NCBI GenBank assembly: GCA_019694805.1
Contig: JAIBBG010000003.1
Coordinates: forward strand, 124,001-188,000
Origin: Flavobacteriales bacterium
GTDB taxonomy: Bacteria; Bacteroidota; Bacteroidia; Flavobacteriales_D; Sanyastnellaceae
Reading direction: 5' to 3'
DNA length: 64,000 nucleotides
Shown: in pieces, positions 1-64,000 of the stretch
Numbering within the stretch: the first letter of the stretch is position 1
Layout of the letters: every line of letters begins with the position of its first letter
The notes under the pieces: generated by a model
What the model was told of the DNA's origin: nothing
Databases searched by the model: none
What the model saw: the letters and a program-made list of their open reading frames with translations, nothing else
Made by a program: the position numbers and the translations under genes

Positions 1-132
1 ATCATCATAGTTCACCACATATCTTCTACACATTCCCATCATCACCGGAAACACGATGCTGTACAACTCCGTCTGCGATCGACGATCGCTTTTGACGCAT
101 TGCTGTATGAGTTTCCGTGATACTTCTTTCAT
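1..132 (-). CDS. ECF sigma factor, 5' end only (cut by the left window edge)
   Basis: I read this from the reverse strand: an ATG at 132 opens a frame that runs through the window edge for 44 codons. The N-terminus contains LIQQCVKSDRRSQTELYSI followed by VMMGMCRRYVVNYDD. This is the start of sigma-70 region 2 as found in Bacteroidetes ECF factors (compare GCLEGNREMQYALWKKY in the sigma gene at 49983). Such factors direct RNA polymerase to a small regulon and are normally held by a membrane anti-sigma factor, whose gene would lie outside the window. A hairpin lies ten bases before the ATG. Only region 2.1 and part of 2.2 are visible, so the subgroup cannot be assigned. Confidence 0.78.
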   Translation of the reverse strand, partial: MKEVSRKLIQQCVKSDRRSQTELYSIVFPVMMGMCRRYVVNYDD

Positions 133-141
133 TGTACAAAA

Positions 142-176
142 CCGCTGGCCGACATTGATAAATGTACGACCAGCGG
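142..176 (-). terminator. Hairpin between T9SS cargo gene and ECF sigma gene
   Basis: CCGCTGG (142-148) pairs with CCAGCGG (170-176), and a second inner stem ACATT (152-156)/AATGT (161-165) closes the loop. Read on the minus strand the outer stem is followed by TTTTGT and then the sigma ATG at 132. It could terminate the upstream cargo transcript (259-1197) or be a structured leader of the sigma mRNA; the T run is short, so the terminator reading is tentative. Confidence 0.45.
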
Positions 177-258
177 AGTTATATTCATGGTTGCATCACC
201 GCGCATTGCTGATCGTTGGTTTCATCATCAATCCGCAATGCATCGGTGCTGCATAGGA

Positions 259-1197
259 TTATTTCGCGATCTGGATGCTCACGGCGTGGCCGGCTTCGTC
301 CACCAATCGCACGAAGTAGTTACCAGAAGAAAGCTGATCTTGAGGAAGTGCCACGCTATTTGAGCCTTTGCTGATCTGAACTTGTAATGCGTGGATCTGC
401 TGTCCCATGGTATTATAGATCTGCAAATTCGCTTTGAATGACTGATCTGCATTTACATTTAGTACAGATTGTTCATTCACAGGATTCGGGTATACTGAAA
501 CCGAAGCAGGAATGCTGCTCAATTCATTGACATCAATGGTGATTTCAGCAACAACGTTCAGGGTGAAGCCCAGTTGAGCTGCACCAGCCCCGTTGAACAC
601 TCCCGCATCATCCACAGAGAATGTCATGCATTGTGTGTCTTCGCAATCTGTGCTGCTTACAGTGAGGCAAATGGTGTATTGACCGGTTGTTTCATAGTAA
701 TGATTGGGATATGGTTCTGTGGAGGTTGATCCATCACCAAAATCCCATAGGTATGAAATATCAGTGCCTGTCGATTCATTGATGATGTAAATCATGAATG
801 GATCTATGTTGATGCTGTCTGCAGGTATAGAATCATTCCATGCCCAGAAACTGGCATCACAATCGTCAATCGGGTTGACATCACAATAAATGAATTCGAA
901 ATAGAGGTTGAGGTTGGCCTGATCATAGCCCTGAATATCAGAATCTACAATCATGCCCTGACATGGCACTTGTACTTGAACGAATCCGCTGTCAGCAGTA
1001 ACAGTCGTGTTATAGAAGAATGTTCCTGAAGGATCGGTTAGTACAGTAACACTGGTGGTGTTATCAACGGTGATGATTACTGGAACAGAACCATTGGCGC
1101 CTACAACGAGACCGTTGACGATCAGGTTTCCTTGTGCCAATGCAGTAAGGCCAAATGTCGAGAGCAAGAGAAATAGTGAGTAACGAATAGCTTTCAT
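259..1197 (-). CDS. Secreted PKD-domain protein with T9SS type A sorting domain
   Basis: A 312-residue protein. It has a signal peptide (KAIRYSLFLLLSTFGLTALAQ) with a likely cut after AQ. A PKD-like module lies around residues 148-195 (SYLWDFGDGSTST, then TGQYTICLTVSS). The last ~80 residues form a type A C-terminal sorting domain: VSVYPNPVNEQS, IYNTMGQQI, LSSGNYFVRLVD. Type A domains direct export through the T9SS and are normally cleaved by PorU when the protein is anchored. The middle region (residues 25-130) resembles no family I can name, so the cargo's activity is unknown. The ATG at 1197 directly precedes the signal peptide. The gene is apparently monocistronic: the divergent exbD begins 206 bases away and a hairpin lies beyond the stop. 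Confidence 0.85.
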   Translation of the reverse strand: MKAIRYSLFLLLSTFGLTALAQGNLIVNGLVVGANGSVPVIITVDNTTSVTVLTDPSGTFFYNTTVTADSGFVQVQVPCQGMIVDSDIQGYDQANLNLYFEFIYCDVNPIDDCDASFWAWNDSIPADSINIDPFMIYIINESTGTDISYLWDFGDGSTSTEPYPNHYYETTGQYTICLTVSSTDCEDTQCMTFSVDDAGVFNGAGAAQLGFTLNVVAEITIDVNELSSIPASVSVYPNPVNEQSVLNVNADQSFKANLQIYNTMGQQIHALQVQISKGSNSVALPQDQLSSGNYFVRLVDEAGHAVSIQIAK

Positions 1198-1403
1198 AAT
1201 CTTATTTTTTTAATTGGTTTAAACATCTACACGAATGTCAACCGAGAAAGGTTGGGTAACATCAGGATTTTTTATTTTTTCTCTTGGATATGCTGAATAT
1301 CCAGTGCGGCAAACAATTCTGACCCGCAATTATTCCAAGATCGTGTATAAAAGGCCTAACAATGGAATGACGAGAGGTGCGTTTTGGCAGAAACCTGTAA
1401 ACA

Positions 1404-2018
1404 ATGGCCGAAATTGTTCCCAACACCTCGGACAGAAACCTGAGAGGAGTTTCGCGAAAGCGACCCGTGATCGATATGACACCTATGGTTGATCTGGCTT
1501 TTTTATTGCTGACATTTTTTGTCCTTGCCGCGACATTGACCAAGCCTAAGGTGATAGAAATAATCTACCCCGAAGTTTCACCAATACCAACACCCATCGA
1601 GAGCAAAAACGCCATCACCCTGTTGTTGGGTAAGGATATCGGCGAAACATATTACTATGAGGGAATATTCAAAGGTGATAGCACACGGCTTATTCAAACC
1701 ACATTTTCTCCGAAGGAGTTTAGGTCCGTTTTATTGCATCGTAATGCTTCAGTAATTGCTGATATCAGCACATTGCGCGATGACTTTCAGGCCCAACGTA
1801 TTGATGAGGCGACATATCGAAATCAATATGTAGGTATTGTTTCTTCACGAAATGCCCCAATGGTCATTGTCAAAACTCAGGATAAAACGCCATATGAAAG
1901 GATTATTTCTGCAATGGATGAACTGAATATAACCGAAGTAAGAAAGCGCGCTGTTCAGCGGATGACGAAAGAAGAACAATTACTATTGGAAGAGAGAAAG
2001 GGCCACGACAACAAATGA
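1404..2018 (+). CDS. ExbD/TolR-family biopolymer transport protein
   Basis: A 204-residue inner-membrane protein with a short cytoplasmic N-terminus and one membrane helix (PMVDLAFLLLTFFVLAATL). The helix contains the conserved Asp (MVD) that ExbD/TolR uses in the proton path, and a periplasmic domain follows. In the family, ExbD works with the ExbB/MotA channel to energise TonB or Tol-type envelope processes. No exbB, tonB or second exbD is adjacent, although these usually form an operon, so this is an orphan copy. The periplasmic part is somewhat longer than the ~140-residue classical ExbD and ends in charged helices. The ATG at 1404 gives the expected short N-terminus. The stop abuts the convergent gene at 2019 with no gap. 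Confidence 0.85.
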   Translation: MAEIVPNTSDRNLRGVSRKRPVIDMTPMVDLAFLLLTFFVLAATLTKPKVIEIIYPEVSPIPTPIESKNAITLLLGKDIGETYYYEGIFKGDSTRLIQTTFSPKEFRSVLLHRNASVIADISTLRDDFQAQRIDEATYRNQYVGIVSSRNAPMVIVKTQDKTPYERIISAMDELNITEVRKRAVQRMTKEEQLLLEERKGHDNK

Positions 2019-3467
2019 TCACATTGAAGTCTTCTTTTTCAATTTCTCCAATAGCACATCTCCCACAAACCATACGGCTATAACAAGAAAAAACGGGTAA
2101 ACGGGCAAAAAATAGCGTTGTTCAATATAACCCAACAGAACTGCAAGAAAAGTGATGATACCTGAAGGTAAAAGAGCGAATGCCATGATGCTTTTTTTCC
2201 AGGTGAACAACGCATATATCATAGCGATGACCGCCAAGAAATTGATCAGCAACAAGAGCAATAAGAAGCCTGATTTAATCGCTTTTTGAATAATATTCAT
2301 TTCCGCGAATGATGGCCCGGGAAGGTTATCATGTCTCAGGGGAAAAACAAATTGACCCAACATAATACCGCGCTTAACGAGCCAATAGTCGGCAGCATGT
2401 TCCGCGATATAAGCTTTTTTGTAATCAGCACATTTAGAAAGTATCTTTTCTTCAAGCTGGTTTTTTTTCAATGAATCTTTTTCCGTGCGAAATGCAGCAT
2501 AGGTGTGTTGAAGAGTTAGGATAGAATCATGATTGCAAATGGAAGTCATGATCGCTTTCCTAAAGGGATAAGGTTTTGCCTGTGGTGAAGCCTGATTAAA
2601 CCAAGCTGCAGACGATCCTGCAATCCAATATTGAACATCTTCACCCCAAGTGATTTGAAGATCATTGATGGCCATAAAAGGCTTTGAATAAGACTGCCAA
2701 CAATCAGCGATAGGTTTTACAAGCGGGACAAAAATTTGCTCCTGTTTATAATTGCGAATCATCCACCACCCATCGATTACTAAAAGGGAAAGCAGAAATA
2801 GCGAAGCATACTTGATTAATTCGAATAGTTGTTTGCGTTTGGCTATGAAGAGTATGAGTAGCGCTATGGGAAAACCAATGACAGCAATTTGTCGAATGAA
2901 CATGGACCATGTCAACCAGAATCCGGCATACAGAAGCGACCTTGGTTTACCCAGGGTAAAGTATCCTGTGAAATGGTATAAACTGAATATGAGAAAAGAT
3001 ACGGATAGGCTGTCGGAGAGGAGTACATGGTCCCAAACCGACACAAAAGCACTCATTGCTGAAAGTACTGCTGTTGTTTGAAAAGCAAACCGCCAACGAC
3101 ACATTCTCGATGCAACGATGGCCAGACAATATGCCGCCAGCGTTGAGAACAAAAATTGGAATACAATGACTGCGATATATGCGACTTGTTTACCGAATAG
3201 TATATAGAATGGTGCATACACTGGCGCCAACCCAGGCATGCGGCACATGTTGGGATAAACCCCTTGTTTCACCCAAGTGTCTATCGGATTGTAATAGGTA
3301 TCGGTATCGGCGAGTTCAACAGCCAGGTGATTTTTCACCAGACCCGCTTTGGAATAGAGGTCGTAATGAACGGCCCAATAGATGAAAAACATCAGTTTGA
3401 TCGCAAGAATGATCAGTAACCACTTACGCTTATCACGAAGTGTGATATCTGGATTTTCCTGAATCAT
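2019..3467 (-). CDS. Multi-spanning membrane glycosyltransferase-like protein (GT39/ArnT-type fold)
   Basis: A 482-residue protein with about ten to twelve hydrophobic segments. After the first membrane helix comes an extracytoplasmic loop with acidic residues (VELADTDTYYNPIDTW), where GT-C enzymes such as GT39 place their catalytic acidic residue. Near the end lies a typical final helix pair with YIEQRYFLPVYPF, a pattern common in these enzymes. Such proteins transfer a sugar from a polyprenyl-phosphate donor to protein, lipid or glycan on the outer face of the inner membrane. Donor and acceptor cannot be told from sequence. It is the last gene of a minus-strand cluster with the acyltransferase (19 nt upstream) and the deacetylase, suggesting envelope glycan or glycolipid work. 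Family assignment rests on topology and motif, not alignment. Confidence 0.6.
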   Translation of the reverse strand: MIQENPDITLRDKRKWLLIILAIKLMFFIYWAVHYDLYSKAGLVKNHLAVELADTDTYYNPIDTWVKQGVYPNMCRMPGLAPVYAPFYILFGKQVAYIAVIVFQFLFSTLAAYCLAIVASRMCRWRFAFQTTAVLSAMSAFVSVWDHVLLSDSLSVSFLIFSLYHFTGYFTLGKPRSLLYAGFWLTWSMFIRQIAVIGFPIALLILFIAKRKQLFELIKYASLFLLSLLVIDGWWMIRNYKQEQIFVPLVKPIADCWQSYSKPFMAINDLQITWGEDVQYWIAGSSAAWFNQASPQAKPYPFRKAIMTSICNHDSILTLQHTYAAFRTEKDSLKKNQLEEKILSKCADYKKAYIAEHAADYWLVKRGIMLGQFVFPLRHDNLPGPSFAEMNIIQKAIKSGFLLLLLLINFLAVIAMIYALFTWKKSIMAFALLPSGIITFLAVLLGYIEQRYFLPVYPFFLVIAVWFVGDVLLEKLKKKTSM

Positions 3468-3486
3468 TTTTGCTAAGCCTGAAGTA

Positions 3487-4266
3487 TTATTTCAATCCAA
3501 GTTCCTGACGTATTTCGAGAGGTAATCGGTGCAATTCTTCTACCTCGCCTTTTTTTCTGGCTGGTGTTCCCATGATGATGCTCAATGGCTCGAAGTCTTT
3601 CGTCACAACAGTATTGGCGGCAACGAAACTTTCGTGTCCAATTCTCACCCCTGGAGAAATCACACATTGCACAGCAATCTGACAGCCGTGCTCAATGATA
3701 GAACCTCTTTCTGCGCCGAATTTTGCTGTGACTTGTGGTCGTCGATAGGCCACGGGATTTCCATTTGTGGTGATCGTCATCGGTGCGATAAACACATAGT
3801 CACCCACTTCGGTTCCCATGCATATGAAACTGCGAGAATGGATCGAAGTGAATCGGCCAATTTTCATCTTACCTTCCATTTCCACCATAGAACCGATGGA
3901 CGATCCTTCACCAATGATGGCTTTTTCACGAATAAGGGCTTTGTGATGGATCCGCACATTTTTAGCAATATCCGAGCCCACATATAGCGTTACTCCTTCA
4001 CGGATCAAAACATTTTCGCCGATACGAAGAGGTTCATAAGATGATTCGACACCAGCACCGGGTCTACCCGTAAATCCTGTGATGTGGCCATATCCTAGAT
4101 GGCAATTCTCTTCAATTTTTGCCCCGGCACCAATGATGGATTTTTCAATAATGGTATTGTGACCAATCATGGAATTATCGCCAATTTCAACGTCGTCACC
4201 AATGATCACATTGTGACCAAATTGAACGTTGATGCCAATTTTCGCTTTGGGAGAAATGACGCTCAT
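3487..4266 (-). CDS. Left-handed beta-helix (hexapeptide repeat) acyltransferase
   Basis: A 259-residue protein made mostly of isoleucine-patch hexapeptide repeats, e.g. IGINVQFGHNVIIGDDVEIG, beginning at residue 5. The repeats are interrupted by a loop with GYGHITGFTGRPGAGVE. The C-terminus has the trimeric acyltransferase finish: VISPGVRIGHESFVAANTVV, then IIMGTPARK. These enzymes are soluble trimers that transfer acyl groups from CoA or ACP to sugar amines or hydroxyls. WbbJ/WlbB-type sugar O- or N-acetyltransferases are the nearest general class; a role as LpxA or LpxD is unlikely because the length and motifs differ. The ATG overlaps the stop of the deacetylase-like gene by 4 nt, implying translational coupling and perhaps successive action on the same sugar. 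Confidence 0.8.
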   Translation of the reverse strand: MSVISPKAKIGINVQFGHNVIIGDDVEIGDNSMIGHNTIIEKSIIGAGAKIEENCHLGYGHITGFTGRPGAGVESSYEPLRIGENVLIREGVTLYVGSDIAKNVRIHHKALIREKAIIGEGSSIGSMVEMEGKMKIGRFTSIHSRSFICMGTEVGDYVFIAPMTITTNGNPVAYRRPQVTAKFGAERGSIIEHGCQIAVQCVISPGVRIGHESFVAANTVVTKDFEPLSIIMGTPARKKGEVEELHRLPLEIRQELGLK

Positions 4267-5045
4267 TGTGTTGTCAAATAGTAATCAGCAATTTCACTTG
4301 CTGTGTAAGTTGGAAGATTGTTGATTCGTATGTGCTCAAGTATTCCTTTATAGAATGTGTTTACGCCATTACCAATATTGATATATGGAATGAGTTCCTG
4401 TTGTGTGAGTTCGTTCAAAGGCCGGTTATGACACAATTCTCTTTTGACTTTCTCATACCTAGTAAAATCATCTTCATTAAGTCCGACATACACAGGATGA
4501 AAATTGAACATCTTAATACCATGCACATGGATGTTGGCATCAGAAGCATTCCATGATTTGATGGGGCGCAAGCATTCAACGTCATCTTCCCAAAAGAATG
4601 GAATCCTTACCAATGGAATTGTTGCTGCACTATGACATAATGTATGCGGAATGAGATTCGGTGTGAAAGGAAGAAACAATGAGCAATCCACACGGATATC
4701 ATAATTTTTCCTCATGATCCAGAGCAATCGGGAATTTTGATGAAGAGCATGTGTACGTACAGCTCGCGCATCAGGCACGAGTTCCATGCAATGTTTCATG
4801 ACTGCATCTTCTGTATTGCCATGTGTTGATCCCGGAAGAAAATTGGGGTGTATTCCCAATTCGAAAAGCGGATTTGTTTTCAGACGATCAATGGCAGGTG
4901 ATGCGTGTGTAATAAACCATGTGCACTTTACACCAGCTGCAGTGAAGGCATCAGCCATGTAATCAATCATGTAATCCGGAGCCCAATCCACATCTACTGT
5001 GAAAGCAAAAAAATTGAACGACTGTATGGCTTCCGTTTTAATCAT
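4263..5045 (-). CDS. Polysaccharide deacetylase-like protein
   Basis: A 260-residue cytosolic-looking protein (no signal peptide). It begins with FNFFAFTVDVDWAPD, which resembles the NodB-type Asp-Asp metal motif. This is followed by a GVKCTWFITHAS strand and ELGIHPNFLPGSTHG, equivalent to the histidine-containing metal-binding motif; NFHPVYVGLN near the C-terminus supplies a further His. These features fit the NodB/polysaccharide deacetylase fold of carbohydrate esterase family 4, in the divergent branch that deacetylates nucleotide sugars or lipid intermediates. An upstream in-frame TTG (5078) is unlikely because it lies inside a -7 promoter box at 5076-5083. I therefore place the start at ATG 5045. 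The gene is translationally coupled to the acyltransferase at 4266. Confidence 0.72.
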   Translation of the reverse strand: MIKTEAIQSFNFFAFTVDVDWAPDYMIDYMADAFTAAGVKCTWFITHASPAIDRLKTNPLFELGIHPNFLPGSTHGNTEDAVMKHCMELVPDARAVRTHALHQNSRLLWIMRKNYDIRVDCSLFLPFTPNLIPHTLCHSAATIPLVRIPFFWEDDVECLRPIKSWNASDANIHVHGIKMFNFHPVYVGLNEDDFTRYEKVKRELCHNRPLNELTQQELIPYINIGNGVNTFYKGILEHIRINNLPTYTASEIADYYLTTQ

Positions 5046-5075
5046 AAAAATGCAAGAGGCTTTACTTAAGGCCCG

Positions 5076-5083
5076 CAAATGTA
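5076..5083 (-). promoter_or_regulatory. -7 promoter box upstream of the deacetylase operon
   Basis: On the minus strand the bases read TACATTTG followed by CGGG, an exact match to the Bacteroidetes -7 consensus TAnnTTTG. It sits 31 nt before the ATG at 5045 and would place the transcript start near 5069. No well-spaced -33 TTTG is visible (the nearest TTG is 23 nt away), so only the -7 box is supported. Confidence 0.5.
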
Positions 5084-5125
5084 ATGATGGCGCGGCATGT
5101 CTATTTCAATGGGTTGATTACTGTT

Positions 5126-5626
5126 TTATCTTTTGAAAACAGGTACAGTGCTGCACGGTTCACCAAACATAATACTCTTGGCGATGGGCTGTAATTTGTT
5201 GATCAGATCAACATATGCGGAAACAGGAACAGGAAGGTTGCTGCAACCTTTGATGACAAGACGTTTATCTCTGAATTCTTCTACGTCGAGTTGAGAAATG
5301 AATTCATGAAACAACGTGGAATCCAAGGAGGTTGGATGACCGAAAAGTGTTTTTTTGGAGATACCAACTAAAGATGACGCAATGAGCATATAAGCCCAAT
5401 GGGGAATGATAGCATCTACAGAGCAATAAACAGACACGATGGAATCGCGGTATTGTTCCCAATGGTTGTTTTTTACCCATTCCCGGAATTCTTTTTCGCG
5501 AAGTGCCAAACCCTGCCACAATTGTTGTGCAATATCAATTTCACGTCTTTCTCCTGCTGGATACCAAGCCTCCAGATCGATGGTGACCAATCCGCTTGCG
5601 GCAACTTTATTGATAATCTCAGACAT
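5126..5626 (-). CDS. DUF2480 family protein
   Basis: A 166-residue protein without signal peptide or membrane segment. Features I associate with DUF2480 are: an N-terminal LVTIDLEAWYP, then QLWQGLALREKEFREWVKNN, then IIPHWAYMLIA, and a C-terminal RLVIKGCSNLPVPVSAYVDL. The family is widespread and nearly restricted to Bacteroidetes; its biochemical role is unknown. An exact -7 box (TAAATTTG, minus strand, 5640-5647) lies only about 14 nt before the ATG. The gene is therefore probably transcribed separately from the PurF-like gene upstream, with a very short leader. No operon partner gives a functional hint. Confidence 0.8.
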   Translation of the reverse strand: MSEIINKVAASGLVTIDLEAWYPAGERREIDIAQQLWQGLALREKEFREWVKNNHWEQYRDSIVSVYCSVDAIIPHWAYMLIASSLVGISKKTLFGHPTSLDSTLFHEFISQLDVEEFRDKRLVIKGCSNLPVPVSAYVDLINKLQPIAKSIMFGEPCSTVPVFKR

Positions 5627-5639
5627 GGTGAATGAACCC

Positions 5640-5647
5640 CAAATTTA
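5640..5647 (-). promoter_or_regulatory. -7 promoter box upstream of the DUF2480 gene
   Basis: The minus strand reads TAAATTTG (exact TAnnTTTG) then GGG. The predicted start of transcription is only a few bases before the ATG at 5626, so the mRNA would have a very short leader. I see no TTTG at 19-21 nt upstream of it. Confidence 0.4.
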
Positions 5648-5671
5648 AGCAACACATGGTGTGCAAGTTCA

Positions 5672-7576
5672 TTAGTATGCACGCTCGTTTTTACCGCGCA
5701 TGTAATTGATGAAAGCTTTGTTAACGACTTTATTACCACCAGGGGTTGGGTAATGGCCGGTAAAATACCAATCACCTTGATGACCCGGACATGCTTCATG
5801 CAATCCTTCAATGGTTTGGAAAATTACTTCCACGGATGCAGAGGTTCCATCAGGTGTGACGAGCTCTGCTATTTTCTTGGAAATTTCCTCTGTGGAAAAT
5901 GGGGCATATACCTCGCGCACATAATTTTTCACAGACTCTTTCGGTGAGTTTTCCTGATCTAAGCATTTGCGTAAAATCACATCCATGTGATTTTCATACA
6001 TGCCTCTTTCTTTCAGCAACGAAACAGCAGCCTGAAAGGCAATGAAATCGCCAAGTTTGGCCATGTCAATCCCATAACAATCTGGGTATCTGATTTGTGG
6101 TGCGGATGATACGATGATGATTTTCTTAGGTCCAAGACGATCAAGCATTTTGATGATGGACTTCTTGAGAGTCGTTCCTCTTACGATAGAGTCATCAATC
6201 ACAACCAATGTATCAATGTCACGTTTTACAGCACCATGAGTGGTATCATAAACGTGAGCGACCATTTCGTCGCGGGCATTGTCCTGAGTGATGAAGGTCC
6301 TGAGTTTTACGTCCTTGATGGCAATTTTTTCAAGTCGTGCTCTTCTGCGGATTATTTTTTCGATTTGTTGTACATCGGCTTTAGCCCCTAAGGCAGCGAT
6401 TTCAGCAATTTTTTGATCGTTGAGATAATCCTCCAATGCCTTCATCATGCCATAAAAGGCGATTTCAGCGGTATTGGGTATAAATGAAAAGACGGTGTTT
6501 TCAAGGTCGTGATTGACACTCTTAAGTACCAAAGGAACAATGTTTTTTCCAAGGTTTTGTCTTTCCACATAAATGTCACGGTCGTTACCTCGTGAAAAAT
6601 AAATCCGCTCAAACGAACATGATTTTTTTTCCTGCGGCTCTCTGATTTTTTTCAACGCCGTACTGCCATCTTTTTTGATGATGTATGCGTGGCCGGGTTC
6701 AAGTTCATTGATTTTATCAACCGGAATATTGAAAGCTGATTGAATCGGAGGTCTTTCACTGGCTACCACACAAATTTCATCATCCTCGTACCAATATGCG
6801 GGTCTGATTCCGTTTGGATCTCTCAACACGAACGCATCGCCATGTCCCACAAGACCTGCTATCGCATAACCTCCGTCAAAATCTCTTGTCGCTCTGGCGA
6901 GTACTCTTTGGAGGTCTATATGTTTTGAAATGCGTTCGGTGATCTGAATATTGTTGTAGCCTTGTTTTTTGTAGTAATCGAAAAGCTCCTGATTTTCTTC
7001 ATCGAGAAAGTGCCCAATTTTCTCCATGACAGTCACGGTGTCGGCTTTTTCTTTCGGATGTTGTCCTAAATCGATGAGAAGTTGAAAGAGCTCATCAACA
7101 TTTGTCATGTTGAAGTTACCGGCAACAACCAGGTTTCTGGTCATCCAGTTGTTTTGTCGGAGAAAAGGATGACAGTTTTCAATACTGTTTCCTCCGTATG
7201 TGCCATATCTAAGATGGCCGAGGAAAACCTCTCCTGTGAAGGCGTAGTTTTCTTTCAGGAAGGCTGCATCACGAAGTTTTTCCGGATGGCTTTTTTCCAA
7301 TTCTGCAAAGCGTGACATCACGCGAGAAAAAACATCGCGTATGGGTTGTTGGTCATTGCTGCGAATTCTGCTGATGTACTTTTTACCAGGTGCTATATCG
7401 AGTTTGATATTGGCCAAACCGGCACCGTCTTGACCTCTGTTGTGCTCTTTTTCCATCAAGAGGTACATTTTGTTGAGGCCGTAAAATGCAGTTCCGTATT
7501 TCTCGGTGTAAAACTGAAGCGGTTGTTTCAGTCGGAGGAGTGCAATACCGCACTCATGCTTGATGCTGTCACTCAT
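5672..7576 (-). CDS. purF: Long-form amidophosphoribosyltransferase (class II glutamine amidotransferase plus PRPP-binding domain)
   Basis: A 634-residue protein. The N-terminal Ntn glutaminase domain starts with HECGIALLRL; the nucleophile Cys9 would be exposed by removing about eight residues. Further glutaminase features are HNRGQDGAGL and FLGHLRYGTYGG. The C-terminal phosphoribosyltransferase domain has the PRPP loop VVIDDSIVRGTTLKKS, preceded by FITQDNARDEMV. PurF makes phosphoribosylamine from PRPP and glutamine, the first purine step. This protein is over 100 residues longer than classical PurF (~500) and carries insertions around residues 60-110 and 320-400. Bacteroidetes genomes often encode this long version, sometimes beside a classical PurF, so the symbol is by homology and its role could be specialised. 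It has its own promoter at 7623-7653. Confidence 0.8.
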   Translation of the reverse strand: MSDSIKHECGIALLRLKQPLQFYTEKYGTAFYGLNKMYLLMEKEHNRGQDGAGLANIKLDIAPGKKYISRIRSNDQQPIRDVFSRVMSRFAELEKSHPEKLRDAAFLKENYAFTGEVFLGHLRYGTYGGNSIENCHPFLRQNNWMTRNLVVAGNFNMTNVDELFQLLIDLGQHPKEKADTVTVMEKIGHFLDEENQELFDYYKKQGYNNIQITERISKHIDLQRVLARATRDFDGGYAIAGLVGHGDAFVLRDPNGIRPAYWYEDDEICVVASERPPIQSAFNIPVDKINELEPGHAYIIKKDGSTALKKIREPQEKKSCSFERIYFSRGNDRDIYVERQNLGKNIVPLVLKSVNHDLENTVFSFIPNTAEIAFYGMMKALEDYLNDQKIAEIAALGAKADVQQIEKIIRRRARLEKIAIKDVKLRTFITQDNARDEMVAHVYDTTHGAVKRDIDTLVVIDDSIVRGTTLKKSIIKMLDRLGPKKIIIVSSAPQIRYPDCYGIDMAKLGDFIAFQAAVSLLKERGMYENHMDVILRKCLDQENSPKESVKNYVREVYAPFSTEEISKKIAELVTPDGTSASVEVIFQTIEGLHEACPGHQGDWYFTGHYPTPGGNKVVNKAFINYMRGKNERAY

Positions 7577-7622
7577 ACCAGGTATTCCCTGTTTATTGAC
7601 GAGTTCAAATTTTTTGAGGCCG

Positions 7623-7653
7623 CAAAAATACGCTCAACTGTGTGCGATTCAAA
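7623..7653 (-). promoter_or_regulatory. Bacteroidetes-type promoter for the purF-like gene
   Basis: Minus strand: -33 TTTG (7650-7653), 19-nt spacer, -7 TATTTTTG (7623-7630). Both boxes and the spacing match the Bacteroidetes primary sigma consensus (TTTG, N19-21, TAnnTTTG). Transcription would start near 7616, giving a leader of about 40 nt before the ATG at 7576. Confidence 0.7.
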
Positions 7654-7745
7654 TTAAACAGGATCAAGGTTTGAATTTTTTTTTCGATTTGTTTGTGCAA
7701 TTCAAGTGATATCGGCTTCTTATTATCAGACAAGTTGATAAAACG

Positions 7746-8486
7746 ATGTTTATGAGAAAACAAATGATCTGCACCGCACTCGCAGTATTTGTTGTTACGT
7801 GCTCCATAGCTCAAAGTTTTGGAGAGATTCAGGGAAAGCTGCTGGATCAGGCTGGATTACCAGTTATTGGGGCTTATGTACAGGCTTCCAATGGCGTGGA
7901 TGGTGCCACAGGTGTTACTAATGTGGACGGACGTTATCGCATCAATCACCTGAAACCAGGAAAGTACAATTTGCTGATTACGGCGATGAGCATGGACACA
8001 GTGCGATTCAATGAAGTGGAAGTCAATCCTGATCAGATTGCGTTTGTACCGGAAATTGAACTCATCCCTTACACCGGTTCCAGTTTCGTGTCAAAAGAAG
8101 TGAAGGTTTTGTGTTTCAGAGACCCGTTGATTCATAAAGATGCGGAACATGTGCAAACATGGAGGTCAGAAGACATCAAACATTTGCCAACTGCTCACGG
8201 AGGTAAGATTGCCGATATCGTGAAGAGTATGTCATCTGATATTAAACCTTCCGGAGAAGGAAGCGGGATGTCAATCAGGGGAAGCCGCGAAGGTGGAACG
8301 TTGATCTTCGTTGATGGCGTAAAAATTCGGAATACGGACATTGCCGTTCCGGCAAGTGGAATCAGTTCGGTGTCGGTTTACACAGCAGGAATTCCCGCGA
8401 AGTATGGTGATACCACCAGTGGAGTAATCATTGTGAACACCAAAAGTTACACCGAGGATTACAATAAAAAAATATCAGGTGATTAA
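7746..8486 (+). CDS. Secreted carboxypeptidase-regulatory-like plus TonB plug domain protein lacking a beta-barrel
   Basis: A 246-residue protein with a signal peptide ending in CSIAQ. Residues ~27-105 form a carboxypeptidase-regulatory-like (transthyretin-type) domain: GEIQGKLLDQAGLPVIGAYV, then GRYRINHLKPGKYNLLI. Residues ~130-235 match the plug domain of TonB-dependent receptors (GKIADIVKSM, GMSIRGSREGGTLIFVDGVK, ISSVSVYTAGIPAKYGDTTSGVI). The frame stops where a receptor's ~600-residue barrel should begin, and no barrel follows in any frame before the terminator at 8544. It may be a free periplasmic protein or a fragment of an ancestral receptor. The clean end, own terminator and intact signal peptide argue for a functional short protein. 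Start is ATG 7746, or 7752. Confidence 0.7.
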   Translation: MFMRKQMICTALAVFVVTCSIAQSFGEIQGKLLDQAGLPVIGAYVQASNGVDGATGVTNVDGRYRINHLKPGKYNLLITAMSMDTVRFNEVEVNPDQIAFVPEIELIPYTGSSFVSKEVKVLCFRDPLIHKDAEHVQTWRSEDIKHLPTAHGGKIADIVKSMSSDIKPSGEGSGMSIRGSREGGTLIFVDGVKIRNTDIAVPASGISSVSVYTAGIPAKYGDTTSGVIIVNTKSYTEDYNKKISGD

Positions 8487-8543
8487 ACAAAAAGTTCATT
8501 ACAAACAGTTCATAATTTCGTTAGGTTAGGAAAAACCAATCAA

Positions 8544-8580
8544 AGGGCCGCTGGGCAAACGTGACCGCGGCTCTTTTTTT
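8544..8580 (+). terminator. Rho-independent terminator after the plug-domain gene
   Basis: Stem AGGGCCGC (8544-8551)/GCGGCTCT (8567-8574) with one G-T wobble, then a run of T to 8580. It ends only nine bases before the GTG chosen for the next gene. It also overlaps a perfect -7 motif TAAATTTG at 8580-8587. Confidence 0.75.
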
Positions 8581-8589
8581 AAATTTGAA

Positions 8590-9171
8590 GTGCATTTGTT
8601 TTTTAAAAAGAAAATATCAAATCATACAGATATGGAGCTCCTGGAAAAATACAGGACGGAGCTGAAACCTGTCTGGCTGGGTGAATTGTATAATCGATAC
8701 AGTCACCTCGTATTTGGTTTGTGTCTGAAATATTTGAAGGATGAAGAAAACGCGAGAGATGCTGTGCTGGCCATTTTCGAAAAGTTGATCACAGATCTGA
8801 AGACGAGGGAAGTGGCTACATTTCAACATTGGTTGTATGCTGTGAGCAGGAACTATTGTTTGGAAGTTTTGCGATCCAGAGGAAGAGAAGAAAAACGCAG
8901 GTATGTCTACCATTCGGAAAACAATGTAAACATGCTTGAAGAATCTGAAGTCATCAGTTTGGCAGAATTGAAAGAAGCGGGTCTGAAGCGGTTGGAACAA
9001 GCTATTTCAAGACTGAACAATGATCAGAGACAATGCGTAGAAATGTTTTATATCGAAGAAAAGAGTTATAAGGAAATAACCGAAACCACGGGCTATACAC
9101 TGGGAGAAGTCAAATCACATTTGCAAAATGGCAGAAGGAATCTGCGCATTTTGTTAGCGACGAACAAATGA
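8590..9171 (+). CDS. ECF-type sigma factor
   Basis: A 193-residue sigma-70 family protein. Region 2 runs over residues ~25-90 (LGELYNRYSHLVFGLCLKYL, then ENARDAVLAIFEKLI). Region 4 occupies ~135-190 (LNNDQRQCVEMFYIEEKSYK, EITETTGYTLGEVKSHL, NGRRNLRILL). Start choice: GTG 8590 keeps a basic N-terminus (FFKKKIS) that I recall from related Bacteroidetes factors. However, a -7 box at 8580-8587 would place the transcript start after this GTG, which favours ATG 8632. The stop overlaps the start of the membrane TPR gene by 4 nt (ATGA at 9168-9171), so the two are translationally coupled. The downstream protein is the probable anti-sigma factor. Confidence 0.85.
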   Translation: MHLFFKKKISNHTDMELLEKYRTELKPVWLGELYNRYSHLVFGLCLKYLKDEENARDAVLAIFEKLITDLKTREVATFQHWLYAVSRNYCLEVLRSRGREEKRRYVYHSENNVNMLEESEVISLAELKEAGLKRLEQAISRLNNDQRQCVEMFYIEEKSYKEITETTGYTLGEVKSHLQNGRRNLRILLATNK

Positions 9172-10355
9172 AAAATAATTTAGAACATAGCGCTCTGCCT
9201 ACCCCTGATGAACTTCGGTTGTATCATGAGGGAAAACTGGGCCCTATGAGATCACATGAAATCGAGTTGCTGGCACAGGAAAATCCGCTGCTGGCCGAAG
9301 CGTTGGAGGGTTTTGCTACCAAACCGGCTTATGCCATGTTGCCTTTGATTCAAGCGGGTATTTTGCAAGCCAGCGGTGGTGCAATTGCCGGAGGCGCTGC
9401 TGGTGCATCTGGTGCTGCGCTTTTGAAAGCAAGCACTCCTTGGTGGCACCTGAATGGCTGGTGGATAGGCGTGGTGACAGGAACGGCTGCGGCCACAGGT
9501 ACTGCAGTGGTGATGGAATATTCAAATGAGGAAAAGTCAGAAGAGAATGCATCAGGAAAGAACGTACAAACAACAGAGGTTATAGCTTCTTCTCCTTCAA
9601 TTGGCACAACAGACACTGTCCATTATCAAGATGGTTTGGAACCATCATTAACACATGTTGAATCCAATCAAATTGCCGTAAACACCGAGTCAGTTGCAGA
9701 AAATTCTGAAATTGCTTCATCAAGAAATAGCGCTGAAATCAACACCATTCAATCAGTAAGTGGACGTGATATGACCGTTAGCAATGCATCACAAACTGAT
9801 GCCGCCATTCCGGAGCCAAAACGCACGTCAACAATTGCCATTGGTATTATCCATGTTTTAAACTACAAACTTGCAGATTACACCGCCTTGAGACAGAATA
9901 CTTGGCAAAAGTTTTCGATCGATGATGTAGGTGTCCCGGCGAAATTCAGCAATGATGAAGAGAGAAAAAAATACCTGAGTCAGAATCCTGATCAGGCTGT
10001 TCCTTATGTAGAATACATATCACAATGTATTAAGGCATACGACGATAACAAGTTTACTCTCGCTATCGATCGGTTTGCAGAAGTGTTGAAGCAATATCCG
10101 GATGATGTGAATGCGCTTTTCTACACAGGCATGAGTCATTACATGTCTGGCAACTATACTACATCCTCGGATTTATTTGCTAAAGTGGAAAAAAACTTCA
10201 TCAATACATTTAATGAAGAAGCTTTGTTTTATCATGGTAAGTCGCTGAAGAAGTTGGATCGATATGAAGAAGCGATCAGCTACTTTGCTAAAGTTGTCAA
10301 ATGGAATGGATTCTATAAAGAACAGGCGATAGAAGAAATGCAATCAGAGGATTAG
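9168..10355 (+). CDS. Putative anti-sigma membrane protein with C-terminal TPR domain
   Basis: A 395-residue protein with three parts. The cytoplasmic N-terminus (1-55) contains DELRLYHEGKLGPMRSHEIE and PLLAEALEGF, like the short helical sigma-binding modules of Bacteroidetes anti-sigma factors. A hydrophobic helix spans about 96-116 after a Gly/Ala-rich stretch. A Ser/Thr-rich periplasmic linker (118-230) leads to TPR-like helices at about 285-390 (FTLAIDRFAEVLKQYPDDVN, ALFYTGMSHYMSG, YHGKSLKKLDRYEEAISYF). Translational coupling to the sigma gene supports an anti-sigma role. The TPR part could sense a periplasmic protein or complex. The anti-sigma function is inferred from position and topology. 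The gene converges on porZ with a 9-nt gap. Confidence 0.65.
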   Translation: MKNNLEHSALPTPDELRLYHEGKLGPMRSHEIELLAQENPLLAEALEGFATKPAYAMLPLIQAGILQASGGAIAGGAAGASGAALLKASTPWWHLNGWWIGVVTGTAAATGTAVVMEYSNEEKSEENASGKNVQTTEVIASSPSIGTTDTVHYQDGLEPSLTHVESNQIAVNTESVAENSEIASSRNSAEINTIQSVSGRDMTVSNASQTDAAIPEPKRTSTIAIGIIHVLNYKLADYTALRQNTWQKFSIDDVGVPAKFSNDEERKKYLSQNPDQAVPYVEYISQCIKAYDDNKFTLAIDRFAEVLKQYPDDVNALFYTGMSHYMSGNYTTSSDLFAKVEKNFINTFNEEALFYHGKSLKKLDRYEEAISYFAKVVKWNGFYKEQAIEEMQSED

Positions 10356-10364
10356 AACACTTCC

Positions 10365-12728
10365 TTATTTGATAAAGGTAAGTTTCTTTACACCATCAGC
10401 ACTTCCATCGGGTGTGGTTACGAAAACCAAATACACGCCGGTAGAGGGTTTTCCACCGTCGGTTTTTAGACCATTCCAAACTGCCCTGCCTCCCTCACTT
10501 TCTGTTTCAAACATGATGTTGCCTTGAATGTCGGTGATCTTGACACTGGTGTTATAGGCTAATCCGTCTATGGTTATGTTCCCGTCGTATTCAGGACGAA
10601 CCGGATTAGGGAACACCCTCACATTCGATAATTCTGCATCGAAATTGGTAGCAGTGGAGAAGTAGCCAATTACACCTTTTTCGGTAGCGAAAAACACTTC
10701 GCCATTTTCATGATTGATGGCAATGTCATAAACAGTATTCGAAAGAAGTGGACTGTTTTCTTTCGTGAAATGATACACTTGTTGCAAACCATCATCACTA
10801 AAAAGATATACTCCGCTATTTTGTGTTGCGATCCACTTTCTGTTGCTTCCGTCGATTTCTATGGCATTGATGATTTCTGTTTCCAGAAGTATCTGTATGT
10901 TGCCATCTTGTTCTATCAGGATTTGTTCTGAATCATAGCTATCGCTTGTAAAAATGGCATCGGGATTATAGAAAATGGAAAGTCCTTCGGCTGTTCCTAC
11001 CCATACTTCACCATCAAGATCTTCTTCCATACAATTGACGTCGTTGGAAGGCAGTTTACCATTTCCTTCGGCATCGGTCAGAACTTTATAATCATCATCT
11101 GAAAATGTTGACAATGTGCCATTGTAATTCAATACGAGCAATCCTTTGTTGCGAACTGTAGCCCAGATCAAACCGTTTTCTGATACCATGAGATCTCCCA
11201 CAATGTCATCTTCACCAATGGATGGAGCAAAGTTGAAATCGAAGAACGCACCATTTCTGTCGTAAGCATGAACTGCGTTTGACGTATAACTATTCGTACA
11301 CCAAAGAATTCCAGTGTCATCAAAATCCACACTGGCCACCCCAACCCATCCTTCTGCTGTGGACGCTTCCGATACGTCCGGTCCATTTTGAGCAGTGCCA
11401 TTTCTTGGTTGCAACATCATGGTTGAAGTATTCATTTCAATGAGACCCTCATCCCATGATCCGGCCATGATTCTGCTATTGTCAATAGGATCTACTGCCA
11501 CATCCATGAAGTCAGAAACCAATCCGTTGTGAGTGTTGAAATGATTGCCCGAGTAATGAAAAGTGTCAGCTTCGAAATGCACCCAGTGTCCATCTACCAA
11601 ACCAGACATTCCATCGGAATTCCACAAACTTCCCCAGTCTTGTTTTACGCCACCATGAGCAATCCAAACATTGTTATTGTATGCGCCAATCCTTCTGCAA
11701 TTGGCGGTTTGAGGGCCTTCTGGTTTAATCAGCGCGTCTTTCGATCCGTCGAATTCCTGGCGCCACATCAAGCCGGAGAATTTATCTGCAGCCCAGATAT
11801 GACCATAGTTTCCTATGATACAGTTTTTAGTATGCAAAAGCCTTCCGGCCAAAAGTGAAACATTGTTGGTGAACCCAAAGTCGAGATGGTTTACAAGAAA
11901 TGCATATGATCCAGACACGGTAAACCACTCTTCATTAGACCAAAGTTGATTGATTCTATAATCGCTGAGTGAAGACTGCACTTCCCAGTTTCCTCCAGCC
12001 ATATTTTTTTTCCAAAGAATATCCTTGTCAACTTGTGGTATAGAAACGAGCATGTGGTTATTGAAGAATTCAATATGTTGAACGGTACTATCTGCGGGCA
12101 AATCAGATACAAGACTCCAGTTTTGAAAGTTTGCGAGAAAGGTGTTATTAAGGTCTGCCGTTTGCAAACCTGTTTCAGTCGCTGCATAAAGTTTGTTTTC
12201 AAATATGGCAGCATCATTCACCCTCACCGGACCACCGTTTGGACCAATGAAATATGTTTCTTTAACTTCAAGTCTGTTCATATTCAAAACAACGACACCG
12301 AATCCTGTGCTCAAATAAACCCGGTCTTGATATGGCAGAATATCGTAGATGGTTTTATCGCCAATAATGGTGCTGAACTTAATGTCCGGTATATTGAAAA
12401 CAGTTTCACCCTGAATAAGATCCAAATTGCCATTCTCATATCCTACTACCACATAGTTGCTAATCGGATCATACTCGATCGCAGTTATTCCAACATCGGT
12501 GAGCAGAGTCGCCTTTGAAATTCTGTTGATTTCGTTTTGAATAGGGTGATAGGTGAAAACAGAATAAGGTGTAGCCACATAAATAATATCCCCAACTTGA
12601 CATAAATCGATGCAATCGCTATAGGGAAGGTGGTCGCGCCAGGTTCCAATACTGAATTGTGAGCGCGCCATGGATGAAGCAAACAAAAGGAGAAAAACAA
12701 CACTCTTTTTGATCATTAAGGTCTTCAT
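10365..12728 (-). CDS. porZ: PorZ-like T9SS component (two-propeller protein with type A sorting domain)
   Basis: A 787-residue exported protein. The signal peptide is followed by FSIGTWRDHLPYSDC, the characteristic PorZ N-terminus. Repeated propeller-blade motifs follow (IYVATPYSVFTYHP, VYLSTGFGVVVLNM, LYAATETGLQTADL, VWVGTAEGLSIFYN, WIATQNSGVYLFSD). It ends with a type A sorting domain (VRVFPNPVRPE, KITDIQGNIM, PSTGVYLVFV). In Porphyromonas gingivalis, PorZ (776 residues) is part of the cell-surface attachment complex with PorU, PorQ and PorV and delivers A-LPS to cargo. Length and architecture agree. The frame extends upstream to 12932, but the signal peptide begins at ATG 12728 (ATG 12740 also possible). 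A -7 box at 12785-12792 supports this. The gene is isolated from other T9SS machinery here. Confidence 0.83.
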   Translation of the reverse strand: MKTLMIKKSVVFLLLFASSMARSQFSIGTWRDHLPYSDCIDLCQVGDIIYVATPYSVFTYHPIQNEINRISKATLLTDVGITAIEYDPISNYVVVGYENGNLDLIQGETVFNIPDIKFSTIIGDKTIYDILPYQDRVYLSTGFGVVVLNMNRLEVKETYFIGPNGGPVRVNDAAIFENKLYAATETGLQTADLNNTFLANFQNWSLVSDLPADSTVQHIEFFNNHMLVSIPQVDKDILWKKNMAGGNWEVQSSLSDYRINQLWSNEEWFTVSGSYAFLVNHLDFGFTNNVSLLAGRLLHTKNCIIGNYGHIWAADKFSGLMWRQEFDGSKDALIKPEGPQTANCRRIGAYNNNVWIAHGGVKQDWGSLWNSDGMSGLVDGHWVHFEADTFHYSGNHFNTHNGLVSDFMDVAVDPIDNSRIMAGSWDEGLIEMNTSTMMLQPRNGTAQNGPDVSEASTAEGWVGVASVDFDDTGILWCTNSYTSNAVHAYDRNGAFFDFNFAPSIGEDDIVGDLMVSENGLIWATVRNKGLLVLNYNGTLSTFSDDDYKVLTDAEGNGKLPSNDVNCMEEDLDGEVWVGTAEGLSIFYNPDAIFTSDSYDSEQILIEQDGNIQILLETEIINAIEIDGSNRKWIATQNSGVYLFSDDGLQQVYHFTKENSPLLSNTVYDIAINHENGEVFFATEKGVIGYFSTATNFDAELSNVRVFPNPVRPEYDGNITIDGLAYNTSVKITDIQGNIMFETESEGGRAVWNGLKTDGGKPSTGVYLVFVTTPDGSADGVKKLTFIK

Positions 12729-13065
12729 AAAGTTATTCATGCGGGCACAGAACGGATGGATTTCAAAAATGGTATTCAAGGAGCCAAAAATAGCAGACAA
12801 GTGTTCAGGTGTGGCTTTTAGATGTACTCTATCACGCCTCGATACTGTGGGGTTGCTCAGCGCTGCAACTTCAACCAGCAAATGACTGTGAAAACAATAG
12901 TTCATGATGCTCATACAGGTAAATGCACTCAAATCCCTAATCTCATCAAACGAAACCGTTAAATGTGATTATGATACCGTTTATTCATTGCTCTTCTGAA
13001 GCCAGTGAAGTTGAACGAATTTAGAATCAATAATTTCAACTGTACCAACCTTAATCTTCTGTAAT
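12729..13065. promoter_or_regulatory. Divergent intergenic region between porZ and a helical-repeat gene
   Basis: This 337-base stretch holds no gene I can support; the in-frame extension of porZ through it lacks homology-like sequence. The minus strand carries TATTTTTG at 12785-12792, an exact -7 box about 57 nt before the porZ ATG. No convincing promoter was found for the plus-strand gene at 13066, and no hairpin or repeat stands out. Confidence 0.45.
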
Positions 13066-14604
13066 ATGAGTAACAAAGCTTCAGACAATTTGCACCGTTT
13101 GGTAAAGAGTATGACTAAGCCTGAAAAGCGCTATTTCAAGGTTTTTTCATCTCGCCACATTATAGGAGATAGCAATAATTATCAGGTCTTGTTTGACGCC
13201 ATCGACAAACAGGTAGAATACGATGAGGCCAAATTGATCAAGAAATTCAAGGATAAAACCTTTACAAGTCGCTTTTCAATAGCGAAGAACAGGCTTTATG
13301 CAGCCTTGCTTAAAAGCCTTGATTCGTTCCACAGCAATAGTAGTGTCGATGCTCAATTGCAGCGTCAACTGCACGCCATAGAAATTCTCTATCAGAAATC
13401 TCTGTATGATCAATGTTTAAAGCTTCTTCAAAGCGCGAGAAAAGTTGCAGTGAGACATGAAAAATATACTTTTCAATTGGAATTGGATAGATGGGAAAAA
13501 CGAATTCTGGAGAAGGACAATTATGAAAGTCTTTCCAACACAGCTGCCCTTAATAAGATGTTGGACAATGATCGCAGACTTACATCAACCCTTCAGGTTT
13601 ACAACGAGCTCTGGCACATCAAGAGTCGAATTTTTTCGCAACTCTACAAGCACGGCAAAGTGAGAAACGAAGAAGAATTATCTCAACTCAAAAGCATCAT
13701 TGATGATGCAGCCGGTCGACTCGAAGGAAAAATGAATGGTGGAGAAAATGCATATATGTTAAATCACATCAGAAGCGCTTATCATTTTGCCCAAGGTGAT
13801 TACGAAGCGTGTTATCCATACCTCATGGAAAACCTTAAACTCATGGATAAAAAAGCCCATTTGTTTCAGGAAGAACCTAACGCCTATATCTCCGTTTTAA
13901 CCAATGCCATTTATGTGGGAATGCGTCTTGGAAAATGGAGTGAAGCACTGAAGAACAATGAGAAACTAAAACAACTTCCACAAAAGCTCTCACTTCATCC
14001 TTCAGAAGATGTAGAGATTCGACTTTTTTCATTGTCGAAAAGCACTGAGCTTACCTTGTATGCTCAAAGTGGCGAGTTTGAGAAAGGGCTCGCCGTGATT
14101 CCTGAAATCGAAGATGGGCTATCTAAATATGGTGAAAAGTTAAGTTCAGTTAGACGCGCACATTTCTATTTCAATATCGCAGTGATTCATTTTGGTGCAG
14201 AACAATACCACGAATCACTGAAGTGGATCAATCAGTTGTTGAACAATGTGGAAATTGACAAGACAAGAGACATTCATTGTATGGCGCAAATCCTGAACAT
14301 GGTTATTCACCTGGAGTTGGGAAATAAGAGTCTCTTACCATACGCGTTGCGAAGTACTCAGCGGTTTCTTGAGACCAGAAAAAAGTCTTATCGCTTTGAA
14401 GAAGTATTCTTGAATTTTATCAATGAAAGTCTAAAGAAACGACAGGACAAACCGATGAGCACATTATATGAGGAGCTCGTGAAATCTCTGGAAGAAATCA
14501 GATCTGACAGCTATGAGCGCGCAGCCTTCGAATACTTTGATTTTCTCGCTTGGGCAAAAAGCAAAGTGAATGGCAGGAAGTATCGTGAACTCATTGCAGC
14601 TTGA
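13066..14604 (+). CDS. Conserved all-helical (TPR-like) protein of unknown function
   Basis: A 512-residue soluble protein without signal peptide. The N-terminal ~100 residues (LHRLVKSMTKPEKRYFKVF, FDAIDKQVEYDEAKLIKKFK, AKNRLYAALLKSLDSFH) are rich in Lys and form a compact helical region. The remainder is a run of amphipathic helix pairs resembling degenerate TPRs, e.g. FAQGDYEACYPYLMENLKLM, FNIAVIHFGAEQYHESLKWI. I recall similar N-termini in Bacteroidetes hypothetical proteins but no assigned function. The TPR-like body suggests a scaffold or regulator that binds protein partners. It converges on thiL with a 2-nt gap. Divergent from porZ, but no functional link is evident. Confidence 0.6.
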   Translation: MSNKASDNLHRLVKSMTKPEKRYFKVFSSRHIIGDSNNYQVLFDAIDKQVEYDEAKLIKKFKDKTFTSRFSIAKNRLYAALLKSLDSFHSNSSVDAQLQRQLHAIEILYQKSLYDQCLKLLQSARKVAVRHEKYTFQLELDRWEKRILEKDNYESLSNTAALNKMLDNDRRLTSTLQVYNELWHIKSRIFSQLYKHGKVRNEEELSQLKSIIDDAAGRLEGKMNGGENAYMLNHIRSAYHFAQGDYEACYPYLMENLKLMDKKAHLFQEEPNAYISVLTNAIYVGMRLGKWSEALKNNEKLKQLPQKLSLHPSEDVEIRLFSLSKSTELTLYAQSGEFEKGLAVIPEIEDGLSKYGEKLSSVRRAHFYFNIAVIHFGAEQYHESLKWINQLLNNVEIDKTRDIHCMAQILNMVIHLELGNKSLLPYALRSTQRFLETRKKSYRFEEVFLNFINESLKKRQDKPMSTLYEELVKSLEEIRSDSYERAAFEYFDFLAWAKSKVNGRKYRELIAA

Positions 14605-14606
14605 CA

Positions 14607-15644
14607 TCACTTCATGGAATCCCAGCCTTGAGCACGAAGCACAATAGGTTCTCCGTTGAGTGTAATCAACCTGCAGCCTGATGCGCTATGCGTGGCGTGA
14701 CCGATAACAGTGAGGTTTGGGTTTCCTTTGATTTTATCGAAATCGCTTTGCCTAATCGTGAATAGCAACTCATAATCCTCTCCACCATTCAACGCACAAG
14801 TTGTGCGAATGATGTTGAATTCATCGGCTGTTTCAGCTGTTCTGGGTGACATGGGAATTTTTTCTTCATAAAGATCGAAGCCAACATCACTTTGTTCAGC
14901 GAGATGCAGTATTTCTGATGCTAAACCATCGGAAACATCAATCATCGAAGTAGGTTTCACATCCAATGCGGCGAGTAATTCAACGATATCTTTTCTTGCT
15001 TCAGGTTTGAGTTGTCGTTCAAGGACATAGTCATAACCGGTCAACTCAGGCTGAACTCCTTTTGTTTCGAGAAATACTTTTTTCTCACGTTCTAAAACCT
15101 GGAGTCCAAGGTATGCACCACCCAAATCACCGCTGACCACAAGCAATTCGCTTTCGCGAGCCCCCGATCGGGTGGCGATTTTTTCTTCTGGTGCATAACC
15201 AATTGCTGTAACTGATATCATCAGACCTGATTTACTGCTCGACGTATCACCACCAACTAGATCTACACCATAAAATTCACAAGCACGATAGATACCAGAG
15301 TACAATGTTTCAATGGCTTCCAGTGAAAATCGATTACTCACTGCAATGGAAACAGTGATTTGTTGGGGAATCGCATTCATGGCACAGATATCACTCAGAT
15401 TCACCACTACACTTTTGTATCCGAGATGTTGAAGAGGAACATATGAAAGATCGAAATGAATGCCTTCGACCAATAGGTCTGTACTCACAACGATACTTTG
15501 TCCTTCCGGGGCACGAAGAATGGCAGCATCATCGCCGATTCCTTTTACGCTGGATTTATTCTGCAGAAGTATTTGATCTGTCAGATGTTTTATCAATCCG
15601 AATTCACCCAATTCGGAGAGTTCTGTTCTGTTTTCTTTTTCCAT
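14607..15644 (-). CDS. thiL: Thiamine-monophosphate kinase
   Basis: A 345-residue enzyme phosphorylating thiamine monophosphate to thiamine pyrophosphate with ATP, the last step of cofactor synthesis. Hallmarks are GEFGLIKHLT at the N-terminus, the metal/nucleotide motif GIGDDAAIL, DLLVEGIHFD, LVGGDTSSS, DVSDGLASEIL and NGGEDYELLF. All are in the order and spacing of the PurM/ThiL superfamily and the length is normal. An upstream in-frame codon at 15662 precedes ATG 15644; the ATG gives the usual N-terminus (EKENRTELSELGEFGLI). It lies 40 nt downstream of recJ on the same strand. No TPP riboswitch is visible in that short gap, so regulation by thiamine is not evident. Confidence 0.95.
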   Translation of the reverse strand: MEKENRTELSELGEFGLIKHLTDQILLQNKSSVKGIGDDAAILRAPEGQSIVVSTDLLVEGIHFDLSYVPLQHLGYKSVVVNLSDICAMNAIPQQITVSIAVSNRFSLEAIETLYSGIYRACEFYGVDLVGGDTSSSKSGLMISVTAIGYAPEEKIATRSGARESELLVVSGDLGGAYLGLQVLEREKKVFLETKGVQPELTGYDYVLERQLKPEARKDIVELLAALDVKPTSMIDVSDGLASEILHLAEQSDVGFDLYEEKIPMSPRTAETADEFNIIRTTCALNGGEDYELLFTIRQSDFDKIKGNPNLTVIGHATHSASGCRLITLNGEPIVLRAQGWDSMK

Positions 15645-15684
15645 GAAATATTGACCGCACAAAGTTGGTGTAAATCGGTCAACA

Positions 15685-17412
15685 TTATTTTGAAACTTCT
15701 TCCAATGCGCTTAAGCGAATGTCTTTTACATTCAGCTGCATGGTCACATTTCCGCGGTATTCATTTTCTTCCACCGTAAAAAGCAAATCCACTTCGCTTC
15801 CGCTCAGAAGAGGATCGGCCCATGGGCCAAGATTGAATCCAATGCCGTCAAAAGCCCTTCCCCTCTTTTGTTTTACATGTAGTTTCAGGTGTGCTTTGGT
15901 GTCACCGACGGTTTTCGTAAAACGTTCATTACTGACACCGCGTGTCAAAAACACAGGGTTCATATTACCAGGGCCAAAAGGACCAAACTGACGAAGTATG
16001 CGGAAGAATTTTTCATCTATTTCCTCAAAATCTATCTCCACATCATATTCAATCTGAAGAACAGGCATCTGATGATTGAGCATGCTGCGAACTGCCTGGT
16101 CGAATGACGTTTTGAATGGCTCAAGGTGCTCCATTTGAAGAGTAAGTCCTGCGGCCATGGTGTGACCACCGAATTTTTCCAGCAAGGAAGCACATGAACT
16201 CAACGCATCGAACAGGTCTAATCCTTCGACGGATCGTGCACTACCTGTGAGTTTTTCACCATCTTTTACTAAAACGATAGCGGGCTTATAAAATGATTCC
16301 ACCAACCGAGAAGCAACTATACCTACAACACCCTTATGCCAATTTTCACTATAGACCACAGTGGTGAATTTTTCAGGATGTTCCAAGTCTGAGAGGACCT
16401 GTTCTTGAGCCTCTTTGGTAATTTCTTTATCTAAGTGTTTACGTTGATTGTTGTTTTCTTCAATAGCAGGACTTAGCGCCAGCGCTTCCTCCATGGATTC
16501 AGCCAATAGAAGCTTGACTGCTTGTGTTCCATTGAATATTCTACCTGCGGCATTGATGCGCGGAGCTAAAACAAAAACCACATCCGTGATGGAAAGTGAG
16601 GGTTTTTTAAAACCAGCTTGAAACAACATCGCTTCAATACCAGGACGTTTACGCAAGGCAATTTGTTTCAGGCCATGGTGAGCAAGTACGCGATTTTCAC
16701 CTGTCATAGGTACAATATCTGCACCGATTGAAATGGTGAGCAGGTCGAGATACTCATACAAATCAATCAAAGGATGTTTGTATCTGATACACCAGGCTTG
16801 AAGCAATTTGAACCCAACACCGCAGCCACTCAAACCTTTATATGGATACTCGCAATCTTCCCTTTTGGGATCGAGGACGGCTAAAGCCGGTGGCAGCACA
16901 TCGGGATTATGATGGTCGCAAATGATGACATCGATTCCCTTTCCGGTAGCGTAAGAGACCTTTTCCGAATCTTTGATGCCACAATCGAGCGTGATAATCA
17001 GAGTGGCCCCGATTTCATTTGCATAATCGACACCTTTCAACGAGAAACCATAACCTTCTTCATACCTGTCCGGAATGTAGAAGCCACAGGTAGCCCCCAG
17101 TTTTTGTAAGAAGGAATAGACAACAGTTACAGAAGTCGTACCGTCCACATCATAATCGCCATAAACGAGTATTTTTTCTCCGGATTCGAGCGCTCCCTGC
17201 AATCGCAATACGGCCTTTTCCATGTCTTTCATCAAAAAGGGATCGTGCAAATCATCCAACTGAGGCCTAAAAAATTTCTTCGCAGACTCCATATCTGAAA
17301 TCCCGCGCAGAATGAGCAGTGTAGCGAGTGATTTGCTGATGGTCAGTTCCGACATCAGCTTTTCACAGGTATCGGAATCAACGTTTCCCTTTTTCTTCCA
17401 CATCTTATTCAT
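15685..17412 (-). CDS. recJ: Single-stranded-DNA-specific exonuclease RecJ
   Basis: A 575-residue DHH-family 5'-3' exonuclease for single-stranded DNA, used in recombination and mismatch or base-excision repair. The phosphoesterase core is clear: ILVYGDYDVDGTTSV, ITLDCGIKD, VIICDHHNPD and ALAVLDPKREDCEYPYKGL. The DHHA1 domain has GVVGIVASRLVESFYKPAIV, then TGSARSVEGLDL and FGGHTMAAGLTL. A C-terminal OB-like domain follows. The length matches bacterial RecJ. The start is ATG 17412, with ATG 17403 as an alternative. It is followed by thiL after 40 nt and probably co-transcribed with it. It is divergent from the cysteine-rich lipoprotein gene. Confidence 0.95.
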   Translation of the reverse strand: MNKMWKKKGNVDSDTCEKLMSELTISKSLATLLILRGISDMESAKKFFRPQLDDLHDPFLMKDMEKAVLRLQGALESGEKILVYGDYDVDGTTSVTVVYSFLQKLGATCGFYIPDRYEEGYGFSLKGVDYANEIGATLIITLDCGIKDSEKVSYATGKGIDVIICDHHNPDVLPPALAVLDPKREDCEYPYKGLSGCGVGFKLLQAWCIRYKHPLIDLYEYLDLLTISIGADIVPMTGENRVLAHHGLKQIALRKRPGIEAMLFQAGFKKPSLSITDVVFVLAPRINAAGRIFNGTQAVKLLLAESMEEALALSPAIEENNNQRKHLDKEITKEAQEQVLSDLEHPEKFTTVVYSENWHKGVVGIVASRLVESFYKPAIVLVKDGEKLTGSARSVEGLDLFDALSSCASLLEKFGGHTMAAGLTLQMEHLEPFKTSFDQAVRSMLNHQMPVLQIEYDVEIDFEEIDEKFFRILRQFGPFGPGNMNPVFLTRGVSNERFTKTVGDTKAHLKLHVKQKRGRAFDGIGFNLGPWADPLLSGSEVDLLFTVEENEYRGNVTMQLNVKDIRLSALEEVSK

Positions 17413-17553
17413 GACGCGTAGATAGGGTGAATTCTCCCTCGGTGGTAATTTCAGTTATGCCTATACGGCATGAATTATGGCGTTTTTTGGAAGAAAACGA
17501 ATGTTAACTGAAGTATTCAACAGCCATTTTGTGAGTTCATGCAACCAAAGGCT

Positions 17554-17583
17554 TTTGAAATTGGACTTGTATACGTATTTTCG
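17554..17583 (+). promoter_or_regulatory. Promoter of the cysteine-rich lipoprotein gene (TTCG-type -7 box)
   Basis: -33 TTTG (17554-17557), 18-nt spacer, then TATTTTCG (17576-17583), which differs from TAnnTTTG only by C at the seventh position. Transcription would start near 17590, 16 nt before ATG 17606. This supports the short form of the protein and rules out the in-frame upstream start. Confidence 0.55.
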
Positions 17584-17605
17584 AAACCTGTTAATAACTC
17601 AAAAA

Positions 17606-18721
17606 ATGAAGCTTCGTTCCTATCTGATTATTTTCATGACTGCCATGGCAGGCTCTTTTTTTCTTGCCAGCTGTCTGAATGAAGAAAACAAGATTCCACC
17701 AAATTGTTATGATGGAATCATGAATAATGGAGAAAATCCAGAAGGTTATATTGACCGTAACACAGGCCAGATAATGCTTGACTGCGGTGGTACTTGCGAA
17801 CCATGCGACCACTGCGCCAATGGTTATTACGAACCGTGGGAAGATGAAGACTGGGTTGACTGTGGAGGTGAATGCGGTCCTTGCCCTCAGTGTGCAAATG
17901 GTATCATGGACGGCGACGAAGTTGCTATTGACTGCGGTGGTTCCTGCGGAGGTTGCGAGCAATTGTGCAACGATGGCCTATTGAATGGTTACGAAGATCA
18001 GATCGACTGTGAAGACGAAGATGACGTAGAACAGGGTGGTTGCGATTTCTGTCCAACATGTGTTGACGGAATCCTCAACGGCGATGAAAAAGGAATCGAC
18101 TGTGGTGGTCCAGATTGCCCTCCATGTTGCTCAACAGGTAGCTGCGTCAATGGAGTTATGGACGGAATGGAGTTCAACACAGACTGCGGAGGAAATACTT
18201 GCTACGATTGTGATAGCGTGCTTACATGGAAAATCGGTGGTACGAGCTACTACACCCCATCTATCATCATCAACAAAACTCAGAGCCCGGTTCCAAACCC
18301 AACTGTTCTTGAATTCACGAGCTGTGTAGCAATTGAACCTGATGATGAGTTCCTGACACCAATGGGTCAGATCACCTTGAAAATTACTGAGCCTGCAATC
18401 ACCGGTTGGCCTGTTTCCGGATCAGCGAGCATTGCTTTCCCAAGCCCGAATGCCACTACGGCTGACTATGAAATTACGTTCATTGATGATATGGGATCCT
18501 CTTATTCTACAAGCAATTTGGATGGAGAAGGGGTATTCGTATTGACAAAGGTTGCTACATTGGTTATACCAAACAGTACCACTGATGGATGTAATAAACT
18601 GCCCGGCACATATTATTACTACCGAGGTAGCTTTAGCGGTACCTTGAAAACCGCGGATCTTGAGCCATTGACGGTTCAATGTTCATTAGGATTCTTCCAG
18701 GTGACATTCTTTGTCCCTTGA
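17606..18721 (+). CDS. Lipoprotein with six tandem cysteine-rich (DCGG) modules
   Basis: A 371-residue protein. The lipoprotein signal (KLRSYLIIFMTAMAGSFFLA followed by SC) predicts lipid attachment at the Cys. Residues ~33-200 contain six modules of the pattern C-x-[DN]-G-x(5-20)-E-x3-D-C-G-G-x-C-x2-C (17704-18213), each with four to six cysteines and many acidic residues. The fourth module lacks the GG. The C-terminal ~165 residues are beta-rich (LTWKIGGTSYYTPSII) with two further cysteines. The module suggests disulphide-bonded, possibly calcium-binding loops on the cell surface or periplasm. I do not recognise a named family for it. The frame extends back to 17477, but the promoter and lipobox place the start at 17606. 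It is monocistronic, with a strong terminator at 18741. Confidence 0.7.
   Translation: MKLRSYLIIFMTAMAGSFFLASCLNEENKIPPNCYDGIMNNGENPEGYIDRNTGQIMLDCGGTCEPCDHCANGYYEPWEDEDWVDCGGECGPCPQCANGIMDGDEVAIDCGGSCGGCEQLCNDGLLNGYEDQIDCEDEDDVEQGGCDFCPTCVDGILNGDEKGIDCGGPDCPPCCSTGSCVNGVMDGMEFNTDCGGNTCYDCDSVLTWKIGGTSYYTPSIIINKTQSPVPNPTVLEFTSCVAIEPDDEFLTPMGQITLKITEPAITGWPVSGSASIAFPSPNATTADYEITFIDDMGSSYSTSNLDGEGVFVLTKVATLVIPNSTTDGCNKLPGTYYYYRGSFSGTLKTADLEPLTVQCSLGFFQVTFFVP
17704..18213 (+). repeat. Six tandem cysteine-rich protein modules
   Basis: Within the lipoprotein gene, six units encode variants of CANGIMDGDEVAIDCGGSC. Unit length varies between about 24 and 36 residues. The second and third end in CGPC and CGGC; the fourth is divergent (DCEDEDDVEQGGC). 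The units are alike at protein level but not close copies at DNA level, so the array is old. Confidence 0.7.
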
Positions 18722-18740
18722 TAACTGAATAAACGATAAG

Positions 18741-18768
18741 AGGCCGTCCCGAAGGGGCGGCCTTTTTA
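18741..18768 (+). terminator. Rho-independent terminator after the cysteine-rich lipoprotein gene
   Basis: A ten-base-pair stem AGGCCGTCCC/GGGGCGGCCT with a GAA loop (one G-T pair) is followed by TTTTT. It lies 20 nt after the stop codon and insulates the downstream prs promoter. Confidence 0.9.
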
Positions 18769-18803
18769 TTTTCACGGAATTTCATTGTAAATCAGACCAA
18801 ATC

Positions 18804-18836
18804 TTTGTTCTAAAGACCCGAGCCACAGTATATTTG
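18804..18836 (+). promoter_or_regulatory. Promoter of the prs-rplY-pth operon
   Basis: -33 TTTG (18804-18807), 21-nt spacer, -7 TATATTTG (18829-18836) followed by C. This matches the Bacteroidetes consensus in both boxes and spacing. Predicted transcript start is near 18843, about 22 nt before ATG 18865. Confidence 0.75.
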
Positions 18837-18864
18837 CGCCCCCAAAAAAGGAAATCCGCATACC

Positions 18865-19806
18865 ATGAATGATATGGTGAAAATACTGGCCGGCTCGGCA
18901 TCTCAATATCTCGGTGAATCCATTGCCCGTGATTTTGGAGTGGAATTGGGCAATGTGATCATACAACGGTTCAGTGACGGAGAATTCCAGCCGTCTATCG
19001 AAGAAACGGTACGGGGTAAAGATGTAGTCATCATTCAGTCAACATTTCCACCGAGTGATAACCTCATGGAATTGCTTTTGCTGATTGACGCCGCGAAAAG
19101 GGCATCAGCCAAACGCATCGTTGCTGTGATTCCATATTTCGGATTAGCCAGACAAGATAGAAAGGACAAGCCGCGTGTAGCTATTGGGGCGAAATTGGCA
19201 GCAAACCTATTGACTGCAGCTGGAGTTGATCGTGTCATCACCATGGACCTTCATGCAGAACAAATTCAAGGGTTTTTTGAAGTGCCAGTTGACCATCTGT
19301 ATGCTTCAACCATTTTTATTCCTTACCTCAAGAGTTTAAATATTCCAGATTTATTGATTGCTGCTCCAGATACCGGCGGTACCAAACGTGCTAACGCATA
19401 TTCAAAACTTCTTGGTTGCGACCTTGCTATATGCTACAAGCAAAGAAAAGTGGCGAATCAGGTGGATAGTATGACTGTGATTGGTGATGTGAAGGGTAAA
19501 AACGTGGTTATCGTGGATGACATGTGTGACACAGCGGGCACACTCTGCAAAGCGGCAGATGTGATGCTTGCCAATGGCGCCAAATCTGTTCGCGCACTGT
19601 GCACACACCCAGTACTCAGTGGTGAGGCATATGAGCGAATTGATCGATCATCATTACTCGAAGTTTTTGTTACTGATAGTATCCCATTGAAAGCAGACAG
19701 ACCGAAAGACAAAATCAAAGTTCTCCCGGTTTCTGGATTATTCAGCGGAGTGCTGCATAACCTCATGGAGAACAAGAGCATCAGTTCCAATTTTATTATT
19801 TCGTAA
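18865..19806 (+). CDS. prs: Ribose-phosphate pyrophosphokinase (PRPP synthetase)
   Basis: A 313-residue cytosolic enzyme transferring pyrophosphate from ATP to ribose 5-phosphate to make PRPP for purine, pyrimidine, His, Trp and NAD synthesis. Characteristic segments: VIIQRFSDGEFQPSIEETVRG, IPYFGLARQDRKDKPRVAIGA with the flexible-loop Arg, VDRVITMDLHAEQIQGFF, and the PRPP loop VVIVDDMCDTAGTLCKAA. Length is normal for the class I enzyme. It leads an operon with rplY (22 nt) and pth (37 nt), a widespread bacterial order. ATG 18865 is used; ATG 18874 is possible. A consensus promoter lies at 18804-18836. Confidence 0.96.
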   Translation: MNDMVKILAGSASQYLGESIARDFGVELGNVIIQRFSDGEFQPSIEETVRGKDVVIIQSTFPPSDNLMELLLLIDAAKRASAKRIVAVIPYFGLARQDRKDKPRVAIGAKLAANLLTAAGVDRVITMDLHAEQIQGFFEVPVDHLYASTIFIPYLKSLNIPDLLIAAPDTGGTKRANAYSKLLGCDLAICYKQRKVANQVDSMTVIGDVKGKNVVIVDDMCDTAGTLCKAADVMLANGAKSVRALCTHPVLSGEAYERIDRSSLLEVFVTDSIPLKADRPKDKIKVLPVSGLFSGVLHNLMENKSISSNFIIS

Positions 19807-19828
19807 AACATAAATTCAATATAAACAC

Positions 19829-20419
19829 ATGAAACAAGTCTCATTGAGCGGTTCTCCAAGAGAGAGCGTAGGAAGAAAAGGCGCAGAGGAATTGCGTAAA
19901 AGTGGTCGCATTCCCGGTGTTATCTACGGTGGTGCAAATCAAGTTGCATTCAGCGTTTTGAAAAATGATTGGGATAAGATCGTAAGTCGTCCCGATACTC
20001 TTCAAATCAACATTGAAGTTGGCGGTAAGACATTTCCAACCATCATTCAGGAAATGCAAATGAATCCTGTAACTGATCGAGTAACTCACATTGACTTATT
20101 GGAATTGGTACCAGGTAAAGCAGTTAGAACAACACTTCCTGTTCGTACTACCGGAACCTCAGAAGGTGTACGCAGCGGTGGTCGTCTTTTGCAGAATTAC
20201 CGTAAAGTAAGAATCAGCGGTAAACCTGAGTTTATTCCAGACGATATCCAACTCGACATTACCGATTTGAAAATTGGAGATATGATTCGCGTGCGTGATA
20301 TCAAAATTGAAGGTTGCACAGTTCTCGAAGCAGAAGCTTCAGCAGTTGTAACTGTTCAAATGACTCGTGCGGCTATGGCAGATGCTGCTGCTGCAGATGC
20401 TGCTGATAAGAAGAAATAA
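19829..20419 (+). CDS. rplY: 50S ribosomal protein L25 (general stress protein Ctc form)
   Basis: A 196-residue long-form L25. The N-terminal 5S-rRNA-binding domain has LSGSPRESVGRKGAEELRKS, GRIPGVIYGG and IIQEMQMNPVTDRVTHIDLL. The C-terminal TL5-type domain has VRTTLPVRTTGTSEGVRSGG, GRLLQNYRKVRISGKPEFIP and ITDLKIGDMIRVRDI. The Ala/Asp/Lys-rich tail is low complexity, as is common in this family. L25 binds 5S rRNA in the large subunit; the Ctc form is stress-linked in some bacteria. It sits between prs and pth in the same transcription unit. Confidence 0.95.
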   Translation: MKQVSLSGSPRESVGRKGAEELRKSGRIPGVIYGGANQVAFSVLKNDWDKIVSRPDTLQINIEVGGKTFPTIIQEMQMNPVTDRVTHIDLLELVPGKAVRTTLPVRTTGTSEGVRSGGRLLQNYRKVRISGKPEFIPDDIQLDITDLKIGDMIRVRDIKIEGCTVLEAEASAVVTVQMTRAAMADAAAADAADKKK

Positions 20420-20456
20420 TCTATTGTTTCTGCCTTAAGCAGGTCATTCATATCAC

Positions 20457-21020
20457 ATGAAATACCTCATCGTTGGCCTCGGTAATATTGGATCAGAATA
20501 TGCCAATACCAGGCACAACATTGGATTTAGAATATTGGACGCTCTCGCCGGAGCGTCCAATATTGTTTTTAAGACTGATCGATACGCTGATGTTGCAAGC
20601 CTCAAACACAAAGGCAAGACTTTTATCCTCATCAAACCATCAACGTATATGAACCTTAGTGGTAATGCTGTAAGATATTGGATGCAGCAGGAAAACATAC
20701 CTCTGGAGCATGTTTTGGTGCTCACTGATGATCTCGCTCTTCCTATCGGAAAACTGCGCTTACGTGGTCAAGGGAGTGATGGTGGACACAACGGTCTGAA
20801 GCACATCAATGAAACACTTCAAACACAACAATATGCAAGATTGAGATTCGGCATCAGCGCTGAATTTGCTAAAGGCAAACAGGTTGATTATGTTTTGGGT
20901 AATTGGACGGAAGAAGAGGAGAAGATACTACCAGCGAGCATTGAAGAGGCATGTAAAGCGATTCTCAGTTTTGCGCACATTGGTCTTGCTCGCACCATGA
21001 ATCAATTCAATACGAAGTAG
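20457..21020 (+). CDS. pth: Peptidyl-tRNA hydrolase
   Basis: A 187-residue enzyme that frees tRNAs from peptidyl-tRNA dropped by ribosomes. The N-terminus [19 protein letters not shown] carries the conserved Asn10 and catalytic His20. Other hallmarks are [28 protein letters not shown] with the catalytic Asp, and [12 protein letters not shown]. The length is normal. It is the last gene of the prs-rplY-pth operon and converges on the anti-sigma gene with a 10-nt gap. Oddly, codons 25-38 contain a perfect 14-bp inverted repeat followed by a T run, which looks like an intrinsic terminator inside the coding sequence. Confidence 0.96.
20531..20570 (+). promoter_or_regulatory. Terminator-like perfect hairpin inside pth
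   Basis: AATATTGGACGCTC (20531-20544) is the exact reverse complement of GAGCGTCCAATATT (20551-20564), with a six-base loop TCGCCG and GTTTTT directly after. Sense-strand geometry equals a rho-independent terminator, yet it encodes residues 25-36 just after the catalytic His20. A translating ribosome would melt it. It may act as an attenuator or a polarity site limiting pth mRNA; this role is inferred. Confidence 0.6.
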
Positions 21021-21030
21021 GATAAGGTTA

Positions 21031-22602
21031 TTATCTACCTGTCGCTTTATCTACAATTTGTTCCACCAGACCTATCAAGCCATGTCGTTTGCGATCTCGG
21101 TCTTGTGCTGGATTGAGTCTTTCGCGATCGATGCTGAAAGGACCAAGCTTGATTCTCAGTCGGTCTTCGGTTTCAATGTTGGCGACTTCTTGGGTTTCCT
21201 TTTTTACGTTTTCCAAACGGGTAACTTGTCTTTCAGCCAATGAATAGGCGAGGGTATTTTCCAACTTATCCGCCGCCGCTCTACCCAGAATCGTAAACAA
21301 ATTTTCTGCAGGCTGTATTGTTGATTGGTTCGGCTGTTCAGTTGCCTGCTGATAAACCAATGCCATATCCGGTGTCATAAAATCAAGTTCTGGCAGATGA
21401 TGTTGAATGGGCAATAGTCCATCAAGGCTCTTCATAGGTTCGAGAGCAATGGCCTCGGCTATAAATTCTGAATTGATGTGCGCTAAGTGCTGCGATCCGC
21501 TGCTTTGTTCTTTTTGTGTTTGGGATGGATGCTCAGGCGTAATGGTTTCTGAAGGTTGTTTAGCAACCGTTGATTCCTGAGGCGAATTGTTTGGTGCTTG
21601 AATAGCAAGCTGTGATTTTGCATCCAATGTCTGTTCGCTGGATTGTGCAAGCTCACGAACAACCTCTTGTTGTTTTTCTTGAGCAAAATCCGAATCTATG
21701 CCAGTTCTTGTATAACTGAACCAAATCAAAGTTGCGACAGCCGCAGCAACTCCTCCTGCGTACGCAAAATATCGGCGTAGTGGAATAACAACGGTAGCTT
21801 TTCTATACAGTGAGGACTTCTCTTCAAAACGGATCTGAACGGGTGGAGTGAGTTTCGTTTTGAGGAGATCCTGATAATACTTTGCAGCGGTATGATCGGC
21901 ACTCATCATTTTCTCCGCTTGAGATTTCTCTTTTCCCGTCAAATCTCCTTCTGCTAATGCAGCGAGAATCATATCGATATTGCTCATATCAACTTGAGCA
22001 TCGAAAATCAACGTGGATTTATAAGGATAGGGCAGAGCTATGTGGTTAAGCTTTGTTTTGACAAGCGCCTCATACTTGTGTCGAAAGTCGAGATCCGTTT
22101 TGATGCGACTTTCAAATTGCATGAGCTGCTCTTGATTATGTTCACCTTCGATGATAGAAATAATCAACCACTCATCTTCCAAACCATCGGGCCATAGATT
22201 GTACAGCAGATTTGATTTCTGGCCGAAAACAACTTGTGGAGGAATGAGTTTGGTTTTGTGTATCGTGTTAAAGTGATACCACAAACCGGGAGTCGATTCA
22301 AGCGCCAGTTTTAATTGAAGTTGTTCTTCTGGATTGAGATCAGATTCTACACTTTTTGCCAAAAGTTCGTTCAGTGTTGGGCTAATGGCATCTTCAGTCT
22401 TTTTGAGTGATTCTTTATCATGGAAGTTCAATTCAGACGGTAGCGGAAATGATTCAGGCAGCTGTTTCAGTGCATTGAACTCTTCTGCAATATCTGGGTT
22501 CAGCAACAGGAAAGCATGGAGCTCCGCAACGGCTTCATCGTTGAGGTTGCCATCGAGATAATCGATGAGCCATACTTCATAATTTTCTCTGTTGATATTC
22601 AT
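21031..22602 (-). CDS. Membrane anti-sigma protein with four tandem N-terminal modules
   Basis: A 523-residue protein. Residues 8-268 contain four related ~60-residue helical modules. The first (YEVWLIDYLDGNLNDEAVAE) is the usual N-terminus of Bacteroidetes anti-sigma factors. Modules 2-4 each carry a KTKL motif, at 116, 182 and 248, exactly 66 residues apart, followed by a K-S-x-L near 129, 195 and 262. A single membrane helix (about 279-297, YFAYAGGVAAAVATLIWF) leads to a Gln/Ser/Glu-rich periplasmic region, with a last segment LRIKLGPFSIDRERLNP. It lies one base after the ECF sigma gene. ATG 22602 is chosen over an upstream TTG (22611) that would overlap the sigma stop. Anti-sigma function is inferred from architecture and coupling. 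Confidence 0.75.
   Translation of the reverse strand: MNINRENYEVWLIDYLDGNLNDEAVAELHAFLLLNPDIAEEFNALKQLPESFPLPSELNFHDKESLKKTEDAISPTLNELLAKSVESDLNPEEQLQLKLALESTPGLWYHFNTIHKTKLIPPQVVFGQKSNLLYNLWPDGLEDEWLIISIIEGEHNQEQLMQFESRIKTDLDFRHKYEALVKTKLNHIALPYPYKSTLIFDAQVDMSNIDMILAALAEGDLTGKEKSQAEKMMSADHTAAKYYQDLLKTKLTPPVQIRFEEKSSLYRKATVVIPLRRYFAYAGGVAAAVATLIWFSYTRTGIDSDFAQEKQQEVVRELAQSSEQTLDAKSQLAIQAPNNSPQESTVAKQPSETITPEHPSQTQKEQSSGSQHLAHINSEFIAEAIALEPMKSLDGLLPIQHHLPELDFMTPDMALVYQQATEQPNQSTIQPAENLFTILGRAAADKLENTLAYSLAERQVTRLENVKKETQEVANIETEDRLRIKLGPFSIDRERLNPAQDRDRKRHGLIGLVEQIVDKATGR
21799..22581 (-). repeat. Four tandem anti-sigma-like modules (protein-level repeat)
   Basis: Module spans in residues are about 8-68, 78-134, 143-199 and 209-268. 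Shared pattern: L-x(2)-x-x-[EDG]-x-[LH]-x(3)-E-Q, a helix, Y-x(2)-L-x-K-T-K-L, P-P or similar, and [FY]-x(2)-K-S-x-L. The DNA copies have diverged strongly; the repeat is visible only in protein. Confidence 0.6.
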
Positions 22603-22603
22603 C

Positions 22604-23095
22604 TTACACAACGTTCTCCAATTTGACGATATACTCTTTTAAAGCAATTCTTCCACGGTATATGTACACCTTCACTTGGGATTCGTTTAACCCAGTTATT
22701 TTTTCGATGTCTTCGTAACTATAACCTTCATAATCTCGCAACATAATGACGCTTTTCTGTACGGGCGGCAATCTATCTAATGCTTCCTGAAGGATCTCCT
22801 GAAGGTCACTATACTGGCGGTTTGAGCCTGTTTGCATGGTAGCCATTTCTTCTGCTTGGTAGTCGATATGGCGTTTTTCCCTTCTCATCTGATCAATCAT
22901 GGTGTGATATCCGGCGGTAAAAATGTAGCTCTTCGCTTTTTCAAAACTGACATCCTCAACTTTCATCCACAACTTGGCATATGTATCCTGAACCAGATCG
23001 CGTGCTTTATCCTTATCTCTGACGTTCTTCAGAAGAAAACGATATAGCCCGTCTGAATGCAGGTCAACACACTGGTTGTATTCTGTCACAGTCAT
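22604..23095 (-). CDS. ECF-type sigma factor
   Basis: A 163-residue sigma-70 family factor. Region 2 covers residues 10-75 (DGLYRFLLKNVRDKDKARDL, VQDTYAKLWMKVEDVSFEKA, KSYIFTAGYHTMIDQMRREK). Region 4 covers 105-160 (LQEALDRLPPVQKSVIMLRD, EGYSYEDIEKITGLNESQVK, VYIYRGRIALKEYI). It belongs to the small RpoE-like factors abundant in Bacteroidetes. Its stop is one base from the ATG of the four-module anti-sigma gene, so they form an operon. No exact -7 box is present upstream; CATCTTTG at about 23112-23119 on the minus strand differs by one base. Confidence 0.92.
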   Translation of the reverse strand: MTVTEYNQCVDLHSDGLYRFLLKNVRDKDKARDLVQDTYAKLWMKVEDVSFEKAKSYIFTAGYHTMIDQMRREKRHIDYQAEEMATMQTGSNRQYSDLQEILQEALDRLPPVQKSVIMLRDYEGYSYEDIEKITGLNESQVKVYIYRGRIALKEYIVKLENVV

Positions 23096-23166
23096 GATTA
23101 CAGAAGAGTTCTTTCAAAGATGAGACGATGGGACATTTGAATAGTTACAACAAGCTGTTTTTTTTG

Positions 23167-23197
23167 AAAAAAAAAGCCCCACACAAGGCGGGGCTTT
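23167..23197 (-). terminator. Rho-independent terminator after the acidic lipoprotein gene
   Basis: Stem AAAGCCCC (23173-23180)/GGGGCTTT (23190-23197) with a nine-base loop. On the minus strand it is followed by a long T run (the A tract at 23167-23175). It lies 22 nt after the stop at 23220 and separates that operon from the sigma gene. Confidence 0.85.
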
Positions 23198-23219
23198 AAA
23201 ATTATGAGTGATAAGATGC

Positions 23220-24134
23220 TTAATTACATCCCATAACACCGAATCCAGTAACTTCTTCGACAGTTGGTTCTTCATCGCCAAATCCGTCATCTTCGATGAA
23301 AGAATCGAACAGGTCGAAAATACCAACGTAAGTACCGCTGAAGTTCATCTGTCCACCAGAAACGGTGAGTGTTCCACCGTTAGAGAAGTACAGGCTGAAA
23401 TCCTGGAAATCGAGTACGAAAGAGCCGGCCAGATCTTCAAGATCAGAATCAGCATCTTCGTCCATCCAGCTGAATACTTCGTGACTTCCGCTGAGGTCAT
23501 CGGAGAATACGAAGTATTCTGCGAAACCAAAGATGTATTCGAAAGGATCGAAATCTTCAGCATTCATGTCTGCGTTAGCAAGACCTTCAAAGTCGCCAGA
23601 AATTCCGAACACAGCGCCGAACTCTGACCATCCGGTGTCACCACCGAACATATCAGCGTATCCATCGCCATCGGCTACTTCTTCAACGCTGAGGCAGATA
23701 GAGATGTCGATATTGAGTGCAGTATTACCCGCAACAACAGTACCGCCACCACCTTGGCCATTCACGCCGACACCAGCGGTGATTACCAAATAATCTCCGG
23801 AACCATCGGTGTAAACCATAGCTCCATTGCCATCTGGGTCATCGAAAGAGAAACCGGCATCAGGATCTGCGAAAACGAGATCACGTGATCCATTGCTCAT
23901 TTCAATGAAACGCTCATTTACTGAGTCCCAATAGCGCAGCTTAGGCAGGCGAGAATACATTTCCTTAGCTGTGCGCGACTGCTGCTGTGAAAGGGTAATT
24001 TTCTTACCTTCCTGCTTTTCAGTAGGGCGACCAGCTGTGGTCACATACTCTTCTTTGTTACATCCTGCTAAGAAAATTGCACCGGCAGCGAGTGTGCCTA
24101 CGAGTGCATTTTTCAGATTAAACAACTTGTTCAT
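23220..24134 (-). CDS. Acidic lipoprotein of unknown function
   Basis: A 304-residue protein. The signal peptide with lipobox (LVGTLAAGAIFLAG followed by C) predicts a lipid-anchored Cys about 25. The mature protein is unusually acidic, with Asp-rich stretches (FADPDAGFSFDDPDGNG, FDSFIEDDGFGDEE) that could bind divalent cations; this is a guess. A Gly-rich segment and alternating hydrophobic strands suggest a beta-rich fold. The chain ends in MGCN, placing a lone Cys next to the terminus. I recognise no domain. It lies 14 nt after the beta-barrel gene and likely shares its transcript, so the two may act together in the envelope. Confidence 0.65.
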   Translation of the reverse strand: MNKLFNLKNALVGTLAAGAIFLAGCNKEEYVTTAGRPTEKQEGKKITLSQQQSRTAKEMYSRLPKLRYWDSVNERFIEMSNGSRDLVFADPDAGFSFDDPDGNGAMVYTDGSGDYLVITAGVGVNGQGGGGTVVAGNTALNIDISICLSVEEVADGDGYADMFGGDTGWSEFGAVFGISGDFEGLANADMNAEDFDPFEYIFGFAEYFVFSDDLSGSHEVFSWMDEDADSDLEDLAGSFVLDFQDFSLYFSNGGTLTVSGGQMNFSGTYVGIFDLFDSFIEDDGFGDEEPTVEEVTGFGVMGCN

Positions 24135-24148
24135 GGTATTTTGTTAGA

Positions 24149-24961
24149 TTAGTTGAACAACCAACCGAGACGGAGAGTAGGCTGGAATGTAACACCCCAA
24201 GCTGACTCTTTGTAGTTACCGCTACCATCACCGATGATGGTGTTGTATTCGATAGCAGTTCCTTCTTCATTCCATACGGCTTGATCATTGAAGTCTGTGT
24301 CGCCCTGAGCTTCAGCGCTGTATTTCCAAGCATCTGCGTTAGAAGCAGCAGTTTCGCTGTCTTTGTATTTGGTAGACTGGAAGCCAAGACCAAGTTCAGC
24401 TCCGAGGTAGAAATGATCTGCGAAGTAGAAGTCAGTACCCAATACGAGTCCGAGACCGAAAGTGCTAGTACCCTGAGTACGCTCCATTTCCCAAGTCTGC
24501 CAATTTTCTGGCTTAGAAGTATCGTCAGCATTGTTAGCATTGTGATACTCACGAGTCAAAACTGATTTACCAGTGATGAAGTAAAGTTGAGCACCAGCGT
24601 ATGGAGACAGACGATCTGTACCAGCGAAGTGCATTTCATAACCTACACCAATACCGATAGAACGGTTTGATTCAGTATCGTAAAGTTCTGGGATAACTAC
24701 GGTTTTACCGTCGCTACCGTCGATTTTAGTCTGTTGTGATCTTACAGTCTGAGTTTTGTCGCCATTCATCAGGAGGTTAACGCGGAGAGCGCCAGACTCA
24801 CTGAGGAACATACGGTAACGGATACCATTTACACTGATCGGGCTTCCACCGAGTGGAGCGAACTGAACCTCGAGGTTATGTTCACCACCTTCTTGTTTTT
24901 GTGCGTTTGCTCCCGTCACAGCGATAAGAGCAACAGCCAATGAAAAGATAATTTTTTTCAT
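24149..24961 (-). CDS. Outer-membrane beta-barrel protein
   Basis: A 270-residue protein with a clear signal peptide (KKIIFSLAVALIAVTGANAQ). Alternating aromatic/hydrophobic strands follow (IRYRMFLSESGALRVNLLM, SIGIGVGYEMHFAGTDRLSP, YAGAQLYFITGKSV, FGLGLVLGTDFYFADHFYLG, AELGLGFQS), ending in LRLGWLFN. This pattern fits the eight- to ten-strand OMP beta-barrel group (OmpA-like or OMP_b-brl domains) without a peptidoglycan-binding extension. Ligand and role are unknown. An in-frame upstream codon (24994) is possible, but ATG 24961 starts the signal peptide directly. It is probably the first gene of an operon with the acidic lipoprotein. Confidence 0.8.
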   Translation of the reverse strand: MKKIIFSLAVALIAVTGANAQKQEGGEHNLEVQFAPLGGSPISVNGIRYRMFLSESGALRVNLLMNGDKTQTVRSQQTKIDGSDGKTVVIPELYDTESNRSIGIGVGYEMHFAGTDRLSPYAGAQLYFITGKSVLTREYHNANNADDTSKPENWQTWEMERTQGTSTFGLGLVLGTDFYFADHFYLGAELGLGFQSTKYKDSETAASNADAWKYSAEAQGDTDFNDQAVWNEEGTAIEYNTIIGDGSGNYKESAWGVTFQPTLRLGWLFN

Positions 24962-25100
24962 ATTAATGTTGAGTTTTTGGATTTGTAACGGCAATAATCT
25001 GAATAAAATTGGTGATTCCGGTTGAAAAATCTTAGGTTTTTCACATTTATCATGTTAATACAGTAGGGCACCTGTGATTAAACTGCTGTGATACAGCTGA

Positions 25101-26945
25101 TTATTCAACGGTCACGCTTTTTGCTAAATTTCGTGGTTGATCCACATTACAGCCCCTCATCACAGCCACATGGTAGGCGAGTAGCTGAAGCGGAATCACA
25201 GAAACGATTGGCACCAGACTATCATCAGTCTTCGGAATTTCAATGGCGTGGTCTGCCAGTTCTTTAACTGTCTTATCTCCGGCGGTTACAATAGCAATGA
25301 TTTTACCCTTCCTTGCTTTCACTTCCTGAATATTGCTCACTACTTTTTCATAGGAGTGACCTTGAGTAGCGATTACGAACACGGGCATTTCCTCATCAAT
25401 GAGTGCAATAGGTCCGTGTTTCATTTCCGCGGCCGGATAGCCTTCGGCATGGATGTAGGAAATTTCTTTGAGTTTTAAGGCTCCTTCGAGGGCTACAGGA
25501 AAACTATATCCGCGTCCGAGATATAATGCGTTGCGGTGATCCTTGTAAATCTCAGCGATGGATTCGACCTGGGCATTTGTCTTCAGAACCTCTTCTACTT
25601 TATCGGGTACCGAATTGAGTTCAGCCATGAGTCGGTGCAGTCTTTCTTTTACAATGGTTCCACGCTTGTGCGCAACTGCCAGTGCAATTTGATAAAGCAC
25701 AGTTACTTGAGCCGTGAATGCTTTGGTTGAAGCCACGCCGATTTCCGGACCTGCGTGAGTATATGCGCCTGAGTGTGTTGCTCGAGAAATTGTTGAGCCC
25801 ACAACATTGCAAACACCAAAAATGTAAGCTCCTTTTTCCTTGGCCAATTCAATGGCAGCGAGGGTGTCGGCAGTTTCACCTGATTGAGAAATCGCAATCA
25901 CAATATCTCCTGATTGAATGATTGGGTCTCTATATCTGAATTCCGAAGCATACTCCACTTCAGTAGGAATTCTGGCGAATTCTTCGAACAAATACTCGGC
26001 AACCAGACCGGCATGCCAAGATGTACCACAAGCCACAATGATGATGCGATTCGCATTCACCCACTTCTCTTCATGGCGATCAATTCCACTCATTTTCACC
26101 ATTCCCAACCCAAGATTGAGACGGCCACGGATGGAATCTTGTATGGACCTCGGTTGTTCATGAATCTCTTTGAGCATGAACGAATCATACCCACCTTTTT
26201 CTATGGCCTCGAGTTTGAGTTCCAGCGCCTGGATATATGGTGTTTTTTGTTTGTTCTGGATGGTTACAATTTTGAGACCCGTATGTCGATCGATGAGCGC
26301 CACTTCTTCGTCTTCCAGATAAACAACATTGTTGGTATATTCAATGAATGGTGTTGCATCAGACGCTATGAAGTATTCATTGTCTGATCCGATACCTATC
26401 ACCAGAGGGCTTGATTTTTTTGCACAGATCAAACGGTCGGGATATCTTTTATCCATCAGCACAATAGCGTATGCTCCAACTACTTCTCCTAATGCCATCC
26501 TTACGGCTTCGAAGAGGTCGACGTTTGCTTTGACACAAATATCTTCAATGAAATGAACAAGTACTTCTGTATCAGTATCACTCATGAAAGTATGTCCTTG
26601 ATTGATCAAGGCGGCTTTCAATGATGCATAATTCTCAATGATACCATTATGGATGAGAACGATATTGCCATCTCCAGACATATGAGGGTGGGCATTCACA
26701 TCGTTTGGTACACCGTGGGTTGCCCACCTGGTGTGGCCAATGCCGACATGTCCACTTTTATCGTTTGCCTGTACGAGATTTTCGAGATCAGCGACTTTTC
26801 CTTTGCATTTATACAAATTGAAACTGCCTTTTTCGATCATCGCCACACCGGCGCTATCATAGCCTCGGTATTCAAGTCTTTTAAGTCCTTTAACCAGGAT
26901 AGGGTAGGCGTCCTGATTTCCAATAAATCCAACGATTCCACACAT
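25101..26945 (-). CDS. glmS: Glutamine-fructose-6-phosphate aminotransferase (isomerizing)
   Basis: A 614-residue enzyme making glucosamine 6-phosphate, the first step to UDP-GlcNAc for peptidoglycan and LPS. The N-terminal glutaminase has CGIVGFIG with nucleophile Cys2, RLEYRGYDSAGVAM, IGHTRWATHG and SDTDTEVLVHFI. Two SIS isomerase domains follow (ACGTSWHAGLVAEYLFEEFA, AISQSGETADTLAAIELAKE, GRGYSFPVALEGALKLKEIS, AEGYPAAEMKHGPIALI). The C-terminal NLAKSVTVE tail is diagnostic. Full length. It follows the DUF4270 gene by 58 nt on the same strand. No glmS ribozyme-like leader would fit in that gap. Confidence 0.97.
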   Translation of the reverse strand: MCGIVGFIGNQDAYPILVKGLKRLEYRGYDSAGVAMIEKGSFNLYKCKGKVADLENLVQANDKSGHVGIGHTRWATHGVPNDVNAHPHMSGDGNIVLIHNGIIENYASLKAALINQGHTFMSDTDTEVLVHFIEDICVKANVDLFEAVRMALGEVVGAYAIVLMDKRYPDRLICAKKSSPLVIGIGSDNEYFIASDATPFIEYTNNVVYLEDEEVALIDRHTGLKIVTIQNKQKTPYIQALELKLEAIEKGGYDSFMLKEIHEQPRSIQDSIRGRLNLGLGMVKMSGIDRHEEKWVNANRIIIVACGTSWHAGLVAEYLFEEFARIPTEVEYASEFRYRDPIIQSGDIVIAISQSGETADTLAAIELAKEKGAYIFGVCNVVGSTISRATHSGAYTHAGPEIGVASTKAFTAQVTVLYQIALAVAHKRGTIVKERLHRLMAELNSVPDKVEEVLKTNAQVESIAEIYKDHRNALYLGRGYSFPVALEGALKLKEISYIHAEGYPAAEMKHGPIALIDEEMPVFVIATQGHSYEKVVSNIQEVKARKGKIIAIVTAGDKTVKELADHAIEIPKTDDSLVPIVSVIPLQLLAYHVAVMRGCNVDQPRNLAKSVTVE

Positions 26946-27003
26946 ATTGTGTCAGTTTTAGCGGGTGAATTTTATTACAAATTAAACCACAGAGTTCCAG
27001 AAA

Positions 27004-28329
27004 TCAATACGAATACGTAATAAGAAGCCGCAAATTTTTGTGTGAGTCTGTGGATGAAAAATGCGGTCCGTGAAGCAGGCTTCTCCGGACACCAGTTGAA
27101 TTGTATATTGTTGTCAACGGGTTGTCAGTCAAGTAGAGGTCGGTGGTAGTAATATCTCCATCCAAAATGCGCTGCACATGTCTGGTAATATTGAAGCGAT
27201 ACCAGCCATATGTTTTGTTCACTGCTCCACCAATGTAAAGCGAGTCAGCCGTTTTGAGATAATTCGTTCCATCATTCGAATAGGAGAGTGTGAGCACGTC
27301 AATCGGGGAATATTTCGATGTGTAATCGTACGGTACGACCAATTCCGCCTTATTGATGGTGATCATCGGGTCATTTTGAAGTCTTAATACATCTGAAATG
27401 TCGACTTTTATTCTGGTCGAAGCAGCATGTTGTGCATAGCAATATTCTGATCCGTCAACAGCATTTCCGTAGGACAAAGGCGAAAGAACTGTTCCATAGT
27501 GCTGGTGGTCAACAATGGTGAAAGACTCACAGGATGAGGTATACACCAGATCGTAGGTTTGATTTGCATCTTCATTGAGCACTGCAGGATCCGCATCGGT
27601 GTGGTAATGCAAGGTAAGCTTAGTATTCGAAGCGGATAAACTCAGTACGCGTCCATCGATGGTCGAAGAAGAGAGCACGAAACCATGAAAGTAATCGCGA
27701 AAAGTGCTGAATGATCCTAGTGGAGCGTATTTCAGGAACTCTTCACCGAGTTCATCTTTCAAACGTATATTGAAATACAAGGATGAATCAGAGGTGCTGA
27801 TATTTTCTGGTTTGGGGTGTTGCCACTCTCTTCCGGGATAAATAAGATTCTCGGTCTTTTTGTGTACAACAAAGTCTGAATAGTAAGTGCTGTCAATGTG
27901 AATGGCGTCCATCAGCTCGTTGAGTGAGAAATACATCGGAACATTTTTGCCGTATGATTCCTTTTGAAATGCAAGTTGCAGTACGATGGAGTCGAGTATC
28001 AACTCGGAACCGCGATAAATTTCTTTGAAGGAAGGAGCTGTTTCTGTGTTGGAAGGAGCCAATTGAAAAACGGCCTCACATCTCACCGTGCCGAATACAT
28101 CATCAACGTAGTTGCCGGTCATGAAATTCGCGAACAGGTCAATACGAGTTCTTTCTTTTTTGAAATTTTCGGCAGAAAGGTCAAATGAATCGGTCTGCAA
28201 TACATAGAGCCTATCCGATTCAGGTTGGAGGTTTTCTCCAAGTGTTTCATCAGGCTTTTTACAAGAAACCAAGAGTGCAATCAATAAGGAAAAAAGCCCC
28301 AATTGCTTGAGGCTGTTTTTTATAGGCAT
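27004..28329 (-). CDS. DUF4270 family lipoprotein
   Basis: A 441-residue protein. The signal peptide ends in a lipobox (LFSLLIALLVS then C), so the mature protein is lipid-anchored. The body matches DUF4270: an early VLQTDSFDLSAENFKKERT, FANFMTGNYVDDVFGTVRCE, SELILDSIVLQLAF, and beta-strands to the C-terminus (LRLLITYSY). The family is typical of Bacteroidetes and its function is unknown. It is found downstream of the GT5-type synthase in many relatives (from memory), as here with a 16-nt gap. The frame extends to 28479, but that would overlap the synthase deeply; ATG 28329 precedes the signal peptide. Position between a sugar-related enzyme and glmS hints at envelope polysaccharide work. Confidence 0.82.
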   Translation of the reverse strand: MPIKNSLKQLGLFSLLIALLVSCKKPDETLGENLQPESDRLYVLQTDSFDLSAENFKKERTRIDLFANFMTGNYVDDVFGTVRCEAVFQLAPSNTETAPSFKEIYRGSELILDSIVLQLAFQKESYGKNVPMYFSLNELMDAIHIDSTYYSDFVVHKKTENLIYPGREWQHPKPENISTSDSSLYFNIRLKDELGEEFLKYAPLGSFSTFRDYFHGFVLSSSTIDGRVLSLSASNTKLTLHYHTDADPAVLNEDANQTYDLVYTSSCESFTIVDHQHYGTVLSPLSYGNAVDGSEYCYAQHAASTRIKVDISDVLRLQNDPMITINKAELVVPYDYTSKYSPIDVLTLSYSNDGTNYLKTADSLYIGGAVNKTYGWYRFNITRHVQRILDGDITTTDLYLTDNPLTTIYNSTGVRRSLLHGPHFSSTDSHKNLRLLITYSY

Positions 28330-28345
28330 ATGTTTATGAAATGTT

Positions 28346-29176
28346 CTAATCAACGAGCTCTGACTTTCCCAGGACAACAAAATCGTAAAATTCGTCAACA
28401 GCGCGCATGTAATCAACCTCATTGTGTTGGCGGAGCACAGGAACATCGATTGAAGAACAATATTGTTCGAGTTCTGCATTTACACCTTCTTCACCGATGA
28501 TTGCGGCATCCGAATACTGTAATGCGAGTTTGGCCAGATTGAGGTGGCTTGGTTTAGACAAGTGAGCCATGTCTTCCAGTGGAATACTGTCAAATGAGAT
28601 TTTCTGGGCCATTTTCCCGTCGAGCATACCGCCGAAATCATCATTGTAAAGAGTGGTCACAATTTTCGCATCGGCGAAATGAGGATCACGCTTGTAGAGT
28701 TTTTTCACGTAAATAGGCATCAGCGAAGCGAACCAGCCATGACAATGAATGATGTCTGGTGCCCAACCTAGTTTTTTTACTGTTTCGAGAACACCTTTTG
28801 TGAAAAAGATCATTCTCATGTCGTTATCAGGGAAAAACTCCATGTTTTCGTCATGGAAGAAAGCTTTTCTGTGGAAAAACTCCTGATTGTCTATGAAGTA
28901 TACCTGAAGTCTGATTTGAGGGATACTGGCCACTTTGATAATCAATGGGTGGTCGGTGTCGTCTACAATCAGATTCATACCACTCAACCGGATCACTTCG
29001 TGTAGCTGGTGTCTGCGCTCGTTGATTTTACCGTAACGGGGCATAAAAATCCTGGTTTCTTTGCCGCCCTCGTGTACTGCCTGAGGTAGAAATCTGCTGT
29101 TTTGGGAAGTAGTTGTCTCCGGTGTGAAGGGAAGAATTTCCTGAGATACGTATAGAATTTTTGTTTTATCGCTCAT
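28346..29176 (-). CDS. Starch/glycogen synthase N-terminal (GT5) domain protein
   Basis: A 276-residue protein equivalent to the N-terminal Rossmann half of glycogen synthase: KILYVSQEILPFTPETTTSQ, RFLPQAVHEGGKETRIFMPR, MIFFTKGVLETVKKLGWAPD, and the conserved DIIHCHGWFASLMPIY. The C-terminal GT-B half with the ADP-glucose site is absent: the chain ends after the segment SDAAIIGEEGVNAELEQY. Complete glycogen synthase is ~480 residues, so this cannot work alone as a classical GlgA. Short forms of this length recur in Flavobacteriia next to DUF4270 and panC, so it is not a truncation artefact (recalled, not checked). A -7 box (TATCTTTG, 29210-29217) lies 34 nt before the ATG. Confidence 0.8.
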   Translation of the reverse strand: MSDKTKILYVSQEILPFTPETTTSQNSRFLPQAVHEGGKETRIFMPRYGKINERRHQLHEVIRLSGMNLIVDDTDHPLIIKVASIPQIRLQVYFIDNQEFFHRKAFFHDENMEFFPDNDMRMIFFTKGVLETVKKLGWAPDIIHCHGWFASLMPIYVKKLYKRDPHFADAKIVTTLYNDDFGGMLDGKMAQKISFDSIPLEDMAHLSKPSHLNLAKLALQYSDAAIIGEEGVNAELEQYCSSIDVPVLRQHNEVDYMRAVDEFYDFVVLGKSELVD

Positions 29177-29209
29177 ACGTTATTATTGCTTCAACTGAAA
29201 AAGAGAATG

Positions 29210-29217
29210 CAAAGATA
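29210..29217 (-). promoter_or_regulatory. -7 promoter box of the GT5-DUF4270 operon
   Basis: Minus strand TATCTTTG then CATTC, an exact TAnnTTTG. The nearest TTTG upstream (29242-29245) is 24 nt away, longer than the usual 19-21. It is divergent from, and only 11 bp apart from, the panC promoter boxes. Confidence 0.5.
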
Positions 29218-29227
29218 GATATAAATC

Positions 29228-29257
29228 TTTGTTCATAAATCCAAACAATTAGATTTG
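29228..29257 (+). promoter_or_regulatory. Promoter of panC
   Basis: -33 TTTG (29228-29231), 18-nt spacer, -7 TAGATTTG (29250-29257). The transcript would start near 29264, about 20 nt before the TTG chosen as panC start. This excludes any start further upstream. Confidence 0.65.
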
Positions 29258-29282
29258 AACCCGCAGAAAAATCTTAAAATCC

Positions 29283-30152
29283 TTGTCAATCGTTGTTTTT
29301 GAAAAGATTACGGAAGTCCGCACCTGGTCAGAAAGGATAGGTGCTTCCGACCTTAGTGTGGGGTTTGTCCCGACCATGGGCGCCTTGCACGAAGGTCATA
29401 TCTCGTTGATTGACAGGGCAAAAGGGGAATGTGATCGTGTCATTGTATCCATTTTTGTCAATCCTACCCAATTCAACAATAGTTCAGACCTTGCTAATTA
29501 TCCGAGGACGTATGACCGAGATTTGAAACTTCTGACAGATGCTGGTTGTGATGTTCTTTTTTTTCCATCTGTTGCTGAAATTTACCCAAAACCTGAGAAA
29601 AGGCATTGGGATTTCGGTTTGTTGAGCAACAGTTTGGAAGGCTTTTTTCGCCCGGGTCATTTTGATGGTATGCTCACGGTGGTTTATAAACTGCTTGAAA
29701 TTGTCAGACCACAAAGGGCGTATTTTGGTGAAAAGGACTTTCAACAGCTTTCATTGATCCGCGCTATGGTTCAGCAAGAGCAAATACCCGTGGAAATTGT
29801 GGGTTGTCCTATTATCAGGGAGTCTGATGGCTTGGCCATGAGTTCGAGGAATATGCGACTTACACCTGATGAAAGACAGCAAGCTCTGGCCATCAATAGG
29901 GTTTTATACTACATCTTGACGGCGATTGATCAGAGTGATCCGTCTGAACTTTCAGTTAGAGGGTTTGAGCTACTGACAAAATCTGCAGGCCTCAGGCCGG
30001 AATATTTTACCATTGTGAATGCGAGAACGTTTGAGCCGTTAGCGACTTGGCCTACGAACGATGACTCAGTTGCGCTTGTGGCTGCTTATGTTGGAGAGAT
30101 TCGGCTGATTGACAATATGGTGATCAAGAAAAAGGCACTTTCTGAATCATAA
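29283..30152 (+). CDS. panC: Pantoate-beta-alanine ligase
   Basis: A 289-residue enzyme joining pantoate and beta-alanine with ATP to make pantothenate for coenzyme A. Motifs are complete: [20 protein letters not shown] with the HIGH-like ATP site, [45 protein letters not shown], and [13 protein letters not shown]. No ATG lies in frame before the PTMG motif. The start must therefore be non-ATG; TTG 29283 gives the normal N-terminus and follows the promoter by 20 nt. panD, often the neighbour in Bacteroidetes, is absent here. Confidence 0.95.
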
Positions 30153-30166
30153 GTGCAACAAACAAC

Positions 30167-30174
30167 TATCTTTG
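30167..30174 (+). promoter_or_regulatory. -7 promoter box of tatA
   Basis: TATCTTTG (exact TAnnTTTG) lies just after the panC stop and 32 nt before the tatA ATG at 30206. The -33 region shows only TTTC-like sequence, so strength is uncertain. Confidence 0.45.
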
Positions 30175-30205
30175 TTGCCCCTTTTTGGGGATAATTCTTA
30201 AAAAA

Positions 30206-30379
30206 ATGGGCAGATTAGGACCAACAGAGATTATTGTCATTCTTGTGATTATTCTCTTGCTTTTCGGCGGAAAAAAAATTCCTGAACTCATGCGTGGACT
30301 GGGTCGTGGCGTGAAAGAATTCAAAGATGCCAGTAAGGGTGATGTTTCAGACACCCCTGAAAAAACGGAAAACAAGTAA
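30206..30379 (+). CDS. tatA: Sec-independent protein translocase subunit TatA/E
   Basis: A 57-residue protein with the TatA layout. A short N-terminus [19 protein letters not shown] contains the Pro-Thr-Glu and the membrane helix. It is followed by [20 protein letters not shown], the conserved amphipathic helix with hinge Gly-Gly, and an acidic/basic tail. TatA oligomers form the protein-conducting element for folded twin-arginine substrates. A TTG seven codons upstream (30185) is possible, but ATG 30206 gives the canonical N-terminus. tatC is not in the window. A -7 box at 30167-30174 suggests independent expression from panC. Confidence 0.93.
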
Positions 30380-30608
30380 TCCGGTAGAGGGCGGTTGTTA
30401 AAAGTTTGGGCTTCTACTGGAGGCTCCTTTGCTCTCATGCCTGCATTTTTCTAAAGTTTATGTCTACGGTTAAACCGGATTCGTCTTTCTCATTGATCTT
30501 CTCATAGCCTTGTTGAAAACATTGAATTTTTAACAGGCACATTTGCTGAAACTATCACAATTTGTGCTCGTTTATTTTGTTGTGCCAAAGGCGTCAAACC
30601 ATTGGGTT

Positions 30609-30616
30609 TATTTTTG
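30609..30616 (+). promoter_or_regulatory. -7 promoter box of the LysM transglycosylase gene
   Basis: TATTTTTG (exact TAnnTTTG), 41 nt before ATG 30657. No TTTG at the standard distance upstream. The rest of the 277-base gap (30380-30656) shows no gene or strong hairpin. Confidence 0.45.
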
Positions 30617-30656
30617 AACCTGACGTCGGCATTTATTAACCATAAACAAGGAAATC

Positions 30657-32267
30657 ATGATGAAAAACGCATTCTTGCTCGTTCTGCTATTCGCAGGATT
30701 CAGCGCCACCGCAGTGTCGGAGAAAGATTCCCTTCCACCTACGAATACGGTTCAACTCAACTCCGACGACCCAGAATTGGCAGAAATCGACCGAATTCTG
30801 GTGTCAAGTTATCTGAATCATTACTGCTTCAGCACTGAAGAGTGTGTTCTGAATGCTTATGGTTACAGTCCAGAAACAGTCCCAACATTTTCGGATGACT
30901 TGGTGGCAAGAAGGATGGAAGTGTTGGATAAAAACACACCATTTGATTTGGTATACAATGGTACGGTGCAAGACTTCATCAATCTCTATGCTGTTCGCCG
31001 CAGAGACATTTCGACAAAAGTGCTCGGTATGTCTGAGTTGTATTTTCCGATGATCGAAGAGCAGTTAGCCAAATACGGCATTCCATTGGAGATGAAATAT
31101 CTGGCCATAGTCGAATCGGCATTGAATCCAACGGCGATTTCGCGCGCCGGCGCTGGTGGTTTGTGGCAGTTCATGGTAAGCACGGGTAAAATGTATGGTC
31201 TGGAAGTAAGCAGTTATCAGGATGAGCGTTTTGACGCCTACAAATCAACTGATGCCGCATGCCGTTATTTGAAATTCCTATACAACACATTTGGCGATTG
31301 GCAGCTTGCGTTGGCTGCGTATAATAGCGGTCCGGGCAACGTGAATAAGGCCATCAGAAGATCAGGCGGTAAGCGCGATTTCTGGTCTATCAAACCGTAT
31401 CTACCGAAGGAAACTCAGGGTTATGTTCCAGCATTCATCGCAGTGAATTATGTGATGAATCACGCATCAGAATATAACATCTATCCAAAAAAGCCACTTA
31501 CGACATTTTTTGAAATCGACACGATTGGTGTTACAAAGCGTGTTGATTTCAATGAACTCGCCAAGGTTGTGAATATGCCGGTTGATGATATTGCATTTCT
31601 GAATGGCACCTATAAACTGAAAGAAATTCCTGACAATGGACATAAACACTATTTGGTGTTACCTATTGAAAAAATGGGATTGTTTATGGCGAATGAAGAT
31701 GCAGTATATGCCCAAAGCGCTGTTAAGCGCCAGGAGCCTGAATTGACAGCCACTGCCTCTGTTGCGGAAAAAACACCCGATGGTAAGGTTGCGAATGTTG
31801 TGTGGGAAACAGGATGGAAAAATCACAAGGTGAAAAAGGGTGAGTCACTAGGAACCATTGCGAATAAATACGATGTTACACTCGCACAACTTCGCAAATG
31901 GAACAAAATAAAGAACTCCAAGATAGTTCCGGGGCAGACACTCAAAGTGCAGACTAAAGTGAAGAAGACGATTTACACTGACGCACCAGAGGAAGAAGTG
32001 GCTCAGAACAATACCACCCCAAAAGTTCAACAGGGAAGTGAAGCATCCGAAGAAGAAAGTTACCAAGATGAGGCTAAAGCGCAGGTAACAGAAAAAGTAG
32101 AAGTGAATAAGCCTCAATACAAATATTACACTGTGCAGAAGGGAGACACGCTCTACAAAATTGCCAGTGCGAAGGGTGTTTCAGTGGCACAGATCAAAAA
32201 TCTCAACCACGGTTTGAAAGAAAACAAACTCACAGTTGGTCAGAAGATCAAGATCAAACAAATTTGA
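30657..32267 (+). CDS. mltD: Membrane-bound lytic murein transglycosylase D-like protein with two LysM domains
   Basis: A 536-residue exported protein with a signal peptide (ending SATAVS). The SLT domain occupies about residues 120-300: YGIPLEMKYLAIVESALNP contains the catalytic Glu153, followed by AGAGGLWQFM, then LALAAYNSGPGNVNKAI and QGYVPAFIAVNYV. LysM 1 is at about 387-430 (HKVKKGESLGTIANKYDVTL) and LysM 2 at about 487-536 (YYTVQKGDTLYKIASAKGVS). Such enzymes cleave the glycan strand of peptidoglycan with 1,6-anhydro product; LysM domains bind GlcNAc chains. No lipobox is seen, so it may be periplasmic rather than lipid-anchored. It has its own terminator and is apparently monocistronic. 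Confidence 0.92.
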   Translation: MMKNAFLLVLLFAGFSATAVSEKDSLPPTNTVQLNSDDPELAEIDRILVSSYLNHYCFSTEECVLNAYGYSPETVPTFSDDLVARRMEVLDKNTPFDLVYNGTVQDFINLYAVRRRDISTKVLGMSELYFPMIEEQLAKYGIPLEMKYLAIVESALNPTAISRAGAGGLWQFMVSTGKMYGLEVSSYQDERFDAYKSTDAACRYLKFLYNTFGDWQLALAAYNSGPGNVNKAIRRSGGKRDFWSIKPYLPKETQGYVPAFIAVNYVMNHASEYNIYPKKPLTTFFEIDTIGVTKRVDFNELAKVVNMPVDDIAFLNGTYKLKEIPDNGHKHYLVLPIEKMGLFMANEDAVYAQSAVKRQEPELTATASVAEKTPDGKVANVVWETGWKNHKVKKGESLGTIANKYDVTLAQLRKWNKIKNSKIVPGQTLKVQTKVKKTIYTDAPEEEVAQNNTTPKVQQGSEASEEESYQDEAKAQVTEKVEVNKPQYKYYTVQKGDTLYKIASAKGVSVAQIKNLNHGLKENKLTVGQKIKIKQI

Positions 32268-32292
32268 TGAGTCCAAAATATGTATATGAAAG

Positions 32293-32319
32293 GAGAGCCG
32301 AAAGGCTCTCTTTTCTTTT
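32293..32319 (+). terminator. Rho-independent terminator after mltD
   Basis: GAGAGCC (32293-32299), GAAA tetraloop, GGCTCTC (32304-32310), then TTTTCTTTT. It lies 25 nt after the stop. Confidence 0.88.
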
Positions 32320-32393
32320 AGCTACCTGCATTCATTGCGAATGATTGAACTTTTCAGGACAAGTTTCGTAGAAGGCTGCATTGTCGCAATAAC

Positions 32394-33242
32394 ATGAAAA
32401 GTTTATCCATATCTGTCTCACTGGTCATCATGATGCTTCATTCTCACGCTCAGTCGGCGTTGGAGCAGGCCATGGCTTCTTACAAGGCCGGAGAATACGA
32501 GAAGGCTCTTAGTAGCACAGAAATCGCCATCAATCAGCATGCGTCACCTGAGGCCATCATGTTACATGCAGATTGTTTGCACAAGCTTGGTGATTATTCC
32601 AAAGCACTCGATGAGTATGACAGAGCAAAGTCCAACGGTTATGCGAAAGACGATCTATTGATCAATCGTGGAATTTGCAAAACATCACTGGGCTTAATGG
32701 AGTCTGCAAGATTGGATTTATTAGAATATATCCGCAGAAATGAAGATGATCCAAGGGGATATTATTGGATGGGGCAGTTGGAATATCTGAATATGGAAAA
32801 CAAAGCAAGTCTTAGATATCTTGATGAAGCACTTTGGCGCGACAGTTTATATGCCGACGCATATTATCTAAGAGCTGCGAATTATGCCGATCAAAAAAAG
32901 TTGAATCTCGCGATGGAAGATTTTCAAGAGGCATATTCACTTGATCCAAAAATGCATCGCGCCAAACTCAATATGGCGATCATCATGTTGGATATGGGGC
33001 AAAATAGAAATGCCATGGAGGTCTTGTCAGAACTGAAGCTCGAAAATATTGATTTTACCGCAGAGGTTTTGTATTACCGAGGTGAAGCTTTTTACAATAT
33101 CCACGACATGGAAGGAGCATGTGGTGATTGGGTAGAAGCCGCAGAAATGGGCGACAGTGATGCGGAATACAATTATCGAAAGTTGTGTATTGACAAGCAC
33201 GACAAGCCACGATTTAAACGACGCACTTACTTCCAGTTTTAA
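32394..33242 (+). CDS. Exported tetratricopeptide repeat protein
   Basis: A 282-residue protein with a signal peptide (KSLSISVSLVIMMLHSHAQ). TPR units cover nearly all the mature chain: ALEQAMASYKAGEYEKALSS, MLHADCLHKLGDYSKALDEY, GYYWMGQLEYLNMENKASLR, YYLRAANYADQKKLNLAMED, AKLNMAIIMLDMGQNRNAME, and a last Sel1-like unit GEAFYNIHDMEGACGDWVEA. TPRs mediate protein-protein contact, so this is probably a periplasmic adaptor. No partner is suggested by its neighbours: a terminator lies upstream and the downstream gene converges with an 8-nt gap. Specific function unknown. Confidence 0.8.
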   Translation: MKSLSISVSLVIMMLHSHAQSALEQAMASYKAGEYEKALSSTEIAINQHASPEAIMLHADCLHKLGDYSKALDEYDRAKSNGYAKDDLLINRGICKTSLGLMESARLDLLEYIRRNEDDPRGYYWMGQLEYLNMENKASLRYLDEALWRDSLYADAYYLRAANYADQKKLNLAMEDFQEAYSLDPKMHRAKLNMAIIMLDMGQNRNAMEVLSELKLENIDFTAEVLYYRGEAFYNIHDMEGACGDWVEAAEMGDSDAEYNYRKLCIDKHDKPRFKRRTYFQF

Positions 33243-33250
33243 GGAAGTAA

Positions 33251-34825
33251 TTATTTATTGATGTTCCAATCGGTTTTGACATCCCAATTGGCCCGTATGG
33301 CAATTTTACCTTTGAAGATGTGTATGCGCTCAGGTCCCATTCCATTGATCAGGTCAATAGGATCGTAGTATCCATTTCCATTTTCATCGCACAACAATTT
33401 TGCAGAATATTCTCCGGCCGGCAGGTCAGTAATCGTCATCATGACATCATTGGTTGCATTGGACTTGTATACCAATTCGTTTGACTTATTGTATAGATAA
33501 AAAACATGGGTCATGTTTTCAGATATGCCATGGATACTCAAGTGGAGTGTACCCAATTCTTCAGTTTTATAACAGGACACTTGAAAACTGAGTGAATCAT
33601 TTTTAGCCCCATAAAATGAACTCACGGCACCTGGTAAAATAGATAAGTCATATTTTTTTCCCATGGTTTTTTTTGCACGCACCCGGATGCTATTGGGTGA
33701 ATTACCCGGTAAAATTTCTGTTGGTTGAAGGACACTATCACAGGTGAGAATAAACATAGAGCGATCCGATATTATCAAGGGCAGAGGTGATTGCAAAATG
33801 ATATCATCACCAACCAATATTTTGTTATTGGTTTCTGCAGATAATTTCAAGGTTGAATTCACGGCATCATCAAATTTTCTAATTGAAATGGTATCGTCGA
33901 TAAGATTTTTCCATTGTATTCGAAACAACTCTTCATCCGCAGCGAGTGAATCGTTGAGCCATATCTGAATGGTGTCGTTATTGCTTGATTTTAGATATTT
34001 TTTTCCACTTAATGATGAAATGCTTAAATCGTGATAATAATTGTCGATGACGATTTTCACACTTCCCAATGAGTCGGAAATGTACTCTTTTACCGATGGA
34101 GAAGAGCTTCGAGGCACACTGGCCGCGAGCACGTCAGTAATGGAGTCACCGGGTTCCACCGCTATTGGTTTACCATGAACCGCAATGGCTTCACCTTCAT
34201 CCCATGTATAATTTCCATTTAAATCATCCAGTGCATAAAGGAAGTAGTTTCCTTTGGAGAGGTATGCCAAGCGAAACGAGCCATCCTCTTTGGTTTTCGC
34301 AAAATACAGGGGCAGACTCTTTTTGATAAAAATGGATGAATCGCTGGAGCACAACATCACCTTCATGTTTTTACCAGGCTCGTCAGTTTGTAAGAGGTGA
34401 ACTTTTCCGGAATAGGTCAGAGAATCAATTTCTGCTCCGGTGCTGAAAACATAAATTAAATCTTTGGCTTGATTGTTTTCGTTGACATCCACAACACCAT
34501 CTCCAAAATTGATTTGATAAGTTGTCGAAGGAAGAAGCGAATCTTGAAAGGTGAGTACTACACTTTTCCCTTTCACTTTTGTAATGGGCGCATGGGCAAG
34601 TGGTGGAGAGATAACCAGTTCTTGTTGAATATTGTTGAGCTGTACGTATTCATCAAATGTCAGCGTAATTCTTTGTGGTGAAATATGGGTTGAGAGAAAT
34701 GGAGGATCAGAAAACAGGACCACTGGTGGAGTTACGTCTTTTTCGCCACCGCTCACAGACCTCACCTGTGCGCAGGACACAAGTGCGAGTGCGGCAACAA
34801 ATGCGATGTAAACTTTAAGAAACAT
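33251..34825 (-). CDS. Lipoprotein with bacterial Ig-like (SbsA/Big_5) domain
   Basis: A 524-residue lipoprotein: signal KVYIAFVAALALVS followed by C. Residues ~25-130 form a Big_5 Ig-like domain beginning with the typical GGEKDVTPPVVLFSDPP, then QRITLTFDEYVQLNNIQQEL, and SLLPSTTYQINFGDGVVDVN. A second part resembles carboxypeptidase-regulatory or prealbumin-like strands (FRLAYLSKGNYFLYALDDLN, GNYTWDEGEA). Near the end comes a similar unit, LPAGEYSAKLLCDENGNGYY. Such proteins are common, poorly characterised outer-membrane lipoproteins of Bacteroidetes. Its start overlaps the stop of the methionine sulfoxide reductase gene by 11 nt, so they are co-translated. The link between the two activities is unknown. 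Confidence 0.78.
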   Translation of the reverse strand: MFLKVYIAFVAALALVSCAQVRSVSGGEKDVTPPVVLFSDPPFLSTHISPQRITLTFDEYVQLNNIQQELVISPPLAHAPITKVKGKSVVLTFQDSLLPSTTYQINFGDGVVDVNENNQAKDLIYVFSTGAEIDSLTYSGKVHLLQTDEPGKNMKVMLCSSDSSIFIKKSLPLYFAKTKEDGSFRLAYLSKGNYFLYALDDLNGNYTWDEGEAIAVHGKPIAVEPGDSITDVLAASVPRSSSPSVKEYISDSLGSVKIVIDNYYHDLSISSLSGKKYLKSSNNDTIQIWLNDSLAADEELFRIQWKNLIDDTISIRKFDDAVNSTLKLSAETNNKILVGDDIILQSPLPLIISDRSMFILTCDSVLQPTEILPGNSPNSIRVRAKKTMGKKYDLSILPGAVSSFYGAKNDSLSFQVSCYKTEELGTLHLSIHGISENMTHVFYLYNKSNELVYKSNATNDVMMTITDLPAGEYSAKLLCDENGNGYYDPIDLINGMGPERIHIFKGKIAIRANWDVKTDWNINK

Positions 34826-35300
34826 ACGTTAATAATTCTGCGATTTGTTCCAGATACCACCGATCTGTTTCATCGAATGCCGCTAGATCTACGCTATCAA
34901 TATCCAGCACACCAATGACTTCTCCCAAGTTATTCTTTAGCGGCACTACAATTTCAGATTTTGACAAAGCGCTGCAGGCAATATGCCCTGGAAATTCGTC
35001 CACATTTTCCACCACAACGGTGGTTTGATTCTTCCATGCGGTGCCACATACTCCTTTACCATAACCGATTCTGGTGCAAGCGATCGGGCCTTGAAACGGT
35101 CCGAGAACAAGTTCATTGCCCTCGACAAAATAACATCCGGTCCAATGAAATTGAAATGTCTGATGAATTGCGGCTACTCCGTTGGCGCAATTGGCTATCA
35201 TATTTTTTTCGCCATGAAAAAGAGACCTCAATTGGGGAATGAGGTTTTCATAACGTATTTTTTTGTCTGACGTGTCCGGTATGAACAAGGATTCTGACAT
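34815..35300 (-). CDS. msrC: Free-methionine-(R)-sulfoxide reductase (GAF domain)
   Basis: A 161-residue single-GAF protein. Three cysteines sit at 75 (GPIACTRIG), 85 (GKGVCGTAW) and 109 (FPGHIACSA). Their spacing of 10 and 24 residues is the same as Cys84, Cys94 and Cys118 of the E. coli enzyme, including the catalytic and resolving Cys. LVLGPFQGP and SEIVVPL are further family marks. It reduces free methionine-(R)-sulfoxide with thioredoxin and so protects against oxidants. An in-frame extension to 35375 exists, but ATG 35300 gives the family length. A near -7 box (TACATTCG, minus, 35307-35314) would leave almost no leader. It is coupled to the Ig-like lipoprotein gene. Confidence 0.9.
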   Translation of the reverse strand: MSESLFIPDTSDKKIRYENLIPQLRSLFHGEKNMIANCANGVAAIHQTFQFHWTGCYFVEGNELVLGPFQGPIACTRIGYGKGVCGTAWKNQTTVVVENVDEFPGHIACSALSKSEIVVPLKNNLGEVIGVLDIDSVDLAAFDETDRWYLEQIAELLTYVS

Positions 35301-35380
35301 AGGCCGCGAATGTAAACCGGCGATGCTTAGATGTGAAGGATTGGTTTCAACAGCCATGAAGTATTGAAAAAACATTGATT

Positions 35381-35409
35381 TTTGTCAGGGGGTTAGCCCG
35401 TTATATTTG
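35381..35409 (+). promoter_or_regulatory. Promoter of gcvP
   Basis: -33 TTTG (35381-35384), 17-nt spacer, -7 TATATTTG (35402-35409). The spacer is slightly short. It predicts a leader of about 70 nt before ATG 35487. I see no glycine riboswitch in that leader; the length is too short for one. Confidence 0.55.
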
Positions 35410-35486
35410 GCATCCCAAAAGGAAATTCAATAGAAACAAAAAAATAAGAAAAGGCTGGTGAACGGTCTTTTCAAATCAAAAAAATT

Positions 35487-38321
35487 ATGTCAAGTACAAA
35501 CTTTGCTTCACGCCACATTGGTCCTCGTGATGAGGAATTATCCAGCATGTTGAATTCAATCGGAGTTTCCAGTATGGATGAACTCATCGATCAAACAGTG
35601 CCAACACTGATCAGAAATCAGAAACCGCTGAATGTAAAGGACGCAATGTCAGAGCACGATTACCTTTCGATGCTTCGTTCAAAAGCGACGAAGAATAAAG
35701 TAATGCGTAATTACATCGGCATGGGGTATCACCCAACGATTGTTCCTGGAGTCATTCTTCGTAACGTATTTGAGAATCCGGGTTGGTACACGGCGTACAC
35801 GCCTTACCAAGCGGAGATTGCGCAAGGCCGTTTGGAAGCTTTGTTGAATTTTCAGACCATGACCAGTGACCTCACAGGTCTTCCCATTGCGAGCGCTTCA
35901 TTGTTGGATGAAGCTACCGCTGCTGCTGAAGCCATGATTCTTTTCATGCATAGTTTGAGCAAAGAGAAGGAGCAAGCTGGTGCGAACAAGTTTTTCGCAG
36001 ATCGCGAAGTTTACCCACAGACATTGGACGTATTAAAGGGAAGGGCCAAGCACCTTCATATCGAATTGGTCATTGGTGATTATGCATCACATCAATTTGA
36101 TCAATCTTACATCGGAGCCCTTGTTCAATACCCGAATAATAGTGGTCAGATCAACGACTACAAAACGTTTGCAGAGCGGGTTCACGCTGTTGGTGGTTTT
36201 GTTGCCTGTGCAAGTGATCTCATGGCTCTTGCCTTGATTACGCCACCAGGTGAATGGGGTGCAGATGTTTGCTTCGGTAACTCTCAGAGATTTGGTGTTC
36301 CGATCGGATTTGGTGGTCCGCATGCAGCATTTTTCTGTTCAAAGGACGAGTTTAAAAGAAATATGCCGGGCAGGATCATCGGCGTTTCCAAAGACAGACA
36401 TGGCCGCACTGCTTTGCGTATGTCGCTCCAAACACGCGAGCAACATATCAGACGAGAAAAGGCCACATCGAATATTTGCACTGCTCAAGCTTTGCTCGCC
36501 GTGATGGCCTCATCATATGGCGTATACCATGGACCGGATGGCGTGCGCAGTATAGCACAACGAATTCATGGACACACCGTATCTCTTGGCCATGCGCTTG
36601 GCCATGCGCAAGTCAACGCAGTTTATTTTGATACGCTCAAAGTGAAAGTGAATGATGCTGCGAGTGTAAAAAAGAATGCAGAGGCTAAGGGATACAACTT
36701 CCGTTATTTCGAAGACAATCATGTGGGAGTTTCACTGCACGAACTCACCAGTCAAGATGATGTTGCCACGATTGCTTCTTTACTTGGTGGATCAAATCCG
36801 GGGAAAGATTCAACAGGTATTTTGGGGAATTTCAAGAGAACCAGTTCATACATGACACATCCAGTGTTCAACACCCATCGCAGCGAAACAGACATGTTGC
36901 GTTATTTGAAAAAACTGGAAAATAAAGACCTGTCTTTAACTCATGCCATGATCCCTCTCGGATCATGTACCATGAAACTCAATGCGACCAGTGAAATGAT
37001 ACCATTGACCTGGCCAGAATTTTCAGACTTACACCCATTTGCGCCGGCAGATCAAACGATCGGATATCAAGAAGTACTTCAGGAATTGACTGCCGATCTT
37101 TGCGCGTGTACAGGATTTACCGGCGTGAGCCTGCAACCGAACAGTGGTGCTCAGGGTGAATTGGCGGGGCTTTTGGTTATCATGGCTTACCATGAGAGCC
37201 GTGGTGAGAGTCAGCGCAATATTTGTCTTATTCCTTCTTCTGCTCACGGCACTAATCCTGCGTCAGCTGTGATGGCTGGATTGCAGGTTGTTGTTACCAA
37301 ATGTGATGACAACGGCAACGTAGATGTAGCAGATTTAGCAGCGAAGGCTGCTCAGTACAAAGACAATCTCGCTGCACTGATGATCACCTATCCAAGCACC
37401 CATGGAGTGTTTGAGGAGGCCATACGGGAGATTACCCAAATCGTCCATGACAATGGCGGCTTGGTGTATATGGATGGTGCCAATATGAATGCACAGGTTG
37501 GTCTCACATCACCTGGAAATATCGGCGCTGATGTTTGCCACCTGAACTTGCATAAAACATTTGCTATTCCTCACGGCGGTGGTGGTCCTGGTATGGGTCC
37601 TATCGGCGTGAATGACAAACTTGTTCCTTTCTTACCTGGAAATGCCATGGTGAAAACAGGTGGTGAGAAAGCTATCTCTGGAGTATCCGCAGCTCCTTAT
37701 GGAAGTGCATTGATTTTGCTTATTTCTTATGGATACATCAAAATGCTCGGAGGCAATGGACTTACTGATTCTACGCGATATGCTATTTTGAATGCGAACT
37801 ACATGAAATCCAGATTGCAAGCGCACTATGATGTATTGTACACCGGCACTCATGGTCATGTTGCACACGAAATGATCCTTGATTGTCGTGAGTTCAAGAA
37901 GTCTGGAATTGAAGTGGAAGACATTGCAAAAAGATTGATGGATTATGGATTCCATGCACCAACAGTTTCATTCCCTGTTGCCGGCACCTTGATGGTTGAA
38001 CCTACAGAGAGTGAACCTAAGTCAGAACTCGACAGATTTTGCGATGCTATGATGGCCATTCGTAAAGAAATCGAAGAAGTCGTGGAGGGCAAGGCGGATA
38101 AAGCGGACAACGTATTGAAAATGGCGCCACACACTGCCGTAGAGCTTACTGCTGATCAATGGAATCATGGATATGGCAGAGAAAAGGCAGCATATCCAGT
38201 TTCTGGATTGCGTGAGAACAAATTCTGGCCTGCGGTTGGTCGTGTGGATAATGCTTATGGAGATAGAAATCTCGTGTGCACTTGTCCGCCGATCGAACAG
38301 TATGAATCGGCAACGGCATAA
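35487..38321 (+). CDS. gcvP: Glycine dehydrogenase (aminomethyl-transferring), P-protein
   Basis: A 944-residue single-chain P-protein of the glycine cleavage system, which decarboxylates glycine and passes the aminomethyl group to lipoylated H-protein. N-terminal half: [61 protein letters not shown]-terminal half: [39 protein letters not shown], and the PLP site [20 protein letters not shown] with Lys about 690. Both halves are fused, as in E. coli. gcvT and gcvH are not adjacent. A promoter and a strong terminator flank the gene, so it is transcribed alone. Confidence 0.97.
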
Positions 38322-38340
38322 AAAAACATATCAAACCTAA

Positions 38341-38372
38341 AAAGTGACCGCACATTGCGGTCACTTTTTTTT
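38341..38372 (+). terminator. Rho-independent terminator after gcvP
   Basis: GTGACCGCA (38344-38352), loop CAT, TGCGGTCAC (38356-38364), flanked by AAA and followed by eight T. It lies 20 nt after the gcvP stop. Confidence 0.92.
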
Positions 38373-38532
38373 GGCGCATATACTCATCATAGCCTTGCTT
38401 TCGGATTAACAGTTTGGAAGGTCGGGTAAATTCATCACCGGGGGTAATCTTGTAGAACTTTTTCATCATATGCTGTATGACTGAAAAACATTTGAGCGAA
38501 CTTTCGCCACAATAAATTTTGAATTAACTATC

Positions 38533-41500
38533 ATGTCTTCTATGAAAAGAATTTTACTTGTTTTGATGGTGCTGTGTTCTGGTGTGCTTCAATCACAGAT
38601 CAAATTCACTTATGTGAATCCAGCAACGAACGAAATCAGGATAAAGAATTTCGGAGCAACAGCAGTCGACATCACCAACTATCGCTTCTGTGCATTATTT
38701 GAATATGCAAATATTCCTGTGGGCAATGTCAGCATTGTTACCGGAGACTTGAATCTTGCGCAAGGGGAGGAGGTAGCTGTTAGCTGGAATAGTTCCAGTG
38801 GATTCAATACCTCGGCGAGCGATGTAGGTCTTTATTTGCCTACAGGTGCTTTTTCATCGGCATCAAGTATGGTTGACTTCATGCAGTACGGTGCTGGAGG
38901 ACAGGGTAGAGAAAACGTAGCTGTTTCTGCCGGGCTGTGGACTGCGGGAGAGTTTTTAACAGGTACTGGTCCTTGGTATTATATTGGAAGTGGTGCTGCC
39001 AGTGGTCTTGACCAATGGTCTGACATTGATCCTGCTAGTGGACCTTATACAGAAGTTCGAATCAATGAACTTGATCCGGATCAGCCTTCCACCGATACAC
39101 AAGAGTTCATAGAATTGTTTGGAGCTCCTGGTGAGGTGCTTGATGGCCTGGTGATCGTTTTCTTCAATGGCTCTGATAATATGAGTTATGCCTCATATGA
39201 CCTCGATGGAGAGGTTTTAGATGAAAATGGATTTTTTGTTTTGGGGACAGCATTGGTACCCAATGTGGATATGGAATTACTCGCAGCAGACAACAATATT
39301 CAGAATGGAGCAGACGGTGTTGCCATTTATGTGGGAGATGGTTCGGCATGGCCGGGCGGAATCATGGTTACATCAACCGGTCTGATAGATGCAGTGGTGT
39401 ATGGCACAGACGACAGTCCTGCAACGACATTGATAGATACCTTAATTCCAGGTCAGAGTCAGCTCAACACATCGGCGAATGATGCGCTTTCATTTAGCCG
39501 CATACCAGATGGAGGCGACGCACTTGATATGCTTTCTTATTTCAGTCAGGATCCAACACCAGGAGCTTCTAACGTGCCTGATTGCACAGGAGGAAATATT
39601 TCTGTAACGTCGGGCACAACAGATTTTTGCAGTGATGAAGTGAATGCGCCGCTCAACATAGCCACCACCAGCATATTTGGTGACAACTATCTTTATTTCC
39701 TCACTACTGAAATGGACGTTATCGTCGCATCTTCAACGACAGGTGAATTTGACATGAATGGCATGGGTGACGGCACATACCACGTATGGGGATTTTCATA
39801 CAATGGCCTCTTGGACGCTGCTTCTATTGCTGAAGGATTGCCTTTGTCTGGCGTTACTTCGAATGATTGTTATTCTCTCTCTCAGAACTTTCTCACTGTG
39901 GTTGTAACATCTTGTTCGGCCGATACTTGTGAAGGCGGTGTTCTGAGTGTTGTTGATTCCAACAGCTACATCAGTATCTGTAGCGATGGCAATGCAGATG
40001 AATATACTTTTGATCACACCATTGGTGGCAATGCAGATGGTTATGGATATCTGGTAGTCGATGCTGTTGGTGGCATTGTTTTGTTTTCTCCATCCGCAAC
40101 CATTGACTTGAATGCACTTCCTGTTGGAGATTATTATGTCCATGGAATAGCGTATTTCACCGGTCTTGATCCGAACACCATTGAAGCTGGTGATCCCATT
40201 ACTGGGGTAAGCACATTGGGTACTTGTCTTGATTTATCAGACAATGCTATCGAAGTGCACGTATTAAGCTGTGCTCCTGTGGAAGGCTGCACACGTTTGT
40301 ATATCTCAGAATATATTGAAGGCAATTCGAATGATAAGGCCATTGAAATTTACAATCCAACACCATTTCCTGTCAGCCTCGATGATTACGATTTGTTTGC
40401 ATACGCCAACGGTGGATTGGATTTCACTGCTGTAGTTGGTTTAACGGGAACTATTCAGCCAGGCGATGTTTATGTTATTGCAAATTCGCAGGCAAGTGCA
40501 GGAGTGCTGGCAGAAGCGGATATGACTGCTGGTCTTGCTACGTTCAACGGAAATGACGCATTGGTGCTGACATACAATCTTGAAGCTATTGACGTCATTG
40601 GAATTGTTGGCAATGATCCGGGGATAAATGGATGGCAGTTTGGATTGGGTTCAACCGTAGATCACACACTTGTAAGAAAGCTGGAAGTAAATGCACCAAC
40701 GACAGATTGGGTTCTTTCTCAAGGTCAATGGGATGTTTACGGATCTTCAGACATCACGCATCTCGGAAACCACAATGCACTCGCATGTTCAGGCGAAGCT
40801 TTTGTAACCTTTGAAGCAGCAGCGATGCAAGTTGAAGAAGATGCGGGTACGGTTTCCATTACCATACACGCCTACAATGTCTCAGTGGACGTTCCAATCA
40901 CCGTAGATATTTCAGGTGCTTCTGCCATCGAAGGACAAGACTTTACTACTTCAGTTCCGGTGACGCTCACCTTTACTCCGCTGAATAACGAACAGACTAT
41001 AACGTTGAACATCATTGATGATTTAGACGAAGAAACCCTTTATGAATACATCACCTTCACCATGAGCGACGATATGGACTTGGCCACATTTGTCAACCAG
41101 TCCATTACAGTCTCTATTGCTCCGAGTGATCAAGATTATCCATTTTACACCATTGCTGAAGTAACTGAAGAAACCACGGACGGATTGGCTGACAGCCTGA
41201 ATGTTTTCTGCACGATCACTGGTATCGTGCATGGAATAAACTTCAATCCAGCGGGAACTGAGTTTACCCTGATACAAGGAAATGCTGGTATCAAGGTTTT
41301 CGATGCTGATGAGAATTTTGGTTACACAGTTGTGGAAGGTGACAGCATTCTGGTTCTTGGTCAAATCACCCAATTTATGGGGATGACAGAAATATTCCCA
41401 GATCAAATTATTTATGTTGATGGAGGTCACACTCCAGAAACTCCTGCTTTGGTTACCACTTTGACGGAGGCACATGAAAGCAGAATGGTTCGCATGCAGT

Positions 41501-42252
41501 GCGTAGAGTTAGTAGATCCTACACAATGGGTGCAGACCGGTTCTGGATTTGATGTAGAATTGACTGATGGCACGAATCAATTCACGATGCATGTCGATTT
41601 GAACACTGACATTTTCCCAGCAGATGCTCCGGAAGGGCATTTCAATGTTATTGGTATCGGTGGTCAGGCTGACGCTGATTCTCCATTTGATGGCAATTAT
41701 GTATTCTGGCCAAGGATGCTTACAGATATGAATGGGTTCATCATTGCTTCTTTCACGCCTATTAGCACAATTGTATATGGTTTGGAAGGAGCGGGAGTTC
41801 AGATGACCAATGAAAGCACGGGTGGTGTGAGTTTCGAATGGGATTTCGGTGATGGCAACACTTCAGTGTTGACCGACCCAGCTCATACCTATACATATGC
41901 TTTTTTGAGTGGAATTTCTGACGTAGATATTTCTCTGAGTACAACAGATGCTTTTGGATGTACCGATGTTTATACAGAGACTGTCGAAGTGATTTTCACG
42001 TCTTTGGATGAAATGTCGCGCATTGACTTTAATTGTTATCCGAATCCGGCAAACGACCAGATTTGGATTCGAAGCGGCTTGCTGATGAGTAGTTTGTGTA
42101 TCAGCGACGCAATGGGCAACACAGTTTTGCGCTTTGATGGTGTGAATAGAGAAAATATTGGACTAGATATCAGCGGATTATCTGCTGGTGTTTATCATAT
42201 TTCTGTTTTCACCGAATCCGGATCTGGGGAAAGGACTTTTGTGAAGCAATAA
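38533..42252 (+). CDS. Large multidomain surface protein with lamin-tail domains and T9SS type A sorting domain
   Basis: A 1239-residue exported protein with a signal peptide ending in VLQSQ. Domain order, by motif and rough residue: a first lamin-tail-like domain (25-140, ATNEIRIKNFGATAVDITNY); a second LTD-like region (174-345, EVRINELDPDQPSTDTQEFI); and two copies of a ~115-residue module (349-459 and 460-578, each ending near D-C-Y-S-L-S or T-C-L-D-L-S). A further LTD (585-735, RLYISEYIEGNSNDKAIEIY), a Calx-beta domain (755-860), an OB-fold-like domain (870-990), a PKD domain (~1090-1150, SFEWDFGDGNTSV) and a type A sorting domain (1166-1239, NCYPNPANDQ) follow. Lamin-tail plus OB-fold domains often accompany secreted nucleases, but no nuclease core is visible. 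ATG 38542 is an alternative start. Confidence 0.85.
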   Translation: MSSMKRILLVLMVLCSGVLQSQIKFTYVNPATNEIRIKNFGATAVDITNYRFCALFEYANIPVGNVSIVTGDLNLAQGEEVAVSWNSSSGFNTSASDVGLYLPTGAFSSASSMVDFMQYGAGGQGRENVAVSAGLWTAGEFLTGTGPWYYIGSGAASGLDQWSDIDPASGPYTEVRINELDPDQPSTDTQEFIELFGAPGEVLDGLVIVFFNGSDNMSYASYDLDGEVLDENGFFVLGTALVPNVDMELLAADNNIQNGADGVAIYVGDGSAWPGGIMVTSTGLIDAVVYGTDDSPATTLIDTLIPGQSQLNTSANDALSFSRIPDGGDALDMLSYFSQDPTPGASNVPDCTGGNISVTSGTTDFCSDEVNAPLNIATTSIFGDNYLYFLTTEMDVIVASSTTGEFDMNGMGDGTYHVWGFSYNGLLDAASIAEGLPLSGVTSNDCYSLSQNFLTVVVTSCSADTCEGGVLSVVDSNSYISICSDGNADEYTFDHTIGGNADGYGYLVVDAVGGIVLFSPSATIDLNALPVGDYYVHGIAYFTGLDPNTIEAGDPITGVSTLGTCLDLSDNAIEVHVLSCAPVEGCTRLYISEYIEGNSNDKAIEIYNPTPFPVSLDDYDLFAYANGGLDFTAVVGLTGTIQPGDVYVIANSQASAGVLAEADMTAGLATFNGNDALVLTYNLEAIDVIGIVGNDPGINGWQFGLGSTVDHTLVRKLEVNAPTTDWVLSQGQWDVYGSSDITHLGNHNALACSGEAFVTFEAAAMQVEEDAGTVSITIHAYNVSVDVPITVDISGASAIEGQDFTTSVPVTLTFTPLNNEQTITLNIIDDLDEETLYEYITFTMSDDMDLATFVNQSITVSIAPSDQDYPFYTIAEVTEETTDGLADSLNVFCTITGIVHGINFNPAGTEFTLIQGNAGIKVFDADENFGYTVVEGDSILVLGQITQFMGMTEIFPDQIIYVDGGHTPETPALVTTLTEAHESRMVRMQCVELVDPTQWVQTGSGFDVELTDGTNQFTMHVDLNTDIFPADAPEGHFNVIGIGGQADADSPFDGNYVFWPRMLTDMNGFIIASFTPISTIVYGLEGAGVQMTNESTGGVSFEWDFGDGNTSVLTDPAHTYTYAFLSGISDVDISLSTTDAFGCTDVYTETVEVIFTSLDEMSRIDFNCYPNPANDQIWIRSGLLMSSLCISDAMGNTVLRFDGVNRENIGLDISGLSAGVYHISVFTESGSGERTFVKQ

Positions 42253-42277
42253 ATAACCATTACTAAATATGCATTTG

Positions 42278-42310
42278 AAGCGCACGAACTATGTTCGTGC
42301 GCTTTTTTTT
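42278..42310 (+). terminator. Rho-independent terminator after the lamin-tail surface protein gene
   Basis: A perfect twelve-base-pair stem AAGCGCACGAAC (42278-42289)/GTTCGTGCGCTT (42293-42304), loop TAT, and a T run to 42310. It lies 25 nt after the stop. Confidence 0.93.
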
Positions 42311-42509
42311 GGGCCCGATGCAATCTATTGTTCATTACTTTAGTCTGACAAGATGAATTCCATTGGGGGTTATAGGGTTTTTAAGGACGTGGTTAATTTC
42401 AGTTGTTAATAACCTTTGTGATTTATGCTGATATTGAGCCCGATTTTGTTGAGTTTTGAAAATTCCTTATATCCTGACCGTACAGAAATTTAATTGTTTA
42501 GTGAATTTC

Positions 42510-45500
42510 ATGAGATTAATCCGACTATTCTCTCTATTGGTTTTACTGCTTGGGTTCAACGCCCTGCGCGCCAACCACGTTCTTGGCGGAAACATTACCT
42601 GGGAATGTCTAGGGGCAGGTCAGTACGAGGTTACTTTTACTTTGTACAAAGACTGTTATGGAACGCCATCGGATCCAGCCACTGAGAGTATGTATTTTTA
42701 TCCCAGTGGTTGCGCCTCAGTACCTTTCTCTTTTGATCTCAGCTTTGTAAGTTCCACTGAAATTTCGGATTTGTGTGCGACGGAATTGGTCAATAGCTCG
42801 TGTAATAGTGGGGGCTTTCAGCCGGGAACTTCTCAAGTAGTTTATACTGGAGTAGTCACATTGGACCCCGGTTGCGTTTGGCAAGCCATATGGAACAATG
42901 GTGACTGGAATTATTTCGGCAATATGAATGCATTGCCTCAAAATGCATATTTTAGTTCTTTTATCGATACAAGTCAGCCATGTCAGGATTCTCCGGATAT
43001 CATTTCTACCGCTGCAGATCCTCAGATTCCTTATTTGTGTTTGAACACTCCGTTTACAATGACATTGCCGATGTCGAATCCGAACGGATATACGCTGAAC
43101 TATACCCTTGGAACCTGTCAAACAACTGGTGCTTCGACGAATACCTCTATTACAGCCAGTGGATATACCTTGCCTGCGGGGTTTACCTTAACAGGAAATC
43201 AAATCAACTGGACGCCTACACAGCTCGGTAATTATGCTGTATGCATAGAAATTGAGATCTATGATGGTCCGACCTATATTGGAACCATGACGGAGAATAT
43301 GGCCTTCGTTGTTCGGAACTGCTCACCATCCAACACCACATTCGACATTCCGCAAGTCACTTCGGTATCTGGCGGCACCGTGCAAAGCGGAAATAACAAC
43401 GTGTCGGTTTGTGTAGGTGATTCCTTGATATTTACTGTAGAAGCGAATAATCCTGTTCTAACCCGAGGAATTACCTTGAGTTACACTCCGATTCCAGGCT
43501 TGCCGTTATCCTTCACCCAAACCGGATTGAATCCAGCCGTTGGTACTTTTAGCTTATTGGCTACACCAGCTATGATAGGCGGATCCCCATACGTGTTGAA
43601 CATTCATGCCGTGGATGATGCTTGTCCTAATCCGGATACCGATGATATTACAGTGAACATTACGATCATTCCGAATATTGAGCTTGTCACTCAGGATACC
43701 ACCATTTGTTTTGGGCAAAACATTGCACTTCAAGCAACAGGGCTTAGCAACAACAACTACACATGGAACGTGCTTACCGGCGGCGATAATAGCCCAGCGC
43801 CAGCTAATAATGTGGCCACACAAAACATGACACCTGATTTTTCAACTTGTTATCGTGTGAGTGCTACTGGAATTCCTGCTCAATGTGCAAGTTCTGATAC
43901 TGTTTGTGTAGACGTAGCTATGACAGATTTGGATCTTAACTCTATGTCTGAAACGTGTGGCAACAACAATGGTGCGATTGACCTTACGGTTGAGGGCGAT
44001 GGTTCGGGTGATTATGATTATCAGTGGACGGGTATCAACACCATTGATGGTCAAGAGGATCAGTTTGGACTGAGCGGAGGCGTAGGTCAGAATTATTCGG
44101 TTGCAGTAACAGACAACATTTATGGTTGCACCCTGGTTGAATCTACCAACGTAGCTGATGTTGCCCAGCCCGCTTTGACATTCACGAGTGATACTACAAT
44201 ATGTAATGGAGGTACAGCGACATTAACGCTTGATTTCACAGCCGGAATAGCCCCATTCGATATTGATTTCTTGAATTCACCTCCTGCCGACGTCAACAAC
44301 GTACCTGATGGGTACACAGTGAACGTTTCGCCAACTACGACAACCACTTATACCATCTCTGATGTCACAGACAACTCAGGTTGCAATGCCGTGGTTAATC
44401 AATCGGTAACAGTTACTGTAAGGCCTTTGATCACCTCAGTGTTCAATCCTGAACCAGATATTTGCGTTGGTTCTAATCTGGTACTGGATATGGACCACAG
44501 CGCAGCCGGGAATTATAGTGTGGAATATTCCATCAATGGAGTATTGCAAGCGCCGGCTGTGGTTGTTGCGGACGGCGGAACACTAAACGTTCCAGATCCT
44601 GCAACGAGCGGAACATTTACATACGATATAGAATCTGTTTCTTATACCACCTTACCATTTTGTCCTAGTGGTGATGCCGCCAATCCTTCAATTACCGTTG
44701 TGGTTGATCCATTACCGACGGCTGTCCTTAGCGGAGACGCAACGGTTTGTGCAGGAGATTGTCACAATTTCACGTTGACACTCACTGGCACAGGACCTTG
44801 GGTAGTCAATTATACGATAGGAGGTGTTGCTCAGCCCGCTCTCAACGTACCTGCAGCAGCTTCCCCTTACAACTATACATGGCAAGTTTGTCCGGCAGCC
44901 AACTCGACTTATTGTATCACCGGTGTGCAGGATTCTAATTGTAGCAATACTGTTGCGGGGGAATGCGCGGTGCTCACTATTGCGCCATATCCAGTTGTAA
45001 ACTACTCAGTATTTGATGTGACCATTTGCGAAGGCACTTGCACCACTGCGAGTATTTCGGTGAACCCGGCGGGAACATATCATGTTGCCTGGGATGAATC
45101 TCCTGATGACACTGGTCTTGCAGCAACCGCAAACAACCTTAATGGCATTTACAGCCCACAACTTTGTCCAACTGTGGATACTGATTATTGTGTGGATTCT
45201 GTTTATTATAGTTCTACACCGCAATGTGCAACACAGGTGGATCAATGTATTACTGTTGAAGTAAATGGTGAAATAGCAGTGCAGGTTGTTGATACCATTT
45301 GCAACAATACATCAACACAATATCAGGTTGTATTTGAAGTGTCTGGCGGTACCATGCCTTACTACGAAGATCCTACTGGTGATAACACTACTGTGGATGG
45401 CACCGGAACAATATTCACCACAGCTTGGATTACAAGCGGATTAGGGGATGGGCCATGGATTTTTGGTGATGTGTATGACTGTAACAATATATCACTCTCC

Positions 45501-48500
45501 ATGTCGCCATACATATGTCCGGTGTTGACAGATGCCGGAACGATGGTGATCAATCCACAAACAGTATGCGGCAATACTGCTCTTACTGGAGTATGGAACA
45601 ATGACGGATATCTGGATGGAAATGACCAGCAAATGTTCATCCTGCATACCACTTCGAATGGTACATTGGGAACCGTCATCGCCACAGATTGTAATGATGC
45701 ATCATTCGGTGATGCTGATAGTCCGCTCTCATTTGGATTGGTTTCTGGAAATAATACCATTGTCAGTGGAACAACATATTATATCTCTTCAGTTGTAGGA
45801 GATGACAGTGGTGCAGGAGTAGGTGGTTGTGTTGCTACTGCTGCTCCAAACGTACAGATATCGCCCGGCACGCCAGTCACTTGGTATGCAGAACCCCAGG
45901 TAAATTATTCTATTGCTGATACAGAGCTTTGTTCAGGTGAATGTGCAACATTACATGCGACGGTTACTCCGGCATATCAATTTACCATTCAATTTTCAGA
46001 AACGCCGGCCGATCCAATATTAGGTCAGGCGACGGGGCAAAACAGTCCTTTTGACTATGTGGTTTGTCCGAATGAGACCACAGAATATTGTCTTGATTCG
46101 GTTTATTTCACAGGAGCGCCGCAATGTGCAACTGTGTTGAATCAGTGTATTACGGTGAACTTAAACGAAGATATTTCTGTTGTGGCCTCAGATACAATTT
46201 GCAACAACATTTCAACGCAGTATCAGGTGCAGTTTACAGTAAGTGGCGGTGAAACCCCTTATGATGAAGATCCTGCGGGGGTTAATGCAACACCAGATGT
46301 GAGCGGCACAGTATTTACAACTGGCTGGGTGAATAGCGGAAGCGGTTCTGGTCCTTATGTTTTCAGCGATGTCAACAATTGCAATAGTGTTTCAATGACC
46401 ATCAATCCTTATTCATGTCCGATCATTACGGAATCTGGGACAATGGATAATACATTGATCACTGTCTGTGGCGGTCAGGTCAATGCCAATAGCGGAAGTG
46501 GCGTATTCAATAACGATGCAGTTTTAGATGGCAATGACCAACAAATGTTTGTGTTGCACACAGGATCGGGAAGTACCCTGGGAACTATCATCGCAACCGA
46601 TTGTGATGATGCTGTTTTTGGTGACGCTGATTCTCCGCTCTCATTTGGCGCGGCTTCAGCAGCCGGTGTTATTGTTAGTGGCACTACCTATTATATTTCA
46701 TCTGTTGCTGGAGATGACAGCGGTGCTGGTGTCGGTGGATGTGTGAATCTGGCTGCGGCTAACGTTCAAATTTCAACGGGAGAACCAATCATTTGGTACC
46801 AGTCGTCCACCGCTACCGTTTCTTCACCAAATGGGTTGACAGCATGCGAGGGAGAAAACGTTGATTTGTTGATCACATTTACTGGTCAAGGACCTTGGAC
46901 AGTAGTTCCGCTCTTGGACAATGCTGTTCAGCCATCCATTACTGTGCCTGTTGGTGGAAACCCTTATACATGGTCAGTGAATGCTACAGGTAATTACTGT
47001 CTGCAAAGTGTTATCAATAGTCCTGAAGATTGTCCGGGTACAGTGAATGGGTGCGCCAACGTGCTCATTCATCCTTTACCAACCGCCACTTTCAGCGCAA
47101 GTGCTTCCACGTGTAGCGGAACAGATCACTGTTTTGACATTGATCTTACAGGAACCGCACCTTGGACTATTGAGATTAATGATCCGGATAATGTGAATGA
47201 GTTGATAAGCCAAACTTCTGATAACCCATACCAATATTGTGTTGGCGTTGCAGGGCCGTATTTGGTTGCCAATGTTACCGACGCGAATGGCTGCACCAAT
47301 CCAACAGACGGCCCGCAAGTGACACTTACAGTCAATGCGCTACCTACGATTCAATGGACATTTGGTGACAGTTCGTTTTGCGAAGGGTCGTGTATCGACC
47401 TTACGATGGCGATGTCAGGTCAATCAACATTCGACGTGAATATTATCAGCGCAGATCCCGCTGTAACTTCATCAGACCTTCAAAATATTGGTGCAGTATA
47501 CACAATCACCGTATGCGAGCCAGGAGATTATGAGTTGGTTGATGTCACTGATAGCAATGGTTGTGTGAGTACCGGTGGAGATATTATTCATCTGGATGAA
47601 ATACCCACACCTATCGCCGATGCTGGACCAGATGGGGGTATTTGTGCAGAAACAGGAACAACAATTGGAACTGCAGCCATAGCAGGACAAACATATTCTT
47701 GGTCACCGACCATCGGTATGGCTGCAGGTCAGTCCATTCTTGCGCAACCGACTGTCAACTTGAATGTGCCAAGCACTTACATCTACACTGTAACAGCCAC
47801 GGTTGAGCAGTGCAGTGCGACGGACGCAGTTCAGATCATCGTATATCCGCACCCAACAGTAAACATTTTGGCGGATGATGAAACACTATGTTTCGATTCC
47901 TGTGCAACACTTACAGCATCTGGAGCTGATACCTATGTTTGGGATGCTTCAGCGTCCATCAGTGGATCGGTCAATTCAAATGTCATTGATGTTTGCCCAT
48001 CTGCGGATGAAACATTCACGGTAACCGGATATGAAGACAACAATGGCGTTCAATGTTCTTCTACGGAGACCATTGATATCGTCATAGCCCCCGAATTAAC
48101 GGTAGCAGTGGATTACAGCACACAAGTCTGCTTCGGAACATGCGACGGTTTTGCTGACTTTACGATTGGAGGAGGTTATCCGTCGTATCAGGTCAATGGT
48201 GATCCATCCACTCAATGGACAGACCTTTGTCCTGGTACTTACGATTATGATGTCACTGATGTAGAAGGTTGTATCGTGTCGGGTCAGTTTATTGTTCAGG
48301 AAAGACCTGAAGAAATCATTGATTATGTAGTTTGGAATAATCCGATATGTTTCGGAGATGAAACAGGTCAAATCGTTATTGATGATGCTGACGGGACTAA
48401 TTTTACCCTTCAACCACCAACGGGGCCTGATATCATTGATGACATTCCGCCATATCAATATGATAATCTAGGTGCAGGCGATTACATTCTGAGCATGGAA

Positions 48501-49877
48501 GTGGAAGTTGAGCCAGGTATTATCTGCTATGCAGATACACCTGTGACACTTTTGAGTTTGTCTTCCGAGGTATTGGTGTCTGTTTTGAATGCTGGTGGAG
48601 TTTATTGTGGCAATGATGAAGTTTGTTTCAATACTGATGCATCTGGCGGCACAGGCAATTTGGCACTTCACTGGAGTGATTGTGCTCAAATCTCGGGCTG
48701 TGAAATTTCCATGGCCAATCCATTCTGTTTCGATATCATTCAGGACACCACACTTTATGTGTTTGCTGTAGATGAAAACAACTGCTCTTCTGATACGATT
48801 TCAGCATCCGCTTCTTTGTTCCCTGAAATTTCCTTTGATTTTGATGCAGCGATTGATACGGTGATTTGCCAGAACGATTGTACTGAACTTATAGCTCAGA
48901 CAAGTGGTGGTAATGGAAATATTCTTGTGAGTTGGTACCAAATACCAGTCGACAATGTCCCATTTTTTGTTGGTGATACAGCTACAGTTTGTCCGTTATT
49001 CGATACTGATTATTGGATAGAAGCGAGCGATGGTTGTTCGGTTCCTGTTTATGACACCATACATGTTACAGTTCATGAAACTCCTGTTGTCCTGTTTGAA
49101 ACTGACACCATGGAAGGCTGTTATCCTGCGCTGATTACTTTCTATGATCTCTCCTTACCACTCGTGGACGATCATACATGTCAATGGGGATTTGGAAATG
49201 ATGAAGTGATCGATTATTGTGGAGACACGACTTATACCTATCCAGACTATGGCAATTTCTATCCATCCTTGACCATAACGACAGAATATGGTTGTGTTGG
49301 TACGGATACACTGGACGACCCATTGATCATACATGGTTATCCTGAAATTGATTTTACATGGGAACCACAACCAGTAACGGTTTTGGAGCATGAAGTACAA
49401 TTCATCAACCACACTACCGGTGCTATTGGTTACGATTGGAATTTCTATTTCACCGGTACAAGTGAATTGGCCAATCCGAGTTGGAATTTCCCTGACATAG
49501 ATCAGGCCGATTTCGATGTGTGTTTAAGTGCTGTGAACCAGTTTGGTTGTGCTGATACTCTTTGTCAAATTATTGTCATTGAAAGTATTTTGGAGGTCTT
49601 TGTTCCCAATACATTCACTCCTGATGGCGATGGCATCAATGATGTCTTTTTGCCTTACGTCAGTGGTATTAAAAAGGAGACTTATAAATTCTGGATATTC
49701 AATCGTTGGGGCGACGTAGTATTTTATACGGAAGACTATGATAAGGCTTGGACTGGCGGATTTCAGACTGGAGAGTATTATGTTCAGGACGGCACTTATG
49801 GTTGGAGAATGGAAGTTGAGCCTATGACATCCAATGAAATAGAGGTATTTGAGGGGCATGTTAACATCCTCAGGTAG
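42510..49877 (+). CDS. Giant adhesin-like surface protein with T9SS type B sorting domain
   Basis: A 2455-residue exported protein. The signal peptide is RLIRLFSLLVLLLGFNALRA; an in-frame start 18 codons earlier (42456) is less likely. The N-terminal part (LGGNITWECLGAGQYEVTFT, LYKDCYGTPSDPA) is typical of large Bacteroidetes gliding-type proteins. The body is a chain of Ig-like and SprB-like repeats, for example CGNNNGAIDLTVEGDGSGDY near residue 480 and VCFGTCDGFADFTIGGGYPS near 1870, plus PKD-like units near the end. Two ~300-residue blocks are tandem duplicates (44995-46800). The last ~90 residues are a type B sorting domain: FVPNTFTPDGDGINDVFLPY, IFNRWGDVVFYTEDYDKAW, ending HVNILR. By analogy with SprB it is probably a filamentous adhesin. 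No enzymatic domain was seen. Confidence 0.85.
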   Translation: MRLIRLFSLLVLLLGFNALRANHVLGGNITWECLGAGQYEVTFTLYKDCYGTPSDPATESMYFYPSGCASVPFSFDLSFVSSTEISDLCATELVNSSCNSGGFQPGTSQVVYTGVVTLDPGCVWQAIWNNGDWNYFGNMNALPQNAYFSSFIDTSQPCQDSPDIISTAADPQIPYLCLNTPFTMTLPMSNPNGYTLNYTLGTCQTTGASTNTSITASGYTLPAGFTLTGNQINWTPTQLGNYAVCIEIEIYDGPTYIGTMTENMAFVVRNCSPSNTTFDIPQVTSVSGGTVQSGNNNVSVCVGDSLIFTVEANNPVLTRGITLSYTPIPGLPLSFTQTGLNPAVGTFSLLATPAMIGGSPYVLNIHAVDDACPNPDTDDITVNITIIPNIELVTQDTTICFGQNIALQATGLSNNNYTWNVLTGGDNSPAPANNVATQNMTPDFSTCYRVSATGIPAQCASSDTVCVDVAMTDLDLNSMSETCGNNNGAIDLTVEGDGSGDYDYQWTGINTIDGQEDQFGLSGGVGQNYSVAVTDNIYGCTLVESTNVADVAQPALTFTSDTTICNGGTATLTLDFTAGIAPFDIDFLNSPPADVNNVPDGYTVNVSPTTTTTYTISDVTDNSGCNAVVNQSVTVTVRPLITSVFNPEPDICVGSNLVLDMDHSAAGNYSVEYSINGVLQAPAVVVADGGTLNVPDPATSGTFTYDIESVSYTTLPFCPSGDAANPSITVVVDPLPTAVLSGDATVCAGDCHNFTLTLTGTGPWVVNYTIGGVAQPALNVPAAASPYNYTWQVCPAANSTYCITGVQDSNCSNTVAGECAVLTIAPYPVVNYSVFDVTICEGTCTTASISVNPAGTYHVAWDESPDDTGLAATANNLNGIYSPQLCPTVDTDYCVDSVYYSSTPQCATQVDQCITVEVNGEIAVQVVDTICNNTSTQYQVVFEVSGGTMPYYEDPTGDNTTVDGTGTIFTTAWITSGLGDGPWIFGDVYDCNNISLSMSPYICPVLTDAGTMVINPQTVCGNTALTGVWNNDGYLDGNDQQMFILHTTSNGTLGTVIATDCNDASFGDADSPLSFGLVSGNNTIVSGTTYYISSVVGDDSGAGVGGCVATAAPNVQISPGTPVTWYAEPQVNYSIADTELCSGECATLHATVTPAYQFTIQFSETPADPILGQATGQNSPFDYVVCPNETTEYCLDSVYFTGAPQCATVLNQCITVNLNEDISVVASDTICNNISTQYQVQFTVSGGETPYDEDPAGVNATPDVSGTVFTTGWVNSGSGSGPYVFSDVNNCNSVSMTINPYSCPIITESGTMDNTLITVCGGQVNANSGSGVFNNDAVLDGNDQQMFVLHTGSGSTLGTIIATDCDDAVFGDADSPLSFGAASAAGVIVSGTTYYISSVAGDDSGAGVGGCVNLAAANVQISTGEPIIWYQSSTATVSSPNGLTACEGENVDLLITFTGQGPWTVVPLLDNAVQPSITVPVGGNPYTWSVNATGNYCLQSVINSPEDCPGTVNGCANVLIHPLPTATFSASASTCSGTDHCFDIDLTGTAPWTIEINDPDNVNELISQTSDNPYQYCVGVAGPYLVANVTDANGCTNPTDGPQVTLTVNALPTIQWTFGDSSFCEGSCIDLTMAMSGQSTFDVNIISADPAVTSSDLQNIGAVYTITVCEPGDYELVDVTDSNGCVSTGGDIIHLDEIPTPIADAGPDGGICAETGTTIGTAAIAGQTYSWSPTIGMAAGQSILAQPTVNLNVPSTYIYTVTATVEQCSATDAVQIIVYPHPTVNILADDETLCFDSCATLTASGADTYVWDASASISGSVNSNVIDVCPSADETFTVTGYEDNNGVQCSSTETIDIVIAPELTVAVDYSTQVCFGTCDGFADFTIGGGYPSYQVNGDPSTQWTDLCPGTYDYDVTDVEGCIVSGQFIVQERPEEIIDYVVWNNPICFGDETGQIVIDDADGTNFTLQPPTGPDIIDDIPPYQYDNLGAGDYILSMEVEVEPGIICYADTPVTLLSLSSEVLVSVLNAGGVYCGNDEVCFNTDASGGTGNLALHWSDCAQISGCEISMANPFCFDIIQDTTLYVFAVDENNCSSDTISASASLFPEISFDFDAAIDTVICQNDCTELIAQTSGGNGNILVSWYQIPVDNVPFFVGDTATVCPLFDTDYWIEASDGCSVPVYDTIHVTVHETPVVLFETDTMEGCYPALITFYDLSLPLVDDHTCQWGFGNDEVIDYCGDTTYTYPDYGNFYPSLTITTEYGCVGTDTLDDPLIIHGYPEIDFTWEPQPVTVLEHEVQFINHTTGAIGYDWNFYFTGTSELANPSWNFPDIDQADFDVCLSAVNQFGCADTLCQIIVIESILEVFVPNTFTPDGDGINDVFLPYVSGIKKETYKFWIFNRWGDVVFYTEDYDKAWTGGFQTGEYYVQDGTYGWRMEVEPMTSNEIEVFEGHVNILR
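44995..46800 (+). repeat. Two tandem ~900-base coding repeats in the giant adhesin gene
   Basis: Unit 1 (about 44995-45893) and unit 2 (about 45894-46800) encode the same ~300-residue module. Both start with VNYS, contain TxYCxDSVYxxxxPQCAT, DTICNNxSTQYQV, DGNDQQMF[IV]LHT, FGDADSPLSFG and SGTTYYISSV, and end before a WY motif. The protein copies are clearly similar; DNA copies have diverged moderately. Boundaries are approximate. Confidence 0.8.
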
Positions 49878-49907
49878 TATTTAAGCAGATTAAAATCAAG
49901 CTATATT

Positions 49908-49949
49908 TTGCCCGATGCAACTTTTTCAAGGCATCGGGCAACTTTTTTA
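49908..49949 (+). terminator. Rho-independent terminator after the giant adhesin gene
   Basis: Perfect stem TTGCCCGATGC (49908-49918)/GCATCGGGCAA (49931-49941) with a 12-base loop, then CTTTTTTAT. It separates the adhesin transcript from the sigma gene starting 34 nt later. Confidence 0.9.
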
Positions 49950-49982
49950 TAGGACAATCCATCAACCTAAGTGCATTGCAGC

Positions 49983-50528
49983 ATGACCGACCATGAATTA
50001 GCGAAGGGATGCCTGGAGGGAAACAGGGAGATGCAATATGCTCTTTGGAAAAAATACGCCGGGAAGATGATGAGCGTTTGTATGCGTTATTGCAATAGTC
50101 GGGAAGAAGCTCAAGATGTGTTGCAGGATGGATTTATCAAGGTTTTCGAAAAAATGTCCCAGTGGCAAGGAAGTGGCCCTTTAGGGGGTTGGATTCGGAC
50201 AATCATGGTAAATACCGCCTTGACGCATTTGCGCAATGCACACAAGTGGAGGAACAGCATTGATCTGGAGCATGCGGAAGAATTAGATGCCGAAGAAGTT
50301 GATGCGGTGAGTAAAATGAATGAAGAAACCTTATTAAAGCTGATAGAAAGGATGCCGGTAGGATACCGGACAGTCTTCAATCTGTTTGCCGTAGAAGGTT
50401 ATGGACATAAAGAAATTGCCGAAGCGTTGAACATTACAGAAAGCACTTCGAAGACACAATTTCTGAAAGCAAAGAATTGGTTAAAGAAAAATTTGGTAAC
50501 ACCAGGTGAAGCCATTGAAACAAATTGA
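49983..50528 (+). CDS. ECF-type sigma factor
   Basis: A 181-residue sigma-70 family factor. Region 2 covers residues 10-80 (AKGCLEGNREMQYALWKKYA, MMSVCMRYCNSREEAQDVLQ, DGFIKVFEKMSQWQGSGPLG, GWIRTIMVNTALTHLRN). Region 4 covers 115-170 (LIERMPVGYRTVFNLFAVEG, YGHKEIAEALNITESTSKTQ, FLKAKNWLKKNL). ATG 49983 is preferred over a GTG four codons upstream (49971). It overlaps the next gene by 23 nt if that starts at GTG 50506. No exact -7 box precedes it: TATATTTTG at about 49903 has one extra base. It closely resembles the partial sigma factor at 1-132. Confidence 0.93.
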   Translation: MTDHELAKGCLEGNREMQYALWKKYAGKMMSVCMRYCNSREEAQDVLQDGFIKVFEKMSQWQGSGPLGGWIRTIMVNTALTHLRNAHKWRNSIDLEHAEELDAEEVDAVSKMNEETLLKLIERMPVGYRTVFNLFAVEGYGHKEIAEALNITESTSKTQFLKAKNWLKKNLVTPGEAIETN

Positions 50529-51630
50529 CGAACATATCAGGCAGGTCTTTTCAGAGAAACTGGGGGAGTTGGAATCTCCAGTGCCTAATGAATTATGGAA
50601 TGCCGTTCAAGCCAAGATAAGTGTTGGCACTGCTGCAAATACAGCAGTAGTCGCGGGCTCAAAAGGCATTGCTGCGGTGATAAAAATTGTTGCTGCTGCC
50701 GTAGTTGTTGCGGGTGTCGCAGTGGCTGTTATCATGAACCAAAGCAGTGATGAAACTGGTGTGGTAGCACAAAAGGAAATTACCCAGCCTATCAAGGACC
50801 AGCAGAAGCCGGTAGAAAACCTGTCGACGATTCAAGAAAACGTTGTTACTCCTTCGATAGAGGAATCAGAAAACGTTAAATCTTTGATTCAGGAACCGCA
50901 AGTAGGTGAATTTAAATCTTCTGAAGAAATTCAAGATTCGCAAGAAAATTCCAAAAATGTTTATGAAAGAGATGGAGGCGAAGTGATGCCAATGGAGCAA
51001 CCCGGTTCCGTTCAGCCTCAAGGTTTAACAAACAAACGCGAAGATCAATCGCCGGGTCTGGAAAAGGCTGAGCATGCCGATGCAGAATCAGCGCGTGAGC
51101 AATCCATTCTTCATATCAGCTCAGCATTCGAAGTCAAGAAAGAAAATAACCACCAATTGACGGTTTCTTTCCACCCTGAATCGCACGGGGAATTCTCATA
51201 CGAATGGAGTTTTGGTGATGGAAATCAATCAGAAGCCATTAGTCCCTCTCATACTTATGATGCAGAAGGCGAATATTTGATCGTTCTACGAATCACGGAT
51301 AAGAATCAAAGAGTGATCACTTCAGAGCAGACCATTCAAGTATACAAGCCGGGTGCGGTAGTAATTCCCAATGTATTCACGCCGAATGGCGATGGCTCTA
51401 ATGACATTTTTGACCCATCGGTATTATCGCAGGCGGTTGATTTTGATAAAGTTGTTGTGTTCAATATGGCAGGTGTGAAGGTATTTGAAAGTCATGGAGA
51501 CAGCTTTTGGGATGGAAAAGATCCATCAGGCACTCCGTGTGAACCTGGACAATATCAATACATCATTTCTGCTCACGACAGGAATCATGAAATCCTCGAA
51601 AAGAAGGGCTACGTTACCCTTATTCGATAG
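50506..51630 (+). CDS. Membrane anti-sigma-like protein carrying a PKD domain and a T9SS type B sorting domain
   Basis: A 374-residue protein with an unusual layout. Residues 1-50 (IDEHIRQVFSEKLGELESPV, PNELWNAVQAKI) look like the cytoplasmic N-terminus of Bacteroidetes anti-sigma factors. A single membrane helix spans about 55-77 (AAVIKIVAAAVVVAGVAVAV). A Gln/Glu-rich linker (80-205) leads to a PKD domain (about 212-283, FSYEWSFGDGNQSEAISPSH) and a gliding-associated type B sorting domain (284-374: VVIPNVFTPNGDGSNDIFDP, WDGKDPSGTPCEPGQYQYII, ending TLIR). There is no cleavable signal peptide, so the N-terminus should stay inside the cell. It overlaps the sigma gene by 23 nt from GTG 50506 (TTG 50515 is an alternative). 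The role as anti-sigma is inferred from coupling and topology. Confidence 0.75.
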   Translation: MKPLKQIDEHIRQVFSEKLGELESPVPNELWNAVQAKISVGTAANTAVVAGSKGIAAVIKIVAAAVVVAGVAVAVIMNQSSDETGVVAQKEITQPIKDQQKPVENLSTIQENVVTPSIEESENVKSLIQEPQVGEFKSSEEIQDSQENSKNVYERDGGEVMPMEQPGSVQPQGLTNKREDQSPGLEKAEHADAESAREQSILHISSAFEVKKENNHQLTVSFHPESHGEFSYEWSFGDGNQSEAISPSHTYDAEGEYLIVLRITDKNQRVITSEQTIQVYKPGAVVIPNVFTPNGDGSNDIFDPSVLSQAVDFDKVVVFNMAGVKVFESHGDSFWDGKDPSGTPCEPGQYQYIISAHDRNHEILEKKGYVTLIR

Positions 51631-51640
51631 AGTAAGCGAT

Positions 51641-51648
51641 TATATTTG
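51641..51648 (+). promoter_or_regulatory. -7 promoter box upstream of the nidogen-like T9SS protein gene
   Basis: TATATTTG then CATCCC, an exact TAnnTTTG, lies 11 nt after the stop at 51630 and 80 nt before ATG 51728. It indicates separate transcription of the downstream gene and excludes starts upstream of about 51655. No TTTG at -33 is visible. Confidence 0.5.
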
Positions 51649-51727
51649 CATCCCTTCGAAAATTCGACCGAAGTCAAAGATGATGAAGCTTAACGATTAT
51701 CACCCGAAAGAATTTACAATCACTTCC

Positions 51728-54700
51728 ATGAGAAATTTCTTATTGCTGTGCGCTCTTTTTTTGGTGCAAACCACATCAATCATTGCTCAATCGAAATACA
51801 AAGCGCCGTTTAATGCGCGGTATTCTCCTGATATGACCATGGAAGAATTGTACGATACTACATTTCTCCAGAAGATGTCTAAGGAAGATTGGGTTAGATT
51901 CAGTCAGGATCCTCGTTTTGATGCTCAAAGGGTATCAGACATCAAAACAGCCTGGAAGGAAAATCACAAGCCATCTATGGCCATGCGCAAGTCTCTTCAG
52001 TCATCAGCCGAAGCGAATTGTACTTGGAAGGAACCAACCGACGACTATGAGCATCCCAATACCATCATGTGGCCTGGGAGTCCTGGAAACAGCACGGACA
52101 ACTATTCAGATCCAATCAATCTGGGATGGAATTTTAATTTCTTTGGAACCAACTACAATCAAGTTGTCTTAACAACGAAAGGAACTATCGTTCTTGGTAA
52201 TTCAGGTTACATTGATTTCACGCCATCAGCTTTCCCTGATCCACTGGCATCTGAGAGTAACCAACAATACAATCACATTGCTGCGTTTTGGACAGACTTT
52301 GATTTCGGTGCATCAGGAGATCTTTATTACCTCCTCACACCGGAAGGCCTTTGCGTGAACTACATAGACGTTGGTTATTGGCCAAATCAGGGCGACAAAG
52401 TGAATTCTATGCAAATCATCATCACTCCTGACGGAAGTAATTTGATCGGTGGTGGTAACAACGTTCAATTCACTTATTATGACATGCAATTTGCCAATAG
52501 CCAGATCAGTGGTGCTTCGGGTGGATGCCAGGCAACTACTAATCTAGCCAATGTGGGTTGTGACAAATCAAGCGGTACTCAGCACTATGCATTTGGTCGT
52601 TTTAACTTCTGCGACAGCGAGGTTTATAACGGGCCATATGGTGTTCAGGCAAATCAGCAAGATGGCGTGGATTGGTTGGATGGAAGGGTAATTGAATTCA
52701 ACACCAGTGTTACCAATTTCAACATCAATCAACCTCCGGTTGTTGTGGGTGAAGCTTGTGATACCATCACCATGTGTATTGGAGAGACTTTTAGTTTTGA
52801 TCTCACTTTTACCAGTCCTGAATCCAATCAAAATACTTCGATTACCTGGACACAAAGTGGAACAGGGTTTTCTGCGGGTTCCACCAGTGGCAATTACGCG
52901 GACCTCACAGACGCACTATTTGTGGCGAGTGCTACCAACGTCGGAAACAATACAGTTTCGATAACAGCGACTGATAATGGAACTCCAGCTGCAAGCACTA
53001 CCGTAACTTATGTCTTTATGGTGGAGGAAACGACGCCTCCTCCAATTGCCATTACAGGCGTCACGGCCATTTGCGCAGGAGGTGAAACGGTTCTCACTGC
53101 ATCGGAAGGTTTTGAGTACTATACCTGGAGCAACGGTCAACAAGGCCAGTCGGCTGAGGTGACATCACAAGGACCAATTACCGTCATTGGACATTATGGA
53201 AACTGCTCGGCAGTTGCAACGGTGAACATTGATGTAACACCGTATTTTATTCCACAGCTGGAAGGAGGCAATGCCCCTATTGAAATGTGTCCTGGTCAAG
53301 ATACCACAATTTGCGTTTTAGGTGATTATGTTTCTTATGAATGGTTTATCTATCCGGGATATGATGGAGAATTCGTAGCAGGAACTCCAACCAATGAGCC
53401 TTGCGCGCAGGTTACAGGTAATGTCAATGGTAACTATGGTATTCACGTAACAGATGAAAACGGTTGTGAGGGTGAGAACATCAAATTGATCACCATTACT
53501 GAATCATTTGTTTGTGAGAGCAATGATGACAACAATGGTGCTTATTGCAGCTCACTCGAGTCTGTTGATTTTTGTGGATATAGTAACCCCGCTGAAGACA
53601 ACCTTATCATCTATGGTTTAAGTACTAACCAAAATGGTTGGCAAGGTTCATACATCAACGTTTATATCTATCCGGCAGATGGTGGTCCTGTTGAAGAGTA
53701 TTTCTTCACAACATTCACCACTTTGGGCCAGCTGACCAGCATAATGATCGGCGCTGGGGATAGTATCTCAATAGAATATTTCGCCAATGGAAATAATTTC
53801 CAGGGTAACTCACTTTGGGTAATCAACTGCGGACAGACAGCACCAACGATCATTCCGGCACCACTTACAACGGGTGTTGTTTACAGTTCGATGTCTACAT
53901 GTTATCCAGAAGAACTTGCCGGAACATGGACAGTTTCCGGTCCAGCAGGATGGTCGATGACAGATATGACTCAAATGACATCCACATTCACACCGGGTGG
54001 ATTTGGTGTTTATGAATTGTGCTTCAATGATCCGGCATGCAGCATTGATCACTGCTATGATCTGATATATGCAGAACCTCCTACTATCGTTATGTCACCC
54101 GGGTTGAACATGATGTTATGCGACGACCAGACTACCAATCAATCAGTCGTTGTATCTGATGTGGGTGGAACTGGAACCGTATCATGGACTGGAACAAGTG
54201 TTGTACCAGCACCAGATCAAATGTCGGCCACAGCCGGGCCATATAATGGGTATACTCAAACAACCGTAACAGCAACAATCACCAATGTTTGCGGAACTGC
54301 TTCGGATTTCATCGATATTGAACATCAACCAGACGTTCCAGATCCGGTATTAAGTCTACAACATCTCTGTGAAAATGGATCTGTAACATTGGATCCAATT
54401 CCTTCGAATCAGGATAACCCGAATCTTGTATATGATTGGTCTCCAGGCAATGCAACTGGCTCAACATTGAATGTGACGCAGACTGGAACTTATTCAGTAG
54501 TTGTATCCAATGATTGCGATCAAAGCAATGAGGCGTCTGCACAAGTGGTTGGTGTGAATGCTGCGAATATTCAGAATAATCCAGATGATTACATTCTCAC
54601 ATGTGATCAAAGCGATGTTACACTCACCGTGAATTACAGCAATGCTTCTGAATACACCATCAATTGGACTGGTCCTAATACCTCGAATACGAATAGTGTT

Positions 54701-55324
54701 TTGGCAGATGAAGATGGAAACTATTGCTGGCAAGTGACCGACATTTATAATTGTAACACACTGGTACAGGGTTGCACAGAAGTAAATATTTCGAGCGCTC
54801 CACAGACATCTTCAGGAGGTGGTGACCTCATGGCGTTATGTCCAAATGAATGCGAAGCATTGGAAATCGTCGTAAACGCAGAAGACCCATCATTCTCTTG
54901 GTCTACCAGTTGTTCTGGTTATCCAATTGGTTCTTCAAGTGCTGCTATTGAATATTGTGCGAACCAAGTGCCACAAGAGTGCCTCGGTGTGCCAATCACC
55001 ATCACGGCAACTGTTTCAAATGAATGTGGTAGTGATCAAGCGACTTGGACAGTACAAACCAATGCTTGTGAAGTTTACATACCCAATGTATTCACTCCAA
55101 ACGGCGATTCTGAAAATAATGAGTTCTATATCCGCGGACTTGAGAACTACAATAACGTTGAGCTTTACGTATTCAATCGTTGGGGGAATAAAGTCTTTGA
55201 AAGTTCCAACTATCAAAACAATTGGAACGCAGAAGAACTCGCAGACGGAACCTATTGGTATCTTATCAAATTGCCATATGGTCAGAAGACCGAGTATAAA
55301 GGAAATATTACCATCATGAGATAA
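51728..55324 (+). CDS. Large surface protein with nidogen-like domain and T9SS type B sorting domain
   Basis: A 1198-residue exported protein; the signal peptide is RNFLLLCALFLVQTTSIIAQ. In-frame ATGs at 51680 and 51683 are alternative starts after the promoter. Residues ~132-320 resemble a nidogen (NIDO) domain: LGWNFNFFGTNYNQVVLTTK, YNHIAAFWTDFDFGASGDLY, VNSMQIIITPDGSNLI, NNVQFTYYDMQF. Ig-like/PKD-like beta modules follow, e.g. ICAGGETVLTASEGFEYYTW and MCPGQDTTICVLGDYVSYEW. The last ~84 residues form a type B sorting domain (VYIPNVFTPNGDSENNEFYI, VFNRWGNKVFESSNYQNNW, ending NITIMR). NIDO domains occur in extracellular adhesion proteins, so a role in surface attachment is plausible. It follows the sigma/anti-sigma pair. 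Confidence 0.83.
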   Translation: MRNFLLLCALFLVQTTSIIAQSKYKAPFNARYSPDMTMEELYDTTFLQKMSKEDWVRFSQDPRFDAQRVSDIKTAWKENHKPSMAMRKSLQSSAEANCTWKEPTDDYEHPNTIMWPGSPGNSTDNYSDPINLGWNFNFFGTNYNQVVLTTKGTIVLGNSGYIDFTPSAFPDPLASESNQQYNHIAAFWTDFDFGASGDLYYLLTPEGLCVNYIDVGYWPNQGDKVNSMQIIITPDGSNLIGGGNNVQFTYYDMQFANSQISGASGGCQATTNLANVGCDKSSGTQHYAFGRFNFCDSEVYNGPYGVQANQQDGVDWLDGRVIEFNTSVTNFNINQPPVVVGEACDTITMCIGETFSFDLTFTSPESNQNTSITWTQSGTGFSAGSTSGNYADLTDALFVASATNVGNNTVSITATDNGTPAASTTVTYVFMVEETTPPPIAITGVTAICAGGETVLTASEGFEYYTWSNGQQGQSAEVTSQGPITVIGHYGNCSAVATVNIDVTPYFIPQLEGGNAPIEMCPGQDTTICVLGDYVSYEWFIYPGYDGEFVAGTPTNEPCAQVTGNVNGNYGIHVTDENGCEGENIKLITITESFVCESNDDNNGAYCSSLESVDFCGYSNPAEDNLIIYGLSTNQNGWQGSYINVYIYPADGGPVEEYFFTTFTTLGQLTSIMIGAGDSISIEYFANGNNFQGNSLWVINCGQTAPTIIPAPLTTGVVYSSMSTCYPEELAGTWTVSGPAGWSMTDMTQMTSTFTPGGFGVYELCFNDPACSIDHCYDLIYAEPPTIVMSPGLNMMLCDDQTTNQSVVVSDVGGTGTVSWTGTSVVPAPDQMSATAGPYNGYTQTTVTATITNVCGTASDFIDIEHQPDVPDPVLSLQHLCENGSVTLDPIPSNQDNPNLVYDWSPGNATGSTLNVTQTGTYSVVVSNDCDQSNEASAQVVGVNAANIQNNPDDYILTCDQSDVTLTVNYSNASEYTINWTGPNTSNTNSVLADEDGNYCWQVTDIYNCNTLVQGCTEVNISSAPQTSSGGGDLMALCPNECEALEIVVNAEDPSFSWSTSCSGYPIGSSSAAIEYCANQVPQECLGVPITITATVSNECGSDQATWTVQTNACEVYIPNVFTPNGDSENNEFYIRGLENYNNVELYVFNRWGNKVFESSNYQNNWNAEELADGTYWYLIKLPYGQKTEYKGNITIMR

Positions 55325-55341
55325 ATAATATTCTCTGAATG

Positions 55342-55373
55342 AAAGACCTCACAGCCGTGAGGTCTTTTTTTTT
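55342..55373 (+). terminator. Rho-independent terminator after the nidogen-like protein gene
   Basis: AAAGACCTCAC (55342-55352), loop AGCC, GTGAGGTCTTT (55357-55367), then T to 55373. It lies 17 nt after the stop. Confidence 0.92.
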
Positions 55374-55428
55374 ATGGCATAATTCATTTCATGGAGTTCA
55401 TTCACTATGGAATAGATTCGCAACCAAG

Positions 55429-56778
55429 ATGAGTAAGATAAGAACGGCCTATTTCTGTCAGAATTGCGGAAATCAATCACCAAAATGGATTGGCAAGTGC
55501 CCTTCATGCGGTGATTGGAATACCTATGTTGAAGAAGTCGTTCAGAAGACCCCTACCTCGGCGGTGAAACGATCTTCAAGTAAGCCACAATTGATTGGCG
55601 AACTACAAGCCGATGGATTACCGAGAATTGTATTGCTCGATCAAGAGTTGAATCGGGTGTTGGGTGGCGGTTTGGTTCCTGGAAGTTTGATTTTGTTTGG
55701 AGGAGAACCAGGTATTGGAAAGAGTACTTTGATGTTGCAAATGGCCTTGCGACAACTCAACATGTCAGTCCTTTATGTGAGCGGGGAAGAAAGTGAAGAA
55801 CAACTCAGAATGCGTGCAGATCGCATCAGCCAAGATAATCCGCGTTGCATGGTTTTGATGGAAACCTCTTTAGAGAGCATCATTGCAGCAGCAGAAGAAA
55901 CAAAGCCGGATGTTTTGATTGTGGACTCCATACAAACCTTGTCTGCAGAGCATATAGAAAGTTCTCCCGGAAGTGTTTCTCAGGTGCGTGAATGTGCTTC
56001 TCGTTTGATGAAGTTTGCTAAAGAATCGCACACCGTTGTTTTTCTCATTGGTCACATCACAAAAGAAGGAACGCTCGCCGGACCAAAAGTTTTGGAACAC
56101 ATGGTGGATACAGTTCTTCAGTTTGAGGGCGACAGACATCACATATATCGTTTGTTGAGGACCACTAAAAACCGATTTGGTAGCACCAATGAATTGGGCA
56201 TTTATGAAATGCACGGGGCGGGATTGAGAGAAGTTGCAAATCCGTCAGAAATACTTATTCATTCACATACTGAATCATTGAGTGGATCTGCCATTGCTGC
56301 GACTATGGAGGGCATAAGGCCCATGCTGGTGGAAATTCAGGCCTTGGTGAGCACGGCTGTGTATGGCACGCCGCAAAGAAGTACAACCGGTTTTGATGTG
56401 AGAAGATTAAATATGCTCCTTGCAGTATTGGAAAAGCGATGTGGATTTCGTCTGGCAATGAAGGATGTATTCCTGAATATAGCAGGAGGAATGCGACTGG
56501 AAGATCCAGCCATGGATCTTGCGGTAGTTGCTTCTATTCTTTCAAGCAATAGTGAAATTCCATTGCCGAAACTGGCATGTTTTGCTGGAGAAGTTGGTTT
56601 GAACGGAGAGATTCGACCGGTTACGCGTATTGAACAACGGATCAATGAAGCCACAAAGCTTGGATTTGAAACTATCTTTATTTCCAAGTACAATAAAGGA
56701 AACTACAACGGCAAAAAGGGAATTCAAGTGATAGAAGTTGGTCGTGTTGAAGAAATTTTATCTCACCTATTTGGGTGA
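55429..56778 (+). CDS. radA: DNA repair protein RadA (RadA/Sms)
   Basis: A 449-residue RecA-like ATPase that helps branch migration of recombination intermediates. The N-terminal zinc finger has two CxxC pairs (YFCQNCGN and KCPSCGDW). The ATPase core has Walker A GGEPGIGKSTLMLQ and Walker B-type VLIVDSIQTL, followed by the RadA-specific TTKNRFGSTNELG (KNRFG motif). The C-terminal Lon-protease-like domain has VFLNIAGGMRLEDPAMDLAV and LACFAGEVGLNGEIRPV. Length is normal. The frame extends to 55339, but that codon lies within the terminator; ATG 55429 gives the family N-terminus. The stop abuts the convergent rsmI stop. Confidence 0.97.
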   Translation: MSKIRTAYFCQNCGNQSPKWIGKCPSCGDWNTYVEEVVQKTPTSAVKRSSSKPQLIGELQADGLPRIVLLDQELNRVLGGGLVPGSLILFGGEPGIGKSTLMLQMALRQLNMSVLYVSGEESEEQLRMRADRISQDNPRCMVLMETSLESIIAAAEETKPDVLIVDSIQTLSAEHIESSPGSVSQVRECASRLMKFAKESHTVVFLIGHITKEGTLAGPKVLEHMVDTVLQFEGDRHHIYRLLRTTKNRFGSTNELGIYEMHGAGLREVANPSEILIHSHTESLSGSAIAATMEGIRPMLVEIQALVSTAVYGTPQRSTTGFDVRRLNMLLAVLEKRCGFRLAMKDVFLNIAGGMRLEDPAMDLAVVASILSSNSEIPLPKLACFAGEVGLNGEIRPVTRIEQRINEATKLGFETIFISKYNKGNYNGKKGIQVIEVGRVEEILSHLFG

Positions 56779-57450
56779 TCAATCACGCTGGCCGGAAATG
56801 ACCAGCACAAATTCACCCCGGGGTTCTTGCTTGGTAAAATGATCTTTCAGTTCAGCGAGTGTGCCCCTCGCTGTTTCTTCGAATTTTTTTGAAATCTCAC
56901 GACTAACCGAACCGGTTCTATCTGGTCCGCAGAATTGGATCAATTGATCCAGTGTTTTGAGAAGCCTGTGCGGACTTTCATATAACACACTCGTGTTCTC
57001 GTCAGCAGCGATTTTTTTGATCTTCGTTTCTCTCCCCTTTTTATGGGGTAGAAATCCACAAAAGGTAAATGTTTCACAAGGCAGACCACTTACGACTAGT
57101 GCAGGTACGAAGGCAGTTGGGCCGGGCAGACATTCTACTTCTATGTTTTCTTTGAGACACGCTCTTACCAATAGAAATCCAGGGTCGCTAATAGCAGGAG
57201 TTCCTGCATCTGAAACAAGGACAACGTGATTCGACTGTTGAATGCGTTCAACTGTATTTTTTAGAACTGCATGTTCATTGTTGAGGTGGTAGCTCTGCAC
57301 ATGTTTATCAATGGAAAAATGTGCAAGAAGTTTTTTGGTTTCGCGGGTATCTTCTGCAAGAATGTAATCGCATTCTTTGAGCAAACGAATTGCGCGTAAC
57401 GTTATGTCTTCAAGATTGCCGATAGGGGTCGGCACAAGGGTAAGCTTCAC
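56779..57450 (-). CDS. rsmI: 16S rRNA (cytidine-1402-2'-O)-methyltransferase
   Basis: A 223-residue tetrapyrrole-methylase-fold enzyme using S-adenosylmethionine to methylate C1402 of 16S rRNA. Hallmarks: LVPTPIGNLEDITLRAIRLL, YILAEDTRETKKLLAHF, VSDAGTPAISDPGFLLVRAC, LPGPTAFVPALVVSGLPCET, FCGFLPHKKGRE and YESPHRLLKTL. Length fits the shorter members (the E. coli enzyme has an additional C-terminal domain). The first 57450 ATG is the family start. It is 23 nt downstream of the helical hypothetical gene. The stop abuts that of radA. Confidence 0.95.
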   Translation of the reverse strand: MKLTLVPTPIGNLEDITLRAIRLLKECDYILAEDTRETKKLLAHFSIDKHVQSYHLNNEHAVLKNTVERIQQSNHVVLVSDAGTPAISDPGFLLVRACLKENIEVECLPGPTAFVPALVVSGLPCETFTFCGFLPHKKGRETKIKKIAADENTSVLYESPHRLLKTLDQLIQFCGPDRTGSVSREISKKFEETARGTLAELKDHFTKQEPRGEFVLVISGQRD

Positions 57451-57473
57451 CTGATCAATGGTTGTGGTGAACG

Positions 57474-58199
57474 TTACATATAGCGTCTTTCAATGAGCTC
57501 AACAAAATCTGAGGTCACTGATGATTCGGCGCTCCAGGAGTATTTGGTTCTCAACGTAGCAATTTGCTGCATCGCATCTTCACGCGTGGTGTTGTTCAAT
57601 TTATCAATAGCAACTTCGTAGTCTTGATTGTTGCCTTTGAACAATTCTCTGGAAAATTGAAATCTTTGATTGAGGGTGATGGCTCGTTTCAAATCCTGAA
57701 TTGGATTGTTTTCCATTTTTTCAGCCAGAGACTCAGAAGCGGCAACTACGCGTGTGAGTTTTTCATGTAGACTTTCCTTGGAATCATGAGTGGATGCAGC
57801 TGGTCTGGTTGGCTCAGGAACGAGGGGAACCACGACAGTTTCTTCTGGTTTGGTGATGGCTGGTTCTGCCTTTGTCACTTCTTCTATCGCATCGATCAGG
57901 GAAATTTGAAGAGGTTCTTCCGTTTTGATTTCTTCCAGGCGGAAGGAGATTTCCGGAATGGACTGGGTATCCGGAGTTTCTTCTTTTGCTACTGATGGCG
58001 TTACCGTCACTTTTTCTTTCACTTCTTCATCATAGGCCTTATACCTGAGAACCACGAGGCGCTCATACAATTCTCGGCTGGCATCAGTGAGGTTTTCGAG
58101 GTCCATTCTGCTGAGCTCACCAGTTAACAGATGATCCAGTTTACGCTGAATGTTACCTGCAATCTCCTGCAGGGTTTGGTATTTCAGGTTGTCTATCAT
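57474..58199 (-). CDS. Conserved helical protein of unknown function
   Basis: A 241-residue cytosolic-looking protein. The N-terminal ~65 residues are helical (LQEIAGNIQRKLDHLLTGEL, LTDASRELYERLVVLRYKAY). A low-complexity middle (70-145) is rich in Glu, Pro, Val and Thr. The C-terminal ~100 residues are helical and more ordered: ESLHEKLTRVVAASESLAEK, NPIQDLKRAITLNQRFQFSR, ELFKGNNQDYEVAIDKLNNT. The latter segment is familiar to me from Bacteroidetes hypothetical proteins, but no function is assigned. A -7 box (58222-58229) lies 23 nt before the ATG. rsmI follows after 23 nt and may share its transcript. Confidence 0.65.
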   Translation of the reverse strand: MIDNLKYQTLQEIAGNIQRKLDHLLTGELSRMDLENLTDASRELYERLVVLRYKAYDEEVKEKVTVTPSVAKEETPDTQSIPEISFRLEEIKTEEPLQISLIDAIEEVTKAEPAITKPEETVVVPLVPEPTRPAASTHDSKESLHEKLTRVVAASESLAEKMENNPIQDLKRAITLNQRFQFSRELFKGNNQDYEVAIDKLNNTTREDAMQQIATLRTKYSWSAESSVTSDFVELIERRYM

Positions 58200-58221
58200 G
58201 GCAGCAATTGTTTGTATTGAT

Positions 58222-58229
58222 CAAATGTA
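58222..58229 (-). promoter_or_regulatory. -7 promoter box of the helical protein-rsmI unit
   Basis: Minus strand TACATTTG then ATC, an exact TAnnTTTG. Transcription would start near 58215, leaving a leader of about 16 nt before ATG 58199. No -33 TTTG at the standard spacing. Confidence 0.42.
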
Positions 58230-58253
58230 TACTTCAATGTTGTTGAATGATCA

Positions 58254-58607
58254 TCATCCCACAGCAAGTTTTTCACGATCCTTTCTTGGAAGTGATTGCA
58301 CCACAAGTCTGTAACTTTCGTCAATGAGATTACAGATGAAAGTATCTCGAAGTGTTCCATCCAGCACAATGGTATTCCAATGCTTTTTACTCATATGATA
58401 ACCAGGAATGATGGCTGGATATTGCTCTCGAAGTTCAATGGCTTTTTCAGGATCACATTTCAAATTGATGCTTTCGAATGTTTCGACATCCGTAAGTGCG
58501 AACATCTTGCCCCCCACTTTGAAAACCAGCGTTCGGTTGTCGAAAGGAAATTCTTCAGTGGTACCGTTTTTTTCCAAGCAATATTCCCTATAGAATTCAA
58601 TATTCAT
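58254..58607 (-). CDS. MmcQ/YjbR family protein
   Basis: A 117-residue protein with the MmcQ/YjbR fold: IEFYREYCLEKNGTTEEFPF, LVFKVGGKMFALTDVE, INLKCDPEKAIELREQYPAI, IPGYHMSKKHWNTIVLD. E. coli YjbR has a double-wing DNA-binding-like fold; the physiological role of the family is unclear. The frame extends upstream to 58664 over the end of the PorP gene, but ATG 58607 gives the family N-terminus and lies 8 nt after the PorP stop. It is thus probably the third gene of the type B cargo-PorP unit, though a functional link is doubtful. Confidence 0.9.
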   Translation of the reverse strand: MNIEFYREYCLEKNGTTEEFPFDNRTLVFKVGGKMFALTDVETFESINLKCDPEKAIELREQYPAIIPGYHMSKKHWNTIVLDGTLRDTFICNLIDESYRLVVQSLPRKDREKLAVG

Positions 58608-58615
58608 GGAGGATA

Positions 58616-59542
58616 TCAATCGTATGCTGCGCAAGGTACATGCAGCGGGTTGGGTTTTGTACACGCACGTATTCCAAGTATAATCTCGTGAGTACTCGCG
58701 CCATCATAGCGGATCTTGTTCATGGTAATGTCGTATGCATAAGCGACAGTGACATAGTTGACCACAGACAATTTGAGTAATGCGGAAAATCCATGACCTG
58801 ATCGTGCTGCGACACCAACGGCTACCATGTCTTTGTAGTCGAGGATAAACTGGGCGTCAATAGATGAGCGGCTTTTCCCGACATAATTGATGAGGAATGC
58901 GGGTTTAAAGCTCATTTCTTCGGTTAATCTCATGGCATAACCATTGGCGAAAGTGAAGTGCCTTTTGAGTCGGGTGTCTTGCGGGCCGTCAATTTTGGGG
59001 CTATTTACATTCCTGATGGAAAATCCATAGAAGCGATCGGGTCGGTATAACCATAATCCGGCATTGAATGTGGGGAAAACAAAGTCGTTGACTCCGCCGG
59101 TAATGACAGGGTCAATATCCTGAAGTTCGAGTGACATTTCACCGTAATCGATGGCATACTGCGCGAAACCCACACCAAGTCCACCAGCAAGGAAATATTT
59201 GTTGGAAAGCTTCATGTGGTGAGCCACCATGATATTAAGATTGGTATATCCGAATGGTCCCGCATCATCATTTTCCATGGTTGCCCCGATGCCTGTGAAT
59301 CGGAGTTTGCTGTCTTTGCCGATTTTCCCATGGAGGTTAGCGAATGCAGTATTTGGAGCTCCTTCGAAACCCTTCCATTGTCTTCTGTAGCCGAATTTAA
59401 GATCCAGACATGGGGCAGTTCCGGCGACTGCTGGATTGTATTGCAGATAATTATAGGTGAAAAAGGTAAAGTGCGATAATTGTTGCGCGTACATTTGGTA
59501 TACAGCAGCAAAAAGCAATATGAAAGCTATACCTTTTTTCAT
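58616..59542 (-). CDS. PorP/SprF family T9SS outer-membrane protein
   Basis: A 308-residue outer-membrane protein. The signal peptide (KKGIAFILLFAAVYQMYAQQ) is followed by FTFFTYNYLQYNPAVAGT, the standard PorP/SprF opening. Then come KFGYRRQWKGFEGAPNTAFA, ATMENDDAGPFGYTNLNIM, and LAGGLGVGFAQYAIDYGEMS. The C-terminal strands (VTVAYAYDITMNKI, STHEIILGIRAC) complete a ~14-strand FadL-like barrel. In Flavobacterium, SprF-type proteins are required for secretion of the type B cargo encoded next to them. Here the type B protein at 59545-60546 ends 2 nt before this ATG, a textbook pair. The tail after the last strand (CTKPNPLHVPCAAYD) contains two cysteines. Confidence 0.92.
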   Translation of the reverse strand: MKKGIAFILLFAAVYQMYAQQLSHFTFFTYNYLQYNPAVAGTAPCLDLKFGYRRQWKGFEGAPNTAFANLHGKIGKDSKLRFTGIGATMENDDAGPFGYTNLNIMVAHHMKLSNKYFLAGGLGVGFAQYAIDYGEMSLELQDIDPVITGGVNDFVFPTFNAGLWLYRPDRFYGFSIRNVNSPKIDGPQDTRLKRHFTFANGYAMRLTEEMSFKPAFLINYVGKSRSSIDAQFILDYKDMVAVGVAARSGHGFSALLKLSVVNYVTVAYAYDITMNKIRYDGASTHEIILGIRACTKPNPLHVPCAAYD

Positions 59543-59544
59543 GA

Positions 59545-60546
59545 TCAGTGTACGATACTGACGACTCCAGTTATGGGCGGAATGGTAACTTCAAGTGAGT
59601 TCAATTCAATGACGTAGTAGTATGGACCAGTAGGAATTTCCCTGCCTTTGTACGTTCCATCCCAAGGTTGGGCATAACCAACGGATTTGAAAATGCTCTG
59701 TCCCCATCGATCGAAAATTTCGATTTGACAGTTTGGGAATCGTTCAATGTATTTGATGCGAAATGAATCATTGATTCCATCACCATTTGGTGTGAAAGTA
59801 TTGTAGATAATCACGGGATCACTGACAGTGATGGATATCAGATCGGAAAGGGTACAGTCACCAACAGTGCCCGTAACCTGAAATGTAGTTGTGCCGTCTG
59901 GTGTTGCATTTGGATTTGTGCTTGTTGGATCATCTAAGAATTGAGCCGGCGCCCAATTGATAGAAGCTGTAGTATCCGCTCCGGCCACATTCAATTCAAC
60001 CGATTCACCAAGTGAGATAAGAATTTGTCCACTTGAGACACCTGCAACAATTTCAACTGCAGAACCGGAAATATTGATATCATAAGCACAAGGGCCATAA
60101 TTCACCACATCATGGTTGGACCCAACGATCACAATATAATCCTGATTGTCTGCAAGATTGGCAAGATCAATGGTGAAGTTGGAAGCACTATCTGCGAAAC
60201 ATTGAGGGTTAACCAAATTTGTCGGATCACAAGGATCTGTATTGGCCAGCAACGGAGCTACCAAAACTTGGATACTATCATTCCCAATAATGTCATCACA
60301 ATCATAATTGTTGATGACTATTTCAACGGAACTCACTTGAGCAATGCTGTTGGTATGAAATGAGTAATAAAAAGTTTCTGTAGCGTTGAAGCACGAAGTG
60401 TTCACCGGATTGGTCACCATGGTATCCACAGGTTGTGGGGTTCCCGAACACATGTAGTTATTCAATGCGTCTGCACAGCCTTGCGCTGTTGCCAGTAGGT
60501 TGGCAAAGCTCAATGAGCAGATCAGAAACATTCGCATGAATTTCAT
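59545..60546 (-). CDS. Small surface protein with T9SS type B sorting domain, partner of PorP/SprF
   Basis: A 333-residue exported protein. The signal peptide includes RMFLICSLSFANLLATAQ, followed by a domain with four or more cysteines (GCADALNNYMCSG, SCFNATETFYYSF, NNYDCDDI). This region reads like the C-rich beta-sandwich often seen before type B domains. A PKD/Ig-like part follows (VSSGQILISLGESVELNVAG, FQVTGTVGDCTLSDLISITV). The type B sorting domain is VIIYNTFTPNGDGINDSFRI, IEIFDRWGQSIFKSVGY, ending GVVSIVH. The frame reaches back to 60636; ATG 60546 (or 60537) begins the signal peptide. A TTCG-type -7 box (TATTTTCG, minus, 60572-60579) lies upstream. It pairs with the PorP/SprF gene 2 nt downstream. 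Confidence 0.87.
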   Translation of the reverse strand: MKFMRMFLICSLSFANLLATAQGCADALNNYMCSGTPQPVDTMVTNPVNTSCFNATETFYYSFHTNSIAQVSSVEIVINNYDCDDIIGNDSIQVLVAPLLANTDPCDPTNLVNPQCFADSASNFTIDLANLADNQDYIVIVGSNHDVVNYGPCAYDINISGSAVEIVAGVSSGQILISLGESVELNVAGADTTASINWAPAQFLDDPTSTNPNATPDGTTTFQVTGTVGDCTLSDLISITVSDPVIIYNTFTPNGDGINDSFRIKYIERFPNCQIEIFDRWGQSIFKSVGYAQPWDGTYKGREIPTGPYYYVIELNSLEVTIPPITGVVSIVH

Positions 60547-60702
60547 TACAAAACGATTGAACGAGAAAACGCGAAAATAGTTGGATGCGCAAGTGCAGGA
60601 AATGAAGTACAGCGTCATGTTGACGGTTTTTTGCACAACGTTTTCAGCATTTGATTGTTGTGCGAAGCCGTGACTTGGTTTTGCCTTGGTCTAAAGGGTT
60701 GA

Positions 60703-61209
60703 TCAGGCAAAATCAATAAGGACCTGGTTTTTTTCTACTGCTTTACCTTTTATAGCTATGATTTTTTTCACGGAACCTGGAGCTGGACATTTGATCACAT
60801 TCTCCATTTTCATGGCCTCGAGGATGAGCAGAGGAGTATCTTTTTCTACCGCATCGCCTTCTTTCACGAGAATATCTAAAACCAGACCCGGCATAGGCGC
60901 TTTGAGGTCCTTCAACTTTGCTGAACCCGCTCCCTCCATACCCAGGCTTTTCAATAAATCGTCATATCGGTCTTTCAGTTGAACAGGATAAACATGACCA
61001 TTAACTTTGACCACGGCCTCTTTCGTTTCGTGGTTGAGGTCCACAACTTCAGCCACGAAAGAACGATTTTTGAGAATCCAATGTGTTTTGTTCTGACCCA
61101 CGCCAATCATATCGGCCACAAAGTCCTCACCGTTGATTTTACCTTGTGAGCTTTTCCCATCCCATTCCAGATCAAACTGTACTTTATCGTTTACTTTGGC
61201 GTGAAACAT
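60703..61209 (-). CDS. Biotin carboxyl carrier protein
   Basis: A 168-residue biotin/lipoyl attachment protein. The C-terminal domain (residues ~95-168) contains LKAPMPGLVLDILVKEGDAV, then LLILEAMKMENVIKCPAPG, in which Lys134 is the biotin site. The N-terminal ~90 residues (VQFDLEWDGKSSQGKINGED, FVADMIGVGQNKTHWILKNR) form a beta domain typical of the alpha-subunit ends of propionyl- or pyruvate-type carboxylases. It is therefore probably the carrier of an acyl-CoA carboxylase whose biotin carboxylase and carboxyltransferase genes are not next to it. The ATG at 61209 is preceded by a near -7 box (TAGTTTCG). It diverges from hemW. Confidence 0.85.
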   Translation of the reverse strand: MFHAKVNDKVQFDLEWDGKSSQGKINGEDFVADMIGVGQNKTHWILKNRSFVAEVVDLNHETKEAVVKVNGHVYPVQLKDRYDDLLKSLGMEGAGSAKLKDLKAPMPGLVLDILVKEGDAVEKDTPLLILEAMKMENVIKCPAPGSVKKIIAIKGKAVEKNQVLIDFA

Positions 61210-61276
61210 AACTTTTGTTTTGAGAGAGCGAAACTAAGCGATTTCGGGAGTTCTTTTACCGCCATACTTTCGCCAA

Positions 61277-62407
61277 GTGGCAGGAATTTATATCCATATC
61301 CCATTTTGCAAGCAAGCTTGTCATTATTGTGATTTTCATTTTTCTACAACCTTGCATGCACGTTCAGAACTCGTGGATGCATTGGTTATTGAATTGGATC
61401 AACGAAAGCATGATGCACATGATGAGCCCGTTCGTACAATCTATTTCGGTGGTGGTACTCCATCCTTGTTGTCAGGCGATGAGCTCAAAAAAATCATGGA
61501 TCGGGTTTTTGATACTCAGGTAGTGATATCACCAGCAGAAATTACCCTGGAGGCAAATCCTGATGATTTGTCGAAAAACAAAATCAAGGAATTGCGTGAA
61601 GCTGGAATAAACAGATTGAGTATCGGGATTCAGAGTTTCAGGGATGAGGATTTAAAATGGATGAACAGGGCGCATCTTGCTCATCAAGCTGATTACGCCG
61701 TAAAAGCCGCACAGGATGCCGGTTTTGAGAACATTACCATTGATCTCATCTATTCCATTCCTTCTTTATCGATGAATGATTGGAGAGATAATTTGAAAAA
61801 GGCGATCGAATTGAATGTGCCTCATATCAGTGCGTACAGCCTCACCATTGAACCCAAAACGGTGTTTGGTCATCGCAAGGCGAAAGGACTGTTAACACCA
61901 ACTGATGAATCGATAAGTCAGGATCAATTTCTTGCCATGGTCGATTTGTTTGCTGAAGCAGGTTTGTTGCAATATGAGGTTTCTAATTTCAGCAAACCGG
62001 GATTGGAGTCTCGTCATAATTCATCATATTGGAAGGGCGAATTGTATATCGGTATAGGGCCGTCAGCCCATTCGTTTGACGGAAAAAACAGGCGTTGGAA
62101 TATTTCAAACAATCAGCAATACATGCGAGGAATTCAACGAGGCGAACCCATGTTTGAGCAGGAAATATTGACAAAAGAAATGCGGTATAATGAATATATC
62201 ATGACTGGTTTACGCACCATTTGGGGAGTAGAGCTGAATTACCTTCGCGATCATTTTGGAGTAGACCTTAATGACCTTTACCCAAAGGAAATTTCATACT
62301 GGAAAGAAGAAGGAAAAATGATTGAAAAGGAAGGCGTCATGCGCCTTACACCCAAGGGATTTTTATTTGCTGATAGGATCGCCTCAGATTTATTTATCGT
62401 GTCATGA
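61277..62407 (+). CDS. hemW: Radical SAM family heme chaperone HemW
   Basis: A 376-residue radical SAM protein that delivers heme. The 4Fe-4S motif CX3CX2C is Cys11, Cys15 and Cys18 in IPFCKQACHYCDFHFS. Other family segments: TIYFGGGTPSLLSGDELKKI, EITLEANPDDL, INRLSIGIQSFRDEDLKWMN, and VPHISAYSLTIEPKT. It was long annotated as an oxygen-independent coproporphyrinogen oxidase, but the motif lacks the extra Cys of HemN. The start is GTG 61277; no ATG lies near. TACTTTCG (61265-61272) directly before it suggests a near-leaderless transcript. The ATGA at 62404-62407 couples it to the cyclase gene. Confidence 0.95.
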   Translation: MAGIYIHIPFCKQACHYCDFHFSTTLHARSELVDALVIELDQRKHDAHDEPVRTIYFGGGTPSLLSGDELKKIMDRVFDTQVVISPAEITLEANPDDLSKNKIKELREAGINRLSIGIQSFRDEDLKWMNRAHLAHQADYAVKAAQDAGFENITIDLIYSIPSLSMNDWRDNLKKAIELNVPHISAYSLTIEPKTVFGHRKAKGLLTPTDESISQDQFLAMVDLFAEAGLLQYEVSNFSKPGLESRHNSSYWKGELYIGIGPSAHSFDGKNRRWNISNNQQYMRGIQRGEPMFEQEILTKEMRYNEYIMTGLRTIWGVELNYLRDHFGVDLNDLYPKEISYWKEEGKMIEKEGVMRLTPKGFLFADRIASDLFIVS

Positions 62408-63168
62408 AAGCATTGATTCAACATAAGGGACGTGATATTCGAATTGATCTTCGACGTCCAATCGATATTTCTATTCCACTTTCTCCTCGTGGACCACGAG
62501 CTTGGTATGTAGAACCCATGAGGATCTCACCTGTCATCAATGCACATTTTGCCGGCAGCGTGGCATTGAACGGTAGTGTCAATTTCAATGATGTAAGATT
62601 CAATCCACATGGACATGGTACGCACACCGAATGTGTAGGACATATTTCCAGATCATTTGCAAGTGTGAATCAAGCACTAAGTCAGTTTTTTTATCATGCT
62701 CAACTCATCACGTTGCTGCCGCAGAAGGCTACAAAGGATGATGCGATCACCAAAGTGGGTGATCTGGTGATTACTGCCGCCATGTTGAAACAATCGATTG
62801 GAGAGACACGACCTGAAGCGTTAGTGATTCGCACGACTCCAAATGATTTATCTAAACTCAATAGGAATTATTCAGATACAAATTTCCCCTATTTCGAAAG
62901 GGAAGCGCTACAGTATTTGGCTGAAATAGGTGTTGAACATTTGCTGGTCGACCTTCCATCAGTGGATCGCGAAAGCGATGGTGGAGCGTTACAGGCACAC
63001 CATGCATTTTGGAAATATCCTGAAGACACAAGGCACACATGTACCATCACTGAATTCATCTTCGTCCCCGATCAAATATCAGATGGTGAGTATATACTCA
63101 ACCTGCAGACTGCTCCATTGGAGAACGATGCAACGCCATCCAGACCTGTATTGTATCTCATTGAGTAG
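62404..63168 (+). CDS. Cyclase family protein (putative kynurenine formamidase-like metal hydrolase)
   Basis: A 254-residue protein with the zinc-binding HGHGTHTECVGHI motif (HxGTHxD/E-type) of the cyclase family (PF04199). DISIPLSPRGPRAWYVEPMR is at the N-terminus and HLLVDLPSVDRE later. ALQAHHAFW supplies a further His, and TITEFIFVP, near the C-terminus, supplies a Glu. The family includes arylformamidases (kynurenine pathway) and related amide or lactone hydrolases. The substrate cannot be read from sequence, and no other kynurenine gene is nearby. It overlaps hemW by 4 nt and is co-translated. The stop is 2 nt from the convergent folC stop. Confidence 0.88.
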   Translation: MKALIQHKGRDIRIDLRRPIDISIPLSPRGPRAWYVEPMRISPVINAHFAGSVALNGSVNFNDVRFNPHGHGTHTECVGHISRSFASVNQALSQFFYHAQLITLLPQKATKDDAITKVGDLVITAAMLKQSIGETRPEALVIRTTPNDLSKLNRNYSDTNFPYFEREALQYLAEIGVEHLLVDLPSVDRESDGGALQAHHAFWKYPEDTRHTCTITEFIFVPDQISDGEYILNLQTAPLENDATPSRPVLYLIE

Positions 63169-63170
63169 TC

Positions 63171-64000
63171 TTATAAAACTTCAGCGACTGTAAAGAAGCT
63201 TCCTCCAACAAAAACTAGATCTTCTGGATTGGCATTTTGTTTTGCAGTGTTGAAGGCCTCGCTGACAGAAGCATAGACATCGCCCATCAAATTGAATTTG
63301 CGCGCTTCATCGGCCAAGAGTTTCGCATCTAAACCTCTTGGAATATTCGCTTTGCAGAAATAATATGTGGCATCTTTTGGAAGAAGACTCAGTATGTGCT
63401 CCAAGTCTTTATCTGCTGCAAATCCGATAACCATATGCAGATGTCTGAATGCAGTAGCTTGTAATTGTGAAGTGATGAAACGGATTCCGTCTTCATTGTG
63501 ACCAACATCGGCAATGACTTTTGGAGAATCTTGGAGTGTTTGCCAACGACCCATGAGATTTGTATTCGAAACAATATTGCGGAAACCATCAGTGATATTT
63601 TTATCTGATATTCCGAATTTGTTCTGAAGTGTTTTTATCGCACACCAGGCTGTTCGACTGTTTTCTTGCTGATACAATCCAGCCAGTGGGACAAAAGGAA
63701 GAGCATCTGTATTTAGGTCTGAGTCAATCAGTGGAGCGCATTCTTCTTGGGCTTTATTCAACATCACCTCTTTGGCCTCGGCGCGCATCTTTCCTAGGAC
63801 GACGGGTACGTTTTTTTTGATGATGCCTGCTTTTTCCGACGCAATCTTTTCGATGGTATTTCCAAGTAAATTCATGTGATCAAAACCAATATTGGTGATG
63901 ACACTGATCTCAGGTTCAATAACGTTGGTACTATCGAGTCTGCCGCCAAGTCCGGTTTCGATGATTGCGAAATCCGTTTTTTCTTTTTTGAAATACCAAA
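63171..64000 (-). CDS. folC: Dihydrofolate synthase/folylpolyglutamate synthase, C-terminal part (cut by right window edge)
   Basis: Although an ATG occurs at 63875, the frame is open through the window edge and reads WYFKKEKTDFAIIETGLGGR then LDSTNV and VITNIGFDHMNLLGNTIEKI. These are core segments of the Mur-ligase-like FolC central domain, and IASEKAGIIKKNVP follows. The C-terminal domain has GRWQTLQDSPKVIADVGHNE and VMVGG-like FVGGSFFTVAEVL at the end. The enzyme adds glutamate to folates using ATP. The N-terminal ~130 residues with the P-loop lie outside the window. It converges on the cyclase gene with a 2-nt gap. Confidence 0.92.
   Translation of the reverse strand, partial: WYFKKEKTDFAIIETGLGGRLDSTNVIEPEISVITNIGFDHMNLLGNTIEKIASEKAGIIKKNVPVVLGKMRAEAKEVMLNKAQEECAPLIDSDLNTDALPFVPLAGLYQQENSRTAWCAIKTLQNKFGISDKNITDGFRNIVSNTNLMGRWQTLQDSPKVIADVGHNEDGIRFITSQLQATAFRHLHMVIGFAADKDLEHILSLLPKDATYYFCKANIPRGLDAKLLADEARKFNLMGDVYASVSEAFNTAKQNANPEDLVFVGGSFFTVAEVL

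Follow-up and report, generated by a model that had tools for sequence, protein, structure and literature searches.

In the window (the whole stretch of 64,000 nucleotides that was analysed), the ORF at 49983..50528 on the forward strand encodes an ECF sigma factor of 181 amino acid residues with an ATG start, for which Sigma70_r2 and r4_2 score over cut-off and TIGR02937 also matches. The following gene on the same strand (50506..51630) starts with GTG, overlaps the sigma gene by 23 nt and encodes a protein of 374 residues, assigned as anti-sigma-like from Pfam and NCBIfam matches and from conservation in its family. Giant genes for type B proteins of the T9SS flank the pair on this strand. 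The one directly upstream (42456..49877) encodes an SprB-like protein with a type B sorting domain (CTD), and the one directly downstream (51680..55324, starting at 51680 or 51728) encodes a type B cargo protein with a Sec signal peptide and a CHU_C match of 77 bits. Just before the two giants sits a protein of 1239 residues (38533-42252) that has a type A sorting domain besides lamin-tail, Calx-beta-like and PKD-like domains. An ECF-type promoter motif, GCAACTTTTTTATAGGACAATCCATCA (49938..49964, forward strand; GCAACYTT-N14-VATCW), lies 45 nt before the sigma ATG. In addition, a terminator-like element at 49910-49950, made of a perfect inverted repeat (GCCCGATGC...GCATCGGGC) with a T-run behind it, lies at the end of the upstream giant gene and shares positions with the sigma promoter at its -35-like GCAACTTT.

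The anti-sigma-like protein opens with a motif of the cytoplasmic sigma-binding type (residues 8-42, 50527..50631, forward strand like the other features of this gene; ..LF..KL...E.PVP..LW..V...I), in which W31 is invariant and V26 nearly so, and residues 21-113 weakly match the generic NCBIfam 'antisigma' model. Its sole hydrophobic segment is a transmembrane helix at about residues 56-78 (50671..50739; hydropathy 2.82), whose N side is net positive and C side net negative, as for positive-inside charges. There is no Sec signal peptide at the start of the protein, where about 55 residues precede the only helix; in the relatives the helix begins after some 45-60 residues, which sets it apart from the Sec signal peptides that the neighbouring cargo carries. 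The helix is followed by a disordered tether (residues 79-206, 50740..51123; pLDDT <50), of which the length is kept (130 ± 22 residues in 39 relatives, with or without a PKD domain after it) and the sequence is not. A PKD domain comes next (residues 207-280, 51124..51345; PF18911, E-value 3.9e-13), where the PKD_4 match spans residues 210-277 well over cut-off and PKD folds top the PDB search, and the protein ends in a type B CTD-like domain (residues 286-374, 51361..51627). In the AlphaFold model, there are helices at residues 5-22, 28-39 and 65-76, low confidence indicating disorder at about 79-201, and two beta-sandwiches with pLDDT >90 for the PKD domain and the CTD. Mean pairwise identity in the family is 30% for the N-terminal motif, 16% for the tether, 33% for the PKD domain and 35% for the CTD; the invariant residues are W31 in the anti-sigma motif and P293, G297, W335, G337 and Y350 in the CTD, with further ones in the PKD domain. 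The anti-sigma-like N-terminus, the single helix, the PKD domain and the absent signal peptide, all claimed in the earlier note, are thus confirmed by Pfam/NCBIfam, hydropathy and AlphaFold.

A taxonomic survey of the fusion, which the earlier note had proposed, found the pair of sigma factor and CTD-bearing anti-sigma protein to recur. The full-length anti-sigma protein is present in 17 of the 40 genomes searched, the genome of the window included, and these full-length relatives show 22-31% identity. In all 17 of these genomes a sigma ortholog is directly upstream, mostly overlapping and otherwise at most 4 nt away, so that the claimed coupling of an ECF sigma factor to this protein is borne out; the window's sigma factor has 45-67% identity to its orthologs in the 16 other genomes. 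An eighteenth member, L039, is cut by a contig end and stands outside the 17-genome count; both L039 and L051 were counted as family members and not as cargo. Taking the conserved motif and the gene pairing together, the window protein is very probably the anti-sigma factor of the adjoining sigma factor.

The CTD keeps the fold of a type B sorting domain without the complete signature of cargo. CHU_C (PF13585) matches residues 286-372 with 59.9 bits against a cut-off of 27 (E-value 2.7e-16), while TIGR04131 scores 32.9, just under its cut-off of 35. Like the type B cargo proteins (SprB and PG1035, defined by TIGR04131/PF13585 and served by PorP/SprF shuttles), the window protein has the CTD fold, FTPNGDGxND, WDG and the C-terminal Arg, and it likewise has a PKD domain before the CTD. 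Unlike them, it has no Sec signal peptide, is anchored in the inner membrane, is coupled to a sigma factor and lacks part of the conserved cargo motifs, since the RW of RWG, which was among the motifs seen in cargo, is replaced by MA. The same holds for its relatives: the sigma-coupled CTDs retain FTPNGDGxND, the WDG Trp (in all of them), GxY and the C-terminal Arg, but the basic-aromatic pair RW is found in 0 of 42 sigma-coupled CTDs versus 42 of 48 cargo CTDs taken from these and related genomes (Fisher p 1.6e-19, without correction for kinship). The 42 comprise 41 distinct sequences, since locus L064 repeats L037. In L064 (CALQJP020000077.1, labelled Chryseobacterium gleum), both the sigma factor and the anti-sigma protein are identical to those of L037, which belongs to the window's own genus, and the Chryseobacterium gleum label is probably wrong. 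The claim that the sorting domain is complete therefore stands for the fold and not for the signature, because RW is absent and TIGR04131 stays under cut-off.

In F. johnsoniae, type B CTDs require cognate PorP/SprF shuttles, and in a type B CTD each of five conserved motifs is required for secretion (PMC12618676); we infer that RWG is one of these five. The loss of RW would fit a protein that must not be exported. It may also go back to one ancestral event, in which case it is less telling on present function. The CTD itself is under strong constraint, with dN/dS values of 0.060, 0.010 and 0.019 in three close pairs of relatives, which are below those of every other region save one helix without any replacement; it is therefore not a fossil. 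A sequence search of the PDB with a cargo CTD returned a good E-value for the giant GhpA chain of Aureispira alone, and in the fold search PKD-like sandwiches lead.

The neighbourhood of the pair links it to the T9SS. In all 13 family loci concerned (the window and 12 others), the giant cargo gene follows 49-109 nt after the anti-sigma gene (61-109 nt in the 12 others); it is followed by radA and, further on in several of these loci, by an SprF/CTD gene pair. The whole genome of 3.85 Mb has about 50 CHU_C matches in total, so the adjacency is far above chance, in genomes that are related to one another. For the upstream SprB-like giant, a relative in the same place occurs only in close genomes (L142-L144, L146 and L147). 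Loci outside the family often have the first pair on its own (L150, L151, L153-L155), a cargo neighbour is present in 7 of 24 named CTD-type loci, and no SprF gene was found within up to 6 kb on each side of the pair in 78 named loci. In the window, a PorP/SprF gene adjoins a type B CTD gene on the reverse strand (58616-60636), and such genes lie near the sigma locus in several relatives; its product is a candidate shuttle for the anti-sigma CTD.

The genome of the window has a second family of this type. On contig C66 (L240), a sigma gene is followed by a gene for a 432-residue protein in which a helix and two PKD domains precede a CTD-like end. This family (L240-L264) is conserved across the order; 23 of its 25 loci have a sigma gene upstream, and the other two are cut short. 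Its CTD-like end ranges from intact forms with FTPNGDGIND (L263) or FSPNGDGIND (L264) down to loop-less forms in the window's genus, and the TPNGDG loop is gone in many members. The WDG Trp is kept in 25 of 25 and RW occurs in none of the 25, which brings the absence of RW to 67 of 67 sigma-coupled CTDs over the two families. Together with the missing signal peptide, this agrees with the view of the earlier note that the window protein is no ordinary T9SS cargo. Moreover, 14 of the 20 loci read (L265-L284) have between one and three genes for giant type B CTD proteins directly downstream, and three further loci have long downstream open frames that are cut by the end of the stretch. The tie between sigma pair and T9SS that had been proposed thus holds as a genomic link, with giant type B proteins encoded directly downstream in two families.

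Upstream of the sigma gene, the strict pattern GCAAC[CT]TT-N14-[ACG][AGT]TC[AT] is found in 22 of 38 loci versus 0.018% of shuffled sequences, with the same internal spacing and 40-65 nt before the sigma start, and relaxed forms occur in most of the remaining loci; in the second family, the motif takes a form of its own, GGCAACC-N15-CGTC. In the genome of the window, the only zero-mismatch match to the local form of the motif is that of the sigma operon itself, and no other target of the motif is clearly conserved. On contig C54, a match with one mismatch precedes a giant type B gene, which was rejected as a target because the motif is not conserved before its relatives. The conserved motif ahead of the sigma gene suggests that the sigma factor most likely drives its own operon, and from the gene order it probably controls the downstream giant cargo gene in this family.

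The pair belongs to a wider kind of regulator. We collected the 80 nearest sigma relatives among named genomes, and in 78 cases the protein encoded next opens with a motif of this kind and a helix. Fluviicola chungangensis and Crocinitomix catalasitica are culturable carriers of CTD-type pairs. According to Pfam, 24 of the 78 end in CHU_C, 21 in an OMP_b-brl_2 barrel and two in a type A CTD. The N-terminal profiles of the CTD-type and barrel-type proteins match each other (P=5e-10), the two types have the promoter core in common, and the core in relaxed form precedes 22 of 54 sigma genes at the non-CTD loci of this kind. The window's genome carries both types: downstream of the closest paralog of the sigma gene, on contig C100, a protein with a barrel-like end is encoded. 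A further ECF sigma paralog spans the left edge of the window (1-117, contig C87:123587-124117, reverse strand); after it, beyond the window, comes a long protein of Dma-like plan whose end is barrel-like. In a sigma tree of 94 rows, the distribution of CTD and not-CTD ends needs four changes, and the AU test does not reject a single clade of CTD-type sigma factors (p-AU 0.075). A related anti-sigma protein at L104:6535-8214 combines a PKD domain with a sorting domain of type A, for which Por_Secre_tail scores over cut-off, and because of this the uptake of sorting domains by anti-sigma factors seems to have happened more than once. In L061, L062 and L063 (also in L065, L101, L117 and L134), the N-terminal anti-sigma motif is present two to three times before the membrane helix, which looks as if several sigma molecules could be bound.

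The closest parallel in layout is offered by the dual membrane-spanning anti-sigma factors (Dma), the first paper on which is reportedly Pardue et al. 2024 in PNAS. In Bacteroides, these proteins consist of an anti-sigma domain, a helix, a disordered tether and a beta-barrel, and the gene of an ECF21 sigma factor adjoins, as in Dma1/Das1 and Dma2/Das2 of Bacteroides thetaiotaomicron (PMC13088901). The window protein shares with them an ECF sigma gene adjacent on the same strand (17 of 17 genomes), a predicted N-terminal anti-sigma domain before a single transmembrane helix, the long disordered tether, a C-terminal module that presumably belongs at the outer membrane, the own operon as probable target and the occurrence in Bacteroidota. 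It differs in ending with the PKD and CHU_C beta-sandwiches of a T9SS-type end and in having giant T9SS cargo genes as neighbours, and it is not filed as a Dma because the defining barrel is absent. The statement that no system of this layout has been described hence does not apply up to the terminal module and stands for the sorting-domain end; our literature search brought up no description of a T9SS sorting domain on an anti-sigma factor.

The pairing of sigma and anti-sigma genes and their linkage to cargo genes are well supported, and an RW-less CTD beside giant-cargo genes suggests a sorting tag that is used as a sensor and not for export. We assume, with a probability of about 0.5, that the window protein is a Dma-like trans-envelope anti-sigma factor, whose non-exported CTD docks on the outer-membrane or T9SS side and controls the giant-cargo operon; as part of this explanation and with the same even odds, a T9SS sorting domain would take the place of the outer-membrane barrel in a Dma-like regulator. 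Judging from the conserved motif and the pairing, the N-terminus would keep the sigma factor at the inner membrane, and one helix with a disordered tether of about 130 residues could allow the folded PKD domain and CTD to reach the outer membrane. The CTD, presumably no longer an export tag and with its fold kept under strong selection, would there most likely dock on a partner of the T9SS or gliding side, that is, a PorP/SprF- or PorV-like barrel or a cargo protein. An altered contact of the CTD may then free the sigma factor, which would act on its own operon, including the giant type B T9SS surface protein if this is co-transcribed.

FlgM is a small, soluble protein that is exported, and the flagellar export state sets sigma-28, the driver of late cargo. 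A checkpoint of this sort is also conceivable here, in which the T9SS would take the CTD as a substrate and the anti-sigma factor would be pulled or cut when the system is competent, so that the sigma factor expresses the adjoining giant cargo; only a shared logic with FlgM/sigma-28 is possible, and no homology is claimed. That both sigma/CTD-anti-sigma families head giant type B cargo clusters is in line with this, as is the binding of type B proteins by PorP-like barrels (PMC9143113). In P. gingivalis, moreover, the CTD protein PorA acts upstream of PorXY-SigP, which controls T9SS genes (PMC7712824). PorA resembles the window protein as a CTD protein upstream of an ECF sigma factor, whereas PorXY-SigP is a two-component system, PorA has a signal peptide and is located at the surface, and no anti-sigma factor with a CTD takes part. 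However, recognition of the sigma-coupled CTDs as substrates is doubtful because of the loss of RW in all 67 and of the TPNGDG loop in many second-family members, and the membrane anchor is not a cleavable signal peptide, which makes such a checkpoint unlikely. We likewise consider it improbable that the PKD domain and CTD are a recycled beta-sandwich with no tie to the T9SS left, sensing a periplasmic ligand or envelope stress: the loss of RW, the degenerate CTD of the second family, the members without a PKD domain and the loci without cargo neighbours would agree with it, but the strong constraint on the CTD, the strong cargo adjacency and the occurrence of both type B and type A sorting domains on these anti-sigma factors argue against it. 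It is very improbable that the protein is ordinary T9SS cargo in which a long N-terminus precedes an internal, cleaved signal anchor, since the good CHU_C score is set against the conserved anti-sigma motif with its sigma pairing, the absent RW and a helix that in the relatives comes only after some 45-60 residues and so differs from the Sec signal peptides of the cargo next to it.

The preferred reading, a tethered CTD that serves as a T9SS sensor and is not exported, bears on the question of how T9SS-bearing Bacteroidota fit the output of giant surface proteins to secretion capacity, for which PorXY-SigP of P. gingivalis was the only described route found in the literature consulted. With its defined promoter motif and nearby cargo operon, a sigma pathway whose outer end is a sorting domain makes this question directly testable, and it would extend the Dma plan beyond outer-membrane barrels, to secretion-signal modules. 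We tentatively suggest, as a joint claim that may well fail in one of its parts, that T9SS sorting domains became sensors more than once, and that membrane-tethered CTDs disabled for export, carried by Dma-like anti-sigma factors, sense the state of type B secretion or of its shuttles and switch on giant-protein clusters. If the sensor reading is true, the system would be the T9SS counterpart of the flagellar export checkpoint.
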